A stretch of DNA of 64,000 bases, taken from the NCBI RefSeq assembly GCF_016526145.1, contig NZ_JADDUE010000002.1, positions 124,001 through 188,000 on the forward strand. The letters are read 5' to 3'. Shown here piece by piece: positions 1 through 64,000 of the stretch. A program made the translations under genes and the position numbers. The notes below the pieces were generated by a model. The model saw only the letters and a program-made list of their open reading frames with translations. It made no database searches and was not told where the DNA came from. Within the stretch, counting starts at the first letter, position 1, and each line of letters opens with the position of its first letter. The stretch is from Saccharopolyspora galaxeae. Lineage in GTDB: Bacteria; Actinomycetota; Actinomycetes; Mycobacteriales; Pseudonocardiaceae.

Positions 1-439
1 GGAAGCGCGGGTCCCAGTGGTGTCCGTTGGCGACCACGAGCAGGTCGAAGTGCCTGCGCTGCCCCCGCTGGGTGTCGAGCTCCCAGCCGCCTCCCGGAAC
101 TCGTCGCGCGTGCAAGACCTCGTTGCCGAACTCGATGCGGTCGGTGAGCCCGAACGCGGCGGCGTAGCCGTCCAGGTACTGCTTGATCTGCGTGTGGTGC
201 GGGAAGTCCGGGAACTCCGCGGGAATCGGGAAGTCCCGGAAGGACAGCTGGTGCTTGGAAGTGTCGATGTGCAGTGACCGGTAGGCGCTGCTGCGCCCGT
301 TCGGGTTCCCGAACGCCCAGTTGCCGCCGATGCGGTCGGACGACTCGAAGCAGCTGTAGCCCACCCCGTAGTCGCCGAGCATCTTGCCCGCGGTCAACCC
401 GCTGATCCCTGCTCCGATGATCGCGGCGGTGGGGGCCAT
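1..439 (-). CDS. Flavin-containing monooxygenase, C-terminus outside window
   Basis: The reading frame starts with ATG at 439 and runs off the left edge, so only about 146 N-terminal residues are visible. The protein opens with a dinucleotide-binding GxGxxG fold (IIGAGISGL) followed by SSDRIGGNW, the FAD-binding pattern of flavin-containing monooxygenases. Further on, DFPIPAEFPDFPHHTQIKQY resembles the FMO sequence that leads into the substrate domain. FMOs use NADPH and O2 to oxygenate nucleophilic N or S atoms, or act as Baeyer-Villiger enzymes. The substrate cannot be told from this fragment. It is divergent from the SDR gene at 552. Confidence 0.85.
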   Translation of the reverse strand, partial: MAPTAAIIGAGISGLTAGKMLGDYGVGYSCFESSDRIGGNWAFGNPNGRSSAYRSLHIDTSKHQLSFRDFPIPAEFPDFPHHTQIKQYLDGYAAAFGLTDRIEFGNEVLHARRVPGGGWELDTQRGQRRHFDLLVVANGHHWDPRF

Positions 440-551
440 GAGCACTCCTCGCGGAGCGCTTCCGGCGATCCGCCGGTTCGCCCCTGGTCAACGCAGGCGG
501 CCGGATCGTATGTTGGCAGCAGCCGAAAATCTTGTCCAGACAGGAGTCCAG

Positions 552-1304
552 ATGGGTGCTGCGGACCGGACCGGCGAACGAGTGGCTTTGGTCGTCGGGG
601 GCGCCTCGGGAATCGGGGCCGCCACGGCGCAGGCGCTGCGCGACGACGGCTGCCGGGTGATCACCGCCGATCTCGCCGCCGCGCAGCACACCCCGGACGT
701 CGCGGTGGACGTCACCGACGAGGAATCGGTGCGCGCGCTGTTCGAGGACGTGGCCGAACGCGAGAAGCGGCTGGACGTGGTGGTCAACAGCGTCGGCGTG
801 AGCACGCTCGCGCCGATCACGGACCTGGCGGCGGAGGAATTCCGCCGGGTGCTCGACGTGTGCCTGAGCGGCGCGTTCCTGGTGATCAAGCACGCGGGCC
901 GGAACATGTCGTCCGGCGGCTGCGTCGTGTCGCTGGCCTCGCTCAACGCGCGCCAGCCCGCCGAGGGCATGGCGGCCTACTGCTCGGCAAAGGCCGGTCT
1001 GGCGATGCTCACCGAGGTGGCCGCGCTGGAGCTGGCGGCACGCGGCATCCGGGTCAACGCGATCTCGCCGGGCCTGGTCGCGACACCGTTGACCGCTCCC
1101 GCCCTGGACGTTCCTGGTGTGCACGAGGACTACCTGGCGAACACGCCGCTCGGCCGATCCGGACGGCCGGAGGAGATCGCGGACGCTGCCGTGTTCATCA
1201 GCCGGAACGAATGGATGACCGGCGAGGTGATGGACCTCAACGGAGGCGCGCACCTGCGGCGCTACCCGGATCTGCTGGGACACGTGCGGCGGGAGTTCGG
1301 CTGA
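552..1304 (+). CDS. SDR family NAD(P)-dependent oxidoreductase
   Basis: A 250-residue classical short-chain dehydrogenase. The cofactor glycine motif GGASGIG is at residues 16-22, the NSVG strand-4 motif follows, and the catalytic Tyr/Lys lie in AYCSAKAG with the usual upstream Ser. I chose ATG 552 because a CAGGAG ribosome-binding site precedes it and the cofactor motif then has its normal distance from the N-terminus; the frame is open further upstream but without family sequence. The substrate is unknown. The neighbouring divergent FMO could share a degradative pathway, but nothing in the sequence proves that. Confidence 0.85.
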   Translation: MGAADRTGERVALVVGGASGIGAATAQALRDDGCRVITADLAAAQHTPDVAVDVTDEESVRALFEDVAEREKRLDVVVNSVGVSTLAPITDLAAEEFRRVLDVCLSGAFLVIKHAGRNMSSGGCVVSLASLNARQPAEGMAAYCSAKAGLAMLTEVAALELAARGIRVNAISPGLVATPLTAPALDVPGVHEDYLANTPLGRSGRPEEIADAAVFISRNEWMTGEVMDLNGGAHLRRYPDLLGHVRREFG

Positions 1305-1328
1305 GCCGGCCCGCCACCGGCCGTCCGG

Positions 1329-2114
1329 TCAGCGTCCCCAGGCGGAGTCGACGGCGAACAGGTAGTTCCGGGTTCCGGTGGTGACTTCCGCGGTGCGCAC
1401 CCAGGAACGCTTGTTCCAGGTGTACATCGCGTACCCGAGCCCGTGCAGGTGGTCGGTGAACTCGGCGGCGCTCGTGCGGTAGCGGGACAGGTGCCGGTCC
1501 TCGATCTCCAGCAGCAGCGTCGGGTGGTGGCGTTCGACGGTCGCCGCCGCGCCTTCGACGACGTTCGGCTCGAAACCTTCCACGTCCACCTTCATGAAGT
1601 CGACCCGCTCGACGCTCTGCTGCGCGCAGAACTCGTCGACCACGCGGATCGGGGTGCGCCAGGAGCGGGTCTTGGTGAACGTCGTGTCCGGCCTGGTCTG
1701 CCGCACGCCGTCGTTGACGTGCGCGTGCCCGTGGATCGGGGCGAATCCGAACTTCACCGGCAGCGCCATCTCCAGCGACCCGGGTTCGCTGCCCACCGCG
1801 GCGTCGGTGACGCGCACGTTTTGCAAGCCGCACGCGCGAACGCCCGTCCGCAGCACGCGCCGGGGCTTCGGCTGCGGCTCGAACGAGTACACCGCGCCCG
1901 CGGGCCCGGCCAGGCTCGCCAGCGTGAAGCTGTACATCCCGTAGGCGGCGCCGATGTCGAAGCAGACATCACCCGGGCGCACCAGCTCCGCCAGCCCCCG
2001 CAGTTCCGGCTCCGCCAGCGAGAGCGAAGCGGATCCGCGCAGCGCACCGGCGATCATCGCGAGCCGCCTGCCCGCGGGTCGCGCGGCCGGGCGGGCAGGA
2101 GCGTTCTCGGACAT
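1329..2114 (-). CDS. FkbM family methyltransferase
   Basis: A 261-residue SAM-dependent methyltransferase. The SAM-binding motif I is VCFDIGAAYGMYSF near residues 50-63. FMKVDVEGFEPNVVEG is the diagnostic FkbM segment (metal/acidic motif followed by EGFE). FkbM members O-methylate polyketides, sugars or cell-surface molecules; the substrate here is unknown. The gene is convergent with the SDR, with only a short gap. The N-terminal 25 residues are Ala/Arg/Pro-rich and probably disordered. No biosynthetic cluster surrounds it. Confidence 0.85.
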   Translation of the reverse strand: MSENAPARPAARPAGRRLAMIAGALRGSASLSLAEPELRGLAELVRPGDVCFDIGAAYGMYSFTLASLAGPAGAVYSFEPQPKPRRVLRTGVRACGLQNVRVTDAAVGSEPGSLEMALPVKFGFAPIHGHAHVNDGVRQTRPDTTFTKTRSWRTPIRVVDEFCAQQSVERVDFMKVDVEGFEPNVVEGAAATVERHHPTLLLEIEDRHLSRYRTSAAEFTDHLHGLGYAMYTWNKRSWVRTAEVTTGTRNYLFAVDSAWGR

Positions 2115-2222
2115 GGCGATCGACGATCCTTCACTGGTCGCTCGGGTGGGCGCGGCGCGATGCGCCGCGCCGTCGCCGAAGTCTAGCGAGCAGCGCGGGA
2201 GGCGTAGGCCGCCCTTCGCGGA

Positions 2223-3212
2223 TCAGTGCTGCGGAGCGTTCGCCCCGTTCACCGGCGGGCTCGGGACGCACGGCGGTTCTTCGGCGCCGGCCGGGTCGAG
2301 GGCGTTGAGCACGTACTGCTCGGCGCGGCGGTCGAACGAGATGCCCAAGTGGTCGGTGGCGTTGATCTCGCAACCGTCCTGCAGCAGGACGTTCGTGACG
2401 TTCGGGCCGTCGAGGAAGGCCGAGGTGTACGGGGTCACGATCTCGTCGTAGCGGGTTGCGACGACGGTGTAGTCGACACCGGGAACGGTGTCGCCGCCGG
2501 CGTTCAAGTCGGCCAGGAACGCGGAGTCGTGCATCTGGTCCCGCACCGAGTCACCGAGTCCGGCCTGCAGCAGTTCCGGCACGCCGGGCAGGTGCGCGAG
2601 CCCGTCCACGTCGGTGCCGTGGTTGGACGGCGCGAGTCCCACCAGGTGCCGGACCTTGTCCGCGCCGCTGAGTTCCTTCAGGTAGTAGCGCGGCATCATG
2701 CCGCCCTGCGAGTGCCCGACGATGTCGACCTGATCGCTGCCGGTGGCGGCGCGGACCTCGTCGACGAACCCGGACAGTTCAGCGGCCGACTGCGGCACCG
2801 GCGCGGTGCCTCCGGTGGGGAAGGCGCCGGGCAGCCCGACGCCGAGTCCGGTGTCCTGCCCGTAGTTGAACGCGAAGACGCAGTAGCCCTCGTTGGCCAG
2901 CCGCGGTGCCAGCGAGAACCCGTTGTAGGTCATGTTCTCGACGGTGCCGTGCACCAGGACCACCGGCCGGGGGTGTTCCGCGGAGGGTTTGCAGGTGAAG
3001 TCGTTGGCACCGGCGGGATCGGACCCGGGCCGGGCGGTCGCGTTGGCCAGCGCGGCCACCCCGGAGTTGACCACCGGGAGTTCGTCGGCCGCCGGATCGG
3101 CAGCCGCTGGTTGGACGGCTGCCGGGATCGACGTGCCCGCGGTGGCGAGCGCCATCGCCGCCACCGCGGTCCCGAGGCTGCCGATCTTTCGCGGGCGAGT
3201 CAGGTTCGGCAT
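2223..3212 (-). CDS. Secreted lipase / alpha-beta hydrolase
   Basis: A 329-residue secreted esterase/lipase. The ATG at 3212 has a strong AGGAGG site upstream and begins a signal peptide: a basic start, a hydrophobic AVAAMALATAG core and an Ala-rich cleavage region. The mature protein has the oxyanion strand VVLVHGTVENM and the nucleophile elbow GHSQGG (Ser), followed by an Asp and a His (NATDHLG) completing the triad. This resembles the actinobacterial EstA/lipase class 2 family, which hydrolyses triacylglycerols or short esters outside the cell. It is monocistronic, followed by FkbM on the same strand. Confidence 0.85.
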   Translation of the reverse strand: MPNLTRPRKIGSLGTAVAAMALATAGTSIPAAVQPAAADPAADELPVVNSGVAALANATARPGSDPAGANDFTCKPSAEHPRPVVLVHGTVENMTYNGFSLAPRLANEGYCVFAFNYGQDTGLGVGLPGAFPTGGTAPVPQSAAELSGFVDEVRAATGSDQVDIVGHSQGGMMPRYYLKELSGADKVRHLVGLAPSNHGTDVDGLAHLPGVPELLQAGLGDSVRDQMHDSAFLADLNAGGDTVPGVDYTVVATRYDEIVTPYTSAFLDGPNVTNVLLQDGCEINATDHLGISFDRRAEQYVLNALDPAGAEEPPCVPSPPVNGANAPQH

Positions 3213-3332
3213 TGAACCCACACCTCCTGAGCAACATCGCACAGATCAATGGATCAACCGATTCCGCGATTCGGCGGAGACGGTTTGGTGACTCAGGTCA
3301 CTTGATCTGCCGAGTTCGGTGCGGGTGCGGGC

Positions 3333-3980
3333 TCAGCCCGAGTCGCCCAGCAGGCGGCGCAGTTCGTCCAGGTCCGTGACGATCACCTGCCGGTAGCGCC
3401 GCAGCACGATGCCCTGCTTCTCCAAGCCGTGCAGCACCTTCTCCACCGTGCGGCGCCGAACTCCGGACAGCGAAGCCAGATCGTCGTGGCTCAGCGGGGT
3501 GCCGAGCCGGTGGCTGCCGTCCCGGTCCAGGACTCCGTAGGTCTGCATGACCTCCAGCAGCACGCGCTGCACCCGGTCCGGCGCGCTGTGCTGCGCGTTG
3601 TCCACCCGGCGCCGGTTGGCCCAGCGCAGCCGCTCGTTGACCATCCTGGTGAGTTCGAAGGAAGCGTCCGCGTGCCGGTGCAGGAAGTCGTTGAAGTCCG
3701 CGGACTTGACCAGCTTCGCGCGTGCGCGCGTGCCCGCGGTGACCATCGCCGAGCGGGGGCGCTGCTCCATCGCGGCCATCTCGCCGACCAGGTCGCCGCC
3801 GAACCGCACGCCGAGCAGCGCGAACCCGCCGGCCGCCGAGACCGCCTGCACCTTCGCCGAACCGTGCAGCAGCAGGACGACGTGGGTGCTCTCGTCGCCC
3901 TGGCGCAGGATCGTCTCGCCCGCCTCGAAGATCTTCACCGTGCCCAGCCCGAGCAGCGCGTCCCGGGTCGGCGGGCGCAA
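3333..3980 (-). CDS. Crp/Fnr family transcriptional regulator
   Basis: An N-terminal cyclic-nucleotide-binding jelly roll (FEAGETILRQGDESTHVVLLL, GGDLVGEMAAMEQRPRSA) is followed by the linker helix (MVNERLRWANRRRVDN) and a C-terminal winged HTH (LSHDDLASLSGVRRRTVEKVL). The whole length matches actinobacterial Crp-like regulators. The only canonical start in frame is TTG at 3980, which leaves 215 residues. Family-like sequence (EWPDASLLARL) continues upstream to a GGGGAGGA motif, so true initiation may use a rare codon such as ATC at about 4038. The gene is divergent from the PAP2-like gene. Ligand and targets are unknown. Confidence 0.85.
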   Translation of the reverse strand: MRPPTRDALLGLGTVKIFEAGETILRQGDESTHVVLLLHGSAKVQAVSAAGGFALLGVRFGGDLVGEMAAMEQRPRSAMVTAGTRARAKLVKSADFNDFLHRHADASFELTRMVNERLRWANRRRVDNAQHSAPDRVQRVLLEVMQTYGVLDRDGSHRLGTPLSHDDLASLSGVRRRTVEKVLHGLEKQGIVLRRYRQVIVTDLDELRRLLGDSG

Positions 3981-4278
3981 CCGCGCGAGCAGGCTGGCGT
4001 CCGGCCACTCGATGGCATCGGAGTTCGTTCGTTCGGCGATGACCCGATCCTCCCCAGCAGGCGGTGCCGCAACCGGCTCATGCTGTCGTCGGTTGATCGC
4101 TCTCGGTAACCGCTGACCGGGTGATCTTCGTCAGCGCAGGCGGAGCTCCGCGCGGTGGGTCGCTCGGCGGGCGCCGATGCTGCGCCCCTCCGATCAGCGG
4201 GGAATTTCCACGGCGAGATCCACTGAGTTGAGTGATCATGGTGCGGGAGGCGCAGGGCACCAGCCGGGGAGGTCGGAC

Positions 4279-4917
4279 ATGACCGAGGTCAACACGAGGA
4301 CCAGAGCGAGGTTCGAGGCCGCATGGGCGCAGCGCGCCTCCGCGGACGTATTAGCGCTGCTGCTGACCGAACTGTTCTCCCCGTCGCTGATCGTGCTGGT
4401 GCTGCCGCTGGCAGTGGCCTGGAGCGCGACGCACGAGCCGTGGGCGACCCTGGGCTGGGGCCTGTTCGTGTCGCTGACCAGCAGCGTGCTGCCGATGTCG
4501 GGGATCGTCGCCGGCTCCCGGCTCGGCTGGTGGGACGGCCACCACGTGCGCAACCGGGAAGGCAGGCTGATCCCGTTCGCGCTGCTAATCGTGCTGAGTT
4601 CGCTCGGCCTCGGAGTGCTGCTGCGGGCGGGCGCACCGCACCTGATGGTCGCGCTGGACGTCGCGATGCTCACCGCGCTGCTGGCGATCGCGCTGATCAC
4701 GGTGTGGTGGAAGGTTTCGGTGCACACCGCGGTCGCAGCCGGTGCGGTGGCGATCCTGGCGGTCGTCTACTCCGGCTGGTTGCTGGTGCTGTGGCTGCTG
4801 GTGGTGGCCATCGGGTGGTCGCGGGTGCGGCTGGGCGAGCACACCGCGGCTCAGGTCGTGGTCGGTGCCCTGATGGGGATCGTCGCAGGCGGGGCGGGTT
4901 ACCTGCTGGCGGTTTGA
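4279..4917 (+). CDS. PAP2-like integral membrane protein
   Basis: A 212-residue protein with about five to six hydrophobic segments. The C-terminal segment SRVRLGEHTAAQVVVGALMG matches the SRxxxGxHxxxDxxxG signature of PAP2 phosphatases, with Gln where the last acidic residue usually sits. The first signature (KxxxxxxRP) is only loosely recognisable around RNREGRLIP. ATG 4279 is preceded by GGGGAGG. PAP2 enzymes remove phosphate from isoprenoid or phosphatidic acid substrates at the membrane. The degenerate motifs leave open whether this one is catalytically active. Confidence 0.7.
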   Translation: MTEVNTRTRARFEAAWAQRASADVLALLLTELFSPSLIVLVLPLAVAWSATHEPWATLGWGLFVSLTSSVLPMSGIVAGSRLGWWDGHHVRNREGRLIPFALLIVLSSLGLGVLLRAGAPHLMVALDVAMLTALLAIALITVWWKVSVHTAVAAGAVAILAVVYSGWLLVLWLLVVAIGWSRVRLGEHTAAQVVVGALMGIVAGGAGYLLAV

Positions 4918-4922
4918 GCTGG

Positions 4923-5540
4923 TCAGATCGGGACTTCGGCGTAGCGGACCGCGCCGAGTTCGGCCTGTGCGGACCCGTTGGTGGCCTGCGCGAGCCACAC
5001 CTCGAACGCTTCGACCTCGTCCACCGGCACGTGCAGCTCGAACCGCACCCGCGCCGCGTAGTCCACATCGGACACCGTGAATCCGGCCGCCCGCAGGTCG
5101 TTGTCCAGCCTTCCCGCCGCGGCGTGGTCAACAGTGGTGAAGACCACGCGCACCGGCCGCAGCTCGACCAGGCCCACCTGCTCCAGCGCCGCCGACACCG
5201 CTGAGCCGTAGGCGCGGACCAGCCCGCCCGCGCCGAGCAGCACTCCGCCGAAGTAGCGCGACACCACGGCGATCACGCCGGTGATCTCGTTGCGCCGCAA
5301 CACTTCCAGCATCGGCGCACCCGCGGTGCCGGCCGGCTCGCCGTCGTCGTTGGACCGCTGGGTGCGGCCGTGGTCGAGCACCTGCGCCGAGCAGTGGTGC
5401 CGCGCCTCGTGGTGCAGCTTGCGCTGCTCGGCGACGAAGTCCTTGGCCTGCTGCTCGGTCTCCACCCGGGCGAGCACGCAGCGGAATCGGGAGCGCTTGA
5501 TCACCAGCTCGTGCTCGCCGTCGGCGCGAATTCGGCGCAT
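4923..5540 (-). CDS. YigZ / IMPACT family protein
   Basis: A 205-residue UPF0029/IMPACT protein. The core signature is present: KRSRFRCVLARV, the HHCSAQVLDHG region, DDGEPAGTAGAPML and SRYFGGVLLGAGGL. A C-terminal ferredoxin-like DUF1949 domain follows (residues about 140-200). YigZ proteins are widespread, and the eukaryotic homologue regulates Gcn2; the bacterial role is not firmly established. It ends next to the PAP2-like gene, convergent with it, and is not obviously part of an operon. Confidence 0.88.
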   Translation of the reverse strand: MRRIRADGEHELVIKRSRFRCVLARVETEQQAKDFVAEQRKLHHEARHHCSAQVLDHGRTQRSNDDGEPAGTAGAPMLEVLRRNEITGVIAVVSRYFGGVLLGAGGLVRAYGSAVSAALEQVGLVELRPVRVVFTTVDHAAAGRLDNDLRAAGFTVSDVDYAARVRFELHVPVDEVEAFEVWLAQATNGSAQAELGAVRYAEVPI

Positions 5541-5705
5541 CGACTCCCCTTCCCGATCGCAACGCTTCTACCTGCGACGATGGTGAGGTCAGTCACCTGA
5601 ACAAGCCCGATTCGCCCGGCAGCGGGGGCGTCGCGGGGTCGCTACCGCAGGTCATCCCGTTCATCCTGGCGTCACCCGGACGCGATTTTCCGTTCCGCCT
5701 CACGG

Positions 5706-5718
5706 GGACGTAACGTCC
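5706..5718. promoter_or_regulatory. 13-bp palindrome upstream of small gene
   Basis: GGACGT-A-ACGTCC is a perfect dyad ending 6 bp before the ATG at 5725. It overlaps the expected ribosome-binding position, so a protein bound there could block expression. It might equally be chance. No consensus for a named regulator is claimed. Confidence 0.35.
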
Positions 5719-5724
5719 TCGGTC

Positions 5725-5928
5725 ATGGAGCAGTCATCGAGTCCGCTGGAGCCTGGCACCAGGGTGCGTGCCTCGTTCGGCCGGTTCCGCGATCAGGTCG
5801 GCACGGTGGTGGAGACCGCGTCAGGGCTTCCCGACGTCTTCGACGGCCCAGTGCTGTGGGTCCGGTTCGACGGCGAGGAGGAGCCGGGGCTGGTGGCGGG
5901 CCGGTTCCTCGAACCAGCCGCCGCCTGA
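5725..5928 (+). CDS. Small hypothetical protein, 67 aa
   Basis: It is predicted to be soluble, acidic and rich in beta strand (GTRVRASFGRFRDQVGTVVET, LWVRFDGEEEPGLVAGRFLEP). The pattern of short strands with a central GxV turn recalls SH3-like/KOW folds that hold a strand pair around a loop, but I cannot name a family. Codon usage (G/C third positions) fits a real gene. A 13-bp palindrome replaces a normal ribosome-binding site, so it may be regulated or translated from a short leader. Downstream is a hairpin shared with the convergent MetE-like gene. Confidence 0.6.
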   Translation: MEQSSSPLEPGTRVRASFGRFRDQVGTVVETASGLPDVFDGPVLWVRFDGEEEPGLVAGRFLEPAAA

Positions 5929-6000
5929 GCGCCGGGACCGAGGGTGCGCGGCGGTGCGCCGCCGCGGGCACTGCTGCCATGCACGACGGAACCTCCTCAC

Positions 6001-6023
6001 GGCGGTCCCGCGGCAGGACCGCC
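6001..6023. terminator. Hairpin between convergent genes
   Basis: GGCGGTCC and GGACCGCC form an 8-bp GC stem with a 7-nt loop. It lies between the ends of the 67-aa gene (+) and the MetE-like gene (-), with no T-run, as is common for terminators in high-GC actinobacteria. It could serve both strands. Confidence 0.5.
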
Positions 6024-6036
6024 GCGCGGGCTCCGC

Positions 6037-7158
6037 TCAGCCCCAGACGTCCTGGGCGACCTGCACGACCAGCCGCAGCTTCGCGACCTCCTGCTCGTAG
6101 CTGAGCGCGTTGCCTTCCTTGGTGGAGGCGAATCCGCACTGCGGTGACAGGCACAGCTGGTCCAGGTCGACGTAGCGGGACGCCTCTTCGATCCGGCGCT
6201 TGAGCTCGTCGGCCGACTCCAGCTCGCCGCTCTTCGTGGTGACCAGCCCGAGCACCACCTGCTTGCCCTTCGGCACGAACCGCAGCGGGGCGAATCCGCC
6301 GGAGCGGGCGTCGTCGAACTCCAGGAAGAACCCGTCCACGTCGAGCTGGTTGAACAGCGACTCGGCCACGAACTCGTAGCCGCCCTCGGCCACCCAGGAC
6401 GAGCGGTAGTTGCCGCGGCACATGTGCGTGGTCACCGACATCGACTTCGGGCGCTCGGCCAGCGAAGCGTTGATCAGCTCGATGGTCCGCAGGTGCTCGT
6501 GCTCGGCGTCGTCGCCGCGCGCGGCCAGCTGCTCGCGCTGCTTGGGGTCGTTGAGGTAGGCGAGGCTGGTGTCGTCCAGCTGCAGGTAGTGGCAGCCCAT
6601 CCCGGCCAGCGCGTGCACCTCGGCGCGGTAGGCCGCGGCGAGGTCCGCGCGGAACTCGGCCAGGTCCGGGTACACCTCCGGATCGATCGCCGCCCGGCCG
6701 CCGCGGTACTGCACCATCCCCGGCGACGGGATGGTCAGCTTCGGCGTGGTCCTGGTCGTGCGGTCGGCCAGCGCGGTGAAGGCGTCGCCGAAGATCGGCT
6801 CGTCCAGCCCGAGCTTGCCGTCCACCCGCATCTCCGGGGTGGCGAACTCGATGTCGCCCGCGGCGTTGTGGAACTGCACGGTCAGCGACGAGTCCTGCAC
6901 CTGGGAGATCCCGCGCAGCTGGTACAGGAAGTCCATGTGCCAGGAGCTGCGGCGGAACTCGCCGTCGGTGGCGCTGGACAGGCCCACCTCTTCCTGCATC
7001 GCGACCACGTCGGTGACCGCTTCGTCCTCGGCCTGCCGCAGCCCGGCGGCGTCCAGGCGACCGGCCGCGAACTCGTCGCGGGCCTCCAGCAAGCGGGGCG
7101 GGCGGAGCAGGCTGCCGACGTGGTCGGCGCGGAACGGCGGTGCGACGCGAGGGGTCAT
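6037..7158 (-). CDS. MetE-like cobalamin-independent methionine synthase family protein
   Basis: A 373-residue protein covering only the catalytic C-terminal barrel of the MetE family, half the length of full MetE, like the YxjG/YxjH group. It begins FRADHVGSLLRP, contains the Asp motif YLQLDDTSLAYLND, and ends with LCLSPQCGFAST carrying the zinc-ligand Cys. Such proteins transfer methyl groups from folates or other donors to thiols such as homocysteine; the physiological donor of the short forms is uncertain. ATG 7158 fits the conserved N-terminus. It is divergent from the FAD monooxygenase. Confidence 0.85.
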   Translation of the reverse strand: MTPRVAPPFRADHVGSLLRPPRLLEARDEFAAGRLDAAGLRQAEDEAVTDVVAMQEEVGLSSATDGEFRRSSWHMDFLYQLRGISQVQDSSLTVQFHNAAGDIEFATPEMRVDGKLGLDEPIFGDAFTALADRTTRTTPKLTIPSPGMVQYRGGRAAIDPEVYPDLAEFRADLAAAYRAEVHALAGMGCHYLQLDDTSLAYLNDPKQREQLAARGDDAEHEHLRTIELINASLAERPKSMSVTTHMCRGNYRSSWVAEGGYEFVAESLFNQLDVDGFFLEFDDARSGGFAPLRFVPKGKQVVLGLVTTKSGELESADELKRRIEEASRYVDLDQLCLSPQCGFASTKEGNALSYEQEVAKLRLVVQVAQDVWG

Positions 7159-7345
7159 GGCCCGGCAAGATACTGCCCGCCGCGAGGCCGTGCGGAGCCC
7201 GCTTGCCACTGGGCGGATGATCCCAGCGCAACCGGCCCGCAGGGAGGCATTCGTCACCATATGTGAGTAACGACAACCGGGATACTCCGGACGGGTGGCT
7301 AAAATATCGCCACGGCAGACCAGCTTCGCGGGACGGATGGAGACC

Positions 7346-8479
7346 ATGCGCGTTCTCGTCATCGGCGCCGGGATCGGTGGCCTCGCCGCGGCCAAAGGAC
7401 TGCTCGAGGCCGGTCACGACGTGGAGGTCTTCGAGCACGCGGAGGCGCTGCGGGACGGCGGCGCGGCGGTGACGGTGTGGAGCAACGGAACCGCGGCGCT
7501 CGGCCAGCTCGGTGTGTCGCTGGCCGACGTGGGCAGGCCGCTGCACAGCCTCCGCTCGATCACCGATTCCGGGCGGCTGCTGTGGGAAGCCGACCTCGCC
7601 GACGTCACCGAACGCCTCGGCTCCCCCACCATCGAAACCCCGCGCAGGCTGCTCACCGGCAAGCTGGCGGCCGCGCTGCCCACGCACGTGCTGCACTTCG
7701 GCCGCCGCTGCACCGGCGTCGCGGAGACCGCGGACCGGGTCGTCGCGCGCTTCGCCGACGGCACCAGCGCCGAAGGAGACGTGCTGATCGGCGCGGACGG
7801 GCAGCGCTCGGTGGTGCGCAACCAGGTGCTCGGCGGGCGGCCCGCGCGGATGACCGGCTGGGCGAGCTGGCAAGGACTCACCCGCAGCGACCTGCCCATG
7901 GCGCAGGGGAACCAGACCGTGAACATCGCGGGGCGGGTCGCGCACTGCGGATTCATCCCGGCAGGCGGCGGCCTGCTGCACTGGTGGTTCGACCTGCCGT
8001 GGCAGGACGGCGAGCCGATCGGATCGGTCCGCGAGCTGCGCCGGGCGTTCGCCGGCTGGCCGGATCCGGTTTGGCCGCTGCTGGAGGAGATCGGCCCGGA
8101 GGACGTGGGCTTCTTCCCGCACATCCGGCACAAGGTTCCGCGGATCTGGGGCGGGCCGCGCACCACGCTGATCGGTGACGCCGTGCACGCGATGCCGCCC
8201 GCGGTGGCGCAGGCGGCGAACCAGACGCTGGAGGACGCCTGGCTGCTGTCGCACCTGCTCGGGGCCGTCGAGCGGCATCCGGAGGAGGCGCTGCGCAGCT
8301 ACGAGTGCGAACGCAGGTCACGCGTGCTGAAGGTGTCGCGCACCGCCGCGCTCACCTCGGCGCAGCGCAGCACGCCGCTGCAGCGGCTCGGCCGGATGCC
8401 GAAGTCGATCGCCACCCGAAGCCAGGTCGCGTCGCTGCGCTCCGGCAGCACCGTCCTGCGCCCCCTGCCCGCCACCTGA
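7346..8479 (+). CDS. FAD-dependent monooxygenase (PHBH-like)
   Basis: A single-component flavoprotein monooxygenase of about 377 residues. Three group A signatures are visible: the GxGxxG Rossmann motif in VLVIGAGIGGLAAAKGL, the DG motif in VLIGADGQRSVVR and the GD motif in TTLIGDAVHAMPP. These enzymes use NAD(P)H and O2 to hydroxylate aromatic or related substrates. The start is uncertain: GTG 7295, ATG 7337 and ATG 7346 are all in frame. I chose 7346 because the Rossmann strand then begins immediately. The substrate is unknown. Confidence 0.85.
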   Translation: MRVLVIGAGIGGLAAAKGLLEAGHDVEVFEHAEALRDGGAAVTVWSNGTAALGQLGVSLADVGRPLHSLRSITDSGRLLWEADLADVTERLGSPTIETPRRLLTGKLAAALPTHVLHFGRRCTGVAETADRVVARFADGTSAEGDVLIGADGQRSVVRNQVLGGRPARMTGWASWQGLTRSDLPMAQGNQTVNIAGRVAHCGFIPAGGGLLHWWFDLPWQDGEPIGSVRELRRAFAGWPDPVWPLLEEIGPEDVGFFPHIRHKVPRIWGGPRTTLIGDAVHAMPPAVAQAANQTLEDAWLLSHLLGAVERHPEEALRSYECERRSRVLKVSRTAALTSAQRSTPLQRLGRMPKSIATRSQVASLRSGSTVLRPLPAT

Positions 8480-8531
8480 AGCCGGAACACCCCTGCACTC
8501 CGATCGGCGCTGCGCCCGGAGCCCGGCCGCG

Positions 8532-8565
8532 AAAAGGCCCGCCCGGCGGGTGCCGAGCGGGCCTT
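8532..8565 (-). terminator. Rho-independent terminator of aldo/keto reductase gene
   Basis: AAGGCCCGC and GCGGGCCTT form a perfect 9-bp stem (8534-8542, 8557-8565). Read on the minus strand the stem is followed by a short TTTT run, directly downstream of the aldo/keto reductase stop. Confidence 0.75.
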
Positions 8566-8598
8566 GGCGTCGCTTCGATCAGCGATGAGTGGTGTCGA

Positions 8599-9429
8599 TC
8601 ACGCGCCGAAGACGTCCGGGTCCGGGCCGACGCGCTTGCCGGTCTCCAGCCCTGCCAGCACCGTCATGTCGTCGTCGGCGAGCTCGAAGTCGAAGACCTC
8701 GATGTTCTGCCGGATCCGCGCGGGCGTCGCCGACTTCGGGATCGCGACGTTGCCCAGCTGCACGTGCCAGCGCAGCACGATCTGCGCAGCGGACTTGCCG
8801 TACTTCTCGGCGAGCGAGACCAGCGTGGAGTCCTCCAGCAGGCCCTTGCCCTGCCCGATCGGGCTCCACGCCTCGGTGACGATGCCGTGCTCGCGGTGGA
8901 ACGCGCGCAGGTCGCTCTGCTGCAGGTTCGGGTGCAGCTCGATCTGGTTCAGCGCGGGCGTGATCTCGGTTTCCTCGAACAGCCGGCGCAGGTGCGGGAT
9001 CTGGAAGTTGGACACGCCGATGGACTTGACCCGGCCGTCGGCGTGCAGCTTCTCGAACGCCTTCCAGGTCTCGACGTACTTGTCCTGACCTGCGGCGGGC
9101 CAGTGGATCAAGTACAGGTCCACGTAGTCGAGGCCGAGCTTGGTGATGCTCTCGTCGAACGCCTTCAGCGTCTCGTCGTAGCCCTGCCGGTCGTTCCACA
9201 GCTTGGTGGTGACGAACAGGTCCGAGCGCCGGACCCCCGATTCGGCGATCGCCTTGCCGACCCCTTCTTCGTTGCCGTACGCGGCAGCGGTGTCAATGCT
9301 GCGGTACCCGGCCTCGATCGCCGCCTGCACCGGCTCGATCACCTCGTCCGGCGGCACCTGGAAAACGCCGAAGCCGATCTGCGGGATCTCTGCGCCGGTG
9401 TTGAGCGTGAGGTTCGGAACCTGGGTCAT
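8599..9429 (-). CDS. Aldo/keto reductase
   Basis: A 276-residue AKR barrel of the 2,5-diketo-D-gluconate reductase type. The motif GYRSIDTAAAYGNEEGVGKAI holds catalytic Asp and Tyr, the Lys is in DLFVTTKLWN, and LIHWP holds the His. The C-terminal NADPH motif region (IPKSATPARIRQN) is intact. It reduces aldehydes or ketones with NADPH. It lies 173 bp downstream of the MFS exporter on the same strand, with its own terminator, so co-transcription is possible but not shown. Confidence 0.9.
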   Translation of the reverse strand: MTQVPNLTLNTGAEIPQIGFGVFQVPPDEVIEPVQAAIEAGYRSIDTAAAYGNEEGVGKAIAESGVRRSDLFVTTKLWNDRQGYDETLKAFDESITKLGLDYVDLYLIHWPAAGQDKYVETWKAFEKLHADGRVKSIGVSNFQIPHLRRLFEETEITPALNQIELHPNLQQSDLRAFHREHGIVTEAWSPIGQGKGLLEDSTLVSLAEKYGKSAAQIVLRWHVQLGNVAIPKSATPARIRQNIEVFDFELADDDMTVLAGLETGKRVGPDPDVFGA

Positions 9430-9602
9430 CTACTCGTACCTTTCGGGTCGAACGTTGTCGTGGCCCGCACCGTCGGCGCGTCGTGCGGGGGAGCCGCCCC
9501 GTGCAACCAGCTGCGCGGGGCGCGGATTCCCGCCGGGGCGCGTTCCATCACAGCACGCCGCCGGACGGCGAGCTATCCGCACCTGCCGGTCCCGCGCCGA
9601 GC

Positions 9603-10826
9603 TCAGCTCGCGTGCGGCGCCTCGGCCTGCGCGGCGGAACCCTGCTGCTCCGCGCGGTGCGAGGCGACGAGTTCGCCCGCCTTCGGCCCGCGGTCCAGCC
9701 AGCCCGACAGTCCGGCGAACCCGAGCCCGACCAGGGCCAGCAGCGCACCCACCCAGCTCGGCGCGGTCAGCCCGAAGCCGCCCGCGATGACCAGCCCGCC
9801 GAGGTAGGCGCCCAGCGAGTTGGCGATGTTGAACGTGGACTGGATGCTGGCCGAGCCCAGCGCCGGGGCCTCCTTGGCCTTGTCCAGGATCCGCGCCTGG
9901 ATGCTGGGGATCGCGGCGAACCCGGCCAGCCCGACCAGGAACACGTTGATCGCGGCCAGCGTCATGCTGTGCGCGGTGAACAGGAACCCGGTCAGCGCCA
10001 GCGCCAGCGCGGCGAGGAACGCGTAGAGCGTGCGCATCGGCGCCCGGTCCGCCAGCCGCCCGCCGATCATGGTGCCGACGGTCATGCCGACGCCGAACAG
10101 CGCCAGCAGCGCGGTCGCCATCGCCGGGGTGTAGCCGGTGACGTCGGTCAGCAGCGGCTTGATGTAGCTGTAGAACGAGAACGTCGCGGCGAAGCCGAAC
10201 ACCACCACCGCGAACGCCAGCCACACCTGCGGGCGCTTGAACGCGACGAGCTCGCCGCGCAGGCTCACGTCGGTCGGCTTCGGCTGTTGCGGCACCAGCG
10301 CGGCCACGGCGGCCAGCGCCACCACGCCGATCACCGCCACCACGCCGAACGTGAAGCGCCACCCGAAGTTCTGGCCGAGCAGCGTGCCCAGCGGGACACC
10401 GACGATGTTGGCCACGGTGAGCCCGATGAACATCATCGAGATGGCTTGCGCGCGCTTGTCGCGGGCCACGAGTCCCGCGGCCACGACGGCGCCCACGCCG
10501 AAGAAGGTGCCGTGCGGCAGTCCGGCGACGAACCGCGCCGCCAGCAGCGTGCCGTGCGTCGGGGCCAGCGCCGAGGCCAGGTTCCCCAGCGTGAACAGCC
10601 CCATCATGCTGATCAGGATGGTCTTGCGCCGGACGCGCATCCCGGCGGCGGTCAGCAGCGGTGCGCCGACGACGACGCCCAGCGCGTACAGCGAGATGTA
10701 GCCGCTGGCGTCGGACAGCGACACGTGGAAGTTCGAGGCCACTTCGGGCAGCAGCCCCATCATCACGAACTCGGTGGTGCCGATGCCGAATGCGGCGATG
10801 GCCAGAGCCAGCAGGGCAATGGGCAA
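9603..10826 (-). CDS. MFS drug efflux transporter, DHA1 type
   Basis: A 407-residue, twelve-helix exporter. It starts MPIALLALAIAAFGIGTTEFVMMGLLPEVA, the characteristic start of the Cmx/CmrA/AraJ-like DHA1 group, with motif A (RLADRAPMRT) in the cytoplasmic loop and motif C-like glycine residues in helix 5. It probably exports chloramphenicol-like compounds, sugars or other small molecules by proton antiport. The C-terminus is a short, Ala/Glu-rich cytoplasmic tail. No regulator is adjacent. Confidence 0.88.
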   Translation of the reverse strand: MPIALLALAIAAFGIGTTEFVMMGLLPEVASNFHVSLSDASGYISLYALGVVVGAPLLTAAGMRVRRKTILISMMGLFTLGNLASALAPTHGTLLAARFVAGLPHGTFFGVGAVVAAGLVARDKRAQAISMMFIGLTVANIVGVPLGTLLGQNFGWRFTFGVVAVIGVVALAAVAALVPQQPKPTDVSLRGELVAFKRPQVWLAFAVVVFGFAATFSFYSYIKPLLTDVTGYTPAMATALLALFGVGMTVGTMIGGRLADRAPMRTLYAFLAALALALTGFLFTAHSMTLAAINVFLVGLAGFAAIPSIQARILDKAKEAPALGSASIQSTFNIANSLGAYLGGLVIAGGFGLTAPSWVGALLALVGLGFAGLSGWLDRGPKAGELVASHRAEQQGSAAQAEAPHAS

Positions 10827-11203
10827 GGCGGTCTCCTGTGCGAGCGTGCCGGACCAGGGTCAATGCCGCGACCGAACCGATTCGACAGCGGCACGTGCAG
10901 GCGCCGCCGGCTTTTCCGGCGGTGCGTGCTCAATGGATTCAGGAAGACCGGCCGACGCTGGCCGCTCCCGACGCGCACAACACTAGCCAGTGCGACTGAT
11001 GTTCCCGAGGAGGATATGAAGCGGGCCACTGCGGCACCCGAGCCTTCTCACCCGTTCGGCGGCGTCGTCCGGTGCGTCGTGCGCCCCTGCCCCCGCGTTA
11101 CCGGTCGCGAAACGATTTGTGCGAGGTCGGACGCTCGCCGCGAAGCCGTTGTGCACAGCGCCCACCGTGATCACGGCCGAGTCCGCGGGCGCTGAGCCCC
11201 GGA
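10827..11203. other. 377-bp gap between MFS gene and ctaD
   Basis: This gap holds the leader of the MFS gene and the 3' flank of ctaD. No RNA gene is recognised. Its one notable item is a GAGGAGGAT ribosome-binding site followed by a short plus-strand frame, listed separately. Confidence 0.4.
11016..11195 (+). CDS. Possible 59-aa hypothetical protein
   Basis: An ATG directly follows the near-perfect GAGGAGGAT site and opens a 59-codon frame ending at the TGA at 11195. The product is basic and Arg/Cys-containing, with no recognisable domain. Third-position GC bias is weaker than in neighbouring genes. It lies antisense to nothing and could be a real small gene or a chance frame in the ctaD-MFS gap. 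Confidence 0.3.
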   Translation: MKRATAAPEPSHPFGGVVRCVVRPCPRVTGRETICARSDARREAVVHSAHRDHGRVRGR

Positions 11204-12901
11204 TCATTCGGAGCCGGCTCTGCGCCCGACGTGCGCCTCTTCCTCCAACCGCCGCGCCATGTGCGGGTAGTGCAGCTCGAACGCCGGCCGGATCGAGCGG
11301 ATGCGGGGCAGTTCGGTGAAGTTGTGCCGCGGCGGCGGGGACGAAGTGGCCCACTCCAGCGAGTTGCCGTGCCCCCAGGGGTCGTCCACGGTCACCGGGG
11401 TGCCGAACCGGGCGCTGACGAACACGTTCCACAGGAACGGCAGCATCGAAGCGCCCAGGATGAACGCCCCCACCGTCGAGGCCACGTTCATCCCGGTGAA
11501 CCCGTCCGATGGCAGGTAGTCCGCGTAGCGGCGCGGCATCCCGGCGTTGCCGAGCCAGTGCTGCACCAGGAACGTGGTGTGGAAGCCGATGAAGGTGAGC
11601 CAGAAGTGCAGCTTGCCCAGCCGCTCGTCCATCATCCGGCCGGTCATCTTCGGGAACCAGAAGTACATCCCGGCGAACACCGCGAAGACGATCGTGCCGA
11701 ACAGCACGTAGTGGAAGTGCGCCACCACGAAGTACGTGTCGTGCACGTGGAAGTCCACGCCCGGCTCGGCCAGCAGCACCCCCGTCAGCCCGCCGAGCAG
11801 GAACGTGACCAGGAAGCCGACCGAGAACAGCATCGGCGTCTCGAAGGTGATGTGCCCGCGCCACATGGTGCCGATCCAGTTGAAGAACTTCACCCCCGTC
11901 GGCACCGCGATCAGGAACGTGGTGAACGAGAAGAACGGCAGCAGCACCGCACCGGTGGCGAACATGTGGTGCGCCCAGACCACCGCCGAGAGCCCGCCGA
12001 TCAGCAGCGTCGCGAAGACCAGGCCGGTGTAGCCGAACAGCGGTTTGCGGCTGAACACCGGGATGATCTCGGTGATGATGCCGAAGAACGGCAGCGCCAC
12101 GATGTAGACCTCGGGGTGCCCGAAGAACCAGAACAGGTGCTGCCAGAGGATCACCCCGCCGTTGGCCGGGTCGAACACGTGCGCTCCGAGGTGCCGGTCG
12201 GCCAGCAGCCCCATCAGCGCCGCGGTCAGGATCGGGAAGGCGATCAGGATCAGGATGCTGGTCACCAGGATGTTCCAGGTGAAGATCGGCATCCGCCACA
12301 TCGTCATGCCGGGTGCGCGCATGCACACGATCGTCGTGATCATGTTGACCCCGCCGAGAATGGTGCCGAGCCCGCTGACCACCAGCCCGGTGATCCAGAT
12401 GTCGCCGCCGAACCCGGCGCTGAACATCGACCGGGACAGCGGCGTGTACCCGGTCCAGCCGAAGTCGGCCGCGCCGCCGGGGAAGACGAACCCGCTGAGC
12501 ACCATCAGCCCGCCGAACAGGAACAACCAGTAGGACAGCGCGTTGAGCCGCGGGAACGCCACGTCCGGCGCACCGATCTGCAGCGGCAGGATCACGTTGG
12601 CGAAACCGAACACGATCGGTGTCGCGAACAGCAGCAGCATGATCGTGCCGTGCATGGTGAACAGCTGGTTGTACTGCTCGGTGGACAGGAACTGCAGGCC
12701 CGGCTGCGCCAGCTCGCCCCGGATCAGCAGCGCCATCAGGCCACCCGCGACGAAATATCCGAAGGCCGTGGCGAGGTAGAGCTTGCCGATCACCTTCGGG
12801 TCCGTGCTGTGCGCCCAGGAAACGACCTTGGAACTCTTCGACGGCCGGGGCGTGGTGGAAGCGCGGGTCGGTTCCGGGACGGGTCGTTGCACGGTGGCCA
12901 T
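11204..12901 (-). CDS. ctaD: Cytochrome c oxidase subunit I
   Basis: A 565-residue haem-copper oxidase subunit I of the aa3 type. It has twelve hydrophobic helices, the low-spin haem His in [12 protein letters not shown], the CuB/cross-linked pair in [13 protein letters not shown], the His-His pair in [10 protein letters not shown], and the haem a3/a His pair in [14 protein letters not shown]. It pumps protons while reducing O2 in the membrane. ATG 12901 has an AGGAGC site. Other oxidase subunits are not adjacent, which is usual for actinobacterial ctaD copies. It is divergent from the DUF427 gene. Confidence 0.95.
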
Positions 12902-13075
12902 GCCAGCTCCTGCGGCTCGGCGACGTGTTGTCCGCTGCTCGGGCGGTTCGGCCAGTCTTGACCCGGTCGTGGGCGCCTGCAATCCGGTGCGGCGCTTGAT
13001 CCGTGAGCGGTGGAAGGCCGCTGCTCGCCAGGGCGTTGCCCAGGTACGGCATCACGGCTGACATCGGAGGGAACC

Positions 13076-13879
13076 ATGGCGCTCACGCTCGGCGGCGGCC
13101 CGCTGACCACCCGGCCGCCGGAGACGGTGAACTACCGCATCGACGGCCCGCCGCACCGGTTGTTCTGGCACGACTTCCCGCGCCGCGTGCGGGCGCTGTT
13201 CGGCGGGCAGGTGGTCCTCGACAGCACCGGCGCGAAGCTGCTGCACGAGAGCAACCTGCTCCCGCAGCTCTACGTCCCGGAGCGGGACCTGCGCACGGAC
13301 CTGCTCGAACCCACCGCGCACAGCACGCACTGCCCGTTCAAGGGCGACGCCGCCTACCGCTCCGTGCGCGTCGGTGATCGCATCGCGGAGAACGCGGTGT
13401 GGACCTACCCGCAGCCCACCGAGGACGCGACCTGGCTGGACGGCTACGCCGCCGTCTACTGGGCTGCGATGGACGCCTGGTTCGACGAGGACGAAGAGGT
13501 CTTCGGCCACATCCGCGACCCGTACCACCGGGTCGACGTGCGCAGCACCGGACGGCACGTGCGGGTGCTGGCCGGGGATGTCGTGGTGGCCGAGAGCAGG
13601 CGCGCGAAGCTGCTGTCCGAGACCGGTCTGCCGAACCGCTACTACCTGCCGCCCGAGGACGTGCGCACCGACCTGTTCGGGCCGAGCGCGACGCACACGG
13701 TGTGCCCGTACAAGGGCACCGCGTCCTACCGCTCGCTGCACACGGATGACCGGCTCATCCCGGACGCGGCCTGGTCCTACCCGGAACCGTTGGACGGTGC
13801 CCGCGCGATCGCCGGGTACCTGTGCCTGCACGCGGACGGGTTGACCACCGAAGTCGACGGCGTGCCGCTGGCCGGGTAG
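13076..13879 (+). CDS. Tandem DUF427 domain protein
   Basis: A 267-residue protein with two DUF427 repeats. The first (residues about 40-125) contains RVRALFGGQVVLDSTGAKLL, RTDLLEPTAHSTHCPFKGDA and a WTYPQP end. The second (about 160-260) repeats HVRVLAGDVVVAESRRAKLL, RTDLFGPSATHTVCPYKGTA and WSYPEP. DUF427 is a small beta-rich domain of unknown biochemical role, and duplicated forms are common in actinobacteria. ATG 13076 has a GGAGGG site. The stop codon lies in the first unit of a tandem repeat array. Confidence 0.85.
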   Translation: MALTLGGGPLTTRPPETVNYRIDGPPHRLFWHDFPRRVRALFGGQVVLDSTGAKLLHESNLLPQLYVPERDLRTDLLEPTAHSTHCPFKGDAAYRSVRVGDRIAENAVWTYPQPTEDATWLDGYAAVYWAAMDAWFDEDEEVFGHIRDPYHRVDVRSTGRHVRVLAGDVVVAESRRAKLLSETGLPNRYYLPPEDVRTDLFGPSATHTVCPYKGTASYRSLHTDDRLIPDAAWSYPEPLDGARAIAGYLCLHADGLTTEVDGVPLAG

Positions 13880-14022
13880 CTCGCCGGAGTTCGGGTAACT
13901 CACCGGGACCGGGTAGCTCGCCGGAACCCCAGTGGCTCGCCAGCACCGGGTAGCTCACTGGGTCTGGGTGGCTCCCCGGAACCCGGGTAGCTCGCCGGAA
14001 CCCGGGCAGCGCGCCGTGTTCC
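13874..14022. repeat. Tandem array, eight units of 18-19 bp
   Basis: Units related to GGGTAGCTCGCCGG start at about 13874, 13893, 13911, 13930, 13948, 13966, 13985 and 14004, that is, every 18-19 bp. Three units are identical over the 14-mer and the others differ at one to five bases. The first unit contains the stop codon of the DUF427 gene; the array ends just before the convergent TetR gene. It looks like a minisatellite, perhaps adding length to the shared 3' untranslated region. Confidence 0.75.
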
Positions 14023-14028
14023 GGCGGC

Positions 14029-14592
14029 TCAGCCTTCCAGCGCGGCCAGTGCCATGCGGTGCAGCAGCGCGCCCATCGCGGCGGTGTCCAGGTGCGCGCT
14101 GTACGGCGTCGAGTTGATCAGCCCGAGCACCGCGTGCGCGGCCGCCCGCGCCGTCGGCACGTCCAGGTCCGGCCGCGCCCGGCGCAGCACCTCCACCCAG
14201 ACCTCCACGTACGAGCGCTGCACCTCGCGCACCCGGTGGTGATCGGTTTCCGCGAGGCTGTCCAGGTCGCGCATGTGCACGCTGATCAGCGCGGGGTTGG
14301 TGAGGGCGAACTCGACGTGCCAGCGCACCAGCTCCTCCAGCGCCGCCCGCGGTTCGCCGGTCGTGTCCGCGCGGCTGCGGCCGCCGTCGAGCAGCCGGTC
14401 GCTGATGCCGGTGAGCATCTCCGCGAGCATCGCGTCCTTGCTGCGGAAGTGCCGGTACAGCGCGGGACCGGAGATGCCGACGGCCCGGCCGATGTCGTCG
14501 ATGCCCACGCCGTGGAAGCCGTAGCGGGCGAACAGCTCCGCCGCAGCGTCGAGCAGTTGCTCGCGGCGGGTCGGACGTGCGGTGCCGGTCAT
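14029..14592 (-). CDS. TetR family regulator of the adjacent acyl-CoA operon
   Basis: A 187-residue TetR repressor. The HTH is at residues about 10-55 (AAELFARYGFHGVGIDDIGRAVGISGPALYRHF), with the family recognition-helix ending. The C-terminal ligand domain ends with HAVLGLINSTPYSAHLD. It is divergent from the acyl-CoA carboxylase/dehydrogenase operon across a short region carrying a large dyad. It therefore probably represses that operon and itself, with an acyl-CoA as inducer; that is inference from position. I start at ATG 14592 because the family N-terminus fits, although ATG 14613 is also in frame. Confidence 0.88.
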   Translation of the reverse strand: MTGTARPTRREQLLDAAAELFARYGFHGVGIDDIGRAVGISGPALYRHFRSKDAMLAEMLTGISDRLLDGGRSRADTTGEPRAALEELVRWHVEFALTNPALISVHMRDLDSLAETDHHRVREVQRSYVEVWVEVLRRARPDLDVPTARAAAHAVLGLINSTPYSAHLDTAAMGALLHRMALAALEG

Positions 14593-14614
14593 CGGAACCG
14601 ATACTAGACGCATC

Positions 14615-14657
14615 GGTTAGCGCTCGTTAACATCGGCCATGTTAACGATGACTAACC
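14615..14657. promoter_or_regulatory. Large dyad operator between TetR gene and acyl-CoA operon
   Basis: A two-layer palindrome is centred on 14636. The inner arms CGTTAACAT (14625-14633) and ATGTTAACG (14639-14647), and the outer arms GGTTAG (14615-14620) and CTAACC (14652-14657), are all perfect and share one centre. The size and position between divergent start codons are what a TetR dimer pair would bind. Confidence 0.75.
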
Positions 14658-14694
14658 GATCCCCATCGGCACCGCGCGAGCGGAAGGTTCGCCC

Positions 14695-16308
14695 GTGGAC
14701 GCACCCATTCTGAGCAGCGCACTCGACCCGGCCGCCGAACCCGCCGCGCGGTTCGCCGCCGAGCACGAGGCGCTGGTCGACGACCTCAACGCCGAGCTCG
14801 CCCGCGCCCGGCTCGGCGGTCCGGAGAAGTCCCGCGCCCGGCACACCGAGCGCGGCAAGCTGCTGCCGCGCGACCGGGTGGACGCGCTGCTGGACCGGGG
14901 CTCGCCGTTCCTGGAGCTCGCGCCGATGGCCGCGCACGGCCTCTACGACGACGAAGCGCCCTCGGCCGGGATCATCACCGGCATCGGACGGGTCTCCGGG
15001 CGCGAGTGCGTGATCGTCGCCAACGACGCCACCGTCAAGGGCGGCACCTACTACCCGATGACGGTCAAGAAGCACCTGCGCGCGCAAGAGGTCGCGCTGC
15101 ACAACAACCTGCCGTGCCTGTACCTGGTGGACTCCGGCGGCGCGTTCCTGCCGCGGCAGGACGAGGTTTTCCCGGACCGCGAGCACTTCGGGCGGATCTT
15201 CTTCAACCAGGCCACGATGTCGGCCCGCGGCATCCCGCAGATCGCCGCGGTGCTCGGCTCCTGCACCGCCGGTGGCGCCTACGTCCCCGCGATGAGCGAT
15301 GAAGCGGTGATCGTGCGCGCGCAGGGCACGATCTTCCTCGGCGGTCCGCCGCTGGTGAAGGCCGCGACCGGCGCGGAGGTCACCGCCGAGGAGCTCGGCG
15401 GCGGTGAGCTGCATTCGCGCACTTCCGGGGTGACCGACCACCTCGCGGCCGACGACGCCGACGCGCTGCGCATCGTGCGCTCCATCGTCAGCACGCTCGG
15501 CCCGCGCGAGCCGCGGCCGTGGGACGTCCTGCCGATCGAGGAACCCGTCGTGCCACCGGAAGATCTGTACGCGGCGGTGCCCACCGACAGCAGAACTCCT
15601 TACGACGTGCACGAGGTCATCGCGCGGATCGTGGACGGGAGCCGGTTCCAGGAGTTCAAGCGCGACTACGGCAGCACGCTGGTCACCGGATTCGCCCGGC
15701 TGCACGGGCATCCGGTGGGGATCGTGGCCAACAACGGCATCCTGTTCGGCGAGTCCGCGCTCAAGGGCGCGCACTTCATCGAACTCTGCGACAAGCGCTC
15801 GATCCCGTTGGTGTTCCTGCAGAACATCTCCGGGTTCATGGTCGGCAAGGACTACGAGGCGAGCGGGATCGCCAAGCACGGCGCGAAGATGGTCACCGCC
15901 GTGGCCTGCGCGCGGGTCCCGAAGTTCACCGTGGTCATCGGCGGTTCGTTCGGCGCCGGGAACTACTCGATGTGCGGGCGGGCGTATTCGCCGCGGTTCC
16001 TGTGGATGTGGCCGAACGCGCGGATCTCCGTGATGGGCGGCGAGCAGGCCGCCTCGGTGCTCTCGACCGTGCGCCGCGACCAGAAGGAGTCCCGCGGCGA
16101 GGACTGGCCCGCCGAGGCCGAGGAGGAGTTCAAGCGCCCGGTCCGCGAGCAGTACGAGCAGCAGGGGCATCCGTACTACTCGACGGCTCGGTTGTGGGAC
16201 GACGGCGTGATCGACCCGAAGCAGACCCGCACGGTGCTCGGCCTGGCGCTGTCGGCTGCGGGCAACGCGCCGCTGGAGCAGGTCGGCTACGGCGTCTTCC
16301 GGATGTGA
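14695..16308 (+). CDS. Acyl-CoA carboxylase carboxyltransferase subunit (methylcrotonyl-CoA type)
   Basis: The 537-residue beta subunit transfers CO2 from carboxybiotin to an acyl-CoA. Both crotonase-fold halves are present. [18 protein letters not shown] forms the first oxyanion/acyl-CoA site and [18 protein letters not shown] with [15 protein letters not shown] the second. The latter motifs resemble 3-methylcrotonyl-CoA carboxylase beta rather than propionyl-CoA carboxylase. It starts at GTG 14695 after CGGAAGG. It heads a three-gene operon with the biotin subunit and an acyl-CoA dehydrogenase, pointing to leucine/isovalerate degradation. Confidence 0.9.
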
Positions 16309-16319
16309 GGTGAGGTGCT

Positions 16320-18311
16320 GTGACGGGATCCATCGGCGCGGTGCTGGTGGCGAACCGGGGCGAGATCGCGGTCCGGGTGATCCGGACGCTGCGGCGGATG
16401 GGCGTCCGCGCCATCGCGGTGCACACCGATGCCGACCGCGGCGCGCGGCACGTGGCCGAGGCCGACACCTCCGTCCACATCGGAGCGAATCGGAGCTACC
16501 TCGACGCCGCCAGGGTGCTCGAAGCCGCCGAGCGGACCGGTGCGCAGGCCGTGCACCCCGGTTACGGCTTCCTGTCCGAGAACGCGGAGTTCGCCCGCGC
16601 CTGCGAAGACGCGGGCCTGGCCTTCATCGGACCGCCAGCGAGCGCGATCGAAGCGATGGGCGACAAGATCCGCGCCAAGGCCACCGTGACCGCGGCCGGA
16701 GTCCCGGTGGTGCCCGGCCGCAGCGATCCCGGCATGACCGACGCGGACCTCGTCGAAGCAGCCCGCGAAGTGGGGTATCCGGTGCTGCTCAAGCCGTCCG
16801 CAGGTGGCGGTGGCAAGGGGATGCGGCTGGTCGAGTCCCCGGAGCGGCTGCCCGAGCAGATCACCTCCGCGCGCCGCGAGGCCGCCGCCGCGTTCGGCGA
16901 CGACACGCTGTTCGCGGAGCGCTTCGTGGCCCGCCCGCGGCACATCGAGGTGCAGGTCCTCGCTGATTCCCGCGGCGGCGCTGTCCACCTCGGCGAGCGC
17001 GAGTGCAGCTTGCAGCGCCGCCACCAGAAGATCATCGAGGAGGCGCCGTCCGCGCTGCTGGACGCCTCGACGCGGGAGCGCATCGGTGCCGCGGCGGTCG
17101 CCGTCGCCCGCTCGGTGGGCTACGCCGGGGCGGGAACGGTGGAGTTCATCGTCTCCGCGGACCGGCCGGACGAGTTCTTCTTCATGGAGATGAACACCCG
17201 GCTGCAGGTCGAGCACCCGGTGACCGAGCTGGTCACCGCCGTCGGCGAACAGCGCGGCGTCGACCTGGTCGAGCAGCAGGTCCGCGTCGCGGCCGGGGAG
17301 GCGCTGCCCTTCGCGCAGGAGGACCTGCGCCTCGACGGGCACGCCGTGGAGGCCCGCGTCTACGCGGAAGATCCCACCCGCGGCTTCCTGCCCACCGGCG
17401 GCCGAGTGCTCGCGGTGCACGAACCCGCCGGTGTGCGGGTGGATTCCGGGATCTCGCAGGGCACGGTCGTCGGCTCGGACTACGACCCGATGCTGGCGAA
17501 GGTCGTCGCATGGGGCCCGGCGCGCGCGGACGCGGTGCGCAAGCTGGACGCCGCGCTGGCCGAAACGGCGGTGCTGGGCCTGACCACGAACATCGCGTTC
17601 CTGCGCAACCTGCTCGGCCATCCCGACGTGCTGGCCGGGCGGCTGGACACCGGGCTGGTCGAGCGGGAGTCCGAAGCGCTCACCACCGATCCGATGCCGC
17701 CGGAAGTGCCGGTCGCGGCGGCGCTGTTCGACCTCGCCGCGGCCGAACCGGGCGGTCCGGTGGTCGACCCGTGGGAGGTGCCGAGCGGTTGGCGGCTCGG
17801 CGAACCGGCGTGGAGCACGTGGCGCTTCGCGGCCGGCGAGGTGCGGGTGCGCGGGCGCGCCGCCGATGCGGAGGTCGCGACCGGCGAGGAGGGCGGCCCC
17901 GCGAGCGCGGTGCTCGACGGCGATCTGCTCACCCTCACCTATCGCCGCCGGACGCACCGCTTCCGCTGCGCACGCGACGGCGACACGACGTGGCTGGCGG
18001 CGGAGGGGCGGACCTGGGCGGTGCACGAGCACCGGCTGCTGGCAGGCCCCGATGAGGACGCGGGCGGCGCGGGCGGTGCGGTCACCAGCCCGATGCCCGG
18101 CACGGTGCTCAGCGCGGACGCCACCACCGGCGCAGAAGTCCACAAGGGACAGACGCTGTTCGTCGTCGAGGCGATGAAGATGGAGCACATCGTCACTTCT
18201 CCCGCCGACGGCACGATCACCGCCGTGAACGTCCGAAAAGGACAGTCGGTGGGCCTGGACGAGCCGCTGGCCGTCGTCACCGCGCATCCCGCTCACCACG
18301 AGGAGTCCTGA
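16320..18311 (+). CDS. Acyl-CoA carboxylase biotin carboxylase/carrier subunit
   Basis: A 663-residue alpha subunit combining biotin carboxylase and biotin carrier. The N-terminal preATP-grasp begins [17 protein letters not shown]; the ATP-grasp loop is [26 protein letters not shown] contains catalytic residues. After a linker (residues about 450-590) the C-terminal biotinyl domain carries [10 protein letters not shown], whose Lys is biotinylated. It carboxylates biotin with ATP and bicarbonate for the beta subunit 11 bp upstream. The start is GTG 16320. Confidence 0.93.
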
Positions 18312-18312
18312 A

Positions 18313-19467
18313 ATGATCGACCACCGGCTCAGCGAGGAGCACGAGGCACTGCGCGACTCCGTGCGGACCTTCGCCCGCAAGGAAGTCGCTCCGGTCATCG
18401 GCGACTACTACGAGCGCGCCGAATTCCCTTACCCGCTGGTGCGCACCATGGGCTCGATGGGGCTGTTCGGGCTGCCGGTCGAGGAGTCCTACGGCGGCAT
18501 GGGCGGGGACTACTTCGCGCTGTGCCTGGCGCTGGAGGAATTGGCCAAAGTGGACTCCTCGCTGGCGATCACGCTGGAGGCCGGCGTTTCCCTCGGCATC
18601 ATGCCGATCCGCCGCTTCGGCGACAGCGCGCAGCGCGGGCGCTGGCTGCCCGGCCTGTGCAGCGGGGAGGTGCTCGGCGCGTTCGGGCTGACCGAACCGG
18701 GCGGCGGCTCCGACGCGGGCGCCACCCGGACCACCGCCGCGCTGGACGGCGACGAGTGGGTCATCAACGGCTCCAAGTCGTTCATCACCAACTCCGGCAC
18801 CGACCTGACCGCGTTCGTCACCGTCACCGCCGTCACCGGCCGGAAACCCGACGGTGGCAAGGAGATCTCCACCATCGTCGTGCCCTCCGGCACGCCAGGG
18901 TTCACCGTCGCGCCGAAGTACTCGAAGGTCGGCTGGAACGCATCGGACACCCACGAACTCGGCTTCGACGACTGCCGGGTGCCCGCCGCGAACCTGCTCG
19001 GCGAACGCGGCCGCGGCTACGCGCAGTTCCTGTCGATCCTCGCCGAGGGGCGGATCGCGATCGCCGCGCTGGGCACCGGGCTCGCGCAGGGCTGCGTCGA
19101 CGAATGCGTGCGCTACGCCGCGGAACGCGAAGCCTTCGGCCAGCACATCGGCGAGTACCAGGCGATCCAGTTCAAGATCGCGGACATGGAGTTGCGCGCG
19201 CACACCGCGCGGCTGGCCTACTACGACGCGGCCTCGCGGATGCTGCGCGGCGAACCGTTCCGCAAGCAGGCCGCGCTGGCCAAGCTGACCTCGTCGAACG
19301 CGGCGATGGACAACGCGCGGGAGGCCACCCAGATCTTCGGCGGCTACGGGTTCATGAACGAGACGCCGGTCGGTCGGTTCTACCGCGACGCGAAGATCCT
19401 GGAGATCGGTGAAGGCACCAGCGAGGTGCAGCGGATGCTGATCTCCCGGGAGCTCGGCGTCGGCTGA
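18313..19467 (+). CDS. Acyl-CoA dehydrogenase (isovaleryl-CoA-like)
   Basis: A 384-residue FAD enzyme. The acyl-CoA dehydrogenase signatures are present: FGLTEPGGGSDAG, WVINGSKSFITNSG, EAFGQHIGEYQAIQFKIADM and the C-terminal QIFGGYGFMNETPVGRFYRDAKILEIGEGTSE split around it. It introduces an alpha-beta double bond into an acyl-CoA and passes electrons to ETF. The ATG follows the carboxylase stop by one base. Context with a methylcrotonyl-type carboxylase suggests isovaleryl-CoA as substrate, but citronellyl- or other branched acyl-CoAs are possible. The hydratase and lyase of the pathway are not nearby. Confidence 0.9.
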   Translation: MIDHRLSEEHEALRDSVRTFARKEVAPVIGDYYERAEFPYPLVRTMGSMGLFGLPVEESYGGMGGDYFALCLALEELAKVDSSLAITLEAGVSLGIMPIRRFGDSAQRGRWLPGLCSGEVLGAFGLTEPGGGSDAGATRTTAALDGDEWVINGSKSFITNSGTDLTAFVTVTAVTGRKPDGGKEISTIVVPSGTPGFTVAPKYSKVGWNASDTHELGFDDCRVPAANLLGERGRGYAQFLSILAEGRIAIAALGTGLAQGCVDECVRYAAEREAFGQHIGEYQAIQFKIADMELRAHTARLAYYDAASRMLRGEPFRKQAALAKLTSSNAAMDNAREATQIFGGYGFMNETPVGRFYRDAKILEIGEGTSEVQRMLISRELGVG

Positions 19468-19478
19468 GGCGCGGAAGA

Positions 19479-19519
19479 GCTGCCGGTGAAGGCGGTCGGG
19501 GGGCGCCTTCACCGGCAGC
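19479..19519. terminator. Terminator after acyl-CoA operon
   Basis: GCTGCCGGTGAAGGCG (19479-19494) and its exact complement (19504-19519) form a 16-bp perfect stem with a 9-nt G-rich loop, 11 bp after the dehydrogenase stop and facing the convergent RHH-like gene. No T-run follows. Confidence 0.8.
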
Positions 19520-19602
19520 AGGATCCGGGGTTTCGGGGGGAAGTTCGGGGAAAGCGTGCTGCGGTTTCAGATGGGGGTTCGGGGGTCGGATCGGGCGGGG
19601 GG

Positions 19603-20079
19603 TCAGCGCAGCGGACCGCGCGGAATGGTGATCTCGGTGTCGGTCTCCGCGGCCGGGAAACCGTAGTGCGCCGCGGGATCGCCGCCGAACCGGCGGGTGT
19701 CCTCCTGCTGCGGCCAAGCGGGCGTGCCGTCCGGGGTGTGGTGCGTCCGCATCGGTTCCGGGTCGGCCGGTGCCGGGCTGGGCGAGTCCGACAGGTGCTG
19801 CATCACCCAGTCCCTGGCCAGCGCCGCTGGCGAGGTGCCGCGCCGGGCCGCGATCTCCTTGAGCTGCTCGTTGGCCATCAGCGGCAGCCGCAGCTGGTAG
19901 ACCTGCGAGCCGCCGAACCGCTGACCCGTGCCGGTGGTCTCGTTGCTGCTGTCCTCCTCCGGCGCGAGGGCTGCGAGGTAGGAGTCCATTTCGTGATCCG
20001 GTTCCTCGGGCTGCTGGTTCGCGGGCCTGCCGCGTTGTTCCTGCTGCCGTAGTCCGGCCTTGATTCGTCCTAGAGCCAC
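19603..20079 (-). CDS. Hypothetical protein with ribbon-helix-helix-like segment
   Basis: About 158 residues. The middle part VYQLRLPLMANEQLKEIAARRGTSPAALARDWVMQHL has the strand-helix-helix pattern of Arc/CopG-type DNA-binding proteins. The flanks are acidic or Pro/Ser-rich and probably disordered. It may be a small DNA-binding regulator, but no family is assigned. The start is uncertain: GTG 20130, GTG 20079 and ATG 19989 are in frame. I chose 20079 because VALGRIKAGLRQQEQRG looks like a coherent amphipathic N-terminus. It is divergent from the arabinosyltransferase gene. Confidence 0.6.
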   Translation of the reverse strand: MALGRIKAGLRQQEQRGRPANQQPEEPDHEMDSYLAALAPEEDSSNETTGTGQRFGGSQVYQLRLPLMANEQLKEIAARRGTSPAALARDWVMQHLSDSPSPAPADPEPMRTHHTPDGTPAWPQQEDTRRFGGDPAAHYGFPAAETDTEITIPRGPLR

Positions 20080-20191
20080 GCCGGACACGATAACGGTTCT
20101 ATTGCGAACGACCGAGCCTTGTGTGGTCACTCACCGCCCGCGTGTCGGCCTCGGCCGCAGGGCCGCAGCACCGGGATGGCAGTGTCCGGGC

Positions 20192-23100
20192 GTGTCCGCG
20201 CATCCGAACTCCGCCGCCGGTTCCCCGCTGAGATCGGCTCCCGCGCTGGTCATCGGCATCCTCGGGTTGCTGGCGGCGGTGCTGCTGCCGTTCGCGCCGG
20301 TGCTCGCCGACGAGACCACCGTGACGTGGCCGAAAGCGGGCGAGTCCCCGGAATCCACCACCGCGTTCTTCGTCCCGTACGCGCCCGCCGAAACCCACGT
20401 CGACGTCCCGTGCCCGGTGGTGCGCGCAGCGCAGGCGCGTCCAGAACCGGCGACGCTGGTCTCCAGCACCAACCCCGGCGCGGCTTCCAAGGGCTTCGCG
20501 CTCGTGACCGCCGACGGCGATCTGCTGGTGCAGATCGGCGGCAGGCAGGTGCAGCGCACCCCGATCCCGGCGGGTGACTGCTCGGTGCGGCTCGACGCCA
20601 CCGGCGACGGCAGCACGGTCCGCGTCGGCGCGAACACCTCGCAGTACCCGCAGGACCGGGTGCGCGAGGTCTTCGCGTTCGCCACCGACCTGTCCGGCGA
20701 TCAAGGCGACGGGATGACGGTCCGGGCGCGGACCAGCACGTGGTTCGAGAGTTCGCCGACCGGCGGGAAGATCGCGCTGATCGCCGTGCAGCTCGCCCTC
20801 GCGGCCGCCGCGCTCGTCCTGCTCGGGCGGGTGCGGGTGCGTCCCGCGGACTCGTCCGACGAACCGGCGACGTCCGATTCGTCCACTGCGGACTCGAGTC
20901 GCATCCGCCGCTCAATGCGCTGGGGCGTAGACCTGGGGATGCTCGTCGCACTGCTCGCGTGGACGCTGCTCGGGCCGCGCACTCCCGACGACGGGTTCAC
21001 CGAAGGCATCGTCCGCAACGGGCTCGGCTCCGGCGCGTTCACGAACTACTTCCGCTGGGAGAACGCGGCCGAATCACCGTTCACCGCGGTGCTCCACCTC
21101 GTCCAGCCGCTGATCGCGGCGCACGCGAGCCCGCTGCTGCTGCGGGTGCCGAGCCTGATCGCGGTGCTCGCCACCTGGCTGCTGCTCAGCCGCGGTGCAC
21201 TTCCGGTGCTGCTGCCGGAGCACGCGCGGCGACCATGGGTGCGGGCCCTGCTGGCCGGCGCGCTGCTCGTGTGGTGGCTGCCGTTCGACCTGGGGGTGCG
21301 GCCGGAGCCGTTCGTCGCGTTCGGCGCGACTGCCGTGCTCACGTGCGTGCTGCGCGGCCTGCAGCGCGAGAGCCTGCTGCTGCTCGGCTGCGGCGCGCTG
21401 GCCACCGGCCTCACCGTGGCCGTGAACCCGGTCGGGCTCACCGCGGCAGCACCGCTGCTGATCCTGGCCCCGCGGATCCGGCGGACGTTGCGCGCATCGG
21501 GAGCGCCGTGGGGCGCGTTCGCCCTCATGGCGTGCCTCGCGGCGGTGGGGCTCGTGGCGATGTTCGCCGATCAGTCCTGGTACGGGGTCAGCAGAGCCAC
21601 CGAGCTGCACCAGTTCTACGGGCCGAACGTGCCGTGGTTCGAGGAGATCCGGCGCTACGAGTACCTGCTGGGCTTCGATGACGAGCAAGGCGGTCTCGGT
21701 CGCCGATTGCCGGTGTTGATCACGTTGCCGCTGCTGGCTTGTGCTGGACTGCTGCTCGCGCGCGGCGGGCGCGGGCTGCCCGGCCTGCGCAACGCGCACG
21801 TCGCGCCGGTGTCGCTCGCGGTGGCGCTCGGGCTGCTGTGGTTCACGCCGTCGAAGTGGACGCATTACTTCGGAGCGCTCGCGGGCATCGGAGCCGTCGC
21901 GTTGACGGTCTCCGCGGTGCTGCTGGTGGCCGCGCGGAACGAGCTGGTCGGGTTGTTCGGCAGCGTGCTGCTGGTGATCGGCGTCAGCGTCGCGTTCGCC
22001 GGCAAGAACGAGTGGTTCCTCTACGGCGATTTCGGCGTGCCGCACGAGGAAACGCCGTTCGCGCCGTTCAACAGCCCGCTGCTGTGGATCGGGCTCGCAG
22101 TGGTGCTGCTGATCTTCGGCAGGCGGCATTGGCGCGCCGCGCTCGGCCGGATGCCCGCGTGGCTCGGCGGGCTGGCCGTCGCGACCGGAGTGGCGGTGCT
22201 GCTCGCCTCGTTCGTCATCGCCCCCATCCGGCAAAGCGACGGCTACTCCGTCGGCGGGCAGAACATCGATGCCTTGACCGGCGACGACTGCGGCATCGTG
22301 GACGAGGTCGTGACCACCACCGACGTGCGCACGCTGGAACCTTCCGGCGGCACCGACGAATCCACCGGGTTCACCGAGCTCGGCGGCTACGCGAAGAACT
22401 CGCCGCCGCCGTCGGCGCCCGGTAGCGGCAGCGCCAAGAACCTCTGGGGCAGCCTCGACGGCGGCGCCGCCGGTACCGGTGAACTCACCACGCGCTGGTT
22501 CGGCCTGCCCGAGCTGCGGCAGAACCAGGAACTCACCGTCTCGGCGGCCGGTCGCACCGGCGACGGAAACCGGCTGGTGCTGGAGTTCGGCCGCGACGCC
22601 CAGCCGCTCGGGCAGCGGGTGCTGGACGACTCCGGCGACGACCGCGCCGCGCGGCGCACCTATCCCAGCGATCGCGTCGTGGAAGACACGCCGCAGGATC
22701 ACCCGTCCTGGCGCGAGCTGTCCGTCCGCGACGTGCCGCCGGAGGCGAACACGGTGCGGATCAAGGCCGTCGACGCCACGGTCGACTCCGGCGGGTGGCT
22801 CGCCACCACTGGTCCGCGCGTGCGCGACATCGCGCCGCTGCGGGCTTCCCTCGGCCGCGGACCGACCTACGTCGACTGGTCGATGATCTGGGACGCGCCG
22901 TGCGTCCGACGCACCCCCCGCGTGTCGGGCGGGCTCGCGCAAGCACCGACGATGCTGCTCACCCCGCCCAAGGAATTGGGATTCGACGGCCAGGCGTCGT
23001 TCGTGCGCGAGATCGGCGGGGCCTTCGCGGGCATCCGGCAGGTCGGCCGGGAAACGACCATGGCGACCCGGTTGCTGGGGGCCGAGGACGAGCCGCTGCA

Positions 23101-23230
23101 CCAGGATTGGGGAAGCCTGGTGCAAGTCGACTACCCGATGCGCCGCGACGCCTACGACACCGCGACCAGCTCGCAACGCCGCTGGGGCTGGGAAGGGGAC
23201 CGGACCCCGCTGGGCTACCCGCCGGCCTGA
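20192..23230 (+). CDS. Arabinosyltransferase (EmbA/B/C family)
   Basis: About 1,012 residues, near the usual Emb length. An N-terminal signal-anchor helix leads to a first extracytoplasmic beta-rich domain (residues 40-205). About a dozen transmembrane helices follow, with the GT-C acidic motif in GPRTPDDGF, and then a large C-terminal carbohydrate-binding domain. Emb proteins transfer arabinofuranose from decaprenyl-phosphoryl-arabinose to arabinogalactan or lipoarabinomannan in the envelope and are the ethambutol targets. The presence suggests an arabinogalactan cell wall. GTG 20192 places the signal anchor correctly; earlier in-frame starts exist. Confidence 0.88.
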   Translation: MSAHPNSAAGSPLRSAPALVIGILGLLAAVLLPFAPVLADETTVTWPKAGESPESTTAFFVPYAPAETHVDVPCPVVRAAQARPEPATLVSSTNPGAASKGFALVTADGDLLVQIGGRQVQRTPIPAGDCSVRLDATGDGSTVRVGANTSQYPQDRVREVFAFATDLSGDQGDGMTVRARTSTWFESSPTGGKIALIAVQLALAAAALVLLGRVRVRPADSSDEPATSDSSTADSSRIRRSMRWGVDLGMLVALLAWTLLGPRTPDDGFTEGIVRNGLGSGAFTNYFRWENAAESPFTAVLHLVQPLIAAHASPLLLRVPSLIAVLATWLLLSRGALPVLLPEHARRPWVRALLAGALLVWWLPFDLGVRPEPFVAFGATAVLTCVLRGLQRESLLLLGCGALATGLTVAVNPVGLTAAAPLLILAPRIRRTLRASGAPWGAFALMACLAAVGLVAMFADQSWYGVSRATELHQFYGPNVPWFEEIRRYEYLLGFDDEQGGLGRRLPVLITLPLLACAGLLLARGGRGLPGLRNAHVAPVSLAVALGLLWFTPSKWTHYFGALAGIGAVALTVSAVLLVAARNELVGLFGSVLLVIGVSVAFAGKNEWFLYGDFGVPHEETPFAPFNSPLLWIGLAVVLLIFGRRHWRAALGRMPAWLGGLAVATGVAVLLASFVIAPIRQSDGYSVGGQNIDALTGDDCGIVDEVVTTTDVRTLEPSGGTDESTGFTELGGYAKNSPPPSAPGSGSAKNLWGSLDGGAAGTGELTTRWFGLPELRQNQELTVSAAGRTGDGNRLVLEFGRDAQPLGQRVLDDSGDDRAARRTYPSDRVVEDTPQDHPSWRELSVRDVPPEANTVRIKAVDATVDSGGWLATTGPRVRDIAPLRASLGRGPTYVDWSMIWDAPCVRRTPRVSGGLAQAPTMLLTPPKELGFDGQASFVREIGGAFAGIRQVGRETTMATRLLGAEDEPLHQDWGSLVQVDYPMRRDAYDTATSSQRRWGWEGDRTPLGYPPA

Positions 23231-23308
23231 GACGAATTCCGCCCAATCGGCGCACTGATCGGCTCCGAAATGCACATGTAGACATTTCACCGACCGTGGA
23301 GCGCCGCC

Positions 23309-24049
23309 ATGCCGGAGTCCGACTGTCCGCCGCCCGCCCAGCGGGAAGTCCCCGCGGAGGCGGCGATCCTGGTGATCGCCAAAGCCCCCGAACCGGGCAA
23401 GGCCAAAACCAGACTGGCGCCCGCGGCAGGCGCTGCGGCCGCCGCCGACATCGCCGCAGCCAGCCTGCTCGACACCCTCGAAGCCGCCGGTGACGTCGCA
23501 GGCGGGCGGACGTTCGTCGGGTGGACCGGCGACCTCGGCAACGCGGCGCGCGCCACCGATGTCGCAGAGGCCCTGGCAGGCGTGACGGTGTTCCAACAAC
23601 GCGGCGACGGTCTCGGCGAACGGCTCGCCGCCGCGCACAGCGACGTCGCGGCCGCGTTGCCCGGAGCTCCGGTGCTCCAGATCGGCATGGACACCCCGCA
23701 GATCACCAGCGCCCTGCTCGAAGCGGCGCTGGCCCGCCTGGCGCGCGGTCCCGCGCAGCGCCTCCCGGACGCGGTGCTCGGACCCGCCGAGGACGGTGGC
23801 TGGTGGGGCCTCGGGCTGCGCGACCCGCGCCACGCCGACGTGCTGCGGAACGTGCCCATGTCCCGGCCGGACACCGGCGAGCACACCCGCTCCGCGTTGC
23901 TCGGACGCGGACTTTCGGTGCTGTCGCTGCCCGCGCTCGCCGACGTGGACACGATCGACGACGCCCACCAGGTCGCCGCGCTCGCCCCGCGAACCCGCTT
24001 CGCCGCCGCACTGAGCGACGTGCCCGCGCCGGTCGGGGAGGCGCGTTGA
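23309..24049 (+). CDS. DUF2064 / TIGR04282 family glycosyltransferase-like protein
   Basis: A 246-residue protein of the nucleotide-sugar-transferase-like fold. The N-terminal ILVIAKAPEPGKAKTRLAP is the family hallmark (phosphate-binding loop), followed by QIGMDTPQITSALLEAAL and AEDGGWWGLGLRDPRHADVL. Members are often encoded beside methyltransferases and other glycosyltransferases; the substrate is not known. It starts the 23309-25686 operon and overlaps the methyltransferase gene by 4 bp. Confidence 0.85.
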   Translation: MPESDCPPPAQREVPAEAAILVIAKAPEPGKAKTRLAPAAGAAAAADIAAASLLDTLEAAGDVAGGRTFVGWTGDLGNAARATDVAEALAGVTVFQQRGDGLGERLAAAHSDVAAALPGAPVLQIGMDTPQITSALLEAALARLARGPAQRLPDAVLGPAEDGGWWGLGLRDPRHADVLRNVPMSRPDTGEHTRSALLGRGLSVLSLPALADVDTIDDAHQVAALAPRTRFAAALSDVPAPVGEAR

Positions 24050-24651
24050 GCGCCGCGTTCGACGCCGTCCTGCAGGGCCGCGCCAGCGTGCTGGAGCACG
24101 ACAACGGCACCACCACCGAGCTGCAAGTGCGGCGCTGGTTCGCCGATCCCGACGACCTCGATGCCCGGTTGGTGCGGCGCTGCCGCGGCAGCACGCTGGA
24201 CGTCGGCTGCGGACCGGGCCGGTTCGTCCGCGCGTTGGCGGTCCGCGATGTACCGGTGCTGGGGATCGACACCTCACCGGAGGCCGTGCGGCTCACCACC
24301 GGACACGGCTGCCGCGCAATGCTGGGCAGCGTTTTCGACGACGTGCCGGACGAAGGCGAGTGGCAGCACGTGCTGCTCGCCGACGGGAACATCGGCATCG
24401 GCGGGAATCCCGTCGAACTGCTCGGGCGGGTGCGGGCGCTGCTGCGCCCGGGCGGGACCGCGCTGATCGAGACCGGTTCTCCCGGAACCGGGCTGCGCAC
24501 CGGCTCCGCACGACTGCACCGCGGTCCGTGGTTCCCGTGGGCCGAGCTCGACACCGACACGCTGCGCCGGTTGGGCGAGGCCGCCGGTTTCGCCCTGATC
24601 TGGACGGCGCAGGACCGCCACCGCTGGTTCGCCGAACTCTCCCGCGGCTGA
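24046..24651 (+). CDS. Class I SAM-dependent methyltransferase
   Basis: A 201-residue methyltransferase starting at TTG 24046, which overlaps the preceding stop as TTGA, indicating translational coupling. Motif I is TLDVGCGPGRFVRAL (residues about 47-61), followed by VLGIDTSPEAVRL, the acidic residue at the end of strand 2, and RVRALLRPGGTALIETG after strand 4. The substrate is unknown; the link to a DUF2064 protein suggests a sugar or envelope metabolite. Confidence 0.85.
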   Translation: MSAAFDAVLQGRASVLEHDNGTTTELQVRRWFADPDDLDARLVRRCRGSTLDVGCGPGRFVRALAVRDVPVLGIDTSPEAVRLTTGHGCRAMLGSVFDDVPDEGEWQHVLLADGNIGIGGNPVELLGRVRALLRPGGTALIETGSPGTGLRTGSARLHRGPWFPWAELDTDTLRRLGEAAGFALIWTAQDRHRWFAELSRG

Positions 24652-24660
24652 GGAAAACCC

Positions 24661-25686
24661 ATGCGCAAACCCGCCTTGCTGTTGTTCGCGATCGCTACCG
24701 CGCTCACCGGATGCGCCGCGCCACCCGCACCGCCTCCTCCGCCACCGCCCGCTGCGCCGCAGCCGCTGCCACCGCCGGCCGAACCCGAGCAAGCGCCCGC
24801 GCAGACCGCGGCCACCGGTGACCTTTCGCTGCCCGCGGGCGCTCCCGAAGGCGCGGTGGTCGAACCGGGCTCGCGCACGCTCGTCGTGGCGCTGCGCGAA
24901 CCCGACCGGCTCGCCATGGTCGACCTCGACACCCGGCGGGTCGACGTCGTGCCCGCACCCGGGGCGGCCCGGCACCTGGTCACCGGGCGGCCCGGCGAAG
25001 TCCTGGTGCTCGGGGAGAACACCGGGCGAGTGGCCCGGGTGGCCGTGCCGAGCGGACAGGTCCTCGGCGAGGTCCCCGTCGGCCCGCAACCGCACGACGC
25101 CGCGCAGGTCGGCGAAACCGTGTTCGTGAGCAACGAGATGGGCGGATCCGTCGGTGTGGTGCGCGACGGGCGGATGGTGCGGGAGCTGCCCGGCTTGGCC
25201 CAGCCCGGCGGCCTCACCGCCACCGGCGGGCGCATCGCCGCCGTGGACGTCCGCGGCAACCGGCTGCACGTGTTCGACGCGTCGACGCTGCGCGAGGTCG
25301 CGGTGCTGCCGGCAGGTCTGGGGCCGAGCCATGTCCGGCCGATCGGCGAAGGCCGCGTAGCGGTGGCCGACACGCGCGGACATGCGGTGCTCACCTTTTC
25401 GGTCACCGGGCGGCCGCGGCAGCTCGGCGCCGCACCGCTGCCCGGGCGGGCGTACGGCCTGGCAACCGACCCGGCGCGCGGCAGGGCGTACGCGACCTCG
25501 GCGAACACGAACCAGCTCGCGGTGCTCGACATCCGGCCGGATGGGACGCCCGCCGCGCCGCGGTTGCTTCCCGCGGTGCAGCAGCCCAACGACGTCGCGG
25601 TGGATCCGCGCAACGGCGACGTCTGGGTGGTCGGCACTGCTCGGGCGGAGCTCCAGGTGCTGCCCGCCGCGCGTCTGAGCGGATGA
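24661..25686 (+). CDS. Beta-propeller lipoprotein (YncE-like)
   Basis: A 341-residue lipoprotein. The signal peptide ends with the lipobox LTGC (Cys near residue 18), followed by a Pro-rich spacer. The rest is a seven-bladed propeller of the YncE/NHL type, with repeated blade endings such as VDLDTRRVDVVPAP, VRGNRLHVFDASTLREVAVL and LDIRPDGTPAAP, and the final blade NDVAVDPRNGDVWVVG. It is probably anchored on the outside of the membrane and binds a ligand or partner protein. It is the last gene of the operon, 9 bp after the methyltransferase. Confidence 0.82.
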   Translation: MRKPALLLFAIATALTGCAAPPAPPPPPPPAAPQPLPPPAEPEQAPAQTAATGDLSLPAGAPEGAVVEPGSRTLVVALREPDRLAMVDLDTRRVDVVPAPGAARHLVTGRPGEVLVLGENTGRVARVAVPSGQVLGEVPVGPQPHDAAQVGETVFVSNEMGGSVGVVRDGRMVRELPGLAQPGGLTATGGRIAAVDVRGNRLHVFDASTLREVAVLPAGLGPSHVRPIGEGRVAVADTRGHAVLTFSVTGRPRQLGAAPLPGRAYGLATDPARGRAYATSANTNQLAVLDIRPDGTPAAPRLLPAVQQPNDVAVDPRNGDVWVVGTARAELQVLPAARLSG

Positions 25687-25722
25687 CCGACGGTGTCGAC
25701 ACACTTGCCCCGAACAGCGGAG

Positions 25723-25798
25723 GACCCCCACGCCAGGGGGAGGAGCGCGGGGGTCGGAGGGGATCTCCACAGTCGCTGACCGGGGGTGTGTCAGCGAC
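25723..25798 (+). terminator. Two hairpins after the glycosyltransferase operon
   Basis: The first stem pairs 25723-25733 with 25745-25755 (one G-T/A-C type mismatch, GC-rich, 11 bp). The second pairs GTCGCTGAC (25772-25780) with GTCAGCGAC (25790-25798), perfect with a 9-nt loop. They lie 37-112 bp after the lipoprotein stop and look like tandem terminators. Confidence 0.65.
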
Positions 25799-26104
25799 CT
25801 GATTGTGGCACGCGCTCCCTGATTTGGGGAGGGATTCGCGGAGAACCGCACCGCTTGCGCCGGACCCGTTCCCTCTGGCGAAACGCGCAGCGCCGCCGAC
25901 CGCTCGCGGGCGCCGGCTACCGCCCGTGCGTCCGATGTGGATCGCTTGTCGGGTGTCGCCGGAGCGGGCTCGCTGGGTGATTCCGAAGTGGATCGATCAG
26001 AGCGTCTGATTACGCAGCGTCCTAAACGAATCACTCTGTGGGGGGCTGCGGCTGTTGACAGCCTGTGGATAACCTGCGGCCGAAACCCGAGCCGGGGAGG
26101 CGTC

Positions 26105-26347
26105 ATGTACGGGTCGCTGGACGTGCGAAAGTTCCTGTGGCAGCAGGAGGAAACCGCCCACCGAGGATCCTCGGCGGTGCCCGCTCCGCGCAGCGGTGAG
26201 CCCGCCCGGATCACCGCCGACCAGGTGCACAGAGCGCGCATAGCGGTCGCCCGCAGCGCGGCGGACACCGAGGACTGCCGGCTGCTGCTGGACATGCTCG
26301 GACTCGTCCCGGACGACGAGGACGGCGAGCCGCCGGTCATCCGCTGA
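26105..26347 (+). CDS. Conserved-looking small protein, 80 aa
   Basis: ATG 26105 follows GGGGAGG. The product has an N-terminal YGSLDVRKFLWQQEETAHRG, then ITADQVHRARIAVARSAADTEDCRLLLDMLGL, which looks like a helix-turn-helix-sized alpha-helical segment, and an acidic tail. I recognise this style of small actinobacterial protein but no function. Third-position GC is high. A DnaA-box-like nonamer is 33 bp upstream (see rejected items). Confidence 0.7.
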   Translation: MYGSLDVRKFLWQQEETAHRGSSAVPAPRSGEPARITADQVHRARIAVARSAADTEDCRLLLDMLGLVPDDEDGEPPVIR

Positions 26348-26794
26348 ACCCGCGGCCGCGGCCGGAAACGGTTGCGGTGTCGGCGAACCGCGCTGCGCGG
26401 TGTCGGACTCTGCTACTTCGGAGAAGCGCACCGTCCGCGGCCGCGCCTGCTCGGCGGCGATCCCGGGAGCGGATCGGCGATCCGGCGTGCGGAACCTTCC
26501 CCGCGAGGCGTGCACCCCCCGGTCGCCCGCCTCGCGGGGGAAGGAACCGGCCGAGCCGCGCCCGGCCTGCGGGAAACATACCGCGAGGTTTCTTTCCCGT
26601 TCCGTCCAGGTCACCGCTCGGTCCCGCAGTGGTCACCGGTGTGACACGGGCACGGCGCATGGGCAGCCGACGGTGCAGCGCGGTAACTTCGCGTGGCGTA
26701 GTTGATCATCCTTTCGTGGACTGCGTCACCGCATTGGTGAATGTCACCGCTCGCGCAGCGGCGCGGTCCACGTTCCAGCCGCCGGAGCCGCGCC
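26348..26794. other. 447-bp gap before ScbR-like gene
   Basis: No convincing gene. It contains a strong imperfect hairpin, pairing CCTTCCCCGCGAGGCG (26495-26510) with 26528-26544, one bulged G, probably ending transcription of the 80-aa gene. The remaining 250 bp form the leader of the ScbR-like regulator gene. No autoregulatory element of known consensus could be fixed by eye. Confidence 0.5.
26495..26544. terminator. Hairpin in gap
   Basis: A 16-bp stem with one bulged base and a 17-nt C-rich loop, 147 bp after the 80-aa gene. No T-run follows, as usual in high-GC DNA. Confidence 0.55.
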
Positions 26795-27406
26795 ATGCCC
26801 CAGCAGCGCCGGGCGCAAGTCACCCGTCGTGCCATCGTCATCGCTGCTGCCGAGGAGTTCGACCGCACCGGCTACGAGGCCACGCCGTTGAGCGCCATCC
26901 TTCGCCGCAGCGGCGTCACCAAAGGCGCGTTCTACTTCCACTTCCCGTCGAAGGAGGCGGTAGCCGCCGCGCTGGTCCGCTTCCAGTCGCAGGCGTGGTC
27001 GAAGGTCTGGCAGCGCTGGACCGAACGCGGACTCGACCCGCTGACCACCGCGGTCGGCATCGTCGACGAGGCGGTGCGGATCCTGGAGCGGGACGTGGTG
27101 ATCCGCGCGGGCACGCAACTGGCGCAGCGCGACAACGGCTCCGCGCTGGACTGGGAGCAGCGGCTCGGAGAGCTGTTCCGGCGTTCCGCGCAGCGCGGCC
27201 TGCTGCGTTCCGGGGTCGATCCGGTGGCGGCGACCCGCGTGGTGCACGCGGCCCTCGTCGGCGTGCGGGTGCTCGGCGCGCAGCGACGCGCGACCGGCAT
27301 GACCCAGCAGATCGGCGACGTGTGGCGGGTGATGCTCGGCGGTATCGCCAGCGCGGAGTGGTTGCGGGAGAACCCGTCGGTGAGCGCTCCCCCCGCTGGC
27401 CGCTGA
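26795..27406 (+). CDS. ScbR-like TetR regulator (gamma-butyrolactone receptor family)
   Basis: A 203-residue TetR protein. The N-terminal sequence QVTRRAIVIAAAEEFDRTGYEATPLSAIL followed by RRSGVTKGAFYFHFPSKEAVAAAL is typical of the ArpA/ScbR autoregulator receptors, including the conserved GAFYFHF recognition helix end. These repressors leave DNA on binding a gamma-butyrolactone or butenolide. No AfsA-type synthase gene lies in the window, so it may be an orphan (pseudo) receptor. ATG 26795 is 8 bp after a GGAG. Confidence 0.85.
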   Translation: MPQQRRAQVTRRAIVIAAAEEFDRTGYEATPLSAILRRSGVTKGAFYFHFPSKEAVAAALVRFQSQAWSKVWQRWTERGLDPLTTAVGIVDEAVRILERDVVIRAGTQLAQRDNGSALDWEQRLGELFRRSAQRGLLRSGVDPVAATRVVHAALVGVRVLGAQRRATGMTQQIGDVWRVMLGGIASAEWLRENPSVSAPPAGR

Positions 27407-27615
27407 GAGCGGCGTCACACGATCCGGTTTTTAGCCGCGGAGCGCCTCCGAAGCGCTCGCCGACCCCGCTCGGCCACCTCCGCCGGCTGCCCGGCGCCCA
27501 TCGAAGCACCCCGGCTGAGGCGTGAAAAACGCTGGTCAAAGCGCTACTATTAGGCATTGTCGCGGCCGCTCCGGCGGCCGCGGGAGGGCGGCCCGCGCGC
27601 AACGGACCCCCCGGT

Positions 27616-27645
27616 TTGGAGCCCGCCAAGGTCGTGTCGTAAGCT
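27616..27645 (+). promoter_or_regulatory. Putative promoter of tRNA cluster
   Basis: TTGGAG (27616-27621) and TAAGCT (27640-27645) are separated by 18 bp and lie about 78 bp upstream of tRNA-Glu. The AT-rich step contrasts with the surrounding sequence. Assigned by eye only. The rest of the 316-bp gap from 27407 shows no gene. Confidence 0.35.
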
Positions 27646-27722
27646 TTAATCACTCCGAACGGGGCGCCCCGCGAAGGGAAAGCCGGTAGGAGGCAAGGCC
27701 GGGTCGGTTCCGAATCGGCCAA

Positions 27723-27795
27723 GCCCCCATCGTCTAGCGGCCTAGGACGCCGCCCTTTCAAGGCGGTAGCGCGGGTTCGAATCCCGTTGGGGGTA
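27723..27795 (+). tRNA. tRNA-Glu (TTC)
   Basis: The acceptor GCCCCCA pairs with TGGGGGT. The anticodon stem CCGCC/GGCGG holds loop CTTTCAA with anticodon TTC, and the T-loop is GGTTCGAATCC. No CCA is encoded. Confidence 0.95.
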
Positions 27796-27811
27796 CGCTA
27801 CAACAGCACAT

Positions 27812-27885
27812 GGCCCAGTGGCGCAGTTGGTCAGCGCGCCGCCCTGTCACGGCGGAGGTCGCGGGTTCAAGTCCCGTCTGGGTCG
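27812..27885 (+). tRNA. tRNA-Asp (GTC)
   Basis: The acceptor GGCCCAG pairs with CTGGGTC. The anticodon stem CCGCC/GGCGG has loop CTGTCAC, anticodon GTC, and the T-loop is GGTTCAAGTCC. CCA follows at 27886-27888. Confidence 0.95.
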
Positions 27886-27917
27886 CCAGAGCGATCGGCT
27901 GAGGAGCCGGGCGCCAC

Positions 27918-27991
27918 GGCCAGGTAGCTCAGTTGGTACGAGCGTCCGCCTGAAAAGCGGAAGGTCGGCGGTTCGACCCCGCCCCTGGCCA
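27918..27991 (+). tRNA. tRNA-Phe (GAA), integration site of the mobile element
   Basis: The acceptor GGCCAGG pairs with CCTGGCC. The anticodon loop is CTGAAAA with anticodon GAA. The 3' part from the anticodon arm onward lies in the 50-bp att repeat, so the tRNA is rebuilt intact by the inserted element. Confidence 0.95.
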
Positions 27992-27998
27992 CCGCTCA
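27949..27998 (+). repeat. attL: 50-bp direct repeat
   Basis: This 50-bp stretch covers the tRNA-Phe anticodon loop to 7 bp past its 3' end. It recurs without mismatch at 53028-53077, as expected for core sites flanking a tRNA-targeting integrative element. Confidence 0.92.
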
Positions 27999-28008
27999 TA
28001 CCAGCAAA

Positions 28009-28040
28009 AACGAGCCCCACCACTTTCGGTGGGGCTCGTT
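28009..28040 (-). terminator. Terminator of integrase gene
   Basis: AACGAGCCCCACC (28009-28021) and GGTGGGGCTCGTT (28028-28040) form a 13-bp perfect stem with a 6-nt loop. A TTTTT run follows on the minus strand, between the integrase stop and tRNA-Phe. Confidence 0.85.
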
Positions 28041-28060
28041 TGGTCTCAGTTTTGGTCTCA
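28041..28060. repeat. Left arm repeat, TGGTCTCA pair
   Basis: TGGTCTCAGTTTTGGTCTCA contains two TGGTCTCA octamers 12 bp apart. The same 20 bases occur at 52914-52933, inside the other end of the element. This is the layout of integrase arm-binding sites. It overlaps the integrase stop codon. Confidence 0.65.
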
Positions 28061-29374
28061 GTTGTCGTTCCACAGGAGCGCGTTGAGCCGGTCGGCGACG
28101 TCTCGCCGGATCTCGTCGGTGACGTGCATGTAGCGCTTCTTCATCGTCGGGGTGGACCAGCCCATCAGCTCCATGACCGTCCGGTCGGGGACTCCGAGGA
28201 TCAGCAGGGTGGTTGCTGCGGTGTGACGTGCGTCGTGCAGTCGAGCTTCACGAACACCAGCCTCCTCCAGCAGTTCCTTCCACTCGTCGAGGTCCCGCCG
28301 CGGGTCGAGCGGTTTGCCGTTGGGCTGTGTGAAGACGAACCCGCCTTCGTGCCACTCGGTGCCTGCTAGGTCCCGTTCGGCCTTTTGCTGCTCTTCATGC
28401 TGCAAGAGGGTCTGGAACAGCTCGTCAGGCAATCCGATCGTGCGCCGCCCCGCAGAGGACTTCAGCTCCACCAGGACAAGGCCGCCGCCGTGCCGCTTGG
28501 GGCACCACCTTGCATGGTCGGTGCAATCCTGCGGGCACGGTGGTGGGCACGCGCGAGTGTGGCGCTTGCAGGTCGGCGGGCACGGCTTGACCTTGTGGTA
28601 CTTCGCGCCGCACGTGTGCGGATCGGAGCAGCCGTGCTCCCAAGTTCGGCGCTGTATCGCTTCTCGGATCTTCAGGGCCTTCTTGCGCCGGTCGAAGTGT
28701 TTCCACTTGAGTCCCAGCGCCTCGCCCTGGCGGATGCCCAGAGCGAGTGCGACCACGTACCGGACTCCATTCCGCCGTTGAAGAGCGGCCTTGAGCACCT
28801 GTTGGACCTCGTCGGGATCCAACGGCTCGATCTCTTCTTCCTCAACCCTGGGAGCCTTGGCAAGCGCTACCGGGTTGCGGTGGATGTAGCCGCGCCGCAG
28901 CGCTTCACCGAAGGCGGTCCGGGCGGTGCGGTGTGCTTGGTGCACCGTCGCCGGTTGGTATCCGGCGTCCAGCATCTTCCGGTACAGCTTCTCGAAGTAC
29001 TCCGGGTGTTGCTGGATGCGGTCGAGCCGATGCGCACCGATGCCAGGGTTCAGGTGCTTGTAGATCGCAGTGCGGTATCCGCGCAGCGTCTTGTATCGAA
29101 CCGTCAGCGGCGCGACCTCCTCCACCCAGTAGGTCAGCAGATCTTCGACTCGTCGGAACCTCGTACGGCCCGGCTGGTCAACCCTCCCCTCGGCACGGGC
29201 GCGTTCGAGTTTTTCGACTTCGTCGACAACCTCATCTCGGTCCTTACGCTGCACGTGTCGTCGAATGGGCTCGCCGTCGTCGGCAACGCCCATCGTGACC
29301 CGGCCGTGCCAATAACCGTTAGCGCCCAGGTAGATGCTCGAGCGGCCGTTGGCGTTCCTGGCCTTTTTCTCCAC
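28058..29374 (-). CDS. Tyrosine site-specific integrase
   Basis: A 438-residue tyrosine recombinase. The N-terminal AP2-like arm-binding and SAM-like core-binding domains (residues about 10-175) precede the catalytic domain. Arg is in LALGIRQGEALGLKW (about 211), the HxxR-type box is in LHDARHTAATTLL (about 376-380) and the nucleophile Tyr is in KKRYMHV (about 413). A Cys/His-rich insertion at about 246-295 (pattern C-x4-C, C-x3-C, H, C-x3-C-x3-C) may bind zinc. It catalyses insertion at, and with Xis excision from, the tRNA-Phe site. GTG 29374 follows GAGGAG. Confidence 0.93.
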   Translation of the reverse strand: MEKKARNANGRSSIYLGANGYWHGRVTMGVADDGEPIRRHVQRKDRDEVVDEVEKLERARAEGRVDQPGRTRFRRVEDLLTYWVEEVAPLTVRYKTLRGYRTAIYKHLNPGIGAHRLDRIQQHPEYFEKLYRKMLDAGYQPATVHQAHRTARTAFGEALRRGYIHRNPVALAKAPRVEEEEIEPLDPDEVQQVLKAALQRRNGVRYVVALALGIRQGEALGLKWKHFDRRKKALKIREAIQRRTWEHGCSDPHTCGAKYHKVKPCPPTCKRHTRACPPPCPQDCTDHARWCPKRHGGGLVLVELKSSAGRRTIGLPDELFQTLLQHEEQQKAERDLAGTEWHEGGFVFTQPNGKPLDPRRDLDEWKELLEEAGVREARLHDARHTAATTLLILGVPDRTVMELMGWSTPTMKKRYMHVTDEIRRDVADRLNALLWNDN

Positions 29375-29384
29375 ACGAGGCTCC

Positions 29385-29690
29385 TCAGGCTGCTTGTTGC
29401 TGGCTCGGGCGTTCCTGGATGAGTCGGGCCGCGTACTGATCGATGGCCTCCTTGGGGATACGGCGGAGTCGGCCGATGTGAACTGATTCGAGTTCGCCGG
29501 AACGGACCAATGCGTAGGCGGTGGTACGGCCGATGCCGAGTTGCTGGGCGGCTTCCTCGACGGTGAGCAGCACTCGGCTCGGCAGGGAGCGGACCGTCCG
29601 TTCTTCCACTGGTGGGGCGGGCTCTTCCTCGGCCAGCAGCGCGGCGAGCTTCGCGAGGGTGGCGGCGATCTCGGTGGAGCGGTCGGTCAC
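29385..29690 (-). CDS. Excisionase-like HTH protein
   Basis: A 101-residue protein. The C-terminal half LLTVEEAAQQLGIGRTTAYALVRSGELESVHIGRLRRIP is the MerR/excisionase-type winged HTH. The N-terminal half is alpha-helical and Ala/Glu-rich. It probably bends DNA at the att sites and directs excision by the integrase, 10 bp downstream. The start GTG 29690 overlaps the preceding gene's stop as GTGA and has an AAGGGAG site. Confidence 0.88.
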   Translation of the reverse strand: MTDRSTEIAATLAKLAALLAEEEPAPPVEERTVRSLPSRVLLTVEEAAQQLGIGRTTAYALVRSGELESVHIGRLRRIPKEAIDQYAARLIQERPSQQQAA

Positions 29691-30967
29691 GCGGCTCCCT
29701 TCTCGTCGGTGGTGGGGGTGCCCGTCCCAGCCGTCCCAGGCGTCGCGATGCTGGTCAGGTTGGGACGGCTGGGTTCGGTGGGACGGCTTAAGCCGTCCCA
29801 GAGGGTCAAGCCGTCCCGCGCTGAGCTGGGCGGAGACGCTTGGGACGGCGGGGACGGCTCGCCCTCGTCGGCTGGGCAGTAGCGGTTCCAGGCGTCGTGG
29901 AAGTCGCTGCGGCGGTAGCCCTTCGCTTGGCTGCCGTCGGGGAAGCGGACGTTGCCGGACTTGATGTCGAACTCGGTCAGTAACTTGGCGAGCTTGGCTT
30001 GGGTGAGCCCATGGCTGCCGTAGTCGTGCCACGGGGCTTCGGGGTCGGCGTTGAGCTGCCGCGTGAGATCGGCGCTGGAGATTTCTGACTGGTCGCCGAA
30101 GACCGTGCGGCAGTCGATAAGCAGGCGGGTGCGCAGGGTTCCTTCGTTGTCGCCTTGGGCTTCGGCGATGAGCGCAAGGGCTGCTTGCCTGGCACGGTCG
30201 GGCCAGTCACCGCCCGCGTGGTCAGCGACGACGATCAGCGGTTCCCACGTGTCAGCCGCACGATCCTCGACGGGCATCGAGGGCGCGGCGCGCTCCAGGA
30301 CGGGAAGGTCGCTGCGGAGCCAGTTGCCGACCTGTTCGGCGAGTTCGAGCAGCGCCGGGCGGTCGCGCCGGTGCCGGTAGGGCAGTACCGACTCGCCGGG
30401 TGCGCGGCGGCGCATCCGCACGATCACGGCGCGGTCTTCGATGGTGTCGGGCATCGTGCCGATCCCGGCTAGGGCCGCCATGGCGAAGGTGGGGATGGAT
30501 TCGACTTGGTGGGTGGCGGCGTCGTAGCGCTTGGCCGGCCGGTTGCGTTGGTGCCCGGCGTTGAGCAGACCCCGTAGGTCTTCGTTCGCTTCGGCGTTGG
30601 CGCCGAAGATGGTGTCGGCTTCGTCGACGAGCATGGTGGGTGGGTCGTCGGTGATGGAGCGGTAGACCGCGGCGGTGCTGGCGTTGACGGTCAGGAATGG
30701 GTCGTGGCTGGTGGCCTCCACAACGTCGAGCAATCGCGATTTGCCGCAGCGCTTCTCGGGGGCGCGGATGACCAGCCGCGGGGCGTGTGCCCAGGCGGGT
30801 TGTGCGTGGGTGGCGGCGATCCAGAGCACGACGGCATTGGTGGCGTGCTGGCTGGGCAGGATCACGTACCGAGTCAGCGCGTCGTGCAGCTCGTCGAGCA
30901 GCGCGTCTCCGGGCCAGGCGGGTTGAGGCGTCATCAGGGGTTCTCCAGGGGTCGGGGTTGTGGTCAT
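29687..30967 (-). CDS. DUF3631 ATPase, element replication protein
   Basis: A 426-residue P-loop protein. The Walker A variant is APEKRCGKSRLLDVVE (residues about 60-75) and Walker B is PTMLVDEADTIFG. The DUF3631 region is at about 180-370. The C-terminal 55 residues are Ser/Pro-rich. DUF3631 proteins follow primase-polymerases in actinobacterial plasmids and AICEs and probably act as helicase-like replication initiators. ATG 30967 overlaps the primase stop by 4 bp (ATGA), and its own stop overlaps the Xis start, so the three are co-translated. Confidence 0.82.
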   Translation of the reverse strand: MTTTPTPGEPLMTPQPAWPGDALLDELHDALTRYVILPSQHATNAVVLWIAATHAQPAWAHAPRLVIRAPEKRCGKSRLLDVVEATSHDPFLTVNASTAAVYRSITDDPPTMLVDEADTIFGANAEANEDLRGLLNAGHQRNRPAKRYDAATHQVESIPTFAMAALAGIGTMPDTIEDRAVIVRMRRRAPGESVLPYRHRRDRPALLELAEQVGNWLRSDLPVLERAAPSMPVEDRAADTWEPLIVVADHAGGDWPDRARQAALALIAEAQGDNEGTLRTRLLIDCRTVFGDQSEISSADLTRQLNADPEAPWHDYGSHGLTQAKLAKLLTEFDIKSGNVRFPDGSQAKGYRRSDFHDAWNRYCPADEGEPSPPSQASPPSSARDGLTLWDGLSRPTEPSRPNLTSIATPGTAGTGTPTTDEKGAA

Positions 30968-31974
30968 GCGGTTCGGCCGAGGCCGCACAGTGAGTCGGGG
31001 CCGTCCTGGGTGCCGCGGCGCCAGCCGCGGACGGCGTTGCGGCGAGCGGTGGTCTCTTCGGTCGGTTTGCCGGTGCGCTGGCGGCGGCGGATGGCGGCGT
31101 TCACGAGTGCGTCGATGGCGTCGTGTTCGGCCCAGGGGGCGGTGTCGTGGGTGGCGAGGTTGGCCAGGCGTCTGGCGGAGGCGTAGAGCAGGCGCCACCG
31201 CTCGCCATCGCGGTTCTCGACCTTGCTCAGTTCGTCTCCCCAGATCCGGTCCCAGTAGCCGGGGGCGTGGTTGCCCGTCCGGATTGCTGCGAGGTTGGGA
31301 GCCTCGGGCCGTTTGATCGACGGGCGCGGCGGCGCGACACGGCGGTACAGCCACGCGGGTAGCGGTGCGATGTCGGTGGTGTCGGAAATCCGCGTGTAGC
31401 TACCGGCGGAGTCTTCCGGCGGTGTGGTGATCGAAGAGCCGGGCGCGACGACGTAGCCGCCGTGGGCGCGGACGTCGATTTGGTGCCCGACGCGGCCGGT
31501 GGCGTCGCTGGTGACCTCCAGCCCTTCCGGGGCGCGGAAGAAGAGGTGTCGCCCGCCGCTGGGGGTCTCGACGGTGAGTGTGTCCGGCCAGGCCGCACCT
31601 TCGGCCGTGGTGAGGGCGTGGAGGGCTACCAACCCGTCTGCGGCGAGGGTGGGTACGTCACGCGTGGCCGGTTGCGGTGGCTTGGACTTGCGGTCGAGAT
31701 CGAGCACGACCAGCCCGGAGGGTCCGGTGCTGATGCCGACGTTGGCGCGGGGCGTGTGCGTCCACCAACGCCGGAGCATGGCCGGATTCGTGGTCGCTGC
31801 GAGGTAGCCATGGCACGGCCGCACTGCGGTCCGGCACCGGCACTCGCCGGGCGTGCACTGGTCGGCCTTGCACGGCAGGCAGTTGCCGAAGGGCCGCTTG
31901 CAGGACGGGCGCAGCGGGAAGACGTGCAGCCCGTGGCGGGCGAGCCATGTGGCTCGGTCAAACGATGTCGTCAT
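30964..31974 (-). CDS. Bifunctional DNA primase/polymerase
   Basis: A 336-residue prim-pol protein of the archaeo-eukaryotic primase superfamily. An N-terminal Cys-rich stretch (CLPCKADQCTPGECRC, about residues 30-45) may bind zinc. It is followed by NVGISTGPSGLVVLDLDRKS with the catalytic Asp pair, SGGRHLFFRAP and QIDVRAHGGYVVAPGS. It synthesises primers and DNA for element replication. ATG 31974 has a GGGAG site. ATG 31998 overlaps the preceding stop as ATGA and could also be used. Confidence 0.88.
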   Translation of the reverse strand: MTTSFDRATWLARHGLHVFPLRPSCKRPFGNCLPCKADQCTPGECRCRTAVRPCHGYLAATTNPAMLRRWWTHTPRANVGISTGPSGLVVLDLDRKSKPPQPATRDVPTLAADGLVALHALTTAEGAAWPDTLTVETPSGGRHLFFRAPEGLEVTSDATGRVGHQIDVRAHGGYVVAPGSSITTPPEDSAGSYTRISDTTDIAPLPAWLYRRVAPPRPSIKRPEAPNLAAIRTGNHAPGYWDRIWGDELSKVENRDGERWRLLYASARRLANLATHDTAPWAEHDAIDALVNAAIRRRQRTGKPTEETTARRNAVRGWRRGTQDGPDSLCGLGRTA

Positions 31975-31994
31975 GTGGTGCTCCCTGGAGTGGT

Positions 31995-32606
31995 TCATGC
32001 GGCGTGGTCGGGCGGCGGCAGATCGCGGGGGCGCTGTGGCCGCCCGGTCGGCAGCGACGGGACGCGACGGGCCTGCTTGGTGTGCTTGGTCCGGTACATC
32101 CGGCGGTCAGCCGCGCCGAGCAGATCGCCGAGCGGAGTTCCGGCTTCGGCGACGGCGTGTCCAACGCTGCCGAGTGCGGTGATCGAGCGGCCGCCGACAT
32201 CGAGGGGTTCGGCGAGCGCGGCGGCGATCTCTGCGGCCCGTTGCCAGGCGTGCGCTCGGTTCGGGATGCGGCCGAGGTGCACGGCGAACTCGTCGCCGTG
32301 CAGCCGCACCGCCCGTTCACTGGGCTCGGTGGCCTCAGCGAGTCGGGCACCGACGGCAGCCAGGATCTTGTTGCCGTAGTCGTGGCCGTGGGTGTCGTTG
32401 ATGGCTTTGAACTGGTCCAGGTCGATCAGCAGCACCCCGACCAGCCCCGAGCGACCCATGCGGCGGGCGTGGCGTCGTAGGGCGGCGCGGTTGCCGAGCC
32501 CGGTCGTCTCGTCGGTGTGCAAGCGACGGTGCAGCGTGAGGGTGGTGGCGGTGGCGATGGCCGCCCATCCGGCGGTCGCCAGCGGCAGGGTGATCTCTGC
32601 GAACAT
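31995..32606 (-). CDS. GGDEF domain protein with N-terminal membrane helix
   Basis: A 203-residue protein. One hydrophobic segment (residues about 5-25) is followed by a GGDEF fold: HTDETTGLGNRAALRRH, VLLIDLDQFKAINDTHGHDYG, and the active-site loop reading HGDEF instead of GGDEF. The C-terminal 25 residues are Arg/Pro-rich. Diguanylate cyclases make c-di-GMP. The first Gly of the loop is replaced, so activity is uncertain. ATG 32606 follows AGGAGG. It sits in the replication operon; its role there is not known. Confidence 0.8.
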   Translation of the reverse strand: MFAEITLPLATAGWAAIATATTLTLHRRLHTDETTGLGNRAALRRHARRMGRSGLVGVLLIDLDQFKAINDTHGHDYGNKILAAVGARLAEATEPSERAVRLHGDEFAVHLGRIPNRAHAWQRAAEIAAALAEPLDVGGRSITALGSVGHAVAEAGTPLGDLLGAADRRMYRTKHTKQARRVPSLPTGRPQRPRDLPPPDHAA

Positions 32607-32692
32607 GCGATGCGCCTCCTGCGCAGGGGGTGACGTGGTCGCGCCCGGCTTCTCTGGCCAGAGTTGGGCGGGCGGGACCGCGGCTCTGTCGG

Positions 32693-32950
32693 TCAGCGGT
32701 TGCGGCGGTTGTCGCGCTGCACGCGGCGGTAGGCGTTCCACGCCTTGAGCCCGATGCGGGGCCGTAGTCCGGTGCCGCCGCAGGGCGGGCAGTGGCGGAG
32801 GGCGCGGATGAACGGGGAGCGCAGCTTGCCTTCGCCGTGGCAGGTGCGGCAGGGCTTGAACGGCCAGAGTTTGCAGCTCGCGATGTAACCCAGAGTAAAA
32901 AGCGTGAGGGTCAGGAGCAGGAACACGGTGGTGGAGCCGTCGGGGGTCAC
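32693..32950 (-). CDS. Small membrane protein with DnaJ-type Cys motif
   Basis: An 85-residue protein with one N-terminal transmembrane helix (TVFLLLTLTLFTLGYI). Two CxxCxG repeats follow, CRTCHGEG and CPPCGGTG, the zinc-binding pattern of DnaJ, and then a basic tail. GTG 32950 has an AGGAGG site. It precedes the GGDEF gene and follows the CTAG-rich inverted repeat. Function unknown; possibly an envelope-associated transfer or replication factor. Confidence 0.72.
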   Translation of the reverse strand: MTPDGSTTVFLLLTLTLFTLGYIASCKLWPFKPCRTCHGEGKLRSPFIRALRHCPPCGGTGLRPRIGLKAWNAYRRVQRDNRRNR

Positions 32951-33040
32951 AGATGCCTCCTGGGCGGTTTTGGGCACAGGTCGGCCCGGGCGCCTCTAGG
33001 CACTAGGGCGCTGGTGATGGCGGGAAGGGGTGTCTAGCGG

Positions 33041-33082
33041 GGTCTCTAGACCTAGAAGCGGCAGGCTCTAGGTCTAGAGACC
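33041..33082. repeat. Perfect 16-bp inverted repeat, CTAG-rich
   Basis: GGTCTCTAGACCTAGA (33041-33056) and its exact complement (33067-33082) are separated by 10 bp. The interval 32990-33096 holds eight CTAG tetramers, which are rare in the rest of the window. It lies between the translocase stop and the next downstream gene, so it might be a terminator, a replication origin, or the translocase recognition locus (clt). Confidence 0.7.
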
Positions 33083-33091
33083 TGTCGAGGG

Positions 33092-35344
33092 CTAGGCGGC
33101 ACCGCTGCTGCGGTTACGCTCCGCAACTTCCGCGGTGATGTCGGCGCGGGTGATGCCGATGCGGCTCGCACCCTTGCCGTCGTCGGTGCTGCCCCAGACT
33201 TGGGCGGTGCGGATGCCGTGCCGCTTCAAGGCGGCGGTCAGGTCGGCTGCCTCGCGGTAGGTGCCGTAGACCTCGGGCCGTAGCTCGTAGAGCCGGGCGA
33301 TGACGCGCTCGTTCCAGACCTTCTTCTCCGTTTCGGGCACGACGGTCAGGATGTCTTCGAGCAGCGTGTCCCTACGGGTGTTCTCTTCGGACTCCACCTG
33401 TTCGCCGATGGCGTGGCCGGACAGGGTTCCGGCCTGCTCCCGCAGGTGCCGGGCGTAGGCGGCGATCTTCTCCGCGGCCGGTCCGTCGAGTCCGGCGACC
33501 GACCGCACGATCTGTGCGTCCGAGCCTTCTCCGACGAGGTAGCCGATGCCTTTGTCTTCCCACGCGAAGGTCGTGGCGCGTACGCCCTGCTTGTACTTCG
33601 AGGTACCTAGGACCATGTCGTTTTCGGTCTGTCCCTGGACTTTCAGGCACAGCCGGGTCGAGGCGTTCGCGGAAATCCCCGTGGGCAGGGACTTCGCGTC
33701 GGGCCGCTGGGTGGCGAGCATGAGCACGATCCCCAACGCCGGACCCCGCTTGACCAGGTCGGTGCAGATTTCTTCCAGCTCTTCGCCGTAGTCGGGGTGC
33801 TCGAACCACACCTGGCACTCATCCACCCCGATGACGATCGGCTGCAACCCCAGCGAGGGCTTGCTGGCCAGGTCGGGAGTGACCTTGTTCTCCGGGCACA
33901 GGCCCTGCTTGGCCAAGTCGCGGATCAGCTTCGCCCTCCGGCGCAGCTCCTGACGCAGCCCGCGCATGTCCGCCACGGCCTTGTCGATCTCCTCCGGCTC
34001 GTCACCGACCCCGTGCACATGGGTGACCGGTTCCAGAGGATCGAGGTCACCGGTGCCCTTGAGGTCGTAGGTGTGCAGTTGGGATCGGGGGTCGAGAGCG
34101 GCGATCAGCAGCAACTCACGCAGCGCGAACGTTTTGCCCATGCGCGGGATCGCGCCGATGACCACACTGGTGAACATCAACCGCAGGTCGACCCACCGGC
34201 CGCGCTGGTCGGTCCCGAACGGCTGCGACTGGAACAAGTCCACGCGGGCGCCCTTGCGCAGCTTCCATGCCGGTTGCGCGGCCTTGCGCATGTCCTGATC
34301 CCCGACCCACAACACCAGGCGTCCGGCGTGCTCGCTGTTGTCGGACTCCGGCCACACGCAGCCGACGGGGCGGCGCAGCCCGGAGGCGAGCTTGGCGCGG
34401 CGCTCCATGATGTCGCCCGGGATCACACCCGGCGGCAGGTCGATATCCGCCCGCCACCCCTTGCCGTCGCGGGCGATCGGCCGGGGGAACCCGACCCCGC
34501 CGCCGCCCTTACCGAGTGCTTGGTTGATCAGCGAGATCCCGAGCGAGGCCAGCGCGGTTTCGACCGCACCGGAGGTGAGCTTGGGGACCTTGGTCGACTC
34601 CACCGCCCGCGAAGCAATCGGCTTGTCCGACGGGGCTCCCAACCAACCGAGCCCGCCGATCATGGCGGCCACCGCCACCCACTGCACCAGCGACGGCAAC
34701 AGCTCATAGCCCAGCACGATCGCGGTGATGCTCGCTGCGCCGAGCCCGGCCGCGAGTGCCGCGCGGGCACGCACGCGGCCGTCCCGCTGCTGCGAGAGCT
34801 TCAAGTACTCGGCAGCGTCTTCGCGCCGGGCGGAGGCGTGCCGGACGGGGCGGCCTTCGGCGTCGCCGATCCACCGGGACACCGCCTGGATCAGCCGCAG
34901 GGTGCCCTGCGGAACCCGAGCGAGGATCCGCGCGAGATACACCGGGCAGCGAACAGCGTGGTAGCCGCTGGTGTGCGCGGCATACCCGAGTGCCCATCGG
35001 GCGGTGGCCTGGAATTCCTGCGGGTCCTTGGCCCAGGCGGGCAGGATCGGCAACCGCTTTTCCGACCGCGCCAGCGACGAACCCGGCTCGGACTTGGACT
35101 CGGGCTGGTCCACCTGCGGCGAGTCGACAACTTCGCCCTCGATCACCGGCGCCTCGCCCGAGTCCGACTCGGTCGACTCCGTGGCCGGTTCGTGCTCGGG
35201 CGCCTCGGCCTCGCGGGACTCGTCAGCCGGTCCGGCCGTGGCGCTATTGGGAGCGTCGATGCGTTCGGACGGCAACCGCAGCACCCGCGCGGTGTCGGGT
35301 TCCTGCTGGGCCTGGTCGTGGTGTTCCTCGTGGTGCTGGTTCAT
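33092..35344 (-). CDS. FtsK/SpoIIIE-type conjugative DNA translocase (TraB-like)
   Basis: A 750-residue protein. The N-terminal 110 residues are acidic and disordered, followed by two predicted membrane helices (about 225-265: AALAAGLGAASITAIVLGYELL and WVAVAAMIGGLGWLG). The FtsK-like ATPase has Walker A GAIPRMGKTFAL (about 395-406) and Walker B PIVIGVDECQVWFEH (about 500-514), then QRPDAKSLPTGISANASTRLCL. A C-terminal winged-helix-like region (about 670-745) may bind specific DNA repeats. In actinomycetes a single such protein moves double-stranded plasmid DNA between hyphae. ATG 35344 overlaps the upstream stop (ATGA). Confidence 0.9.
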   Translation of the reverse strand: MNQHHEEHHDQAQQEPDTARVLRLPSERIDAPNSATAGPADESREAEAPEHEPATESTESDSGEAPVIEGEVVDSPQVDQPESKSEPGSSLARSEKRLPILPAWAKDPQEFQATARWALGYAAHTSGYHAVRCPVYLARILARVPQGTLRLIQAVSRWIGDAEGRPVRHASARREDAAEYLKLSQQRDGRVRARAALAAGLGAASITAIVLGYELLPSLVQWVAVAAMIGGLGWLGAPSDKPIASRAVESTKVPKLTSGAVETALASLGISLINQALGKGGGGVGFPRPIARDGKGWRADIDLPPGVIPGDIMERRAKLASGLRRPVGCVWPESDNSEHAGRLVLWVGDQDMRKAAQPAWKLRKGARVDLFQSQPFGTDQRGRWVDLRLMFTSVVIGAIPRMGKTFALRELLLIAALDPRSQLHTYDLKGTGDLDPLEPVTHVHGVGDEPEEIDKAVADMRGLRQELRRRAKLIRDLAKQGLCPENKVTPDLASKPSLGLQPIVIGVDECQVWFEHPDYGEELEEICTDLVKRGPALGIVLMLATQRPDAKSLPTGISANASTRLCLKVQGQTENDMVLGTSKYKQGVRATTFAWEDKGIGYLVGEGSDAQIVRSVAGLDGPAAEKIAAYARHLREQAGTLSGHAIGEQVESEENTRRDTLLEDILTVVPETEKKVWNERVIARLYELRPEVYGTYREAADLTAALKRHGIRTAQVWGSTDDGKGASRIGITRADITAEVAERNRSSGAA

Positions 35345-36192
35345 GGGGACACCTCCGGAGGATCGGTGTGCAGCAGGTGGGTCAGGGCGGCGCCCATGCC
35401 GAGCACGGCGACGGGCAGGCAGGCGACCACCGTGGTGATCCACCACGGGGCGGTGGTCATGCCTGCGGCGGTCATCAGGTGATAAGCGATCTGGCCGAGC
35501 GCGCCGAGCCCCAAGGAGCCGAGCGCGGAGATCTTGGCGAACCGGCGAGCGCGGTAAGGGACCCGGCCGGATAGCCACACCCGCAGGGCGTAGGCGGCGT
35601 AGGTCTCGACACCGATCGGCAGCGTGATGGCCGTGTTGACTTCGAACCCGGACCAGATACCGGGAAGCGGGTGCACGATGCCGAACCCGGTCAGGCCGCC
35701 GAGGCCGACCCAGCCGGACCAGATCGCCACGAACGCGGGCAACGCCAGCAACAACACCGGCCACCGCGGCACCGGCCTGCCAACCGGCGACGGCTCCGGG
35801 CTCGCGTGAACGCTGACCTGCTCCGAGCCGACCGACTCCCGAGCGCTGTGCGGCGCCGGGTGCTCCGGCTCGTCGGCGTCAGCGGTACCGGACTCGACAG
35901 GCTCCGGTTCCGGGATTTGCTCGGTGTCGTGGTCCTCGGCGAGTGGTTGCGTCGGCTCGTCGGCGGCGCCCTGCGAGTCCGCCGCCGAGACCAGGTGCAG
36001 GGATGGGCTCGCCTGCGCCGTCGACGTGCCGAGCAGATCCAGCAGCGTGTTGGCTTTCTTCGCGCCGATCCGCAGTTCCGACATCAGCCGGTTCCGCGAC
36101 GGAACCTCGCCGAGGTCTTCGGAGAGCTGGCGTGCCTGCGGCAGCAAGTCGTCCACGGGGACCGGGTAGGCGCTTTTCGTCGCCGTCGTCAT
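35341..36192 (-). CDS. Membrane protein with N-terminal HTH-like region (Spd-like)
   Basis: A 283-residue protein. The first 60 residues (LLPQARQLSEDLGEVPSRNRLMSELRIGAKKANTLL) look like a winged or simple HTH. An acidic disordered linker (60-150) follows, then four hydrophobic helices in the C-terminal half. This domain order is common next to FtsK-type translocases on actinomycete plasmids and AICEs, where membrane proteins assist spread through mycelium. ATG 36192 has GGGAGG. It overlaps both neighbours by 4 bp. Confidence 0.72.
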   Translation of the reverse strand: MTTATKSAYPVPVDDLLPQARQLSEDLGEVPSRNRLMSELRIGAKKANTLLDLLGTSTAQASPSLHLVSAADSQGAADEPTQPLAEDHDTEQIPEPEPVESGTADADEPEHPAPHSARESVGSEQVSVHASPEPSPVGRPVPRWPVLLLALPAFVAIWSGWVGLGGLTGFGIVHPLPGIWSGFEVNTAITLPIGVETYAAYALRVWLSGRVPYRARRFAKISALGSLGLGALGQIAYHLMTAAGMTTAPWWITTVVACLPVAVLGMGAALTHLLHTDPPEVSP

Positions 36193-36428
36193 CGGGTCAC
36201 CTCCCAGTTCAATCGCGGCGCCGGGACGTGCTCGGCGAGGTAATCGACGGACACAATCGCGGCGCGCAGCAGCACGACCACGGCGAACGCACACAGCGCG
36301 GCGGTGCGCACGAGCCCGGAGCACAGCGACAGCACGATCAGCAGCGCGATCGGCAGAACCACCCATCGCAGCTCCCGGCAGGTCACCCGCACGGGTGCGG
36401 CGACGAGCCGGAACAGGCGCACTAGCAT
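36189..36428 (-). CDS. Small two-helix membrane protein, 79 aa
   Basis: Hydrophobic segments VVLPIALLIVLSLCSG and TAALCAFAVVVLLRAAIV are separated by a short loop, with basic residues at the N-terminus. ATG 36428 follows AGGAGG and the stop overlaps the next gene as ATGA. It is probably a transfer/spread accessory protein by position. Confidence 0.7.
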   Translation of the reverse strand: MLVRLFRLVAAPVRVTCRELRWVVLPIALLIVLSLCSGLVRTAALCAFAVVVLLRAAIVSVDYLAEHVPAPRLNWEVTR

Positions 36429-36511
36429 CGAATTCCTCCTGATTGATCAGGCATTGGTTGGGAGCCCCGGCCCAGCGCGTTCTTGGCGGGATGGCTGGGC
36501 CGGGGGCACCG

Positions 36512-36682
36512 CTACTTGCGGTTCGGCTTCCAGTTCCTCGCGGTACTGCGCAGGAACTTCTGCTCGGTCGTCGCGTTGCCGTGCCGGTCGATCGGCCCGC
36601 GGTACCCGCCCGCGCGCTGATCGAAAAACTTCGTGTCGGCAGGGGTTTCGGGCTTGCCATCGGGGCGTCGGGTCTGTGTCAC
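36512..36682 (-). CDS. Small basic protein, 56 aa
   Basis: GTG 36682 is preceded by AAAGGA. The product is short, Arg/Lys-rich and polar (RRPDGKPETPADTKFFDQ, then GGYRGPIDRHGNATTEQ and KFLRSTARNWKPNRK). No domain is recognised. It is compact, without a hydrophobic segment. It lies between the Nudix gene and the transfer membrane genes, on the same strand. Confidence 0.55.
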   Translation of the reverse strand: MTQTRRPDGKPETPADTKFFDQRAGGYRGPIDRHGNATTEQKFLRSTARNWKPNRK

Positions 36683-36728
36683 GCCGGGTGTCCTTTCTGG
36701 ACAGTGGTGCGGCTGGTTCGGGGTGCCG

Positions 36729-37157
36729 TTAGCTGTGGATGTGGCGTAGTGCGTCGCGGACGATGTCGGTGTGGTCGAACGCCAGCGGGCTGGTTAGGGC
36801 TTGGGTAACGGGCATCCACTGGGCGTCGCGGGCGTCGTCTCCGGCTCGGGCCTGCGGCATGGTCGTGAGCCGGGCGGTGTAGGCCACGGAGATGACTCGG
36901 CCTCGGGGGTCGCGGTGCGGCTCGTCGTAGACGCCGACGCGGATCAGGCGCTCGGCGGCAAGACCGGTTTCTTCGCGCAGTTCGCGCCGCGCGGCGTCGG
37001 CGAACTGCTCCCCGGTGTCGACGTAGCCACCGGGCAACGCCCAGCGCCCGGCGAACGGGTCCCAGCCGCGGCGGATCAACAACACGTGATCAAAGCCGTC
37101 GTGCTCGGCGAACAGCACGACATCGGTGGTCAGACTGGCGTTCGTGATCTCAGACAA
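36729..37157 (-). CDS. Nudix hydrolase
   Basis: A 142-residue protein. The Nudix box is GGYVDTGEQFADAARRELRE followed by ETGL, matching GX5EX7REUXEEXGU, around residues 41-64. The family cleaves nucleoside diphosphates linked to another moiety. The gene recurs beside transfer genes in actinomycete AICEs (pSAM2 Pif, which limits redundant transfer, is a Nudix protein), so a role in element immunity is plausible. It starts at TTG 37157 with a GGAAAGG site. Confidence 0.88.
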   Translation of the reverse strand: MSEITNASLTTDVVLFAEHDGFDHVLLIRRGWDPFAGRWALPGGYVDTGEQFADAARRELREETGLAAERLIRVGVYDEPHRDPRGRVISVAYTARLTTMPQARAGDDARDAQWMPVTQALTSPLAFDHTDIVRDALRHIHS

Positions 37158-37209
37158 GGCAGTGCCTTTCCTGCTCAGGATGTGTTCGGGCCGTGATGCG
37201 AGGGCTCGG

Positions 37210-37398
37210 TCAGTCGAAGGTGAGGTCGCCGAAGATGAACTCGGCCTGAACGCTGGCCACGGCCGACCCGAGATTGACGTTGACGACGCTGTTGCCGGAC
37301 TCGGAGATTGCCGGGTCGTCGTGGTGCTCGCCCGCGGCGATGTCCTCGGCGGTGTAGCTCCGGCCGTTGATCTGGATGGCGAAGTCGTCGCTGCTCAT
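37210..37398 (-). CDS. Small protein, 62 aa, with RHIM-like C-terminal motif
   Basis: ATG 37398 follows AAAGGA. The N-terminal 30 residues are polar. The C-terminal part NSVVNVNLGSAVASVQAEFI and then FGDLTFD is strongly beta-prone, with VQA and a Q-x5-G spacing that recalls bacterial RHIM-like amyloid signalling motifs. The family assignment is a hypothesis. It lies in the conserved minus-strand module between the Nudix and DUF3307-like genes. Confidence 0.6.
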   Translation of the reverse strand: MSSDDFAIQINGRSYTAEDIAAGEHHDDPAISESGNSVVNVNLGSAVASVQAEFIFGDLTFD

Positions 37399-37444
37399 GA
37401 CGGTCCTTTCAAACTGAGCGAACACAGTGGACAAATGGGGATGG

Positions 37445-37909
37445 TCAGAGAACCGCGGTGATCAAGGCGGCGACGGCGAGCCACAGCCAGTGCCAGGCTT
37501 GATCGAGCACGTAGGCACCGGTGCCCAACGTCGGGTTGTCGTCGTGGCCGGTCCGCGGCGTACCGACCCGGTAGAACTCGCCATTGCCGACCCGCTCAGC
37601 CAGCGCAGCGAGGGTGAAACGCCGATCCGCCCAGTAGTGGGTGACAGCGCTGACCACCTGGCCGGTGAGGAATCCGGGAGCGGTGATCGGCAGACCGAGC
37701 ACCGCCCACAGCAGCCCGACCACTGCGGCGGTCACGGTGGTGTAGGACAGGACGTGCTTGGCGCAGCTCCACCGGCCCAGCCCGTCCGGGCGCCCCTTGT
37801 TCGCCGACTGGTGCGAGGTCTGCACCCAGTGATCAGCCACGTGATGAGCCACCAGCAGCGCGGGCAACGTCGCGGCGAACGTGACCGCGGGTCCAAGGTG
37901 GCCGATCAT
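37445..37909 (-). CDS. DUF3307-like membrane protein
   Basis: A 154-residue protein with about four hydrophobic segments. ALLVAHHVADHWVQTSHQSANKG and VSAVTHYWADRR hold the conserved His/Asp residues of the DUF3307 family, whose function is unknown but whose clustered His/Asp suggest metal binding in the membrane. The ATG overlaps the previous stop (TGATG). It belongs to the element's core module. Confidence 0.72.
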   Translation of the reverse strand: MIGHLGPAVTFAATLPALLVAHHVADHWVQTSHQSANKGRPDGLGRWSCAKHVLSYTTVTAAVVGLLWAVLGLPITAPGFLTGQVVSAVTHYWADRRFTLAALAERVGNGEFYRVGTPRTGHDDNPTLGTGAYVLDQAWHWLWLAVAALITAVL

Positions 37910-38196
37910 CAGGCAGCCTCCCCGCCCTGCGGAACGGACGGGGCATCGCTCTCGGCGGTGACCAGCCGAAGCACCGCGTTCCCCGCCCGCCGTTGATAGC
38001 GGCGCAACCGCACCCGCTCGCCCGAGCCCAGCACCGACCACACCTGCGGCGTCGCCGGACGCTCCGGCGCTCCCAACTCCTCGGAGATCACGGCCTCCCA
38101 GTAGTCCCGCACACGCAGGCGGTCCTCTTCAGGCAACTCGGCTTCGATCCCAGCCAGTTCGGCGGCGCTGGGAACTTCGCGGACGGGTTCGTTCAT
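37909..38196 (-). CDS. Hypothetical protein, 95 aa, first gene of transfer module
   Basis: ATG 38196 follows GGGAGG. The N-terminal half is acidic and helical (SAAELAGIEAELPEEDRLRVRDYW), the C-terminal half basic (RVRLRRYQRRAGNAVLRLVT). No domain recognised. It is the first gene of the minus-strand module and begins 38 bp from the direct-repeat operator, so it is probably under repressor control. Confidence 0.62.
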   Translation of the reverse strand: MNEPVREVPSAAELAGIEAELPEEDRLRVRDYWEAVISEELGAPERPATPQVWSVLGSGERVRLRRYQRRAGNAVLRLVTAESDAPSVPQGGEAA

Positions 38197-38232
38197 GTCG
38201 TCCTCCCGGTGTCGATTAACGCTCATATTGAT

Positions 38233-38286
38233 AGTGAATTGGCAGTGGATTGTCAACGGTTTCGGTAGTGGATTGGGAGTGAAGTG
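38233..38286. promoter_or_regulatory. Four-copy direct-repeat operator
   Basis: AGTGAATTG (38233), AGTGGATTG (38244), AGTGGATTG (38267) and AGTGAAGTG (38278) form two pairs, each with 11-bp spacing, one pair shifted 34 bp from the other. The stretch is AT-richer than its surroundings and lies between the divergent starts at 38196 and 38334. It is a likely binding site for the adjacent XRE protein. Confidence 0.7.
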
Positions 38287-38333
38287 ATCGGCTCAGCTAG
38301 GCTTGCTGCAGGTCACGACGGGCGGGAGGCCCC

Positions 38334-38663
38334 TTGAACGAGGACTGGTACGCGGTCGGCCAAGCCATCGGCGAGCGGCTGGACGAGCGCGGCATGACGA
38401 TGACCGATCTCGCGGGGCAGGCCGAGATCTCGCTGACGACCGTGCGCGAGCTGGTGCACGTCCTGAGCACCCGTCGGCGGAATCCCCGGACGCTGAGCCG
38501 CATCTCGAAGGCCCTCGGGTGGCCGGAGGACCACCTGCAGAAAGTCTTGCGCGGCGGGGAGGTGTCCACTCCGGACAGCGATTCGGAGACCCTGGAAGCA
38601 ATCCGGTCCGAGCTGCGCTCGCTGCGGAAGCGCGTGGAACACCTGGAACAACGCCTGAGCTAG
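38334..38663 (+). CDS. XRE-type HTH repressor, 109 aa
   Basis: It starts at TTG 38334 after GGGAGG. Residues about 10-60 form the HTH (IGERLDERGMTMTDLAGQAEISLTTVRELVH) with the typical end LSRISKALGWPEDHLQKVL. A C-terminal Glu/Arg heptad helix (RSELRSLRKRVEHLEQRLS) suggests dimerisation by coiled coil. It is divergent from the transfer module and likely controls it through the repeat operator, as KorSA-type repressors do. Confidence 0.85.
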   Translation: MNEDWYAVGQAIGERLDERGMTMTDLAGQAEISLTTVRELVHVLSTRRRNPRTLSRISKALGWPEDHLQKVLRGGEVSTPDSDSETLEAIRSELRSLRKRVEHLEQRLS

Positions 38664-38863
38664 CCGAGGACGTTCTGCAGGAACGTCGCCAGCCCGGTGA
38701 CCACGGTCCCGAGGAACCCGGCGAGCTGACCGGCCAGGTGCGCGGCTCCGACGGGGTCCTTCACTACCAGCGTCACGACCGCCAGCGTCACCAGCGTGCC
38801 AAGAACTTTCGGCAGCAACCCTCCGCCGCTGGTGCCGGGCATGGGGAACGACTGCTTGGCCAT
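38660..38863 (-). CDS. Small hydrophobic protein, 67 aa
   Basis: ATG 38863 follows GAGGAG. After a short polar start (MAKQSFPMPGTSGGG) come two hydrophobic stretches (LLPKVLGTLVTLAVVTLVV and HLAGQLAGFLGTVVTGLATFL). It may insert in the membrane. It is convergent with and overlaps the repressor gene end by 4 bp. Function unknown. Confidence 0.6.
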   Translation of the reverse strand: MAKQSFPMPGTSGGGLLPKVLGTLVTLAVVTLVVKDPVGAAHLAGQLAGFLGTVVTGLATFLQNVLG

Positions 38864-39001
38864 GGCTTTCTCCTCTCTGCACTGTGGACTCGGAACGCCG
38901 GGGCTGATCGCTCCCGGACTCCGTCTCCGTTGCCATGACTCAAGAATCCGCGCCGCAGCGCTCTTACGGCAGCGCACACGTGGGGGCGCATTGGCGCACA
39001 G

Positions 39002-39031
39002 GGGGCACACGCCACATGTCGTTTGTGCCCC
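39002..39031. promoter_or_regulatory. Inverted repeat upstream of HTH-TPR gene
   Basis: GGGGCACA and TGTGCCCC are perfect 8-bp arms with a 14-bp spacer, 47 bp before ATG 39078, in the divergent gap with the 67-aa protein gene. A probable operator, binding protein not known. Confidence 0.45.
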
Positions 39032-39077
39032 TTGCGGTTGGCCCGCATGTTTTACTACTCGGCGGAGGCAATCGATC

Positions 39078-40451
39078 ATGGCTGAGAGGGAACCGAACCG
39101 CCGTCTAGCTGCGTTGATGCGCGAAGCGGGCATGACCAACAAGGGTCTGGCCAAGCGCATGACCGACCTCAGCAACATCGACGGCGGGGAAGCGATCGCT
39201 CCTACGCACACCAACGTCGAGAAGTGGCTGAGCGGGGCGACCAGGCGGCCGAAGGCTCGAACCTGTCATGTCCTGGTCAGGGTGCTTAGCCACGCGGTAG
39301 GGCGGCCGGTGACGGTCGATGACGTCGGCTACGGCGAGGTACCGGCCGAGAACGTCGACGACACGCTTGAGTACCCGGAGACCGTCAGCCACTCGATCAC
39401 GACGTTGACCAGGCTCGCCGAGTTCGAGCTGAGGCCGACCGGGCAGTCGGACAAGCTGCTCGTAGTTCCGGCTGCGTGGAGCAACCTGCTGGTCAAGTGG
39501 ATGTTCGGCAGCGATGACGAGCGTTCGAGGCCGGTGGAGCCGCGGCCGATCAGCGAGTTCGACGTCCAGGCTGTGCACGACGCGACGGCGATGTTCGCCG
39601 GGTATGACTACCGCTATGGCGGAGGTCGGCCGAAGCCGCTGGTCGCGCAGTACTTGGAAAGCGAAGTCCTTCCGCTGCTGCCTCATGTCTCCCCAGGCAC
39701 CGAGCTAGGGCAGCGGTACTTCCAGGAGGTCGCCGCGCTGACTCGATTGGCCGGGTGGACTTGTTACGACACTGGACAGCACGCGCTCGCGCAGCGCTAC
39801 CTGCACCAGGCGTTCCGGCTCGCGCGGGCCGCAGGGGATCGACCGCTGGCCGGACGCATCCTCGCGGGCATGAGCCACCAGGCGAACTTCCTGGGCTACT
39901 ACGAGCAAGCCGTGCACCTGGCGCGCGCGGCCGCGCAGGGCGCACGTGGGCAGGCGACGCCGACGGCGATGGCGCTGTTCCACTCCATGGAGGCTCGCGC
40001 GCTGTCCTCGCAGGGCAACGAGCAGGAAACCACTGCGGCGATGTTGGAAGCCGAAAAGCAGCTCAGCGCCAGCAACCCCGAGAACGATCCCGAGTGGATC
40101 AAGTACTTCGACGCCGCCGAACTGAACGCCGAGTTCGCCCACTGCTTCCGCGACCTCGAAAAACCGGATCTGGCCACCGAGCACGCAGCCAAGTCCATCG
40201 AGGCATCCGAAAGCCTCTACGTCCGCAGCCTGTCCTTCTGCCGAACCGTGCTCGCCACGTCCTATTTGCAGGCGAACGAAGTCGAGCAGGCTGTCACCAT
40301 CGCCCGCGAGGTCGTCGACACTGCCGCTGGCCTCAAGTCGTACCGCGTCAACTCCTACCTCGACGAGTTCCGCGCCCGACTCCGCAAAAAATCGGATGTA
40401 CCTTCCGTTGCTGAGTTTGAAAAATACGTGACGCAGAAAACGGCATACTAG
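39078..40451 (+). CDS. HTH-TPR transcriptional regulator
   Basis: A 457-residue protein. An N-terminal XRE-like HTH (residues about 8-65: LAALMREAGMTNKGLAKRM and NVEKWLSGATRRPK) is followed by the AGYDYRYGGGRPKPLVAQYL motif and a C-terminal TPR array (about 215-440; repeats such as LAQRYLHQAFRLARAAGD and QAVHLARAAAQGA). Such proteins resemble large actinobacterial regulators, NsdA-like, in which TPRs sense a partner or peptide. Target unknown. It is convergent with the 207-aa membrane protein gene. Confidence 0.82.
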   Translation: MAEREPNRRLAALMREAGMTNKGLAKRMTDLSNIDGGEAIAPTHTNVEKWLSGATRRPKARTCHVLVRVLSHAVGRPVTVDDVGYGEVPAENVDDTLEYPETVSHSITTLTRLAEFELRPTGQSDKLLVVPAAWSNLLVKWMFGSDDERSRPVEPRPISEFDVQAVHDATAMFAGYDYRYGGGRPKPLVAQYLESEVLPLLPHVSPGTELGQRYFQEVAALTRLAGWTCYDTGQHALAQRYLHQAFRLARAAGDRPLAGRILAGMSHQANFLGYYEQAVHLARAAAQGARGQATPTAMALFHSMEARALSSQGNEQETTAAMLEAEKQLSASNPENDPEWIKYFDAAELNAEFAHCFRDLEKPDLATEHAAKSIEASESLYVRSLSFCRTVLATSYLQANEVEQAVTIAREVVDTAAGLKSYRVNSYLDEFRARLRKKSDVPSVAEFEKYVTQKTAY

Positions 40452-40479
40452 CTCATTAGCCGTCGGCTTTTAATTGTGG

Positions 40480-41103
40480 CTACTTGGGCTGGTTGCCTTC
40501 ATTGCCGGGCCGCCAAGGTTCGACGTACTCATAGTGGATGGTTGGGGGCTCCTCGTCCGCGACCTCTTTTAGTTTCTGATAGTATTCGGGGTCGAGGATT
40601 ACTTGACCGTCGCGGTTGGCGTCTGCCGTTGCCTGGAAGGCCCTCCTTCTTGCGCCGACCTGGGCAAAGACTCCAAACTCTCCTTCAAAAATCGGGTTTG
40701 AAAGGTCGATGCTGTCAAGCACAAAGCGCTTCTCTTCGCCAGCTTCCAGCCAGAATGGAACGCCTAACGCTGGACTTACGTCCCAGTTTCTGTATTTGTC
40801 GTCGATGCGTTGGTACATGGTTACTCGGGTAACCTGTGTCTTAGTGGGGCGAGGATTGAAGATGGAAATATCAAACAGGGAAGTTGCTCTCCCTTTGCCT
40901 TGTCGAATTTTCTCGTCGAGGCCCCACAGTGATATATTTTCTGGCAACTTTTTCGGTATATGGTACGGCTTCAATGTCAGAATTAGTTGTGGTCGGTTTG
41001 TGTGCCAGTAGGAAGTTGCTTGCCAGAGCAACGTTCCTGTTGAAACCACGGCCGCATACAGTGCGATCCAGGCTTGAGCATTCATGAGGGCAGTGTTCCA
41101 CAC
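40480..41103 (-). CDS. Membrane-anchored hypothetical protein, 207 aa
   Basis: An N-terminal transmembrane helix (AWIALYAAVVSTGTLLWQA) is followed by a beta-rich soluble domain (FDISIFNPRPTKTQVTRVTMY, then RKRF/VLDSIDL-like strands) and a charged tail. No family recognised. Base composition is clearly less GC-rich and codon choice less biased than in neighbours, suggesting recent acquisition. GTG 41103 lies right after the phosphotransferase stop; ATG 41085 is an alternative. Confidence 0.6.
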   Translation of the reverse strand: MWNTALMNAQAWIALYAAVVSTGTLLWQATSYWHTNRPQLILTLKPYHIPKKLPENISLWGLDEKIRQGKGRATSLFDISIFNPRPTKTQVTRVTMYQRIDDKYRNWDVSPALGVPFWLEAGEEKRFVLDSIDLSNPIFEGEFGVFAQVGARRRAFQATADANRDGQVILDPEYYQKLKEVADEEPPTIHYEYVEPWRPGNEGNQPK

Positions 41104-41997
41104 TTAGAATGTGCGCCAGTGGCGCGGGCGCTCGCTGTCACGTAGGTCCTTTATTCGCTTGCGGACCTCGTCGTCGACCTCTGGGGACTGACCGGTCTGC
41201 TGGGCGAGCCATGTAGTCATGTTGAGTTCGCGGATGGCCCGGATGACCGGAAACCCTGGCCACTCCAACGGGTCGAAGCCGTAGGCGTCGATGTAGGCGG
41301 TGTAGTCACCATTGCTGACCCAGCCCATGGCTTGGTATCGGACGGCTTCGACGCAGGCGTCCCACTCGCGCGGTCCCCAGCAGAAGTCTTCGAAGTCGAT
41401 GACCCGCACGGTCCCGCTGTGGTCCCGCATGAGGTTGGCCTTGTGGTAGTCGCCGTGCACCGGGCCGAACCCGAGTTGGAAGCTCAGGCTGGCGAACTGC
41501 TTGTCGAGCTCGGCCTTGCGGCTGCTGAGGAACGCGCGTTCGTCGTCGGACAGCGCCGAGCCGATGTTCTTGAGGCGGCTCTCAACCTTCGGCATGGGCT
41601 CGAAGAACGGCAGCGCGAGGTCTGAAGGCTCGGGGATGGCGTGCAGCCGACGAAGCATGTCCCCGAGTTCGCCGGAAGTGACCGGCTGGTCGCTTTCCTC
41701 GATGAACTCCCAGAAGGTCACCACCAGGTCGCCGACGGCTAAGAACTCCCGATCGGTCGGGGCGAGCCTGACGGCGGGCATCTGGTGCGCGGCAAGCCAG
41801 CTGGCCACGCGGGTTTCCTTGCGGGCGGCGGTGACCGAGCGGCCGACGCGGGCGATGATCGGGGCGGTGGCGAGGCGGAACATGGCGTTCTCGCCCATCC
41901 GGACAAGCTCGGCGCCGCGGGGGTCCACTCCTGCGGCTTCGCTCGCGGTCTCCAGAACTTGGCGGGTGGTCTGCGGCGTGAACGTCGCGTTCTCCAT
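41104..41997 (-). CDS. Aminoglycoside-phosphotransferase-like kinase (copy 1)
   Basis: A 297-residue protein of the APH/choline kinase fold. The catalytic loop is VHGDYHKANLM and the metal-binding segment VIDFEDFCWGP, so active-site residues are intact. The N-terminal ATP-binding lobe is degenerate, as is usual. It phosphorylates a hydroxyl of a small molecule; substrate unknown. It is paralogous to 44529. ATG 41997 has GAGGAG; a TTG at 42000 is also in frame. Confidence 0.82.
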   Translation of the reverse strand: MENATFTPQTTRQVLETASEAAGVDPRGAELVRMGENAMFRLATAPIIARVGRSVTAARKETRVASWLAAHQMPAVRLAPTDREFLAVGDLVVTFWEFIEESDQPVTSGELGDMLRRLHAIPEPSDLALPFFEPMPKVESRLKNIGSALSDDERAFLSSRKAELDKQFASLSFQLGFGPVHGDYHKANLMRDHSGTVRVIDFEDFCWGPREWDACVEAVRYQAMGWVSNGDYTAYIDAYGFDPLEWPGFPVIRAIRELNMTTWLAQQTGQSPEVDDEVRKRIKDLRDSERPRHWRTF

Positions 41998-42177
41998 CAA
42001 GCGCTGCTCCTCATCGGCTCGCTTAAGGCTACGGGCAGGCCGAACGGCTGCCTAGGTGGCGCCCTCGGCCTGAACAGGTGGAAACCGGTCAGCGGTGCTG
42101 TATCGGGACCAACACCGCCGACCGGGGATCGAGACGGCCCACGGCTGGGCCTGACAGGCGAGTCGCGGTCACGGGGT

Positions 42178-42579
42178 TCAGGCGGCTAACCAGGACACAT
42201 GTCGCGGATTCCTCAGCGCACGCCTGTCCGGGTCGACCGACGGCCAGCACGGAAACCGCTCCAGCACACTCGCTAGCTCGAAGTCGCGAGCGGTTTCCTT
42301 GTTCGCCAGGGCTTCGAACACCTCGGTCGCGTCGGGCTCCCTTGCCTGCGCAGCAGGCGAGCCGGACATCCGGCCGTATTCGACCGCCAACGCGGCGCAG
42401 CACGCAGCGCACGACGATCGGCCAAGGTCCTGCGGTGGCTCGACGTTTCGGCGGCCGTGGACCTTGCCCGGAATGACGTGGCCGCAGACGGCCACTGGTC
42501 GAGCACCGCACCACTCCCACCGAATCACGGCGTGCCACTGCGATTCCGTGATGCTCGCCGTCCACACCAGTCCCGTCAT
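42178..42579 (-). CDS. Hypothetical Cys-containing protein, 133 aa
   Basis: ATG 42579 follows GGAG and overlaps the preceding stop (TGATG). The N-terminal half contains CGARPVAVCGHVIPGKVHGR and then SSCAACCAALAVEY, a C/H/C-C pattern that could bind a metal. The C-terminal half is helical (DATEVFEALANKETARDFELASVL). No family recognised. Third gene of a three-gene coupled operon with 42579-42695 and 42692-42997. Confidence 0.6.
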   Translation of the reverse strand: MTGLVWTASITESQWHAVIRWEWCGARPVAVCGHVIPGKVHGRRNVEPPQDLGRSSCAACCAALAVEYGRMSGSPAAQAREPDATEVFEALANKETARDFELASVLERFPCWPSVDPDRRALRNPRHVSWLAA

Positions 42580-42695
42580 CAGCGACTCCACGGCCTGACC
42601 GGGTTCTGTTCGTGCTGGGGTGGGGCATCCGGCGGCCAGGCGAGCAAGCCAAGGCTGATCGCGAGCAGAAGTAGAACCAGGACCGCGCCGGTCAT
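42579..42695 (-). CDS. 38-aa membrane micropeptide, coupled in operon
   Basis: ATG 42695 overlaps the upstream stop as ATGA; its stop TGA overlaps the downstream ATG as TGATG. The product starts with a 16-residue hydrophobic stretch (AVLVLLLLAISLGLLA) followed by a Pro-rich polar tail. The exact overlaps on both sides are good evidence that it is translated. Function unknown. Confidence 0.6.
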   Translation of the reverse strand: MTGAVLVLLLLAISLGLLAWPPDAPPQHEQNPVRPWSR

Positions 42696-42997
42696 CGCAC
42701 GTCACTTCCCTCGATGACCTGCGAACCTGCATTGAGCGCAGGTTTCGTCGCCGCCGCGGCCGCTCGGGCGGTGCATTGCATGCACGGCATTCCCCAGCGT
42801 CCGACTTCCTCGACCTCGGCGATGCCGAACTTGTTCCGGCACAGGGACCAGACCGACGCGCCATCGGTGAAGACAGCCTGGTGAACCACCCGCTTGGACT
42901 CGCCGACGATTCCCGGGACGTAACGAAAGCGGTAGTCCGCCAACGAGAACTCGACATCCGCCCGCGCCCTTCCATGCTCGACCTCTTCGTGCGACAT
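42692..42997 (-). CDS. Hypothetical protein, 101 aa, with Cys pair
   Basis: ATG 42997 follows GGGGAGG. The middle has VEFSLADYRFRYVPGIVGE and AVFTDGASVWSLCRNKFG, then GMPCMQCTARAAAA with a CxxC. A metal-binding or redox function is possible. First gene of the coupled operon. It is divergent from the HTH-TPR gene at 43210. No family recognised. Confidence 0.6.
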   Translation of the reverse strand: MSHEEVEHGRARADVEFSLADYRFRYVPGIVGESKRVVHQAVFTDGASVWSLCRNKFGIAEVEEVGRWGMPCMQCTARAAAAATKPALNAGSQVIEGSDVR

Positions 42998-43155
42998 GGA
43001 TCGACTACCTCCCCATTGATCGGCGAGCCGCTACCTCGGCGTCGTTGCTCACGCTGCGTACAGACTGGCGCCGGAGCCTGATGGGCGGGACGGCGGATTG
43101 CGGGGCCGTCAAGGGGAATGGAGGGGGAGGATTGAGGGAAGATCGAGCTGCGCCA

Positions 43156-43195
43156 CCACGGTTACTGTTTGTGTGAGGGAACTCCCAAACCGTGG
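43156..43195. promoter_or_regulatory. Inverted repeat before second HTH-TPR gene
   Basis: CCACGGTT (43156-43163) and AACCGTGG (43188-43195) are perfect 8-bp arms, with 24 bp between. The right arm ends at the alternative start codon 43192, which favours ATG 43210 as the true start and suggests operator or promoter elements here. Confidence 0.4.
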
Positions 43196-43209
43196 ATGAG
43201 GGGCCGTCC

Positions 43210-44532
43210 ATGCCAGAGGCTAATGAGCTGCTGCGTCGTGCTCGGGAGGGCGTCGAGTCACCGAACGCCTCCGGGGAACCATTGACGCGCCAGGAGCTTG
43301 CCGAGCTGGTCAATGCGTGGATCTACGAGAACACCGAAGCCACCAACATCGCGGAGATCGACGCCAACTACGTCGGCAAGCTTGAGCAGGGAAAAATCCG
43401 CTGGCCGCAGGACGAGCATCGACGTGCAGCGCTGCGCGGGACGCTGGGTGTGGACACCGACAGCGAGCTTGGATTCCGGCGCCCGCGGCGGGAGCACCGT
43501 CACGAGGACAACGTGGACAGGCAGCAGTTCTTACGCACGACCGGAGTCGGCGCGGCCTCGATGGGCAGCGCACGCATCATCGACATGTTCGCGTTCACCG
43601 AGCCGACTCCCGTCCCGCCTGTGGTCGGGGCGTCCGAGGTCGCCGAAGTGCGTGCCGCAGCGCAAGCTTTCGGGAGCTGGGATGCCCGCTATGGCGGCGG
43701 TTTCGTCCGTGAAGCGGTGATGGCTCAACTGCGATTCGCAGTGCAGCTCCTCAACGCGCGGTGCTCAGAGCGGACGCGGGCCGAACTGCTTTCCGCGGTC
43801 GGCTACCTCGGCCACGTCACCGGCTTCATGGCATTCGACGCCTACGCGCACGACGATGCGCGTCGGATGTTCCGGTTCGCACTGGGCTGCGCCGAAGACG
43901 CCGGTGACTGGCACTTGCGCGCCAAGATCTTGTCCTCGATGGCGCGACAGGCGATTTGGTGCGGCGATCCGGACTCGGGTCTGACCTTCTCCGAGATGGC
44001 GTTGGTTCGTTGCGACCGGCTCGCGGCCACGGAGCAGGCGATGTTGCACACGGCACGGGCGCGGGCTTTGGGCAAGCTTCAGCGATTTCAGGAGACGGCG
44101 ATGGCCGTCGGCAATGCCGATGAAGCGTTCGGACATGCTGAACCGGCGAATGATCCGCCGTGGATGGCGTACTACGACGCTGCCCAACATGCTGGCGATA
44201 CCGGTCATGCGCTGTGGGAATTGGCCATCCAGGGCCGTTTCATCACTGACGCAACGACGCGGCTGGACATGGCAGTACGAGGGCACGGGGACACCGCGGC
44301 GCGGTCGCGCGCGATCAGCCAGACCAAGCTTGCGTCCCTGGTGATGGTCACCGGCGATCCGATCGAAGCGGCGGGCTTGGGAAGCAGCGCGTTGGAAGCG
44401 GCTACGCCGATCAAGTCCCGGCGTGCCGCCGACGATCTCCGGGTGCTGAGCGGGTACGCACGTGCTCATCAGGAAGTCGACGAGGTCACCGAGCTGCGTG
44501 GTCGCATCGAATCAGCGGTGGCCACGGTATGA
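43210..44532 (+). CDS. HTH-TPR transcriptional regulator (second)
   Basis: A 440-residue protein. An N-terminal XRE-like region (LTRQELAELVNAWIYENTEATN then DANYVGKLEQGKIRWPQ, residues about 20-60) is followed by a linker ending RQQFLRTTGVGAAS, WDARYGGGFVREAVMAQL (the same motif as in 39078) and TPR-like helices to the end. It is probably a transcriptional regulator for its coupled kinase gene. ATG 43210 follows GAGGGG. The downstream ATG of 44529 overlaps its stop. Confidence 0.82.
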   Translation: MPEANELLRRAREGVESPNASGEPLTRQELAELVNAWIYENTEATNIAEIDANYVGKLEQGKIRWPQDEHRRAALRGTLGVDTDSELGFRRPRREHRHEDNVDRQQFLRTTGVGAASMGSARIIDMFAFTEPTPVPPVVGASEVAEVRAAAQAFGSWDARYGGGFVREAVMAQLRFAVQLLNARCSERTRAELLSAVGYLGHVTGFMAFDAYAHDDARRMFRFALGCAEDAGDWHLRAKILSSMARQAIWCGDPDSGLTFSEMALVRCDRLAATEQAMLHTARARALGKLQRFQETAMAVGNADEAFGHAEPANDPPWMAYYDAAQHAGDTGHALWELAIQGRFITDATTRLDMAVRGHGDTAARSRAISQTKLASLVMVTGDPIEAAGLGSSALEAATPIKSRRAADDLRVLSGYARAHQEVDEVTELRGRIESAVATV

Positions 44533-45410
44533 GCGTGGGAACTGCGGACGTGCTGCGGCAGGCGTGCGATCAGGTCGGCTTGGACCATGCGTCGGCCGAG
44601 CTGATCCGCGATGGCGAGAACGTTCTGTACCGCCTGCGTGGAGGCGTCGTCGCACGCATTGCCCGCGCCGGCCAAACGGCTGCAGCGCGGAAAGAGTTGC
44701 TGGTGACGCGCTGGCTTGCGGGTTCCGGGGTCTCGGTCGTGCGCCCGTGGAGTGACCAGGACAGGCCGGTCCTCATCGGGGAGCGGCCGGTGACGTTCTG
44801 GCACGAGCTTCCGTCGCACGCGCAGGGCACCACGACCGATGTCGCCGCGCTGCTGCGGGACTTGCACAGTCTGGCTTCGCCGGATTCGTTGAACCTGCCC
44901 GAACTCGCGCCGTTCGTGCGGTTGGCCGAGCGCATCGAGGCCGCGAGTTCGCTCGCTCCGGCTGATCGCGATTGGCTGCAGAAGCGGCTGTCCGAGCTGC
45001 AGGACGCCTATGCCGAGTTGCCCGCAGGCATTCCGTGGCGGTTGGTGCACGGGGATGCCTGGCGCGGCAACGTCGCTGCGACCTCGGCCGGTGTGGTGCT
45101 GCTCGATTTCGAGCGCTGTGCCTACGGGCCGCCGGAGTGGGACCTGGTCTCTACTGCGGTCTCGCGTGTGACCACGGGCTGGCTCGACGTCGAGACCTGG
45201 ACGCAGTACTGCCGCACCTACGGTTACGACGTCACCACCTGGGACGGCTTCGAGGTCCTGCGCGACATCCGCGAACTCCGCATGACCACCATGGCCGCCC
45301 AGGTCGCCGAGAAGAACCCTGTGGTTGGCGAACAGCTCGTTCACCGGCTGGCCTGCCTGCAGGGACGCAACGGCCCACGCCCGTGGGATGGGTGGCGTGC
45401 TGTGCCTTGA
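44529..45410 (+). CDS. Aminoglycoside-phosphotransferase-like kinase (copy 2)
   Basis: A 293-residue paralogue of 41104. The catalytic loop LVHGDAWRGNVA and the metal site VVLLDFERCAYGPPEWD are intact, and the N-terminal region SAELIRDGENVLYRLRGG aligns with copy 1. It phosphorylates an unknown small molecule. The start overlaps the regulator stop (ATGA), so the pair is translated together. It is convergent with the amine oxidase. Confidence 0.85.
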   Translation: MSVGTADVLRQACDQVGLDHASAELIRDGENVLYRLRGGVVARIARAGQTAAARKELLVTRWLAGSGVSVVRPWSDQDRPVLIGERPVTFWHELPSHAQGTTTDVAALLRDLHSLASPDSLNLPELAPFVRLAERIEAASSLAPADRDWLQKRLSELQDAYAELPAGIPWRLVHGDAWRGNVAATSAGVVLLDFERCAYGPPEWDLVSTAVSRVTTGWLDVETWTQYCRTYGYDVTTWDGFEVLRDIRELRMTTMAAQVAEKNPVVGEQLVHRLACLQGRNGPRPWDGWRAVP

Positions 45411-45441
45411 TCGCGCGGTTCGGGAGTGTGTCGAGTGAGCG

Positions 45442-46578
45442 TCAGCCGTGCTGCTGGCGGTCCGGGGCGAGGAACGCGACGTTGTGGGGCGTGGTGCCGG
45501 TGAGGGCGAGATCGGTGCTGATCTCGCCGAGGACGGGCGCGAGTTGGAAGCCGTGCCCGGAGAACGCGGCGGCGATGACCAGTGCCTCGTTAATGCCTGG
45601 TGTGCCAAGCAGTCCGTGCCCGTCGGCGGTGTATGCCTCGCTGTAGGTGGCCGTGCGGATCGGACTGGGGAAGAGCCCGGGCATGACCTGCTCGACGGCA
45701 TCATGAGCCTGCGCGACCTGGTTGGCAAGAACGTCGCGCGGCAGCGTCTCGGGAAAGTCGATCTCGGCCTTGTCCTGTTCGCGCGGCACGATCTTCGCGC
45801 CGTCTGCTCCAGGACAGCACGACATGGCCGGCTCCCCGACCCGCATGGCCACCGGGGTCCGCTCGGGCAGGAAGGTCCCGGGCGAGCGGCGGGCGAACCA
45901 AAGGACATCGACCTTGCTCACGGTCACGTCGCGGGACGGGATCACCGGAAATCCCTGGAGCCACGGGCCTGGAGCGAGGATCACGCGGTCGTAGCTCTGC
46001 CTACCGTGCTCGGTGACCACGGTCGCCAAGTCGCCGTGATTCTGGACTTCCACGACGGGCGTATAGCGGCGGATCTGCGCGCCGAGCGCCTCCGCGCGGG
46101 ATGCGGCTGCGAGCAGGCTGACCTCGGGCCGCAGCAGTCCGCCATCCGGGTCCAGCACCATGGCTTCCCCGTCGCGGAGCGGATGTTCCGGCACCCGACG
46201 CGCGGCCTCGGCTGCTTCCAACCGCTCGAGCGGCAGGTCCTGTGCCTCGGCGATGTCCTTGACTGCGCGAAGTCCGGCGTGTTCCGCCGGGCCGACGGTG
46301 ACGCAGCCGGTCTGGTGAAACAGCCGATGCCCGCTCTCGTCTTCGAGTTCCTGCCACAGCTCGCGAGCACGCCGCAGCAGCGGCACGTACTGCGGACCCC
46401 GCCGAGGCGCGGCCCGCAGAATCCGGCTCTCCCCGCCAGCCGCGCCTCGATCATGCCCAGGGGAATAGCTGTCGTAACCCACGACCGGCACGCCTCGCTT
46501 GGCGAGCTGCCACAACGCCATCGCCCCGACACTGCCCACACCAACCACGGCAACGGTCGGTTGGTTCCTGCTGCTCAT
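45442..46578 (-). CDS. FAD-dependent amine oxidase (sarcosine/N-methyltryptophan oxidase-like)
   Basis: A 378-residue DAO-family flavoprotein. The N-terminal VAVVGVGSVGAMALWQLAKRG is the FAD-binding fold (Ala/Val in place of one Gly). GHDRGAAGGESRILR is the MTOX/SoxA pattern, VILAPGPWLQ and the C-terminal GHGFQLAPVLGE are family features. It oxidises secondary amines such as sarcosine or N-methyl amino acids with O2. The usual covalent-flavin Cys is near KVDVLWF..., not clearly placed. ATG 46578 follows GAGG. Confidence 0.82.
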   Translation of the reverse strand: MSSRNQPTVAVVGVGSVGAMALWQLAKRGVPVVGYDSYSPGHDRGAAGGESRILRAAPRRGPQYVPLLRRARELWQELEDESGHRLFHQTGCVTVGPAEHAGLRAVKDIAEAQDLPLERLEAAEAARRVPEHPLRDGEAMVLDPDGGLLRPEVSLLAAASRAEALGAQIRRYTPVVEVQNHGDLATVVTEHGRQSYDRVILAPGPWLQGFPVIPSRDVTVSKVDVLWFARRSPGTFLPERTPVAMRVGEPAMSCCPGADGAKIVPREQDKAEIDFPETLPRDVLANQVAQAHDAVEQVMPGLFPSPIRTATYSEAYTADGHGLLGTPGINEALVIAAAFSGHGFQLAPVLGEISTDLALTGTTPHNVAFLAPDRQQHG

Positions 46579-46693
46579 CCGGTAGACCTCAGAGTCGGTG
46601 ACTTCGGTGCACTTACAGCCACGATAGGTAGGGGCCTGATCGTTCCTGCTCCCAGTATGGCGATCTTGCGTGCGCAACTAGCACTATGAACGC

Positions 46694-46990
46694 GTGTTCG
46701 ACTTGCAGGCTCCGCCGCCGAGTTTTCTCGACCAGGACCGTCCGGTGCGGCCGCCGCGGCCGGTGTGGATCGATCTGCCGGGGCTGTTCGGTGCCGGGGA
46801 TGTGGTGTTCGGGTCGGGGTGGGCTGTCGGCGAGCAAGCGCCGGGTGAGCTGTGCTGTTGGGGTCGGGCGTCGACGGGTGCGTGGATCGCGTTGGTGCGC
46901 TACCGGCTCGGTCGTGCTGATGGTTCGGGTGGCGGGATGATGTTGACGCACTGGTTGCCGTCCCGTCTGGTGCGGCCGCGCGATACGTGA
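46694..46990 (+). CDS. Hypothetical protein, 98 aa
   Basis: It starts at GTG 46694, divergent from the oxidase. The N-terminal part is Pro-rich (LQAPPPSFLDQDRPVRPPRP), followed by a compact beta-rich segment (DVVFGSGWAVGEQAPGELCCWG, IALVRYRLG). No recognised family. A weak ribosome-binding site makes the start uncertain. Codon bias supports a real gene. Confidence 0.5.
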   Translation: MFDLQAPPPSFLDQDRPVRPPRPVWIDLPGLFGAGDVVFGSGWAVGEQAPGELCCWGRASTGAWIALVRYRLGRADGSGGGMMLTHWLPSRLVRPRDT

Positions 46991-47203
46991 CGTGTGCTCA
47001 GAGGTCGGTGGCGCGTAGGTCCGGGCGGATGCGCAGGACGTGGGGCGGTGGCGCCAGCGTCCGAACTCGACCGCTGGCAGCCTGCAGCGGCTTCCGCGTC
47101 GCGCAGGAACGACCGTTTGTCCTGCTCACTGTTCCTGCTCTGAATGGGTGGGCTGATCGGAAAATCAGCACGCCGGCACCGGACCCAGGCCACGCTCGCC
47201 GAT

Positions 47204-47743
47204 ATGAGCTACTTACACCGAGTCTTCGGCACCCTCGTCGCCGCCGCCGCACTGTGCCTCGCCACCACCACACCCGCCATCGGTACTACGCAGGAACAGT
47301 CCTATACGTGGCACGGCATCACCTACACCAGCACTGACGGCGGACGCACCGTCACCGCGACCCCAACCCCCGGAGAACCCGATCGGCTCCCCGCAGGCAT
47401 CGACCCTGCCTCGGTGCCCGACATCAGCGAACTCGGCCCCCTGACGCCCATGCCCGATCACATCATGGGCAACGGCTGTACCAGCGCGCCCGACTCCTAC
47501 CTAGACGCCAACTTCCGCCCCTCATGCGATACCCACGATGCCTGCTACTCGAAAGACTCCACCACCGACCGGCTGGACTGTGACAACCAGTTCTGGTCGG
47601 ATCTCCTCGATGCATGCGCGGAGGCGTACCCGGTGTGGGTCGACCCCCGGAGAGTGTCCTGCGACGAGGTCACCAGCGCCTACTACGGCGCTGTCCGTGG
47701 CGCGGGCTGGAACTTCTACGAAGGACAAGGAAATCCGTTGTGA
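47204..47743 (+). CDS. Secreted prokaryotic phospholipase A2
   Basis: A 179-residue secreted protein. The signal peptide (residues 1-25: SYLHRVFGTLVAAAALCLATTTPAIG) is followed by a propeptide-like region and then the PLA2 domain. The catalytic/calcium motif is SCDTHDACYS, with the His-Asp pair, and a disulfide-forming Cys set (NGCTSAP, LDCDNQFW, LDACAEAYP, VSCDEV). It matches the bacterial phospholipase A2 family such as Streptomyces SlaA, releasing fatty acid from sn-2 of phospholipids. ATG 47204 begins the signal peptide. The stop overlaps the next ATG. Confidence 0.9.
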   Translation: MSYLHRVFGTLVAAAALCLATTTPAIGTTQEQSYTWHGITYTSTDGGRTVTATPTPGEPDRLPAGIDPASVPDISELGPLTPMPDHIMGNGCTSAPDSYLDANFRPSCDTHDACYSKDSTTDRLDCDNQFWSDLLDACAEAYPVWVDPRRVSCDEVTSAYYGAVRGAGWNFYEGQGNPL

Positions 47744-47985
47744 TGGGTCTCGCGAGTAAACCCGCTGCACGCCCGCTGATCGTCATCCTGTCTGGTGTGG
47801 CCGTGTTGGTCGCGGGACTCGTGTGGTCCGCACTGGCCCACACTCCCGGCACGGGGGTTCACTTCGGAGCCGCAGCACTGATCACGGTGGGCGAACTCGC
47901 CATCCTCATCGGGATCGTGATCGGGATCAGAGCGTTCATCACGTCACGCCGACGCCGCCGCAAGGACACTGACAACCCGTCGTGA
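47743..47985 (+). CDS. Two-helix membrane protein coupled to PLA2, 80 aa
   Basis: ATG 47743 overlaps the PLA2 stop (TGATG). Two hydrophobic segments (PLIVILSGVAVLVAGLVWSALA and FGAAALITVGELAILIGIVIGI, each trimmed here) are joined by a short loop, followed by a strongly basic tail (SRRRRRK). Its coupling to a secreted lipase suggests a partner role, perhaps protection of the producer's membrane, but no family supports this. Confidence 0.65.
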   Translation: MGLASKPAARPLIVILSGVAVLVAGLVWSALAHTPGTGVHFGAAALITVGELAILIGIVIGIRAFITSRRRRRKDTDNPS

Positions 47986-48031
47986 TGATCCTTAGCTCTA
48001 GGCACGTTCGACGTTATTGCAGCTGTCTGAC

Positions 48032-48065
48032 CAGCGGGTCAGTGCCTCCGGGTGCTGACCCGCTG
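48032..48065 (+). terminator. Terminator after PLA2 operon
   Basis: CAGCGGGTCAG (48032-48042) and CTGACCCGCTG (48055-48065) form a perfect 11-bp stem with a 12-nt loop, followed by TTGTGTT, 47 bp after the membrane protein stop. The rest of 47986-48230 shows no gene. Confidence 0.8.
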
Positions 48066-48230
48066 TTGTGTTCAGTGAGCCGAACTTGTCCTGCAGGGTT
48101 TAGGCGTCGCTGATTGAGACCGGACACGGGGTGAAGGTGACCGGCATGGCCGCCAGGGCCGTCAGACCAGCTTCGAGGCGCCGGCGGACAGGTGTCCGTC
48201 GCGGTAGAACCGCAGCCCAGCTCTGAACAC

Positions 48231-48440
48231 TCACCACCAGCTGCCCTTCTTCAGGTCGCTGGCGCGGACCTCTTCGGTGTAACCGTTGTCGAACTTCACG
48301 GTCGCGTACGACTCGAACAGTCCCGTGCGGGTCTCGACGACTTCGCCGCTGGTGCCCTGCTGTACGTGGCTGCCGAAGATCCCGCTACCGCCAACGTCGG
48401 TGTTCGCCACAACCTGATCGTGGTTCTCCCAGTTCCCCAT
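48231..48440 (-). CDS. Small beta-rich protein, 69 aa
   Basis: From ATG 48440: NWENHDQVVANTDVGGSGIFGS, then TSGEVVETRTGLFESYATVKF and YTEEVRASDLKKGSWW. The strand-turn pattern suggests a small SH3-like or KOW-like barrel. GTG 48476 is an alternative start. It borders the nested module. Function unknown. Confidence 0.55.
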   Translation of the reverse strand: MGNWENHDQVVANTDVGGSGIFGSHVQQGTSGEVVETRTGLFESYATVKFDNGYTEEVRASDLKKGSWW

Positions 48441-48506
48441 GCGACGCAGTCTCTCCCGACGGTCAACCCGGGCCACAGGTAGCAGGAGCGTGGTTCCGAC
48501 GGCGTC

Positions 48507-48589
48507 TGTGCCAAATCCGTGCCCAAGTTGGCCTATCGATAGTCGTTTTGGCTGGTCAGGGCGTTGTGTCCTGTGGTCTGTAAATCAGC
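48507..48589. repeat. Left 83-bp direct repeat of nested module
   Basis: It begins TGTGCCAAATCCGTGCCCA and ends with the 17-mer GTGGTCTGTAAATCAGC (48573-48589). The copy at 51667-51749 has the same 17-mer and same length; the interior is about half conserved. GTGCCA-type direct repeats next to a tRNA-like core are typical attachment-site features. Confidence 0.7.
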
Positions 48590-48625
48590 CACGCAAGCTT
48601 CAGAGGTTCGAATCCTCTACCCGGC
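48571..48625 (+). pseudogene. tRNA 3'-half fragment (Tyr-like)
   Basis: Starting at the anticodon loop CTGTAAA, the sequence continues with a variable arm, a perfect T-arm (AGAGG-TTCGAAT-CCTCT) and ACCCGGC, the 3' acceptor strand. No matching 5' half (GCCGGGT) lies upstream and the anticodon stem does not pair. It is therefore a half tRNA, as carried by elements that restore their target gene. Confidence 0.6.
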
Positions 48626-48636
48626 ACACCAGCCAC

Positions 48637-48677
48637 AACGGCCCGGTGACCTGCAATGACAGGGCAACCGGGCCGTT
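48637..48677 (+). terminator. Terminator after tRNA fragment
   Basis: AACGGCCCGGT (48637-48647) and ACCGGGCCGTT (48667-48677) form a perfect 11-bp stem, with a TTC tail of T-run. Probably captured with the tRNA 3' flank; also serves the integrase fragment's opposite strand. Confidence 0.75.
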
Positions 48678-48704
48678 TTCTGTTGTCCGGCCGTGTCCGG
48701 CTAA

Positions 48705-48989
48705 CTACGGGGTTTCACGGCCGTCTGTGCCATATACGTGCCACAGTTCGGCGTCGCCGAGGAGGTCCTGAACTCGCTGCCGAGCCGCCTGCTCGCCCCC
48801 GTCGAGGCACTTCGCGTAGACCCGGAGCAGGACGTGCACGCTGTGTCCCGCCCACTCAGCGACTCGCGTTGGTTCCACACCCGCGTTGAGCCACGTGGAC
48901 ACCGTGGCGTGGCGGAGGTCGTAGGGCCGCTTCACCAACGGCGACGCCTGGACCTCCTCCACGCCAAAAACGGACAAAAAACGACACAC
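48705..48989 (-). pseudogene. Tyrosine integrase C-terminal fragment
   Basis: It encodes about 95 residues of the catalytic C-terminus: YDLRHATVSTWLNAGVEP (HxxR box region), EWAGHSVHVLLRVYAKCLDG with the GHS and catalytic Tyr, and an end typical of phage-type integrases (ELWHVYGTDGRETP). The N-terminal and Arg-box parts are missing, and the upstream sequence has no continuation in this frame. So it is a truncated gene. Confidence 0.8.
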
Positions 48990-49029
48990 GGCGACACTAG
49001 TGGACTATAGATCACTTGAGTGAACATAG

Positions 49030-49257
49030 ATGTACAGGTGGGTTGCACGACGCTCACGCGCGGACAACAGTGAGCTTGTGGGCCTACTGATGACCCGAGA
49101 ACTTGCTGAACAGCTGAGTGTGTCAACTAGGACCGTGCAGCGTTGGGTTGACCGCGGATGGGTAGTCCCCGACGTGACCTTGCCCAGCGGCCACTTTCGA
49201 TTCGATCTTGAAAGCGTTAAGACCCAGCTCCGGGATCAGTGGCAGCACGACGAGTAG
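49030..49257 (+). CDS. Excisionase-like HTH protein, 75 aa
   Basis: The HTH region is TRELAEQLSVSTRTVQRWVDRGWVVPDVTLPSGHFRF, a MerR/excisionase-type winged helix (the GHFRF wing is typical). N-terminal residues before MTRELA are polar. Starts at ATG 49030, GTG 49078 or ATG 49090 are in frame, the last placing the HTH at the N-terminus. It could be the Xis of the fragmentary integrase or a regulator of the NACHT gene 79 bp downstream. Confidence 0.68.
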   Translation: MYRWVARRSRADNSELVGLLMTRELAEQLSVSTRTVQRWVDRGWVVPDVTLPSGHFRFDLESVKTQLRDQWQHDE

Positions 49258-49336
49258 TTGAGGGTCTGCTGTCAAGGCAAGGTGCTTGGCGAAACTCGTG
49301 CACGGCACGTAGATCTTTTGCGGCACACTGTGCGAG

Positions 49337-51439
49337 GTGACAGGGGACAACGAGATCCACAACGACCTCAGCGGCCAGGTGGGTGGGGACAGCAACCAGA
49401 TCGGTGCCAACTACGGTTCCATCTGGATGTCGTCCGGCCGCTCCGGCCAACGGGACCTCGACGAGAAGCAAGCAGATCTGCTTCGAAATCTCGCCTGGCA
49501 AGTGGGGGCGGCGAGTGATCGAGAGCTGGGCACGTGGGGTATCCGTGATCAGGACGCGTTGCCGGTGCGCTGGCACACCGCTGCGGACGACCTGGTCGAC
49601 CACCCGGAAAAGATCGACGGCAGCTCCGAGCCGCTGCCGCTCGACGGCCGGTTCACGAAGATCCTGGACACCTACGAGGCCGTCCCGTCGAAGCGGCTGG
49701 TGATCCTCGGGGAGGCCGGTGCGGGAAAGACCGTGCTCGCCCATCGCCTCATCCTCAGTTTGCTAAAGAAACGGGAAATCGAGCACGCCAGACCGGTACC
49801 CGTGCTGTTCAGTCTCGGCGGATGGAACCCCAGCGAAACCGAGTTGCCTCGCTGGCTGGCCAAGCAACTGGTCCAAGACTTTCCCTACTTGGGAGTTCGT
49901 GACTCCGTCACCAAGGCGAGACAAGCTGAAGTGTTCATCGAACGTGGACTCATCCTGCCCATCTTAGACGGATTCGACGAGATCTCCGAACGCCATCACT
50001 CAGGCGCGATCAAGAAGATCGGCACGCTCGATCGACCACTAATCGTAACCAGCCGACCAGATGAATACGCAACCGCGGCACGCGGAATCAAAGCCGTCAG
50101 CGGCGCAGCGGCCATCGCCCTCGAACCCCTCAGTCTCGACGAAGCCCGCGACTATCTCTGCCGCACCACCAGCAAAGACCGCGCCCCCGCCTGGGGAGAG
50201 GTATTCGAGCACCTTTCGGTCGCACCCACCGAACCTGTCAACCAAGACTTGCGGACCGTGCTGAGCACGCCCTTGATGATCGTGCTCGCCCGCACCGTCT
50301 ACAACGACACCGCAGGCCCCAAGCCACTCGATCTGCTCGACAGACGGCGCTTCCCCACTAAAACAGCTGTAGAAGAACACCTCCTAGATCAATACATCAC
50401 TACCGTCTACGCACACCCGAACACCGGTCCAGGCAGACCATCCCGCCCGAACTGGGACCCCGGCCGTGCCCGTCACTGGCTCGGTTACCTCGCCACCCAC
50501 CTCCAACAACGCAACACCCACGACCTCACCTGGTGGCACCTCCCCGCCACCCTCCACCGCCACACGCGAATCCTCATCACCACAGCACTCGTCGTGCTCG
50601 CGGTCGGGCTCTTTGCGGCGCTCATGTACGTGCTTACGGGCGGAATCCAGATCGCGCTTGCCGTCGGGATCGGGCTTGGGGTCCCACGCGAACCCACGGC
50701 TGGTCTCACAGTGGGGCTCACGTCCGCGGTTAATGTGGGGCTCACAGCGGGGCTCACAGCGGGGCTCACGGCCGGGTTAGTCAACGAAGTGCGATTTTCC
50801 GGCGGTCACACCTGGAATCCAGAGCGCCTGCGTCTAAGCCTGCGCCGACGAGGTGGCCAAACACGCGCCAGGTGGGTTACCTACTTCAAGACGTCCACCT
50901 TCGAATTCACGGTTGGGTTCGTAACCGGACTGGTGGTCGGGCTCACGGTCGCGATTTTGGACGTGCTTGCGAATGGGTTTGGGTCCGGGCTTGCAGTCGG
51001 GCTGTTTTTCGGGCTCGTATTCGGGCTCACGTACGGATGTGCACTCGGGGGTCCAAGCATTTTCTTGGCGGCTGTCGGGGATGCCTCCGATTCCCAAGCG
51101 ACTGGCCCATGGACACTCTTGACCCGTGACCGAACCGTCACGCTTATCAGGACCGCCACGACGATCGTGGTCGCAGCCATGATACCAGTACCATTCGGAT
51201 TCGGATTCGACCCAACACTCGGGATCAACATGGCGCCAATGCGCTTCGTACTCTCTGCGTGGGGAAGCTGGATCCTACTCGCGAGGCTGTGGCTACCGCT
51301 GACCGGACGGTTGCCATGGCGCCCGAAACGATTCCTCGAAGACGCCAACGACTACGGCGTACTGCGAACGACAGGAGCCGTCTACCAATTCCGCCACGCG
51401 CGGCTCCGTGACCACCTCGCCAAGCACTACCAGACGTAA
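49337..51439 (+). CDS. NACHT-domain STAND ATPase with RHIM-like N-terminus and membrane C-terminus
   Basis: A 700-residue protein. Residues 8-29 (HNDLSGQVGGDSNQIGANYG and following) form a short RHIM-like amyloid-type motif. The NACHT ATPase has Walker A LVILGEAGAGKT (121-132), the acidic Walker B LPILDGFDEISE, sensor-like RPLIVTSRPDEY and a winged-helix region. From about residue 410 come several hydrophobic helices rich in GL repeats (LTAGLTAGLTAGL, GLAVGLFFGLVFGLTYG). Bacterial NACHT proteins include antiphage defence proteins that sense infection and trigger cell death. Here the membrane part may be the effector. The start is GTG 49337. Confidence 0.85.
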   Translation: MTGDNEIHNDLSGQVGGDSNQIGANYGSIWMSSGRSGQRDLDEKQADLLRNLAWQVGAASDRELGTWGIRDQDALPVRWHTAADDLVDHPEKIDGSSEPLPLDGRFTKILDTYEAVPSKRLVILGEAGAGKTVLAHRLILSLLKKREIEHARPVPVLFSLGGWNPSETELPRWLAKQLVQDFPYLGVRDSVTKARQAEVFIERGLILPILDGFDEISERHHSGAIKKIGTLDRPLIVTSRPDEYATAARGIKAVSGAAAIALEPLSLDEARDYLCRTTSKDRAPAWGEVFEHLSVAPTEPVNQDLRTVLSTPLMIVLARTVYNDTAGPKPLDLLDRRRFPTKTAVEEHLLDQYITTVYAHPNTGPGRPSRPNWDPGRARHWLGYLATHLQQRNTHDLTWWHLPATLHRHTRILITTALVVLAVGLFAALMYVLTGGIQIALAVGIGLGVPREPTAGLTVGLTSAVNVGLTAGLTAGLTAGLVNEVRFSGGHTWNPERLRLSLRRRGGQTRARWVTYFKTSTFEFTVGFVTGLVVGLTVAILDVLANGFGSGLAVGLFFGLVFGLTYGCALGGPSIFLAAVGDASDSQATGPWTLLTRDRTVTLIRTATTIVVAAMIPVPFGFGFDPTLGINMAPMRFVLSAWGSWILLARLWLPLTGRLPWRPKRFLEDANDYGVLRTTGAVYQFRHARLRDHLAKHYQT

Positions 51440-51880
51440 CGAGTCTCGGAACTTACGCTACTCATGCGCTAGTCGGCCACAGCCGGATATCCACGCCTCG
51501 ATTGCGTTTCCGAATGCATTCGCAAGAGTTCGCTCGCGTTTGCCTTGGCGCCGACAGAGAGTTCCAGAATTAGAACCGACTGCGACGGACGGGAGCGAGC
51601 ATGCCTGCTCAGAGCTTGAAGGCGAGAGTGCCCTAGCCAGCCGCTCCATCCCGCCGGCGCGTGCAGTGTGCCAAATCTGTGCCCAAATCTATCAGGAAGC
51701 AGTCGTTATTCCTGGTCAACGCCCCGCGTCGCGTGGTCTGTAAATCAGCAGTCGCGCGAACCGGTTCTCAGCTGCTTCCCGCCTCGGCGTCCATAGAGGA
51801 AATTTGTCCTTATAAGAGCACCTGGTCAAGCAGCAGATCGTAACGATAATGTGGATTATGGGCATTCGTCGCACCTGAGA
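51440..51880. other. 441-bp gap with right repeat of nested module
   Basis: It contains the second 83-bp repeat (51667-51749). No convincing gene is seen; the sequence is AT-richer than the neighbours and short frames lack codon bias. No hairpin terminator after the NACHT gene was found by eye. Confidence 0.5.
51667..51749. repeat. Right 83-bp direct repeat of nested module
   Basis: Matches 48507-48589 in length, at the beginning (TGTGCCAAATC and GTGCCCA), at AGTCGTT and CTGGTCA in the middle, and at the 17-mer core 51733-51749. It lacks the tRNA 3' half that follows the left copy. Confidence 0.65.
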
Positions 51881-52801
51881 TTACGGCGGTGGCAACCCCC
51901 AAACACCCGTTAGGTTGGCGCCGTTGAGGTTGGCACCGCCGAGGTTGGCGTAGGGGAGTTTGGCGCCGTGAAGGTTGGCGTTGGTGAGGTCGGCGCCGTT
52001 GAGGTCGGCGGCGGCGAGGCTGGCGTTGGTGAGGCTGGCGTTGGTGAGGTTGGCGCCGGTGAGGTCGGCGCCGTTGAGGTTGGCGCCGGTGAGGCTGGCG
52101 GCGCCGAGATCGGCGTTGGTGAGGCTGGCGCCGTAGAGGCCGGCAACGGTGAGGCCGGCGCCGGTGAGGTTGGCGCCGTCGAGGTTGGCGTTGGTGAGGT
52201 CGGCGCCGTTGAGGTTGGCGTTGGTGAGGTCGGCGCCGTTGAGGTTGGCGAAGCCGAGGTTGGCGAAGCTGAGATCGATGGCTGGATCAGTGGGTAACGG
52301 ACGACGCTTGCCGAGGGTGGTCAGTGCGGCCTGCACATCGGCCGGGACGGTGCCGGAATCCCGCGCCCCCGGCCCGCCCCGCTTCGTGGTTTCGCGCACG
52401 AAGGTAGCCAGCAGGTTGACTACGGTGGGCTGATCGGCTTCGGAGTCGCGGGCGATGCGTTCTAGGCTGTAGATGCCGCCTAGGCGGACCTCAAGGATGT
52501 CGTGGTTGGCCAGCTGCTCAGTGGCTTTGCTCAACCGCTCGGTGATCTGCTGTTGCTCCAGGTTGTGGCTCTGGGCGTTGGCGCTGATGAGCTGCGGTAT
52601 GGCCAACGCGAGCGTGCCCAGCGCGGCGCATAGCGTAAGGAGCTGAGTCATATCGAGGCGGCGCCGCAGCCGGGGTTGAGTCCCCGCCGGAGGGGAGCGG
52701 GTCTTCCGGCGAGTGCCAGCCGGGCGGCGTATGCCCAGCCCGACTGGCCGGGCGGGCTGTCGGGCACGCTTACGGCCACCGAGACGACGAGAGCCGATCA
52801 T
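51881..52801 (-). CDS. Pentapeptide-repeat membrane protein
   Basis: About 306 residues. A basic N-terminus leads to one hydrophobic segment ([22 protein letters not shown]), a helical region with [31 protein letters not shown], common in actinobacterial pentapeptide proteins, and a C-terminal array of about 25 A(D/N)LxX repeats (residues about 190-300: [20 protein letters not shown] and so on), folding as a right-handed quadrilateral helix. The DNA is correspondingly repetitive (51905-52270). Function unknown. The start is uncertain between 52855, 52801 and 52651. Confidence 0.78.
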
Positions 52802-52913
52802 GGTTTGAATGTGCCACAGTCGCCTCGTTCCTGTGGCTGTTTCAACGTCGTCCATGCGAAACCGGCTTGTGCAAGAGCGCGCTGGTCGGTGCGGGCCACA
52901 GCCGCGGCGTCGC

Positions 52914-52933
52914 TGGTCTCAGTTTTGGTCTCA
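52914..52933. repeat. Right arm repeat, TGGTCTCA pair
   Basis: Exactly the 20 bases at 28041-28060. It lies 94 bp inside the right att site. Together the two copies look like arm-type sites for the element integrase. Confidence 0.65.
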
Positions 52934-53027
52934 TTCGTCAGCGTTCAAGGCGGTTCAGCAGCATGTGCGCAATCCCGTGACCAGCTTGTATGAACGCGTT
53001 GAACGCCACCGAACGGGGTTTCGCAGA

Positions 53028-53077
53028 CCTGAAAAGCGGAAGGTCGGCGGTTCGACCCCGCCCCTGGCCACCGCTCA
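53028..53077 (+). repeat. attR: 50-bp direct repeat (partial tRNA-Phe)
   Basis: Identical to 27949-27998. Only the anticodon-loop-to-3'-end part of tRNA-Phe is present, so it marks the far end of the element. Confidence 0.92.
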
Positions 53078-53085
53078 GACCAGCC

Positions 53086-53118
53086 AAAAAGCCCCACCGG
53101 TTGCCGGTGGGGCTTTTT
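53086..53118. terminator. Terminator downstream of attR
   Basis: AAAAAGCCCCACCGG (53086-53100) and CCGGTGGGGCTTTTT (53104-53118) form a perfect 15-bp stem with TTG loop. Position and sequence parallel the terminator after the intact integrase (28009-28040), fitting the left end of a second related element. Confidence 0.88.
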
Positions 53119-53285
53119 CAGGTCTCCGTTGAGGTCTCAGTCGCTTCCCCAAGGAAGGCGTTCAGCCTGCCCGCCGCGTCTAGCCGGATCTCGTCGGTGA
53201 CGTAGCGCTTCTTCATCGACAACGTCGACCAACCCATCATGTCCATGACGGTCCGGTCGGGGACGCCGAGGACCAGCGGCTGACG
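53118..53285 (-). pseudogene. 3' remnant of a second tRNA-Phe integrase
   Basis: It encodes about 55 residues: LVLGVPDRTVMDMMGWSTLS followed by MKKRYVTDEIRLDAAGRLNAF. The intact integrase reads LILGVPDRTVMELMGWSTPT and then MKKRYMHVTDEI, so the stub lacks two residues after the catalytic Tyr. The rest of the gene is missing. This is the decayed end of an older element that used the same attachment site. Confidence 0.85.
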
Positions 53286-53439
53286 CGCCCTGAGCTGAGC
53301 ACCGATTCCGGTGGGCTCGCTTGTTTCGAATTCCGCCAATGTGCGGGGCTGCTTGGAAGCGGGCGCCTGTGCTCGGCGCGGCTGATCATGCGGTGTGCGT
53401 GGTGGGGGAAGACGTGCTGAGCGCTGATCGGCCGCCGGT

Positions 53440-53673
53440 TCACTGCACGCGGGTCTCACGGACGGACGGGGAGATCGTGTACTTGTACACCCAGACGCCG
53501 TGCGGACGCTGGTGATCCTTCACGTACCACGCGGGGGTTTCATCGGCGGGTTCCGAACCGTCTCGCGGCACGGGCAGCGGCGATAGCGGAGCGCCGTCGG
53601 CCCCGGCAGGCAGCGTGATCTCCCGGCCGTCCTCGGGGCCACCGAACAGCTCGATCCGAGTGTGCAGGTCCAC
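53440..53673 (-). CDS. Hypothetical protein, 77 aa
   Basis: GTG 53673 follows GGGAGGG. The product starts DLHTRIELFGGPEDGREITLPAG and ends PAWYVKDHQRPHGVWVYKYTIS, a pattern found in small actinobacterial and phage-associated proteins of unknown function; the strand pairs suggest a small beta domain. It may belong to the remnant element or to the chromosome. Confidence 0.6.
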   Translation of the reverse strand: MDLHTRIELFGGPEDGREITLPAGADGAPLSPLPVPRDGSEPADETPAWYVKDHQRPHGVWVYKYTISPSVRETRVQ

Positions 53674-53813
53674 GGGTGATCCCTCCCAGGGCTGGAGTCT
53701 TGCGTGCGGCCACCGGATGAGACCGCGGGCGGCGGTGACAGGTTCCCTTGTCCACACAAACGAGTGAGCATCCGCAAAGTTGCGCGAGAAAGTGAATTAC
53801 CCCTGAAAGTAGG

Positions 53814-53890
53814 ACGCCCCCGCGCTCAACCGGCCTGGGGGTCACCGGGAGTGCGGGGGCGTTAAGTCCACCCCTGGGGGTCAGGTGGAC
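53814..53890. terminator. Two hairpins between 77-aa gene and PP2C-like gene
   Basis: ACGCCCCCGC (53814-53823) pairs with 53853-53862 (10 bp, 29-nt loop). GTCCACC (53866-53872) pairs with GGTGGAC (53884-53890). They lie downstream of the PP2C-like gene on its strand. The 294-bp stretch 53674-53967 shows no other feature. Confidence 0.55.
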
Positions 53891-53967
53891 GCCTTCCAGG
53901 TTACTTGGTGGTATGCCGAATGTCTCTAGGTGCAGAGATCTTTTTTCCAGGAGCCCGGTGTGCAACA

Positions 53968-54795
53968 TCACACGATCGGACTAGCGAACCGAACCAGTGC
54001 GAGCGCCTGATCGTCGTGCCGTTTCGGTCGCGGCCAGCGGGTTCCGTCCGGGTCTGCCTCCTCGGCTGCGCGCACTCGGTCCAGCACGGCTCGGGGCCCG
54101 GCGCGGGACGCCTCCTCGAGCATCGCCGACCAGTCCTCGTAGCTGCCGTACTCCTGCACCCCGCAGGACACACCGTCGGTGGCCGCCAAGGCCGCTCGCA
54201 CCGCAGGCCGCGGCCAGTCGGCGCGGGCGGCGTGGAACGCTGCTTCGGGGACTGCCTCGGCGACCCAGAAACCTCCGTCGACATTGCGCCAGCGGGACGT
54301 ACGATCCATCGACGAACCCAGCGCGCGGCGGTGCCCTGCGCCGAATCCGCCGCCGGAAAGCAGGCGTTCGCGGTAACCGCCGCCGCTGCCCAGCGCCGCG
54401 AGCTGGTCGTCGATCACCGGCTGCGGGCCGTCCCCGGTGAACACCACGATCGGGCTGTCCGCGAGAACCAGGGCCTCGACGTGGTCGTCGTCCCAGCGCA
54501 ACAGCGATGCAGTGCTCGAAGGGGAGGCGCCGGGCCGGAGTTCCCAGGTGTCCGCCACATCGCTGATCGCCTCGGCGAGCACATCCGCCAGGTCCGCGCC
54601 CGGAACGGCCAAGCGCGGCCGCAACGCCTCGGCGAGCTGCGCGGCGTACCAGCCTCCGGAGCGTGCCGCCGGACTCAACGACGTCGCGCCATCGAGCACC
54701 GCCACCGCGTTGGGCAGCACCAGCACCACGTCCTCGCTCCGGTCGGGTCCGGAGAAGTGATCACCGGCCTGTTCCGCGACTTCAACGCTAGGCAT
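53968..54795 (-). CDS. PP2C-like phosphatase family protein
   Basis: A 275-residue protein. NAVAVLDGATSL is the PP2C metal-binding start (VxDG), HVEALVLADSPIVVFTGDG gives the second strand, and KRHDDQALALVRF the C-terminal DD(N/Q) metal motif. An upstream AALAATDGVSCGV matches the central DG motif. It should dephosphorylate Ser/Thr residues; substrate unknown. It is downstream of and overlaps the YczE-like gene by 8 bp on the same strand, so co-expressed. Confidence 0.78.
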   Translation of the reverse strand: MPSVEVAEQAGDHFSGPDRSEDVVLVLPNAVAVLDGATSLSPAARSGGWYAAQLAEALRPRLAVPGADLADVLAEAISDVADTWELRPGASPSSTASLLRWDDDHVEALVLADSPIVVFTGDGPQPVIDDQLAALGSGGGYRERLLSGGGFGAGHRRALGSSMDRTSRWRNVDGGFWVAEAVPEAAFHAARADWPRPAVRAALAATDGVSCGVQEYGSYEDWSAMLEEASRAGPRAVLDRVRAAEEADPDGTRWPRPKRHDDQALALVRFASPIV

Positions 54796-55438
54796 GGTCC
54801 GATTGTCCGCTGCGGCGCACCGCGACCAACGGCAGCAGCGACTGCGTGAGAACCCCGATCAGCAGGGCGTACACGACGGTCCCGACGCCGACGGAACCGC
54901 CCAGCAGCCACCCGGCGGCGAGCACGACGAGTTCGACAACGGTCCGCGCCACCCGCACCGACCAGCCGGTGCGCGCGTGCAAGCCGGTCATCAGGCCGTC
55001 CCGCGGCCCGGGGCCGAGCCGGGCGCCGACGTACACCGCAGTGGCCGCGCCGTTCAGCAGCACTCCCCCCACCAGCAACGCGAGCTGCCAGACCAGCGCG
55101 TGCGCCTGCGGCAGCACGGCCAGCGCCACATCCACCGACCCGGCTACGACCACGACGTTGGCGACGGTGCCGATGCCCGGTCGCTGCCGCAGCGGCACCC
55201 ACAGCAGCAGCACGATGATGCTGGTCAACGCCGTGACAGCACCGAAGCTCCAGCCCAGCCGGTTGGTCAGCCCGTCGTGCAGCACGTCCCACGGCGACAA
55301 TCCGAGCCCGGCGCGGACCATCAACGCCATGCTCGTGCCGTAGAGCCAAAGCCCGATCAGCAGCTGCGGCAGCCGGGCGGCCGGGCGCACTCGCACCGGT
55401 ATCGGCGAAAGATCCACCTGAGCCGTTGTCGAAGTCAT
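54788..55438 (-). CDS. YczE/YyaS/YitT family membrane protein
   Basis: A 216-residue protein with about five hydrophobic helices. Motif AGLGLSPWDVLHDGLTNRLGWSFG is the YczE hallmark, and ARLGPGPRDGLMTGLHARTGW is its internal repeat. YczE-like proteins are membrane proteins of uncertain transport function. It is divergent from a MocR-type regulator, the arrangement known for yczR-yczE. ATG 55438 fits; the frame extends 17 codons upstream. Confidence 0.85.
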   Translation of the reverse strand: MTSTTAQVDLSPIPVRVRPAARLPQLLIGLWLYGTSMALMVRAGLGLSPWDVLHDGLTNRLGWSFGAVTALTSIIVLLLWVPLRQRPGIGTVANVVVVAGSVDVALAVLPQAHALVWQLALLVGGVLLNGAATAVYVGARLGPGPRDGLMTGLHARTGWSVRVARTVVELVVLAAGWLLGGSVGVGTVVYALLIGVLTQSLLPLVAVRRSGQSDHA

Positions 55439-55447
55439 GTTTCGAGA

Positions 55448-55499
55448 GGTACCCGGGTATTGGTACCGAGTACGAGGTCCAATCTGCAATTATTGGACC
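55448..55499. promoter_or_regulatory. Regulatory region between YczE-like and MocR genes
   Basis: GGTCCAAT (55476-55483) and ATTGGACC (55492-55499) are perfect arms with 8-bp spacing, ending one base before the regulator's ATG. Two GGTACC palindromes lie at 55448-55453 and 55462-55467. It is the probable MocR binding site controlling both genes. Confidence 0.6.
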
Positions 55500-55500
55500 C

Positions 55501-56937
55501 ATGTCCCGCGTGATCGGTCGAGTCGGCGCCCGCGGTATCGCGGACCTGCTCCAGGACTGGCACTCCGGCCGCCCCAGCTCCCGCGGCCTGCACCGCGCCG
55601 TGCGGCGGCTCGTCCTCGACGGCCGGTTGCCGCCCGGTACCCGGCTGCCTGCCGAGCGCGAGTTCGCCGAAGCGCTCGGGGTGAGCCGCACCCTCGTGGT
55701 GCGCGCGCTGGAACTGCTGCGCGAAGAGGGTTTCGCAGCCAGCAGGCAGGGATCCGGTTCTTGGGTCCGGCTCCCCGGCGACCGCGCGAACCCCGATCCG
55801 GGCGGCTGGCCCCCGGCGACCGGCGAGTTCATCAACCTCGCGCAAGCGACGCTGCCCGCGCCACCGGAGCTGACCACTGCACTGGATCGCGCCCGGTGCC
55901 TGCTGCCCGAGCACCTCAGCGGGCACGGCTACCAGGCGTTCGGCCTCCCCGAGCTGCGCGAACTGATCGCCGCGAGCTACGCGCGCCGCGGTCTGCCCAC
56001 GAACCCGCAGCAGATCCTGGTGACCAACGGCGCCCAGCACGGCTTCGCGCTCGTGCTGCGCGCACTGGTGTCTCCGGGTGAACGGGTGCTGGTGGAGCAC
56101 CCCACCTACCCGAACCCGCTGCAGGCCATTCGGGGCGTCGGTGCCGAGGCGGTGGCCGTGCCGATGCTCGCGCAGGGGTGGGACCTCGAGTTGATGTCGG
56201 CGACGCTGCACCAGGCCAACCCGAAGCTCGCGTACCTGATCCCGGACTTCCAGAACCCGACCGGCATCCGGATGGGCGCCGACGGGCGGGAACGGCTCGC
56301 CGGGATGCTGCGCCGGACCAGAACTCCCGCGGTGATCGACGAGACGTTGGTCGATCTGGACCTGACCGACGGCGAAGCGCCCGCGCCGGTGGCCGCGTTC
56401 GACGAGGGCCGGGTGATCACGCTCGGGTCGGCGGGCAAGTCGTTCTGGGGCGGTCTGCGGCTGGGCTGGGTCCGGGCGCCGGAGGACCTGGTGCAGCGCC
56501 TGCTGCTGGACCGGGCTGCGGTGGATCTCGGCAGTCCAGTCCTGGAGCAACTGCTGCTGACCGAACTGCTCCGCGATCCGGATCCGGTGTTGCGCCGCAG
56601 ACGCGAAGAGGTGGCGCGGCTGCGGGATGTCTTGATCGCCGAGCTGGCGGAGCACCTTCCCGGCTGGCGGTTCCGCGTTCCGGACGGCGGGCTGTCGTTG
56701 TGGTGCGACTTGGGTTCCCCGGTGAGCAGCCGGTTGGTCGTGGCCGCCGAACAGCACGGGCTGCGGCTGGTTCCGGGCAGCCGGTTCGCGGTGCAGGGCT
56801 CGCTGGAGCGCTATCTGCGGTTCCCGTACACCCTGCCCGTGGATGAACTCCGGCAGTCGGTGCGGCGGATCGCGGCGGTGGCCGCGCCGCTCGGCGGCAC
56901 CACCAGTCCGTGTCCGCTGGACGTTCCGGTGAATTGA
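55501..56937 (+). CDS. MocR/GntR-type PLP-dependent regulator (YczR-like)
   Basis: A 478-residue protein. An N-terminal GntR winged HTH (RLVLDGRLPPGTRLPAEREFAEALGVSRTLVVRALELL, residues about 35-75) is fused to an aminotransferase fold-I domain with NGAQHGFALVLRAL, IPDFQNPTGIRM and GSAGKSFWGGLRLGW, whose Lys binds PLP. MocR proteins are PLP-sensing transcription factors. It is divergent from the YczE-like gene and starts one base after a dyad, so it may be leaderless. Two terminators follow. Confidence 0.88.
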   Translation: MSRVIGRVGARGIADLLQDWHSGRPSSRGLHRAVRRLVLDGRLPPGTRLPAEREFAEALGVSRTLVVRALELLREEGFAASRQGSGSWVRLPGDRANPDPGGWPPATGEFINLAQATLPAPPELTTALDRARCLLPEHLSGHGYQAFGLPELRELIAASYARRGLPTNPQQILVTNGAQHGFALVLRALVSPGERVLVEHPTYPNPLQAIRGVGAEAVAVPMLAQGWDLELMSATLHQANPKLAYLIPDFQNPTGIRMGADGRERLAGMLRRTRTPAVIDETLVDLDLTDGEAPAPVAAFDEGRVITLGSAGKSFWGGLRLGWVRAPEDLVQRLLLDRAAVDLGSPVLEQLLLTELLRDPDPVLRRRREEVARLRDVLIAELAEHLPGWRFRVPDGGLSLWCDLGSPVSSRLVVAAEQHGLRLVPGSRFAVQGSLERYLRFPYTLPVDELRQSVRRIAAVAAPLGGTTSPCPLDVPVN

Positions 56938-56953
56938 CGCCCGGCGGTTCGCC

Positions 56954-57030
56954 CTCCGGCACGGCCCCTCGTCGTGCCGGAGAGCGACCGCGGGCACCCC
57001 GGTGCCGCAGGGGCAGTGCGGCACCGGGGT
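56954..57030 (+). terminator. Two strong hairpins after MocR gene
   Basis: CTCCGGCACG (56954-56963) pairs with CGTGCCGGAG (56973-56982). ACCCCGGTGCCGCA (56996-57009) pairs with TGCGGCACCGGGGT (57017-57030), 14 bp with a 7-nt loop. Both are perfect, and convergent genes follow on the other side. Confidence 0.8.
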
Positions 57031-57171
57031 CGGGGCTTCCGGGCGAGTGACAGGTCAGGTCAACATTCGCTCGTCCGGAAAGCGCCCCCGATCCCGTCCG
57101 GCCGGGCGCAGGCGGCGGGACGGGAGACTGCGGTTGCGATGTGCGCGCCGGAGGCCCGGCCGGACCCCGGT

Positions 57172-57963
57172 TCAGTCGGGTGCGGCGGACGGTTCGCCCA
57201 GAGCGATGCCGCGCAAGGCGGGCGGCTCGGCGTGGCCGCCTGCGGCGCGAGCAGGCCCGGATAGCCGGACTTGCGCGGGCAGGACGGCATGCGGCCCGCG
57301 CAACTCATGTCCCGGCGCGGACGAGGTAGGTGCGGTGATCGTGCTGGGTGCGGGTGGCGGTGGAACCGGCGACGGTTCAGGTGGTGCCTTTTGGTGCACT
57401 TCCGGCGCTTGCACGGCGTCGGGCGGGCTCCACGCGCTGTCGGCGTGGCCGATGTGTTGCTCTGCGGGGCGTGCAGCGTCGGCCCGCGGTGGAGCCGGGA
57501 CGGGGATTTCGGCGTTCGGGATCGGCTTTTGCGGTGTCAGAGATGTGGTCGCCGGTGGTGCGGAGCTCTCCGGCGAAACGGCCTCGTCGGCCTGCTCGAC
57601 GCCGCGCGCGGGTGCCGTGACTTCCTCGCCGAGCGAGGCGTCGATCGGTTCTTGCACGGCCGTGGTCAGCTGGACGTCGGGTTCTTCGACTCGGACTTGT
57701 TCGACTTCCGGGGAGCGCGGTTCGGCGATCTCGATCTCGTCGGGCTGCGCGGCTTCGGTTCGCGCGGCGATGTCCGGCATGGCTTCCTGCACCTGCGCGG
57801 ACACGTCCGGCAACCGTTCCGGCTCGGCCGCCGCGACGCCGGTGCCGAGCAGCCAGGCACCGGCCGCGATGCCCGCGGCGGCGACGGCCCGCGTGGTGCA
57901 GGCGCGCAGGCGGGACCAGTGCCTGCGCCGCGCGCAGCTACCGGTCACCTGCACCACCGCCAA
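57172..57963 (-). CDS. Secreted Pro/Ala/Glu-rich protein
   Basis: A 263-residue protein starting at TTG 57963 (GTG 57957 also possible). A basic region (RRRHWSRLRACTTR) precedes a hydrophobic signal AVAAAGIAAGAWLLGTGVAAA with an Ala cleavage site at about residue 46. The rest is acidic, low-complexity, Pro/Glu/Ala/Val sequence with no folded domain evident. Probably a cell-wall-associated or secreted spacer protein. It is divergent from the subtilisin-like gene. Confidence 0.65.
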   Translation of the reverse strand: MAVVQVTGSCARRRHWSRLRACTTRAVAAAGIAAGAWLLGTGVAAAEPERLPDVSAQVQEAMPDIAARTEAAQPDEIEIAEPRSPEVEQVRVEEPDVQLTTAVQEPIDASLGEEVTAPARGVEQADEAVSPESSAPPATTSLTPQKPIPNAEIPVPAPPRADAARPAEQHIGHADSAWSPPDAVQAPEVHQKAPPEPSPVPPPPAPSTITAPTSSAPGHELRGPHAVLPAQVRLSGPARAAGGHAEPPALRGIALGEPSAAPD

Positions 57964-58223
57964 TTTCCGGCTGCCTGTTTCCTGGCGGCCTGTTCGTCGA
58001 CTGCTGTCGTTCCGGCTGCTCGGCCGCGGTCCCGGCGGACCGCCTTCTCCGGCCGGCCCGTCTGGCGGCCGGAGCCCGGAACAAGTGGGATCAATGGTCC
58101 CCCGCTACAGGATGGTCGGGAGCCCACACCGGTTTCAACCACCCGTACAGGCGGTCTACTGAAGCCGTTCGCAGCGCAGATCACGCGCGTACCGCGACGA
58201 GACCCGCGCCGCTTGCCACTACG

Positions 58224-59393
58224 GTGTGTCCCGAGTGGACGAACCCGGTGACCGACCGCACAGTGTCCGCTGTGGACTCTACGATCGGAGGCCGGTTCAG
58301 CGCCGCCGAACTGGGCCGGAACTGGGCGCACTACGGCCACGACGTCCTGGTGCACGACCAGGGCGGCCCCACGGAATGCCTGGTGCGCCGAGGTGAACTG
58401 GTCGTCGCGCGGGACTCCCTCGACGCGGCGTTGTCGCGGGTGCGCCGTTGGGTCGATCGGGTTCAGCAGGACGACGATCTGGAACTTGCGCGGATTCGAT
58501 TGCGGCCGTCCGAGCGGGATCGCTGCGTGGACATCGCCTGCGACGTGCCGGACGCCTGCGCGAACCACCTGCACATCGGTTCGCCGGTCATGTTCGGCAC
58601 GCCGGTGATGTTCGGCAGCGGGGCGGAGCCGGACCCGGCGCCGCCGGTCCCCGAGCCCTCGGACCAGCACTGGGACGTGACCGTGGGTGTGCTGGACACC
58701 GGCTGCGACCCGCATCCCTGGTTCGCCGGGCGATCTTGGTTCGAGGAGGTGCCGGAAGTCCTGGACGCCGACGACGACAGCGATCAGGACCGCCAAGCGG
58801 GGCACGGAACGTTCGTGTCCGGTGTGGTGCTGCGCCACGCGCCGGGCGCCGCGCTCCGGGTGCAGAAGGTGCTTTCCTCGCTGGGGTTCACCGACGACAT
58901 GACGGTCGTGGCCGGACTGCGGGCGTTGCGCGCCGATGCCCGGCGGCGCGGTGAGCCGGTCGGCGTGGTCGTGATGACCTCCGGCTGCCACACGCCCGAC
59001 GACGAATGCCCACCGGTGTTGCGGGCGGAGATCGAGCGGTTCGCGGGCAGCGTGCTGGTGGCGGCTGCGGGCAACCACAGCTCGTCGCGGCCGTTCTGGC
59101 CCGCCGCGTCGCCGCGGGTCCTGGGGGTGGCCGCGGGTGACAGGCAAGGCGGGCTCGCCGAGTTCTCGAACTCCGGCGGCTGGGTCGATGCGTGTGCGCC
59201 GGGCGTGGACGTGGTGAGCAGTTTCGTGCGGCTGCGGCCCGGGAGCGAGCGCGACTACGGCTTCGCGCGCTGGAGTGGGACCTCGTTCGCCGCACCGCAG
59301 GTCGCGGCCGCGGTGGCGGCCGCACTCCGGGAAGGGCGGAGCAGGGACGACGCGATCAGTACCGTCCTCCGGCGTTACCCGTTCGAGGGTTAA
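58224..59393 (+). CDS. Cytoplasmic S8 (subtilisin-like) serine protease
   Basis: A 389-residue protease. Asp is in VTVGVLDTGCD (residue about 157), His in GHGTFVSGVVL (about 194), Asn in VAAAGNHSSS and Ser in SGTSFAAPQVA (about 353), so the triad is complete. The N-terminal 150 residues are a distinct acidic domain with no signal peptide or C-terminal anchor, so it is likely intracellular. GTG 58224 and GTG 58248 are both possible starts. It is followed at 76 bp by the ECF sigma factor gene, and then CHAT. Confidence 0.85.
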   Translation: MCPEWTNPVTDRTVSAVDSTIGGRFSAAELGRNWAHYGHDVLVHDQGGPTECLVRRGELVVARDSLDAALSRVRRWVDRVQQDDDLELARIRLRPSERDRCVDIACDVPDACANHLHIGSPVMFGTPVMFGSGAEPDPAPPVPEPSDQHWDVTVGVLDTGCDPHPWFAGRSWFEEVPEVLDADDDSDQDRQAGHGTFVSGVVLRHAPGAALRVQKVLSSLGFTDDMTVVAGLRALRADARRRGEPVGVVVMTSGCHTPDDECPPVLRAEIERFAGSVLVAAAGNHSSSRPFWPAASPRVLGVAAGDRQGGLAEFSNSGGWVDACAPGVDVVSSFVRLRPGSERDYGFARWSGTSFAAPQVAAAVAAALREGRSRDDAISTVLRRYPFEG

Positions 59394-59468
59394 TTGGGGT
59401 GGGGTGAATCTGATCGGCGGTCTCGCCCCTCTTAATCGCGAGAAGGCGATCAAGAGGGGAGGTGCCCG

Positions 59469-60062
59469 ATGCGTGCCGTGCAGGACGGTTCCGATCCGGC
59501 TGGGGAGCCGGAGCTGATGGAGCGGGCGGCGGCCGGGGACCAGTTGGCCTGGCGGGAGCTCGTGGACCGCAACAGCGCGGTCGTGTGGGCTGCAGCCAGA
59601 GCGTATTCGCCCACGGTGACCGATGCGGAAGACGTGTGCCAGGCGACGTGGCTGCTGCTCGCGGAGAAGCTGGGGAGCGTGCGTGATCCCCGTGCGTTAC
59701 CGGGATGGCTGGCCACGACCGCGCGGCGGGAGGCCGTCCGGTTGTCGAAGGCGCGGCGTCGGGAGTCACCGGTCGGATTCGAGAACGGGATCCTGGACGT
59801 GGTCGACGGGGGCGACGGGCCGGAGAGCAGCGCGCTGCGCTCGCTGACGGTTTCCCGGATGTGGCAGGCGTTCGCGCAGATGTCGTTGCGGTGCCAGCAA
59901 TTGTTGCGGGTGGTCGCGGTGGCGCCGGATGCCAGCTACGAGCAGGTCGGCAAGGCCCTGGGGATGCCGCGGGGCAGCATCGGCCCGAAGAAGGGGCGGT
60001 GCCTGGCGGCGCTGCGGGAGCAGCTTTCCGGTGGCTCGGTTCCGGAGGAGGCCGCCGGATGA
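59469..60062 (+). CDS. ECF-type RNA polymerase sigma factor
   Basis: A 197-residue sigma-70-like factor. Region 2 is RAAAGDQLAWRELVDRNSAV with VTDAEDVCQATWLLLAEKL, and region 4 is MSLRCQQLLRVVAVAPDASYEQVGKALGMPRGSIGPKKGRCLAAL (cut here). It directs RNA polymerase to an unknown promoter set. ATG 59469 follows GGGGAGG. No classical anti-sigma gene is next; the downstream 160-aa gene might take that role. It overlaps it as ATGA. Confidence 0.88.
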   Translation: MRAVQDGSDPAGEPELMERAAAGDQLAWRELVDRNSAVVWAAARAYSPTVTDAEDVCQATWLLLAEKLGSVRDPRALPGWLATTARREAVRLSKARRRESPVGFENGILDVVDGGDGPESSALRSLTVSRMWQAFAQMSLRCQQLLRVVAVAPDASYEQVGKALGMPRGSIGPKKGRCLAALREQLSGGSVPEEAAG

Positions 60063-60541
60063 GGACGCGGAAACCAGCGGAGCTGCGCGTGCTGGACGAT
60101 CTGTTCCACCAGTGCGATCCGCCACCGGGACGGATGCTCACCGCCGCTTATGCAGCCGTGGGCCGGGCGCACGGTTTCGAAGATCCGTCGGGGTTGGAGC
60201 TGATCGGGGACTCGGCCGACGAACCGGCCAACACCCGGCTGCACGGCGCCGCGTCTCGGACGCGGGTGCTGACGTATCTGATGCCGGGGCGGATCGTCGA
60301 GGTCGACTTGGTGCTGATGGTCGGCGGGATGCTCCGAGCGTCCGGGATCGTGCTCAACCAAGCGGGCGATGGCGTTCCGCAAGGTGAGGTCGTCTTGCGC
60401 TGCGCCGATGATCACCACATCGCGGAGCTGGACGAGAACGGCCGGTACGGTGCGGCCGATCTGCACAGCGGGCCGTTGAGCGTCGTGTTCCGGCCGGCGG
60501 GCGCGGCGGCGCCCGCCGTGGCTGATTGGCTGGTCTGTTGA
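60059..60541 (+). CDS. Hypothetical protein, 160 aa, between sigma factor and CHAT genes
   Basis: ATG 60059 overlaps the sigma factor stop. The N-terminal half is helical (RVLDDLFHQCDPPPGRMLTAAYAAVGRAHGF), the C-terminal half beta-rich (VEVDLVLMVGGMLRASGIVLN, EVVLRCADDHHIAELDENGRYGAADLHSG), like the carboxypeptidase-regulatory beta sandwich. It lacks a membrane helix. Its position suggests control of the sigma factor or of the CHAT protein. Confidence 0.72.
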   Translation: MRTRKPAELRVLDDLFHQCDPPPGRMLTAAYAAVGRAHGFEDPSGLELIGDSADEPANTRLHGAASRTRVLTYLMPGRIVEVDLVLMVGGMLRASGIVLNQAGDGVPQGEVVLRCADDHHIAELDENGRYGAADLHSGPLSVVFRPAGAAAPAVADWLVC

Positions 60542-63165
60542 GCGCGGGGACCGCCGTCGCACCGGCGAGGATCTCCGAGTCGTCGGTGCTGTGGTGGCGG
60601 GATCGGGTCGGTGTGGACCCGGCTGGCGCCTTGCGCGTCGCCGAGGAAGTGCTGGCCACAGCCGGGGATCCGCAGCTGCGAGTGCTCGCCAGGCACGTCG
60701 CCTGCCTGGTCGCGGTCGAGCAGGGGCGTTCGTCGGACGCGCGGCAACACGCCCGGCTCGCTCTTGCGGCCGCGCTCCGCGCGCGGCTATGGGATCGGGC
60801 GGCGCAGGTGCGGCTGACCTACGCGTGGACCGAGTTGGACCGCGGTGATCCGGATGCCGCGTGGCAGCACCTGCTGACCGCGGAGCCGCACCTGAGCGGC
60901 GGTGACCTCGCGAGGGCCACCTGCCTGCGCGGCCTGCTGCGGTGCCAGGAGGACCGCTATGACGAGGCGGTCCGCGACCTGTCCGCGGCATTGCCGCGGT
61001 TGACCGGGCACAACGACCACCAGTGGGCGGCGAATGCGCTGGTCGGGCGCGGGCTGGCGCACCTGTACCGCAACCGGCTCGACGAGGCGGAGTCGGACCT
61101 GGCCGCGGCCGAACGGACGTTCCGCACCCATGGCCGGGTCAACCGTGCCGCGCTGTGCAGGCACAACCGGGGCTGCGTGGCGTTGCGGGCGGGAGATCTG
61201 CCGCGCGCGTTGCAGCTGTTCGACCAGGCGCGGGTGCGGGGCGTGGACCCCGACCAGTGCCCGGAGGTCCTGGTGGACCGCGCGGAGGCACTCGCAGGCG
61301 CAGGTATGCACGAGCCCGCGCGAGCCGAGCTGCTGCGAGCGGCCGACCGGCTGGAACGGCTCGGCCGCGCGGTGCGGCTCGCCGAGACCAGGCTGGCGCT
61401 GGCGGGATGTGCGCTGCGCGCGGGAGAACCGCTGGAAGCGATCAACGCTGCGCAGCAGGCCGCTCGGTTGTTCCGCTCCCAGCGTCGTCCGGCGTGGACC
61501 GCACTGGCGGTTGCGACCCGGTGGCAGGCGAGGTTGCGGGCCGGGGAGGCGACCCGGCGCGATCTCGCGTCGGCGCGGCGTGCCGGTTCGGCCTGCGCGG
61601 CGCACGGGTGGAGCACTGCGGCGGCCGAGCTGTGGCTCACCGCGGCCCGGGTGGCCGCGGGCCGCGGCCACCGGACTACGGCGCGACACCTGCTGGAACT
61701 GGCGGCGACGGTGCGCGGTGCGGCACCGGGTGACGCGCGACAACTGGCGTTGGGCCGGCTCGCCGAGGCACTGCTGGCCGAGGACGCCGGTGACACGGTT
61801 CGGCTGTTCGACTCCTGCCGCGAAGGTCTGCGCGCCGTCGAGACGCACGCGGCCGGTATCGCGGCGCTGGAGCTGCGGATCGAAGCGTTCGGACTGGCGG
61901 AGGAACTCGGCGCGACGGCGGTCCGGGCGGCACTGCGCACCGGTGATCCTCGAACCGCGCTGCGCTGGACCGAACGCGGCCGGGTGAGCGCGTTGCACCG
62001 CCGGGCGCTGCGCCCGCCCTCCGATCCGGAGCTGCGCACGGCGCTGGTGCGGCTGCGCTCGGCGGTGGCCGGGATGTGGGGCGCGAAGGACGCGCGGTTG
62101 CGTCATGCGATGTCCGAGATCAGCACGTTGGAACGGCACGTCCGGGATCGGGCACTGCTGGTCGAGGGCGGGGCCGGGGAGTCCGCGGGCGCGTTCGGGA
62201 TCGACGAGGTGGTCACCGCCATCGGCGATGCGGTGCTGCTGACCTTGTTCGCGCACGACGGGGAGTTGCACGCCGTGTCCGTTGTGGACGGTCGGATCCA
62301 GTTGCACTCGCTCGGTTCGGAAGACGGCGCGGTGGCCGAGGCGCAACGGCTGCGCCACGCGCTGGGCAGGGCCGCGGAGTCCGGGGACGAACGACAGCAC
62401 GCAGCCTTCCTGAGCAGCGCGCAGGTCACGGCGGATGCTCTCCAGCAGCGCCTACTCGGCCCGCTGGTCGACTCGCTGTCCGGAGGTCGCAGTTTGCTGG
62501 TGGTTCCCACCGGTCGGTTGCACGCCGTCCCGTGGTCGGCCTTGCCCGCCTGCCGCGGACGCAGCGTCACGGTGGCGCCTTCGCTGCGCTGTTGGATGCG
62601 CGGCAGGGCGGACGGTCGAAGCGAATCCGACGGGGAATCGGTGTGGGTCGCGGGCCCTGGTCTGGAACACGCTGAACGGGAGGTGCGGGCGTTGCACCGC
62701 GCCGGCGGCGGCCGGTTGCTGACCGGCGCAGACGCCGGTGCAGAACAGGTCCTGTCCGCTGTGGACGGTGCCGGTGCGGCGCACATCGCGGCACACGGTT
62801 GGTTCCGCGCCGACCAGCCGCTGCTGTCCTGCCTGGACCTGGCCGACGGGCCGCTGTACGGCTACGACCTGGACCGGCTGCGCAGCGGCCCGCGCACGGT
62901 GGTGCTGTCGGCCTGCGAAGCGGGCCGCTCGGTGGTGGGCCGCGCCGACCAGCTCACCGGCCTCGCCGCGACGCTGCTCGGGCGGGGGACGGTGACGGTG
63001 ATCGCCAGCGTCGTGCCGATTCCCGACGAGCGGACCGTGCACGTGATGGTGGCGCTGCACGATTCGCTCCGTCGCGGCGTGGCCCCGGCCGAGGCGCTGG
63101 CCTCGGCGCAGGCGCGGCACGGCGAAACGGGGTTCCTCTGCCTCGGATACGGAGGCCGATCATGA
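60538..63165 (+). CDS. TPR-CHAT caspase-like protease
   Basis: A protein of about 875 residues. The N-terminal 550 residues are TPR-like helices (repeats such as ARHVACLVAVEQGRSSDARQHARLALAAA). The C-terminal CHAT domain has the His in AHIAAHGWFRADQPLLS (about residue 752) and the Cys in VVLSACEAGRS (about 792), both needed for cysteine protease activity. CHAT proteases act in bacterial immunity and cell death (for instance TPR-CHAT of type III-E CRISPR). TTG 60538 overlaps the preceding stop; TTG 60526 is an alternative. Confidence 0.87.
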   Translation: MSAGTAVAPARISESSVLWWRDRVGVDPAGALRVAEEVLATAGDPQLRVLARHVACLVAVEQGRSSDARQHARLALAAALRARLWDRAAQVRLTYAWTELDRGDPDAAWQHLLTAEPHLSGGDLARATCLRGLLRCQEDRYDEAVRDLSAALPRLTGHNDHQWAANALVGRGLAHLYRNRLDEAESDLAAAERTFRTHGRVNRAALCRHNRGCVALRAGDLPRALQLFDQARVRGVDPDQCPEVLVDRAEALAGAGMHEPARAELLRAADRLERLGRAVRLAETRLALAGCALRAGEPLEAINAAQQAARLFRSQRRPAWTALAVATRWQARLRAGEATRRDLASARRAGSACAAHGWSTAAAELWLTAARVAAGRGHRTTARHLLELAATVRGAAPGDARQLALGRLAEALLAEDAGDTVRLFDSCREGLRAVETHAAGIAALELRIEAFGLAEELGATAVRAALRTGDPRTALRWTERGRVSALHRRALRPPSDPELRTALVRLRSAVAGMWGAKDARLRHAMSEISTLERHVRDRALLVEGGAGESAGAFGIDEVVTAIGDAVLLTLFAHDGELHAVSVVDGRIQLHSLGSEDGAVAEAQRLRHALGRAAESGDERQHAAFLSSAQVTADALQQRLLGPLVDSLSGGRSLLVVPTGRLHAVPWSALPACRGRSVTVAPSLRCWMRGRADGRSESDGESVWVAGPGLEHAEREVRALHRAGGGRLLTGADAGAEQVLSAVDGAGAAHIAAHGWFRADQPLLSCLDLADGPLYGYDLDRLRSGPRTVVLSACEAGRSVVGRADQLTGLAATLLGRGTVTVIASVVPIPDERTVHVMVALHDSLRRGVAPAEALASAQARHGETGFLCLGYGGRS

Positions 63166-63194
63166 CCGGCCAGGCGCTGCTGCGTGCCCGCGGA

Positions 63195-64000
63195 TCAGGA
63201 CGAGGCGAGCTTGTGCAGCCGCCGGATACCTTCGTCCAACATCTCGTCCCGTTTGCAGAACGCGAAGCGCACCAGGTGCCGGGTGTCCTCCGGGTTGTCG
63301 CAGAACACCTGCACCGGGATCGCGGCGACCCCGACCTTCTCCGGCAGTGCCCGGGCCAGCTCGGCCCCGTCGGTGAAACCGAGCGGGCGCACGTCCGCGC
63401 AGATGAAGTAGGTGCCTTCGCTGGCCAGCACGTCCAGACCGGCCTCGGCGAGTCCGTTGGCGAGTCGGTCCCGCTTGCGCTGCAAGCCATCCCGCAGATC
63501 CCGGACCCAGTCGAGTTCGTGCCGCAGGGCGTGCGCCACCGCGGGCTGGAACGGGGCGCCGCCGACGAAGGTGAGGAACTGCTTGGCCGCCCGCACCGCG
63601 GCGATCAGCTCGGCCGGGCCGCACGCCCAGCCGATCTTCCAGCCGGTGGCGCTGAAGCTCTTGCCGACGCTGGAGATCGACACGGTGCGCTCGGCCATCC
63701 CCGGCAGCGTGGCCAGCGGGGTGTGCGCCCGCCCGTCGTAGAGCAGGTGCTCGTAGACCTCGTCGGTGATGGCGATCAGGTCGTTCTCGCGGCAGACCTG
63801 CGCGACCGCGGCCAGCTCGGTGTCGGTGAGCACCGTGCCCGTGGGGTTGTGCGGCGAGTTCAGCACCAGCGCGCGGGTCCGCGGCCCCACTGCCGCGCGC
63901 AGGGCGTCCAGGTCGAGCTCGAAGCGGTGGTCCGGTCCCTGCCGCAGGCCGACGGTGCGGCGGACGCCACCTGCCATGGCCACGGCGACCGGGTAGGAGT
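63195..64000 (-). CDS. PLP-dependent aminotransferase, N-terminus outside window
   Basis: The C-terminal 268 residues of a fold-I aminotransferase enter from the right edge. SPHNPTGTVLTD is the family Asn/Pro/Thr motif, and SSVGKSFSATGWKIGW has the PLP-binding Lys. The C-terminal domain (GTYFICADVRPLGFTDGAELAR, RFAFCKRDEMLDEGIRRLHKL) resembles aminotransferases such as succinyldiaminopimelate or kynurenine/methionine transaminases. Substrate undetermined. It is convergent with the CHAT gene. Confidence 0.88.
   Translation of the reverse strand, partial: SYPVAVAMAGGVRRTVGLRQGPDHRFELDLDALRAAVGPRTRALVLNSPHNPTGTVLTDTELAAVAQVCRENDLIAITDEVYEHLLYDGRAHTPLATLPGMAERTVSISSVGKSFSATGWKIGWACGPAELIAAVRAAKQFLTFVGGAPFQPAVAHALRHELDWVRDLRDGLQRKRDRLANGLAEAGLDVLASEGTYFICADVRPLGFTDGAELARALPEKVGVAAIPVQVFCDNPEDTRHLVRFAFCKRDEMLDEGIRRLHKLASS

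Follow-up and report, generated by a model that had tools for sequence, protein, structure and literature searches.

The interval 48590-51749 of the window (the whole stretch of 64,000 nucleotides that was analysed) is probably what is left of a second AICE-type element, specific for tRNA-Tyr, which was accreted in tandem and then carried inside an AICE into tRNA-Phe. It is best read as CIME-like (cis-mobilizable), i.e., as a tRNA-Tyr AICE reduced to its ends and its cargo. We infer the order of events and the mobility from the anatomy, the homologies, the empty tRNA-Phe site of a genome of the same species (G001), and a similar arrangement in a second species (G002). The original prediction had proposed an integrative NACHT module within an AICE. 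The attachment-type bounds, the nesting, and the G002 parallel bear this out; self-mobility is not supported, as the integrase is a remnant and the right end has no tRNA half.

Results

Enclosing AICE at tRNA-Phe

27918..27993, + strand: intact tRNA-Phe(GAA), into which the enclosing AICE is integrated (ARAGORN; 3' part repeated at 53028)
27949..53072, no strand: enclosing AICE in tRNA-Phe, 25.1 kb core to core (site without AICE in G001)
28058..29374, - strand: AICE integrase of the tyrosine family and tRNA-Phe type, with an uninterrupted reading frame (PF00589, E 3e-19)
29687..35764, - strand: replication/transfer genes of the AICE, namely DUF3631 (RepAM type), Prim-Pol, GGDEF, and FtsK/SpoIIIE-like (Pfam)
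48231..48476, - strand: small gene adjoining the tRNA-Tyr-type right end (92.7% nucleotide identity to G001 2157762-2157993)
51881..52855, - strand: pentapeptide-repeat protein, located after the remnant and before the AICE right end (profile search)
52901..53072, + strand: attR of the enclosing AICE, made up of a right end of the tRNA-Phe type and the 3' half of tRNA-Phe (78% to the G005 tRNA-Phe right end)
53118..53459, - strand: older tRNA-Phe integrase, reduced to a remnant and lying beyond the AICE (97% to its counterpart at the G001 site)

Of the parts that define an AICE, the enclosing element has an integrase, a replication protein, and flanking att repeats at a tRNA gene; a relative shows the corresponding empty site. 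Its integrase is 84% identical to the one adjoining tRNA-Phe in G005. The replication proteins (DUF3631, E 6e-69; Prim-Pol, E 4e-43) belong to the types listed for AICEs in the cited section of PMC3218068, which are RepSA, RepAM/DUF3631, or Prim-Pol. The FtsK/SpoIIIE-like gene gives a weak PF01580 match (22.5 bits against a cut-off of 24). In G001, the matches to window positions 24303-28205 (98%) and 53028-57380 (99%) overlap and are continuous in one locus (L116), which is the empty site. The AICE occupies tRNA-Phe, not tRNA-Tyr. As the remnant lies within the 25.1-kb insertion that is absent from G001, this comparison speaks for past transport only.

In favour of the remnant reading, backbone pieces of the AICE from within 29715-47030 match the tRNA-Tyr AICE of G001 at 89-94% identity. 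The G001 counterpart of the small gene at 48231-48476 lies directly left of the right end of that AICE. The arm sites of this G001 right end are unlike those of the left repeat copy, and the neighbouring gene alone is common to both, which counts against the remnant reading. The same backbone is found with another integrase at tRNA-Ser in the window genome; hence, integration ends have been exchanged, again in favour of the remnant reading.

Direct repeats and attachment ends

48507..48589, + strand: left repeat, tRNA-Tyr-type right-end arm sites (GTGCCAAATCCGTGCCC) and core (repeat alignment)
48578..48626, + strand: 3' half of tRNA-Tyr, forming the left attachment end of the putative nested remnant (92% to the intact tRNA-Tyr at G000:C21:287413)
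48637..48680, + strand: strong terminator hairpin behind the tRNA half, with T run (fold z -3.8)
48727..48744, + strand: left-end arm site GTGCCATATACGTGCCAC (arm-site comparison with G002)
51667..51749, + strand: right repeat, tRNA-Tyr-type right-end arm sites and core, without a tRNA half after it (63/83 to the right end at G002:110677)

The two 83-bp direct repeats with a 17-mer core were confirmed: 59 of the 83 positions are identical, divided into an arm block (20/22), a middle part (22/44), and an exact core (17/17), and within the window, the core GTGGTCTGTAAATCAGC is confined to the two copies. Among 200 first-order Markov sequences of the interval, the maximum was 40/83. Anatomy and chance control together support the reading as a tRNA-Tyr remnant. 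By their arm sites and core, the repeats resemble right ends that belong to two distinct tRNA-Tyr-specific elements. The data support the view that they are attachment-type sites of one integrase family, bounding a compact NACHT-bearing unit nested in the AICE.

As had been predicted, the left copy runs into a tRNA 3' half, here of tRNA-Tyr, and a terminator. Positions 48578-48694 are 92% identical to an intact tRNA-Tyr gene on the same contig, 115 kb away, and intact tRNA-Tyr genes are also trailed by sequence resembling the terminator. The similarity between the repeats stops at the core, with none beyond. In the right copy, the arms and the core are followed by 12 nt of tRNA sequence and then by unrelated sequence, and the tRNA 3' half is absent. 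This end is therefore truncated or recombined, which argues against the remnant reading. On the other side, of 297 family genomes, 2 contain the exact right-end pattern (the window genome with two copies, G002 with one), with 79 bp each time, and the left end 48578-48959 is 87.5% identical to that of the intact G002 tRNA-Tyr AICE, ending inside the integrase. The arm variant GTGCCATATACGTGCCAC is shared with the NACHT cassette of G002; the intact AICE of G002 carries a different variant.

Successive tRNA-Tyr sites about 1-4 kb apart also favour the remnant reading. They form ten intervals over the 6 genomes of the genus, a count with some estimated end points and a last G003 site matching in the terminator part only, and without four short rows (27-44 bp), the right copy of the window, and the 115-kb distance from the window to the tRNA-Tyr locus. 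The 957-bp intervals of G000 and G001 probably go back to a single event. In a tRNA-Tyr cassette of G005, likewise in favour of this reading, a decayed tRNA-Phe right end lies about 200 bp ahead of a decayed tRNA-Tyr right end.

An empty site in relatives, suggested by the original prediction, was not recovered: the unoccupied junction (48589 joined to 51750) was absent from the tRNA-Tyr sites read in relatives, which counts against the remnant reading. The 30 bp from 51750 were absent from 277 loci checked, save five covering the same place. A full match to 51690-53030 was found only in the window genome among 60 genomes, a set without G001.

Contents of the repeat-bounded interval

48753..48968, - strand: C-terminal remnant of a tRNA-Tyr integrase (92% to the G002 integrase, residues 380/381-452 of 453)
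49030..49257, + strand: HTH_17/MerR-like small protein, 75 aa (profile searches)
49308..51439, + strand: promoter region and NACHT gene, coding 49337-51439 (Pfam NACHT, E 2e-11)

The three genes expected between the repeats (integrase fragment, HTH, NACHT) are thus in place.

Integrase remnant: Between 48590 and 51749, 72-73 of 453 integrase codons are left. The probable deletion junction is at about 48960, and the DNA similarity to the G002 AICE ends at 48959. A search of the window genome with the G002 integrase gave no full tRNA-Tyr integrase, and 48590-51749 holds no rep or tra genes (ORF list; Pfam on the three main ORFs). The interval has no functional integration or transfer genes, as in the definition of a CIME.

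HTH gene: It is oriented divergently from the integrase remnant. The HTH assignment was upheld, and the proposed likeness to Xis is seen at the profile level only (phrog_66, E 1.4e-5); the protein also matches PADLOC mad1 (E 2.9e-6). In their right part, the tRNA-Tyr AICEs of G002 and G005 have an HTH gene whose product is 37% identical to this protein. Within the genus, the segment 48955-49308 gave no DNA match except the shared NACHT promoter, which weighs against the remnant reading.

NACHT relatives and attachment sites

The original prediction proposed comparing NACHT genes with and without flanking repeats. G002 has a NACHT gene (46-49% identical) flanked by tRNA-Tyr halves at a distance of 3158 bp from each other, a cassette nearly equal in length to the window unit, in favour of the remnant reading. 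Its right tRNA half is decayed and it holds at most about a dozen integrase codons, which is evidence against that reading. The codon figure follows from the similarity stopping at window position 48748, just short of the usual C-terminus of the integrase; most of the 26 matched integrase residues fall past the end of the DNA similarity. The closest paralog in the window genome (70% identical, on C11) is placed in a tRNA-Ser AICE without these repeats. The similarity to it begins at 49308, with 32/32 identical positions, and comprises the promoter and the gene only. Thus, the NACHT gene has also moved without the cassette, which tells against the remnant reading.

A general tie of NACHT genes to att sites was rejected. 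Among the best 80 of 521 confirmed homologous NACHT loci, all 80 from named genomes, a tRNA lies within 3 kb in 2, and none matches any of four AICE integrases (E 1e-5; up to 8 kb on each side). Ten of the 28 NACHT rows of the genus cover at least 600 of 700 residues. Two of these lie between tRNA-Tyr halves (that of the window and G002:112544), one adjoins a tRNA-Ser attachment site, and seven have no intact tRNA in the sequence read (17 kb for three, 1.5-kb flanks for four), a check that covered intact tRNAs. For one partial row (G000:C2:216962, 36%), a tRNA-Leu lies at a distance of about 1.2 kb.

Discussion

Proposed origin and alternative explanations

An internal deletion in the second tRNA-Tyr element would have taken nearly the whole integrase and the replication and transfer genes, and would have spared the left end (tRNA-Tyr 3' half, terminator, arm site, integrase tail), the HTH gene, the NACHT gene, and the right end. 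The remnant would have come to form a tandem with another AICE, behind whose tRNA-Tyr-type right end it follows across the core, as after accretion at one site. That AICE may then have swapped its left, integrase-bearing end for one of the tRNA-Phe type and, with the remnant, inserted into tRNA-Phe. As the AICE, remnant included, has a tRNA-Phe integrase end, the NACHT gene would be carried passively by the tRNA-Phe integrase; separate excision of the remnant would need a tRNA-Tyr integrase from another element.

A fossil of integration-module turnover without accretion of a second element is unlikely. Here, the former tRNA-Tyr attachment region and the integrase tail of the AICE would have been left behind when the tRNA-Phe module was gained, with HTH and NACHT as cargo inserted between the former module and the gained one. 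In the circular form, the order of tRNA-Tyr right end, tRNA half, arm, and integrase tail is indeed that of attP and int of one AICE, tRNA-Phe and tRNA-Tyr right ends lie near each other in the G005 cassette, and integrase switching of AICEs is described in the cited part of PMC9513070. However, the second arm-plus-core copy at 51667-51749 is then unexplained unless a second tRNA-Tyr module is assumed, and in the 12 kb read of the G002 array (L101), tRNA-Tyr halves enclose a NACHT gene and no match to a tRNA-Phe integrase was found.

It is decidedly doubtful that AICEs of the genus carry, at their attachment ends, a hot-swap slot into which immune-type genes such as NACHT are loaded next to att sites, the tRNA-Tyr-bounded unit being a live hitchhiker. 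If so, an incoming tRNA-Tyr AICE could excise the unit from the tRNA-Phe element and relocate it, and one gene would move between elements differing in tRNA specificity.

That the compact NACHT cassette is its own unit of mobility, excised and inserted at the 17-bp core, is highly improbable: both ends have arm sites and the G002 cassette is nearly as long, but the empty junction was not found and the nearest paralog sits in a different setting. As the main reading, it was discarded because the integrase is a remnant and the search gave no full tRNA-Tyr integrase in the genome. Chance or generic similarity, e.g., of two unrelated tRNA fragments, would fit the merely 50% identity of the 44-bp middle but is contradicted by 59/83 against at most 40/83 in the Markov sequences and by the same kind of end in the G002 AICE array, and is next to impossible.

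Comparison with known systems

The cited parts of PMC9513070 and PMC3218068 describe AICE accretion, remnants with partial integrase, cargo, and repeats, integrase switching, and NACHT cargo. The nested NACHT remnant is a clear example of such known element pile-up, not a new kind of mobile cassette. The layout had been thought undescribed; within the cited sections, this stands for the exact combination and not for its components, as AICE remnants (PMC9513070), CIMEs (PMC5704250), and a NACHT NTPase of Frankia AICEs (PMC3218068) are published.

CIMEs: In the ICE/IME-CIME tandems presented in PMC5704250, CIMEs have likewise lost integration and transfer genes and form a tandem with a related element, which can carry them. 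They keep their attachment ends, as the window remnant may do in part, its left end having core, tRNA half, and arm and its right end arms and core. Unlike the CIMEs of that section, the window remnant is of an actinomycete tRNA-Tyr family, with its right end truncated after the core. It now lies in an AICE of other tRNA specificity, so the integrase of its carrier no longer matches its ends.

Decayed AICE remnants: Those in the cited part of PMC9513070 also have a partial integrase, cargo, and two direct repeats, and later cis mobilization is suggested there. They lie at a chromosomal site that is empty in other strains, whereas the window remnant is nested in a second AICE and has a NACHT gene as cargo.

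Streptomyces and Frankia AICEs: As described in the cited parts of PMC9513070 and PMC3218068, several elements per tRNA gene and related elements with different sites and integrases occur there too. In contrast, the window element stacks accretion and an integrase switch in one element.

With its empty site in the same species, the 25-kb element illustrates how tandem accretion, internal decay, and exchange of integrase ends can together bring a cargo gene to a different tRNA locus. Hence, caution is advised: direct repeats flanking a defence-like gene may be element ends left by accretion and not marks of a self-mobile cassette.

NACHT protein

The 700-aa protein has a disordered N-terminus with a RHIM-like stretch, a NACHT ATPase, and long hydrophobic helices (motif and hydropathy), and its structure model has a mean pLDDT of 82. 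Its gene is a probable bacterial immune-type gene with a putative defence role. The protein is most likely a STAND-type sensor ATPase, in which the RHIM-like N-terminus would nucleate assembly and the hydrophobic helices would act at the membrane. The NACHT ATPase is shared with the bacterial NLR-related bNACHT proteins in the cited part of PMC12169576. The N-terminal stretch has a QIG core resembling the RHIM-type motif of BASS3 and RHIM-like NLR motifs as given in PMC8086366, where the tetrad starts with I or V; in the window, it starts with N. In contrast to the systems in the cited parts of both papers, no effector gene with the N-terminal motif was found beside the window NACHT gene.

By sequence, no solved structure matched the protein, and none of the PADLOC families did; PADLOC on 31 aligned NACHT proteins gave four weak mad8 matches (best E 3.1e-4). 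No NACHT relative was found in phage records. A loose pattern of the N-terminal motif matched 17 ORFs across 89 sources, 12 of which are NACHT proteins, and 61 plasmid records have a NACHT match, every one below 60% identity.

Repeats and proposed nested remnant

The two repeats at 48507-48589 and 51667-51749 are identical at 59 of 83 bases by direct comparison, and the best score among 200 Markov sequences of the interval was 40 of 83; the predicted 83-bp repeats with a shared 17-bp core are real. The arm block, starting TGTGCCAAATC(C/T)GTGCCC, agrees at 20 of 22 positions, the middle at 22 of 44, and the core GTGGTCTGTAAATCAGC at 17 of 17. As also predicted, the left copy continues into a tRNA 3' half, with 48578-48694 being 92% identical to G000:C21:287413-287531 of the same genome, where ARAGORN places an intact tRNA-Tyr, and then into a terminator-like hairpin with a T run (fold z -3.8). 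In the right copy, the tRNA match ends after 12 nt.

At 48507, a tRNA-Tyr-type right end (arms and core) joins a tRNA-Tyr left end across the core. Over 48578-48959, this left end shares 87.5% identity with an intact tRNA-Tyr AICE in G002, another genome of the genus, and the similarity ends at 48959, inside the integrase gene. The interval contains:

Left end: a tRNA 3' half, a terminator, the arm GTGCCATATACGTGCCAC, and the tail of an integrase.
Integrase tail: 92% identity to residues 380/381-452 of a relative 453 residues long.
49030-49257: HTH protein of 75 aa.
NACHT protein: 700 aa, with a Walker A motif.

The integrase tail is followed by about 70 bp, the HTH gene, the NACHT gene, and a second tRNA-Tyr right end. 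The nested remnant is best read as an AICE whose middle was deleted. A search with the G002 integrase gave full relatives at the tRNA-Tyr loci of G001 (same species), G002, G003, and G005, and in G004 a relative of 46% away from this locus; in the window's genome it found the tail alone and no full tRNA-Tyr integrase.

Enclosing AICE

The remnant lies within an AICE integrated in tRNA-Phe, with these features at its left side:

27918-27993: intact tRNA-Phe, the integration site.
28058-29374: integrase, just inside tRNA-Phe.
Next after the integrase: DUF3631, Prim-Pol, GGDEF, and FtsK-like genes; the FtsK match is weak.

The 3' part of tRNA-Phe is repeated at 53028. At locus L116 of G001, the matches to 24303-28205 (98%) and to 53028-57380 (99%) overlap and form one continuous stretch; compared with that genome, the 25.1-kb element is therefore inserted. 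Outside the AICE, beyond 53072, a C-terminal remnant of an older tRNA-Phe integrase (53118-53459), shared with the G001 site at 97% identity, marks an earlier tRNA-Phe element. Self-complementary stretches at 29722-29857 (136 bp, 74%) and 33041-33082 (42 bp, 86%) are possibly candidate transfer or replication sites.

The AICE is of mixed parentage. In pieces within 29715-47030 it is 89-94% identical to an AICE of the G001 tRNA-Tyr locus, at whose right end stands a small gene 92.7% identical to that at 48231-48476; the right ends themselves differ in their arm sites. On the left, the element has a tRNA-Phe-type end, whose integrase is 84% identical to one adjoining tRNA-Phe in G005. The same backbone recurs in the window's genome at a tRNA-Ser on contig C11 (85-90% in pieces over 29253-38125), where the intact tRNA-Ser at 322256 has its 3' half repeated at 342050. 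As the backbone is common to tRNA-Tyr, tRNA-Phe, and tRNA-Ser AICEs, AICEs of the genus share it and exchange integrase ends. A prokaryotic phospholipase A2 gene and a small gene follow one another at 47144-47985; the DNA of the latter (47724-47978) is 90.6% identical to a gene that, in G000 and G001, lies directly right of a tRNA-Tyr attachment site, and this is perhaps another captured piece.

Recurrence at tRNA-Tyr loci

All six genomes of the genus carry at least one extra tRNA-Tyr half. Ten intervals between successive sites measure about 1-4 kb and four 15-30 kb, a count that leaves out four short rows (27-44 bp), the window's right copy, and the 115-kb distance from the window to the tRNA-Tyr locus, and in which some end points are estimated and the last G003 site matches in the terminator part only. 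Among the contents read are a small gene paired with a BrnT-like gene that scores below the Pfam cut-off, a GNAT enzyme together with a GGDEF-EAL protein, DUF6461 (scanned in G005, with a G003 protein similar by eye), VanZ, and an amino-acid permease; other intervals look decayed. The BrnT-like pair lies in the 957 bp from the intact tRNA-Tyr to a second 3' half in G000 (L002 1501-2600; G000:C21:287413-288512). G001 has the same arrangement, and the two intervals are probably one event. The G000 half at 288370 shares its left flank with G001 2124644 and its right flank with G001 2158075, and looks like the state before the 3.9-kb cassette and AICE of G001 arrived. In G005, a cassette between tRNA-Tyr sites has a decayed tRNA-Tyr right end and, about 200 bp ahead of it, a tRNA-Phe right end that is also decayed and agrees with the window's at 99 of 143 positions; this is a mirror image of the window arrangement.

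Mobility of the NACHT unit

The original prediction regarded the NACHT unit as a cassette moving on its own and expected flanking repeats around it elsewhere. The second expectation holds in part: a 3158-bp tRNA-Tyr interval of G002 (112061-115219) contains a NACHT gene (46-49% identical), and its left arm variant is the window's, different from that of the intact G002 AICE. The C11 paralog (L107 6257-9915; protein 70%, DNA 75% identical, aligned over 49308-51431 from promoter to gene end), however, has neither 83-bp-type repeats nor the HTH gene alongside; it has tRNA-Ser(TGA) on one side and, on the other, the integrase of a 19.8-kb AICE that shares the backbone of the window element. Among the best 80 of 521 homologous loci from named genomes, two have a tRNA within 3 kb and none an AICE-integrase match. 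Of the ten NACHT rows of the genus that cover 600 residues or more, seven show no intact tRNA in the sequence read, and the search for an empty site found no unoccupied junction of the nested unit. The paralog, the homologous loci, these rows, and the missing junction argue against independent movement; the arrangement as such is real and well explained.

Another G002 NACHT gene is flanked by a 67-bp direct repeat (87%; L109 7457-7523 and 11943-12009, 4.5 kb apart), and the window's genome has a third, distant NACHT relative with a tRNA-Leu (L041 172-258, contig C2 of G000) about 1.2 kb away.

The layout had been proposed as undescribed. PMC9513070 describes AICE accretion, integrase switching between sites, and decayed AICEs consisting of a partial integrase, cargo, and two direct repeats; PMC5704250 defines the CIME, and PMC3218068 reports tandem AICEs in Frankia and names a NACHT NTPase in a figure legend. 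We found no paper describing an AICE remnant with a NACHT gene inside an AICE of different specificity, and only this combination is new.

NACHT protein and promoter

The predicted NACHT model (mean pLDDT 82, pTM 0.77) has disordered residues 1-35, followed by an alpha/beta ATPase region (Walker A, residues 125-132), long helices over 408-656 with four hydrophobic segments (412-430, 526-544, 552-570, and 600-618), and a small C-terminal alpha/beta end. The disordered N-terminus contains NDLSGQVGGDSNQIG, which we compare with the RHIM tetrad; the window copy departs from it at the first residue. Homologues have LQIG, AQIG, FQVG, VQVG, or IQIG at this position. Across 89 sources, 12 NACHT proteins matched a loose pattern, so the motif is missing from most homologues. 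A RHIM-like motif of BASS3 in NLR systems is described in PMC8086366.

No PADLOC model matched the NACHT protein. The HTH protein (49030-49257) has a mad1 match at E 2.9e-6, and among 31 aligned NACHT proteins four weakly match mad8; although both names come from one defence system, these matches probably reflect generic HTH and ATPase similarity. From its class, a defence role of the NACHT protein is plausible.

The 32-bp stretch 49308-49339, which reaches to the NACHT start and contains the palindrome GCACACTGTGC, has an identical copy in the C11 paralog and similar ones in others; it is a possible operator or leader.
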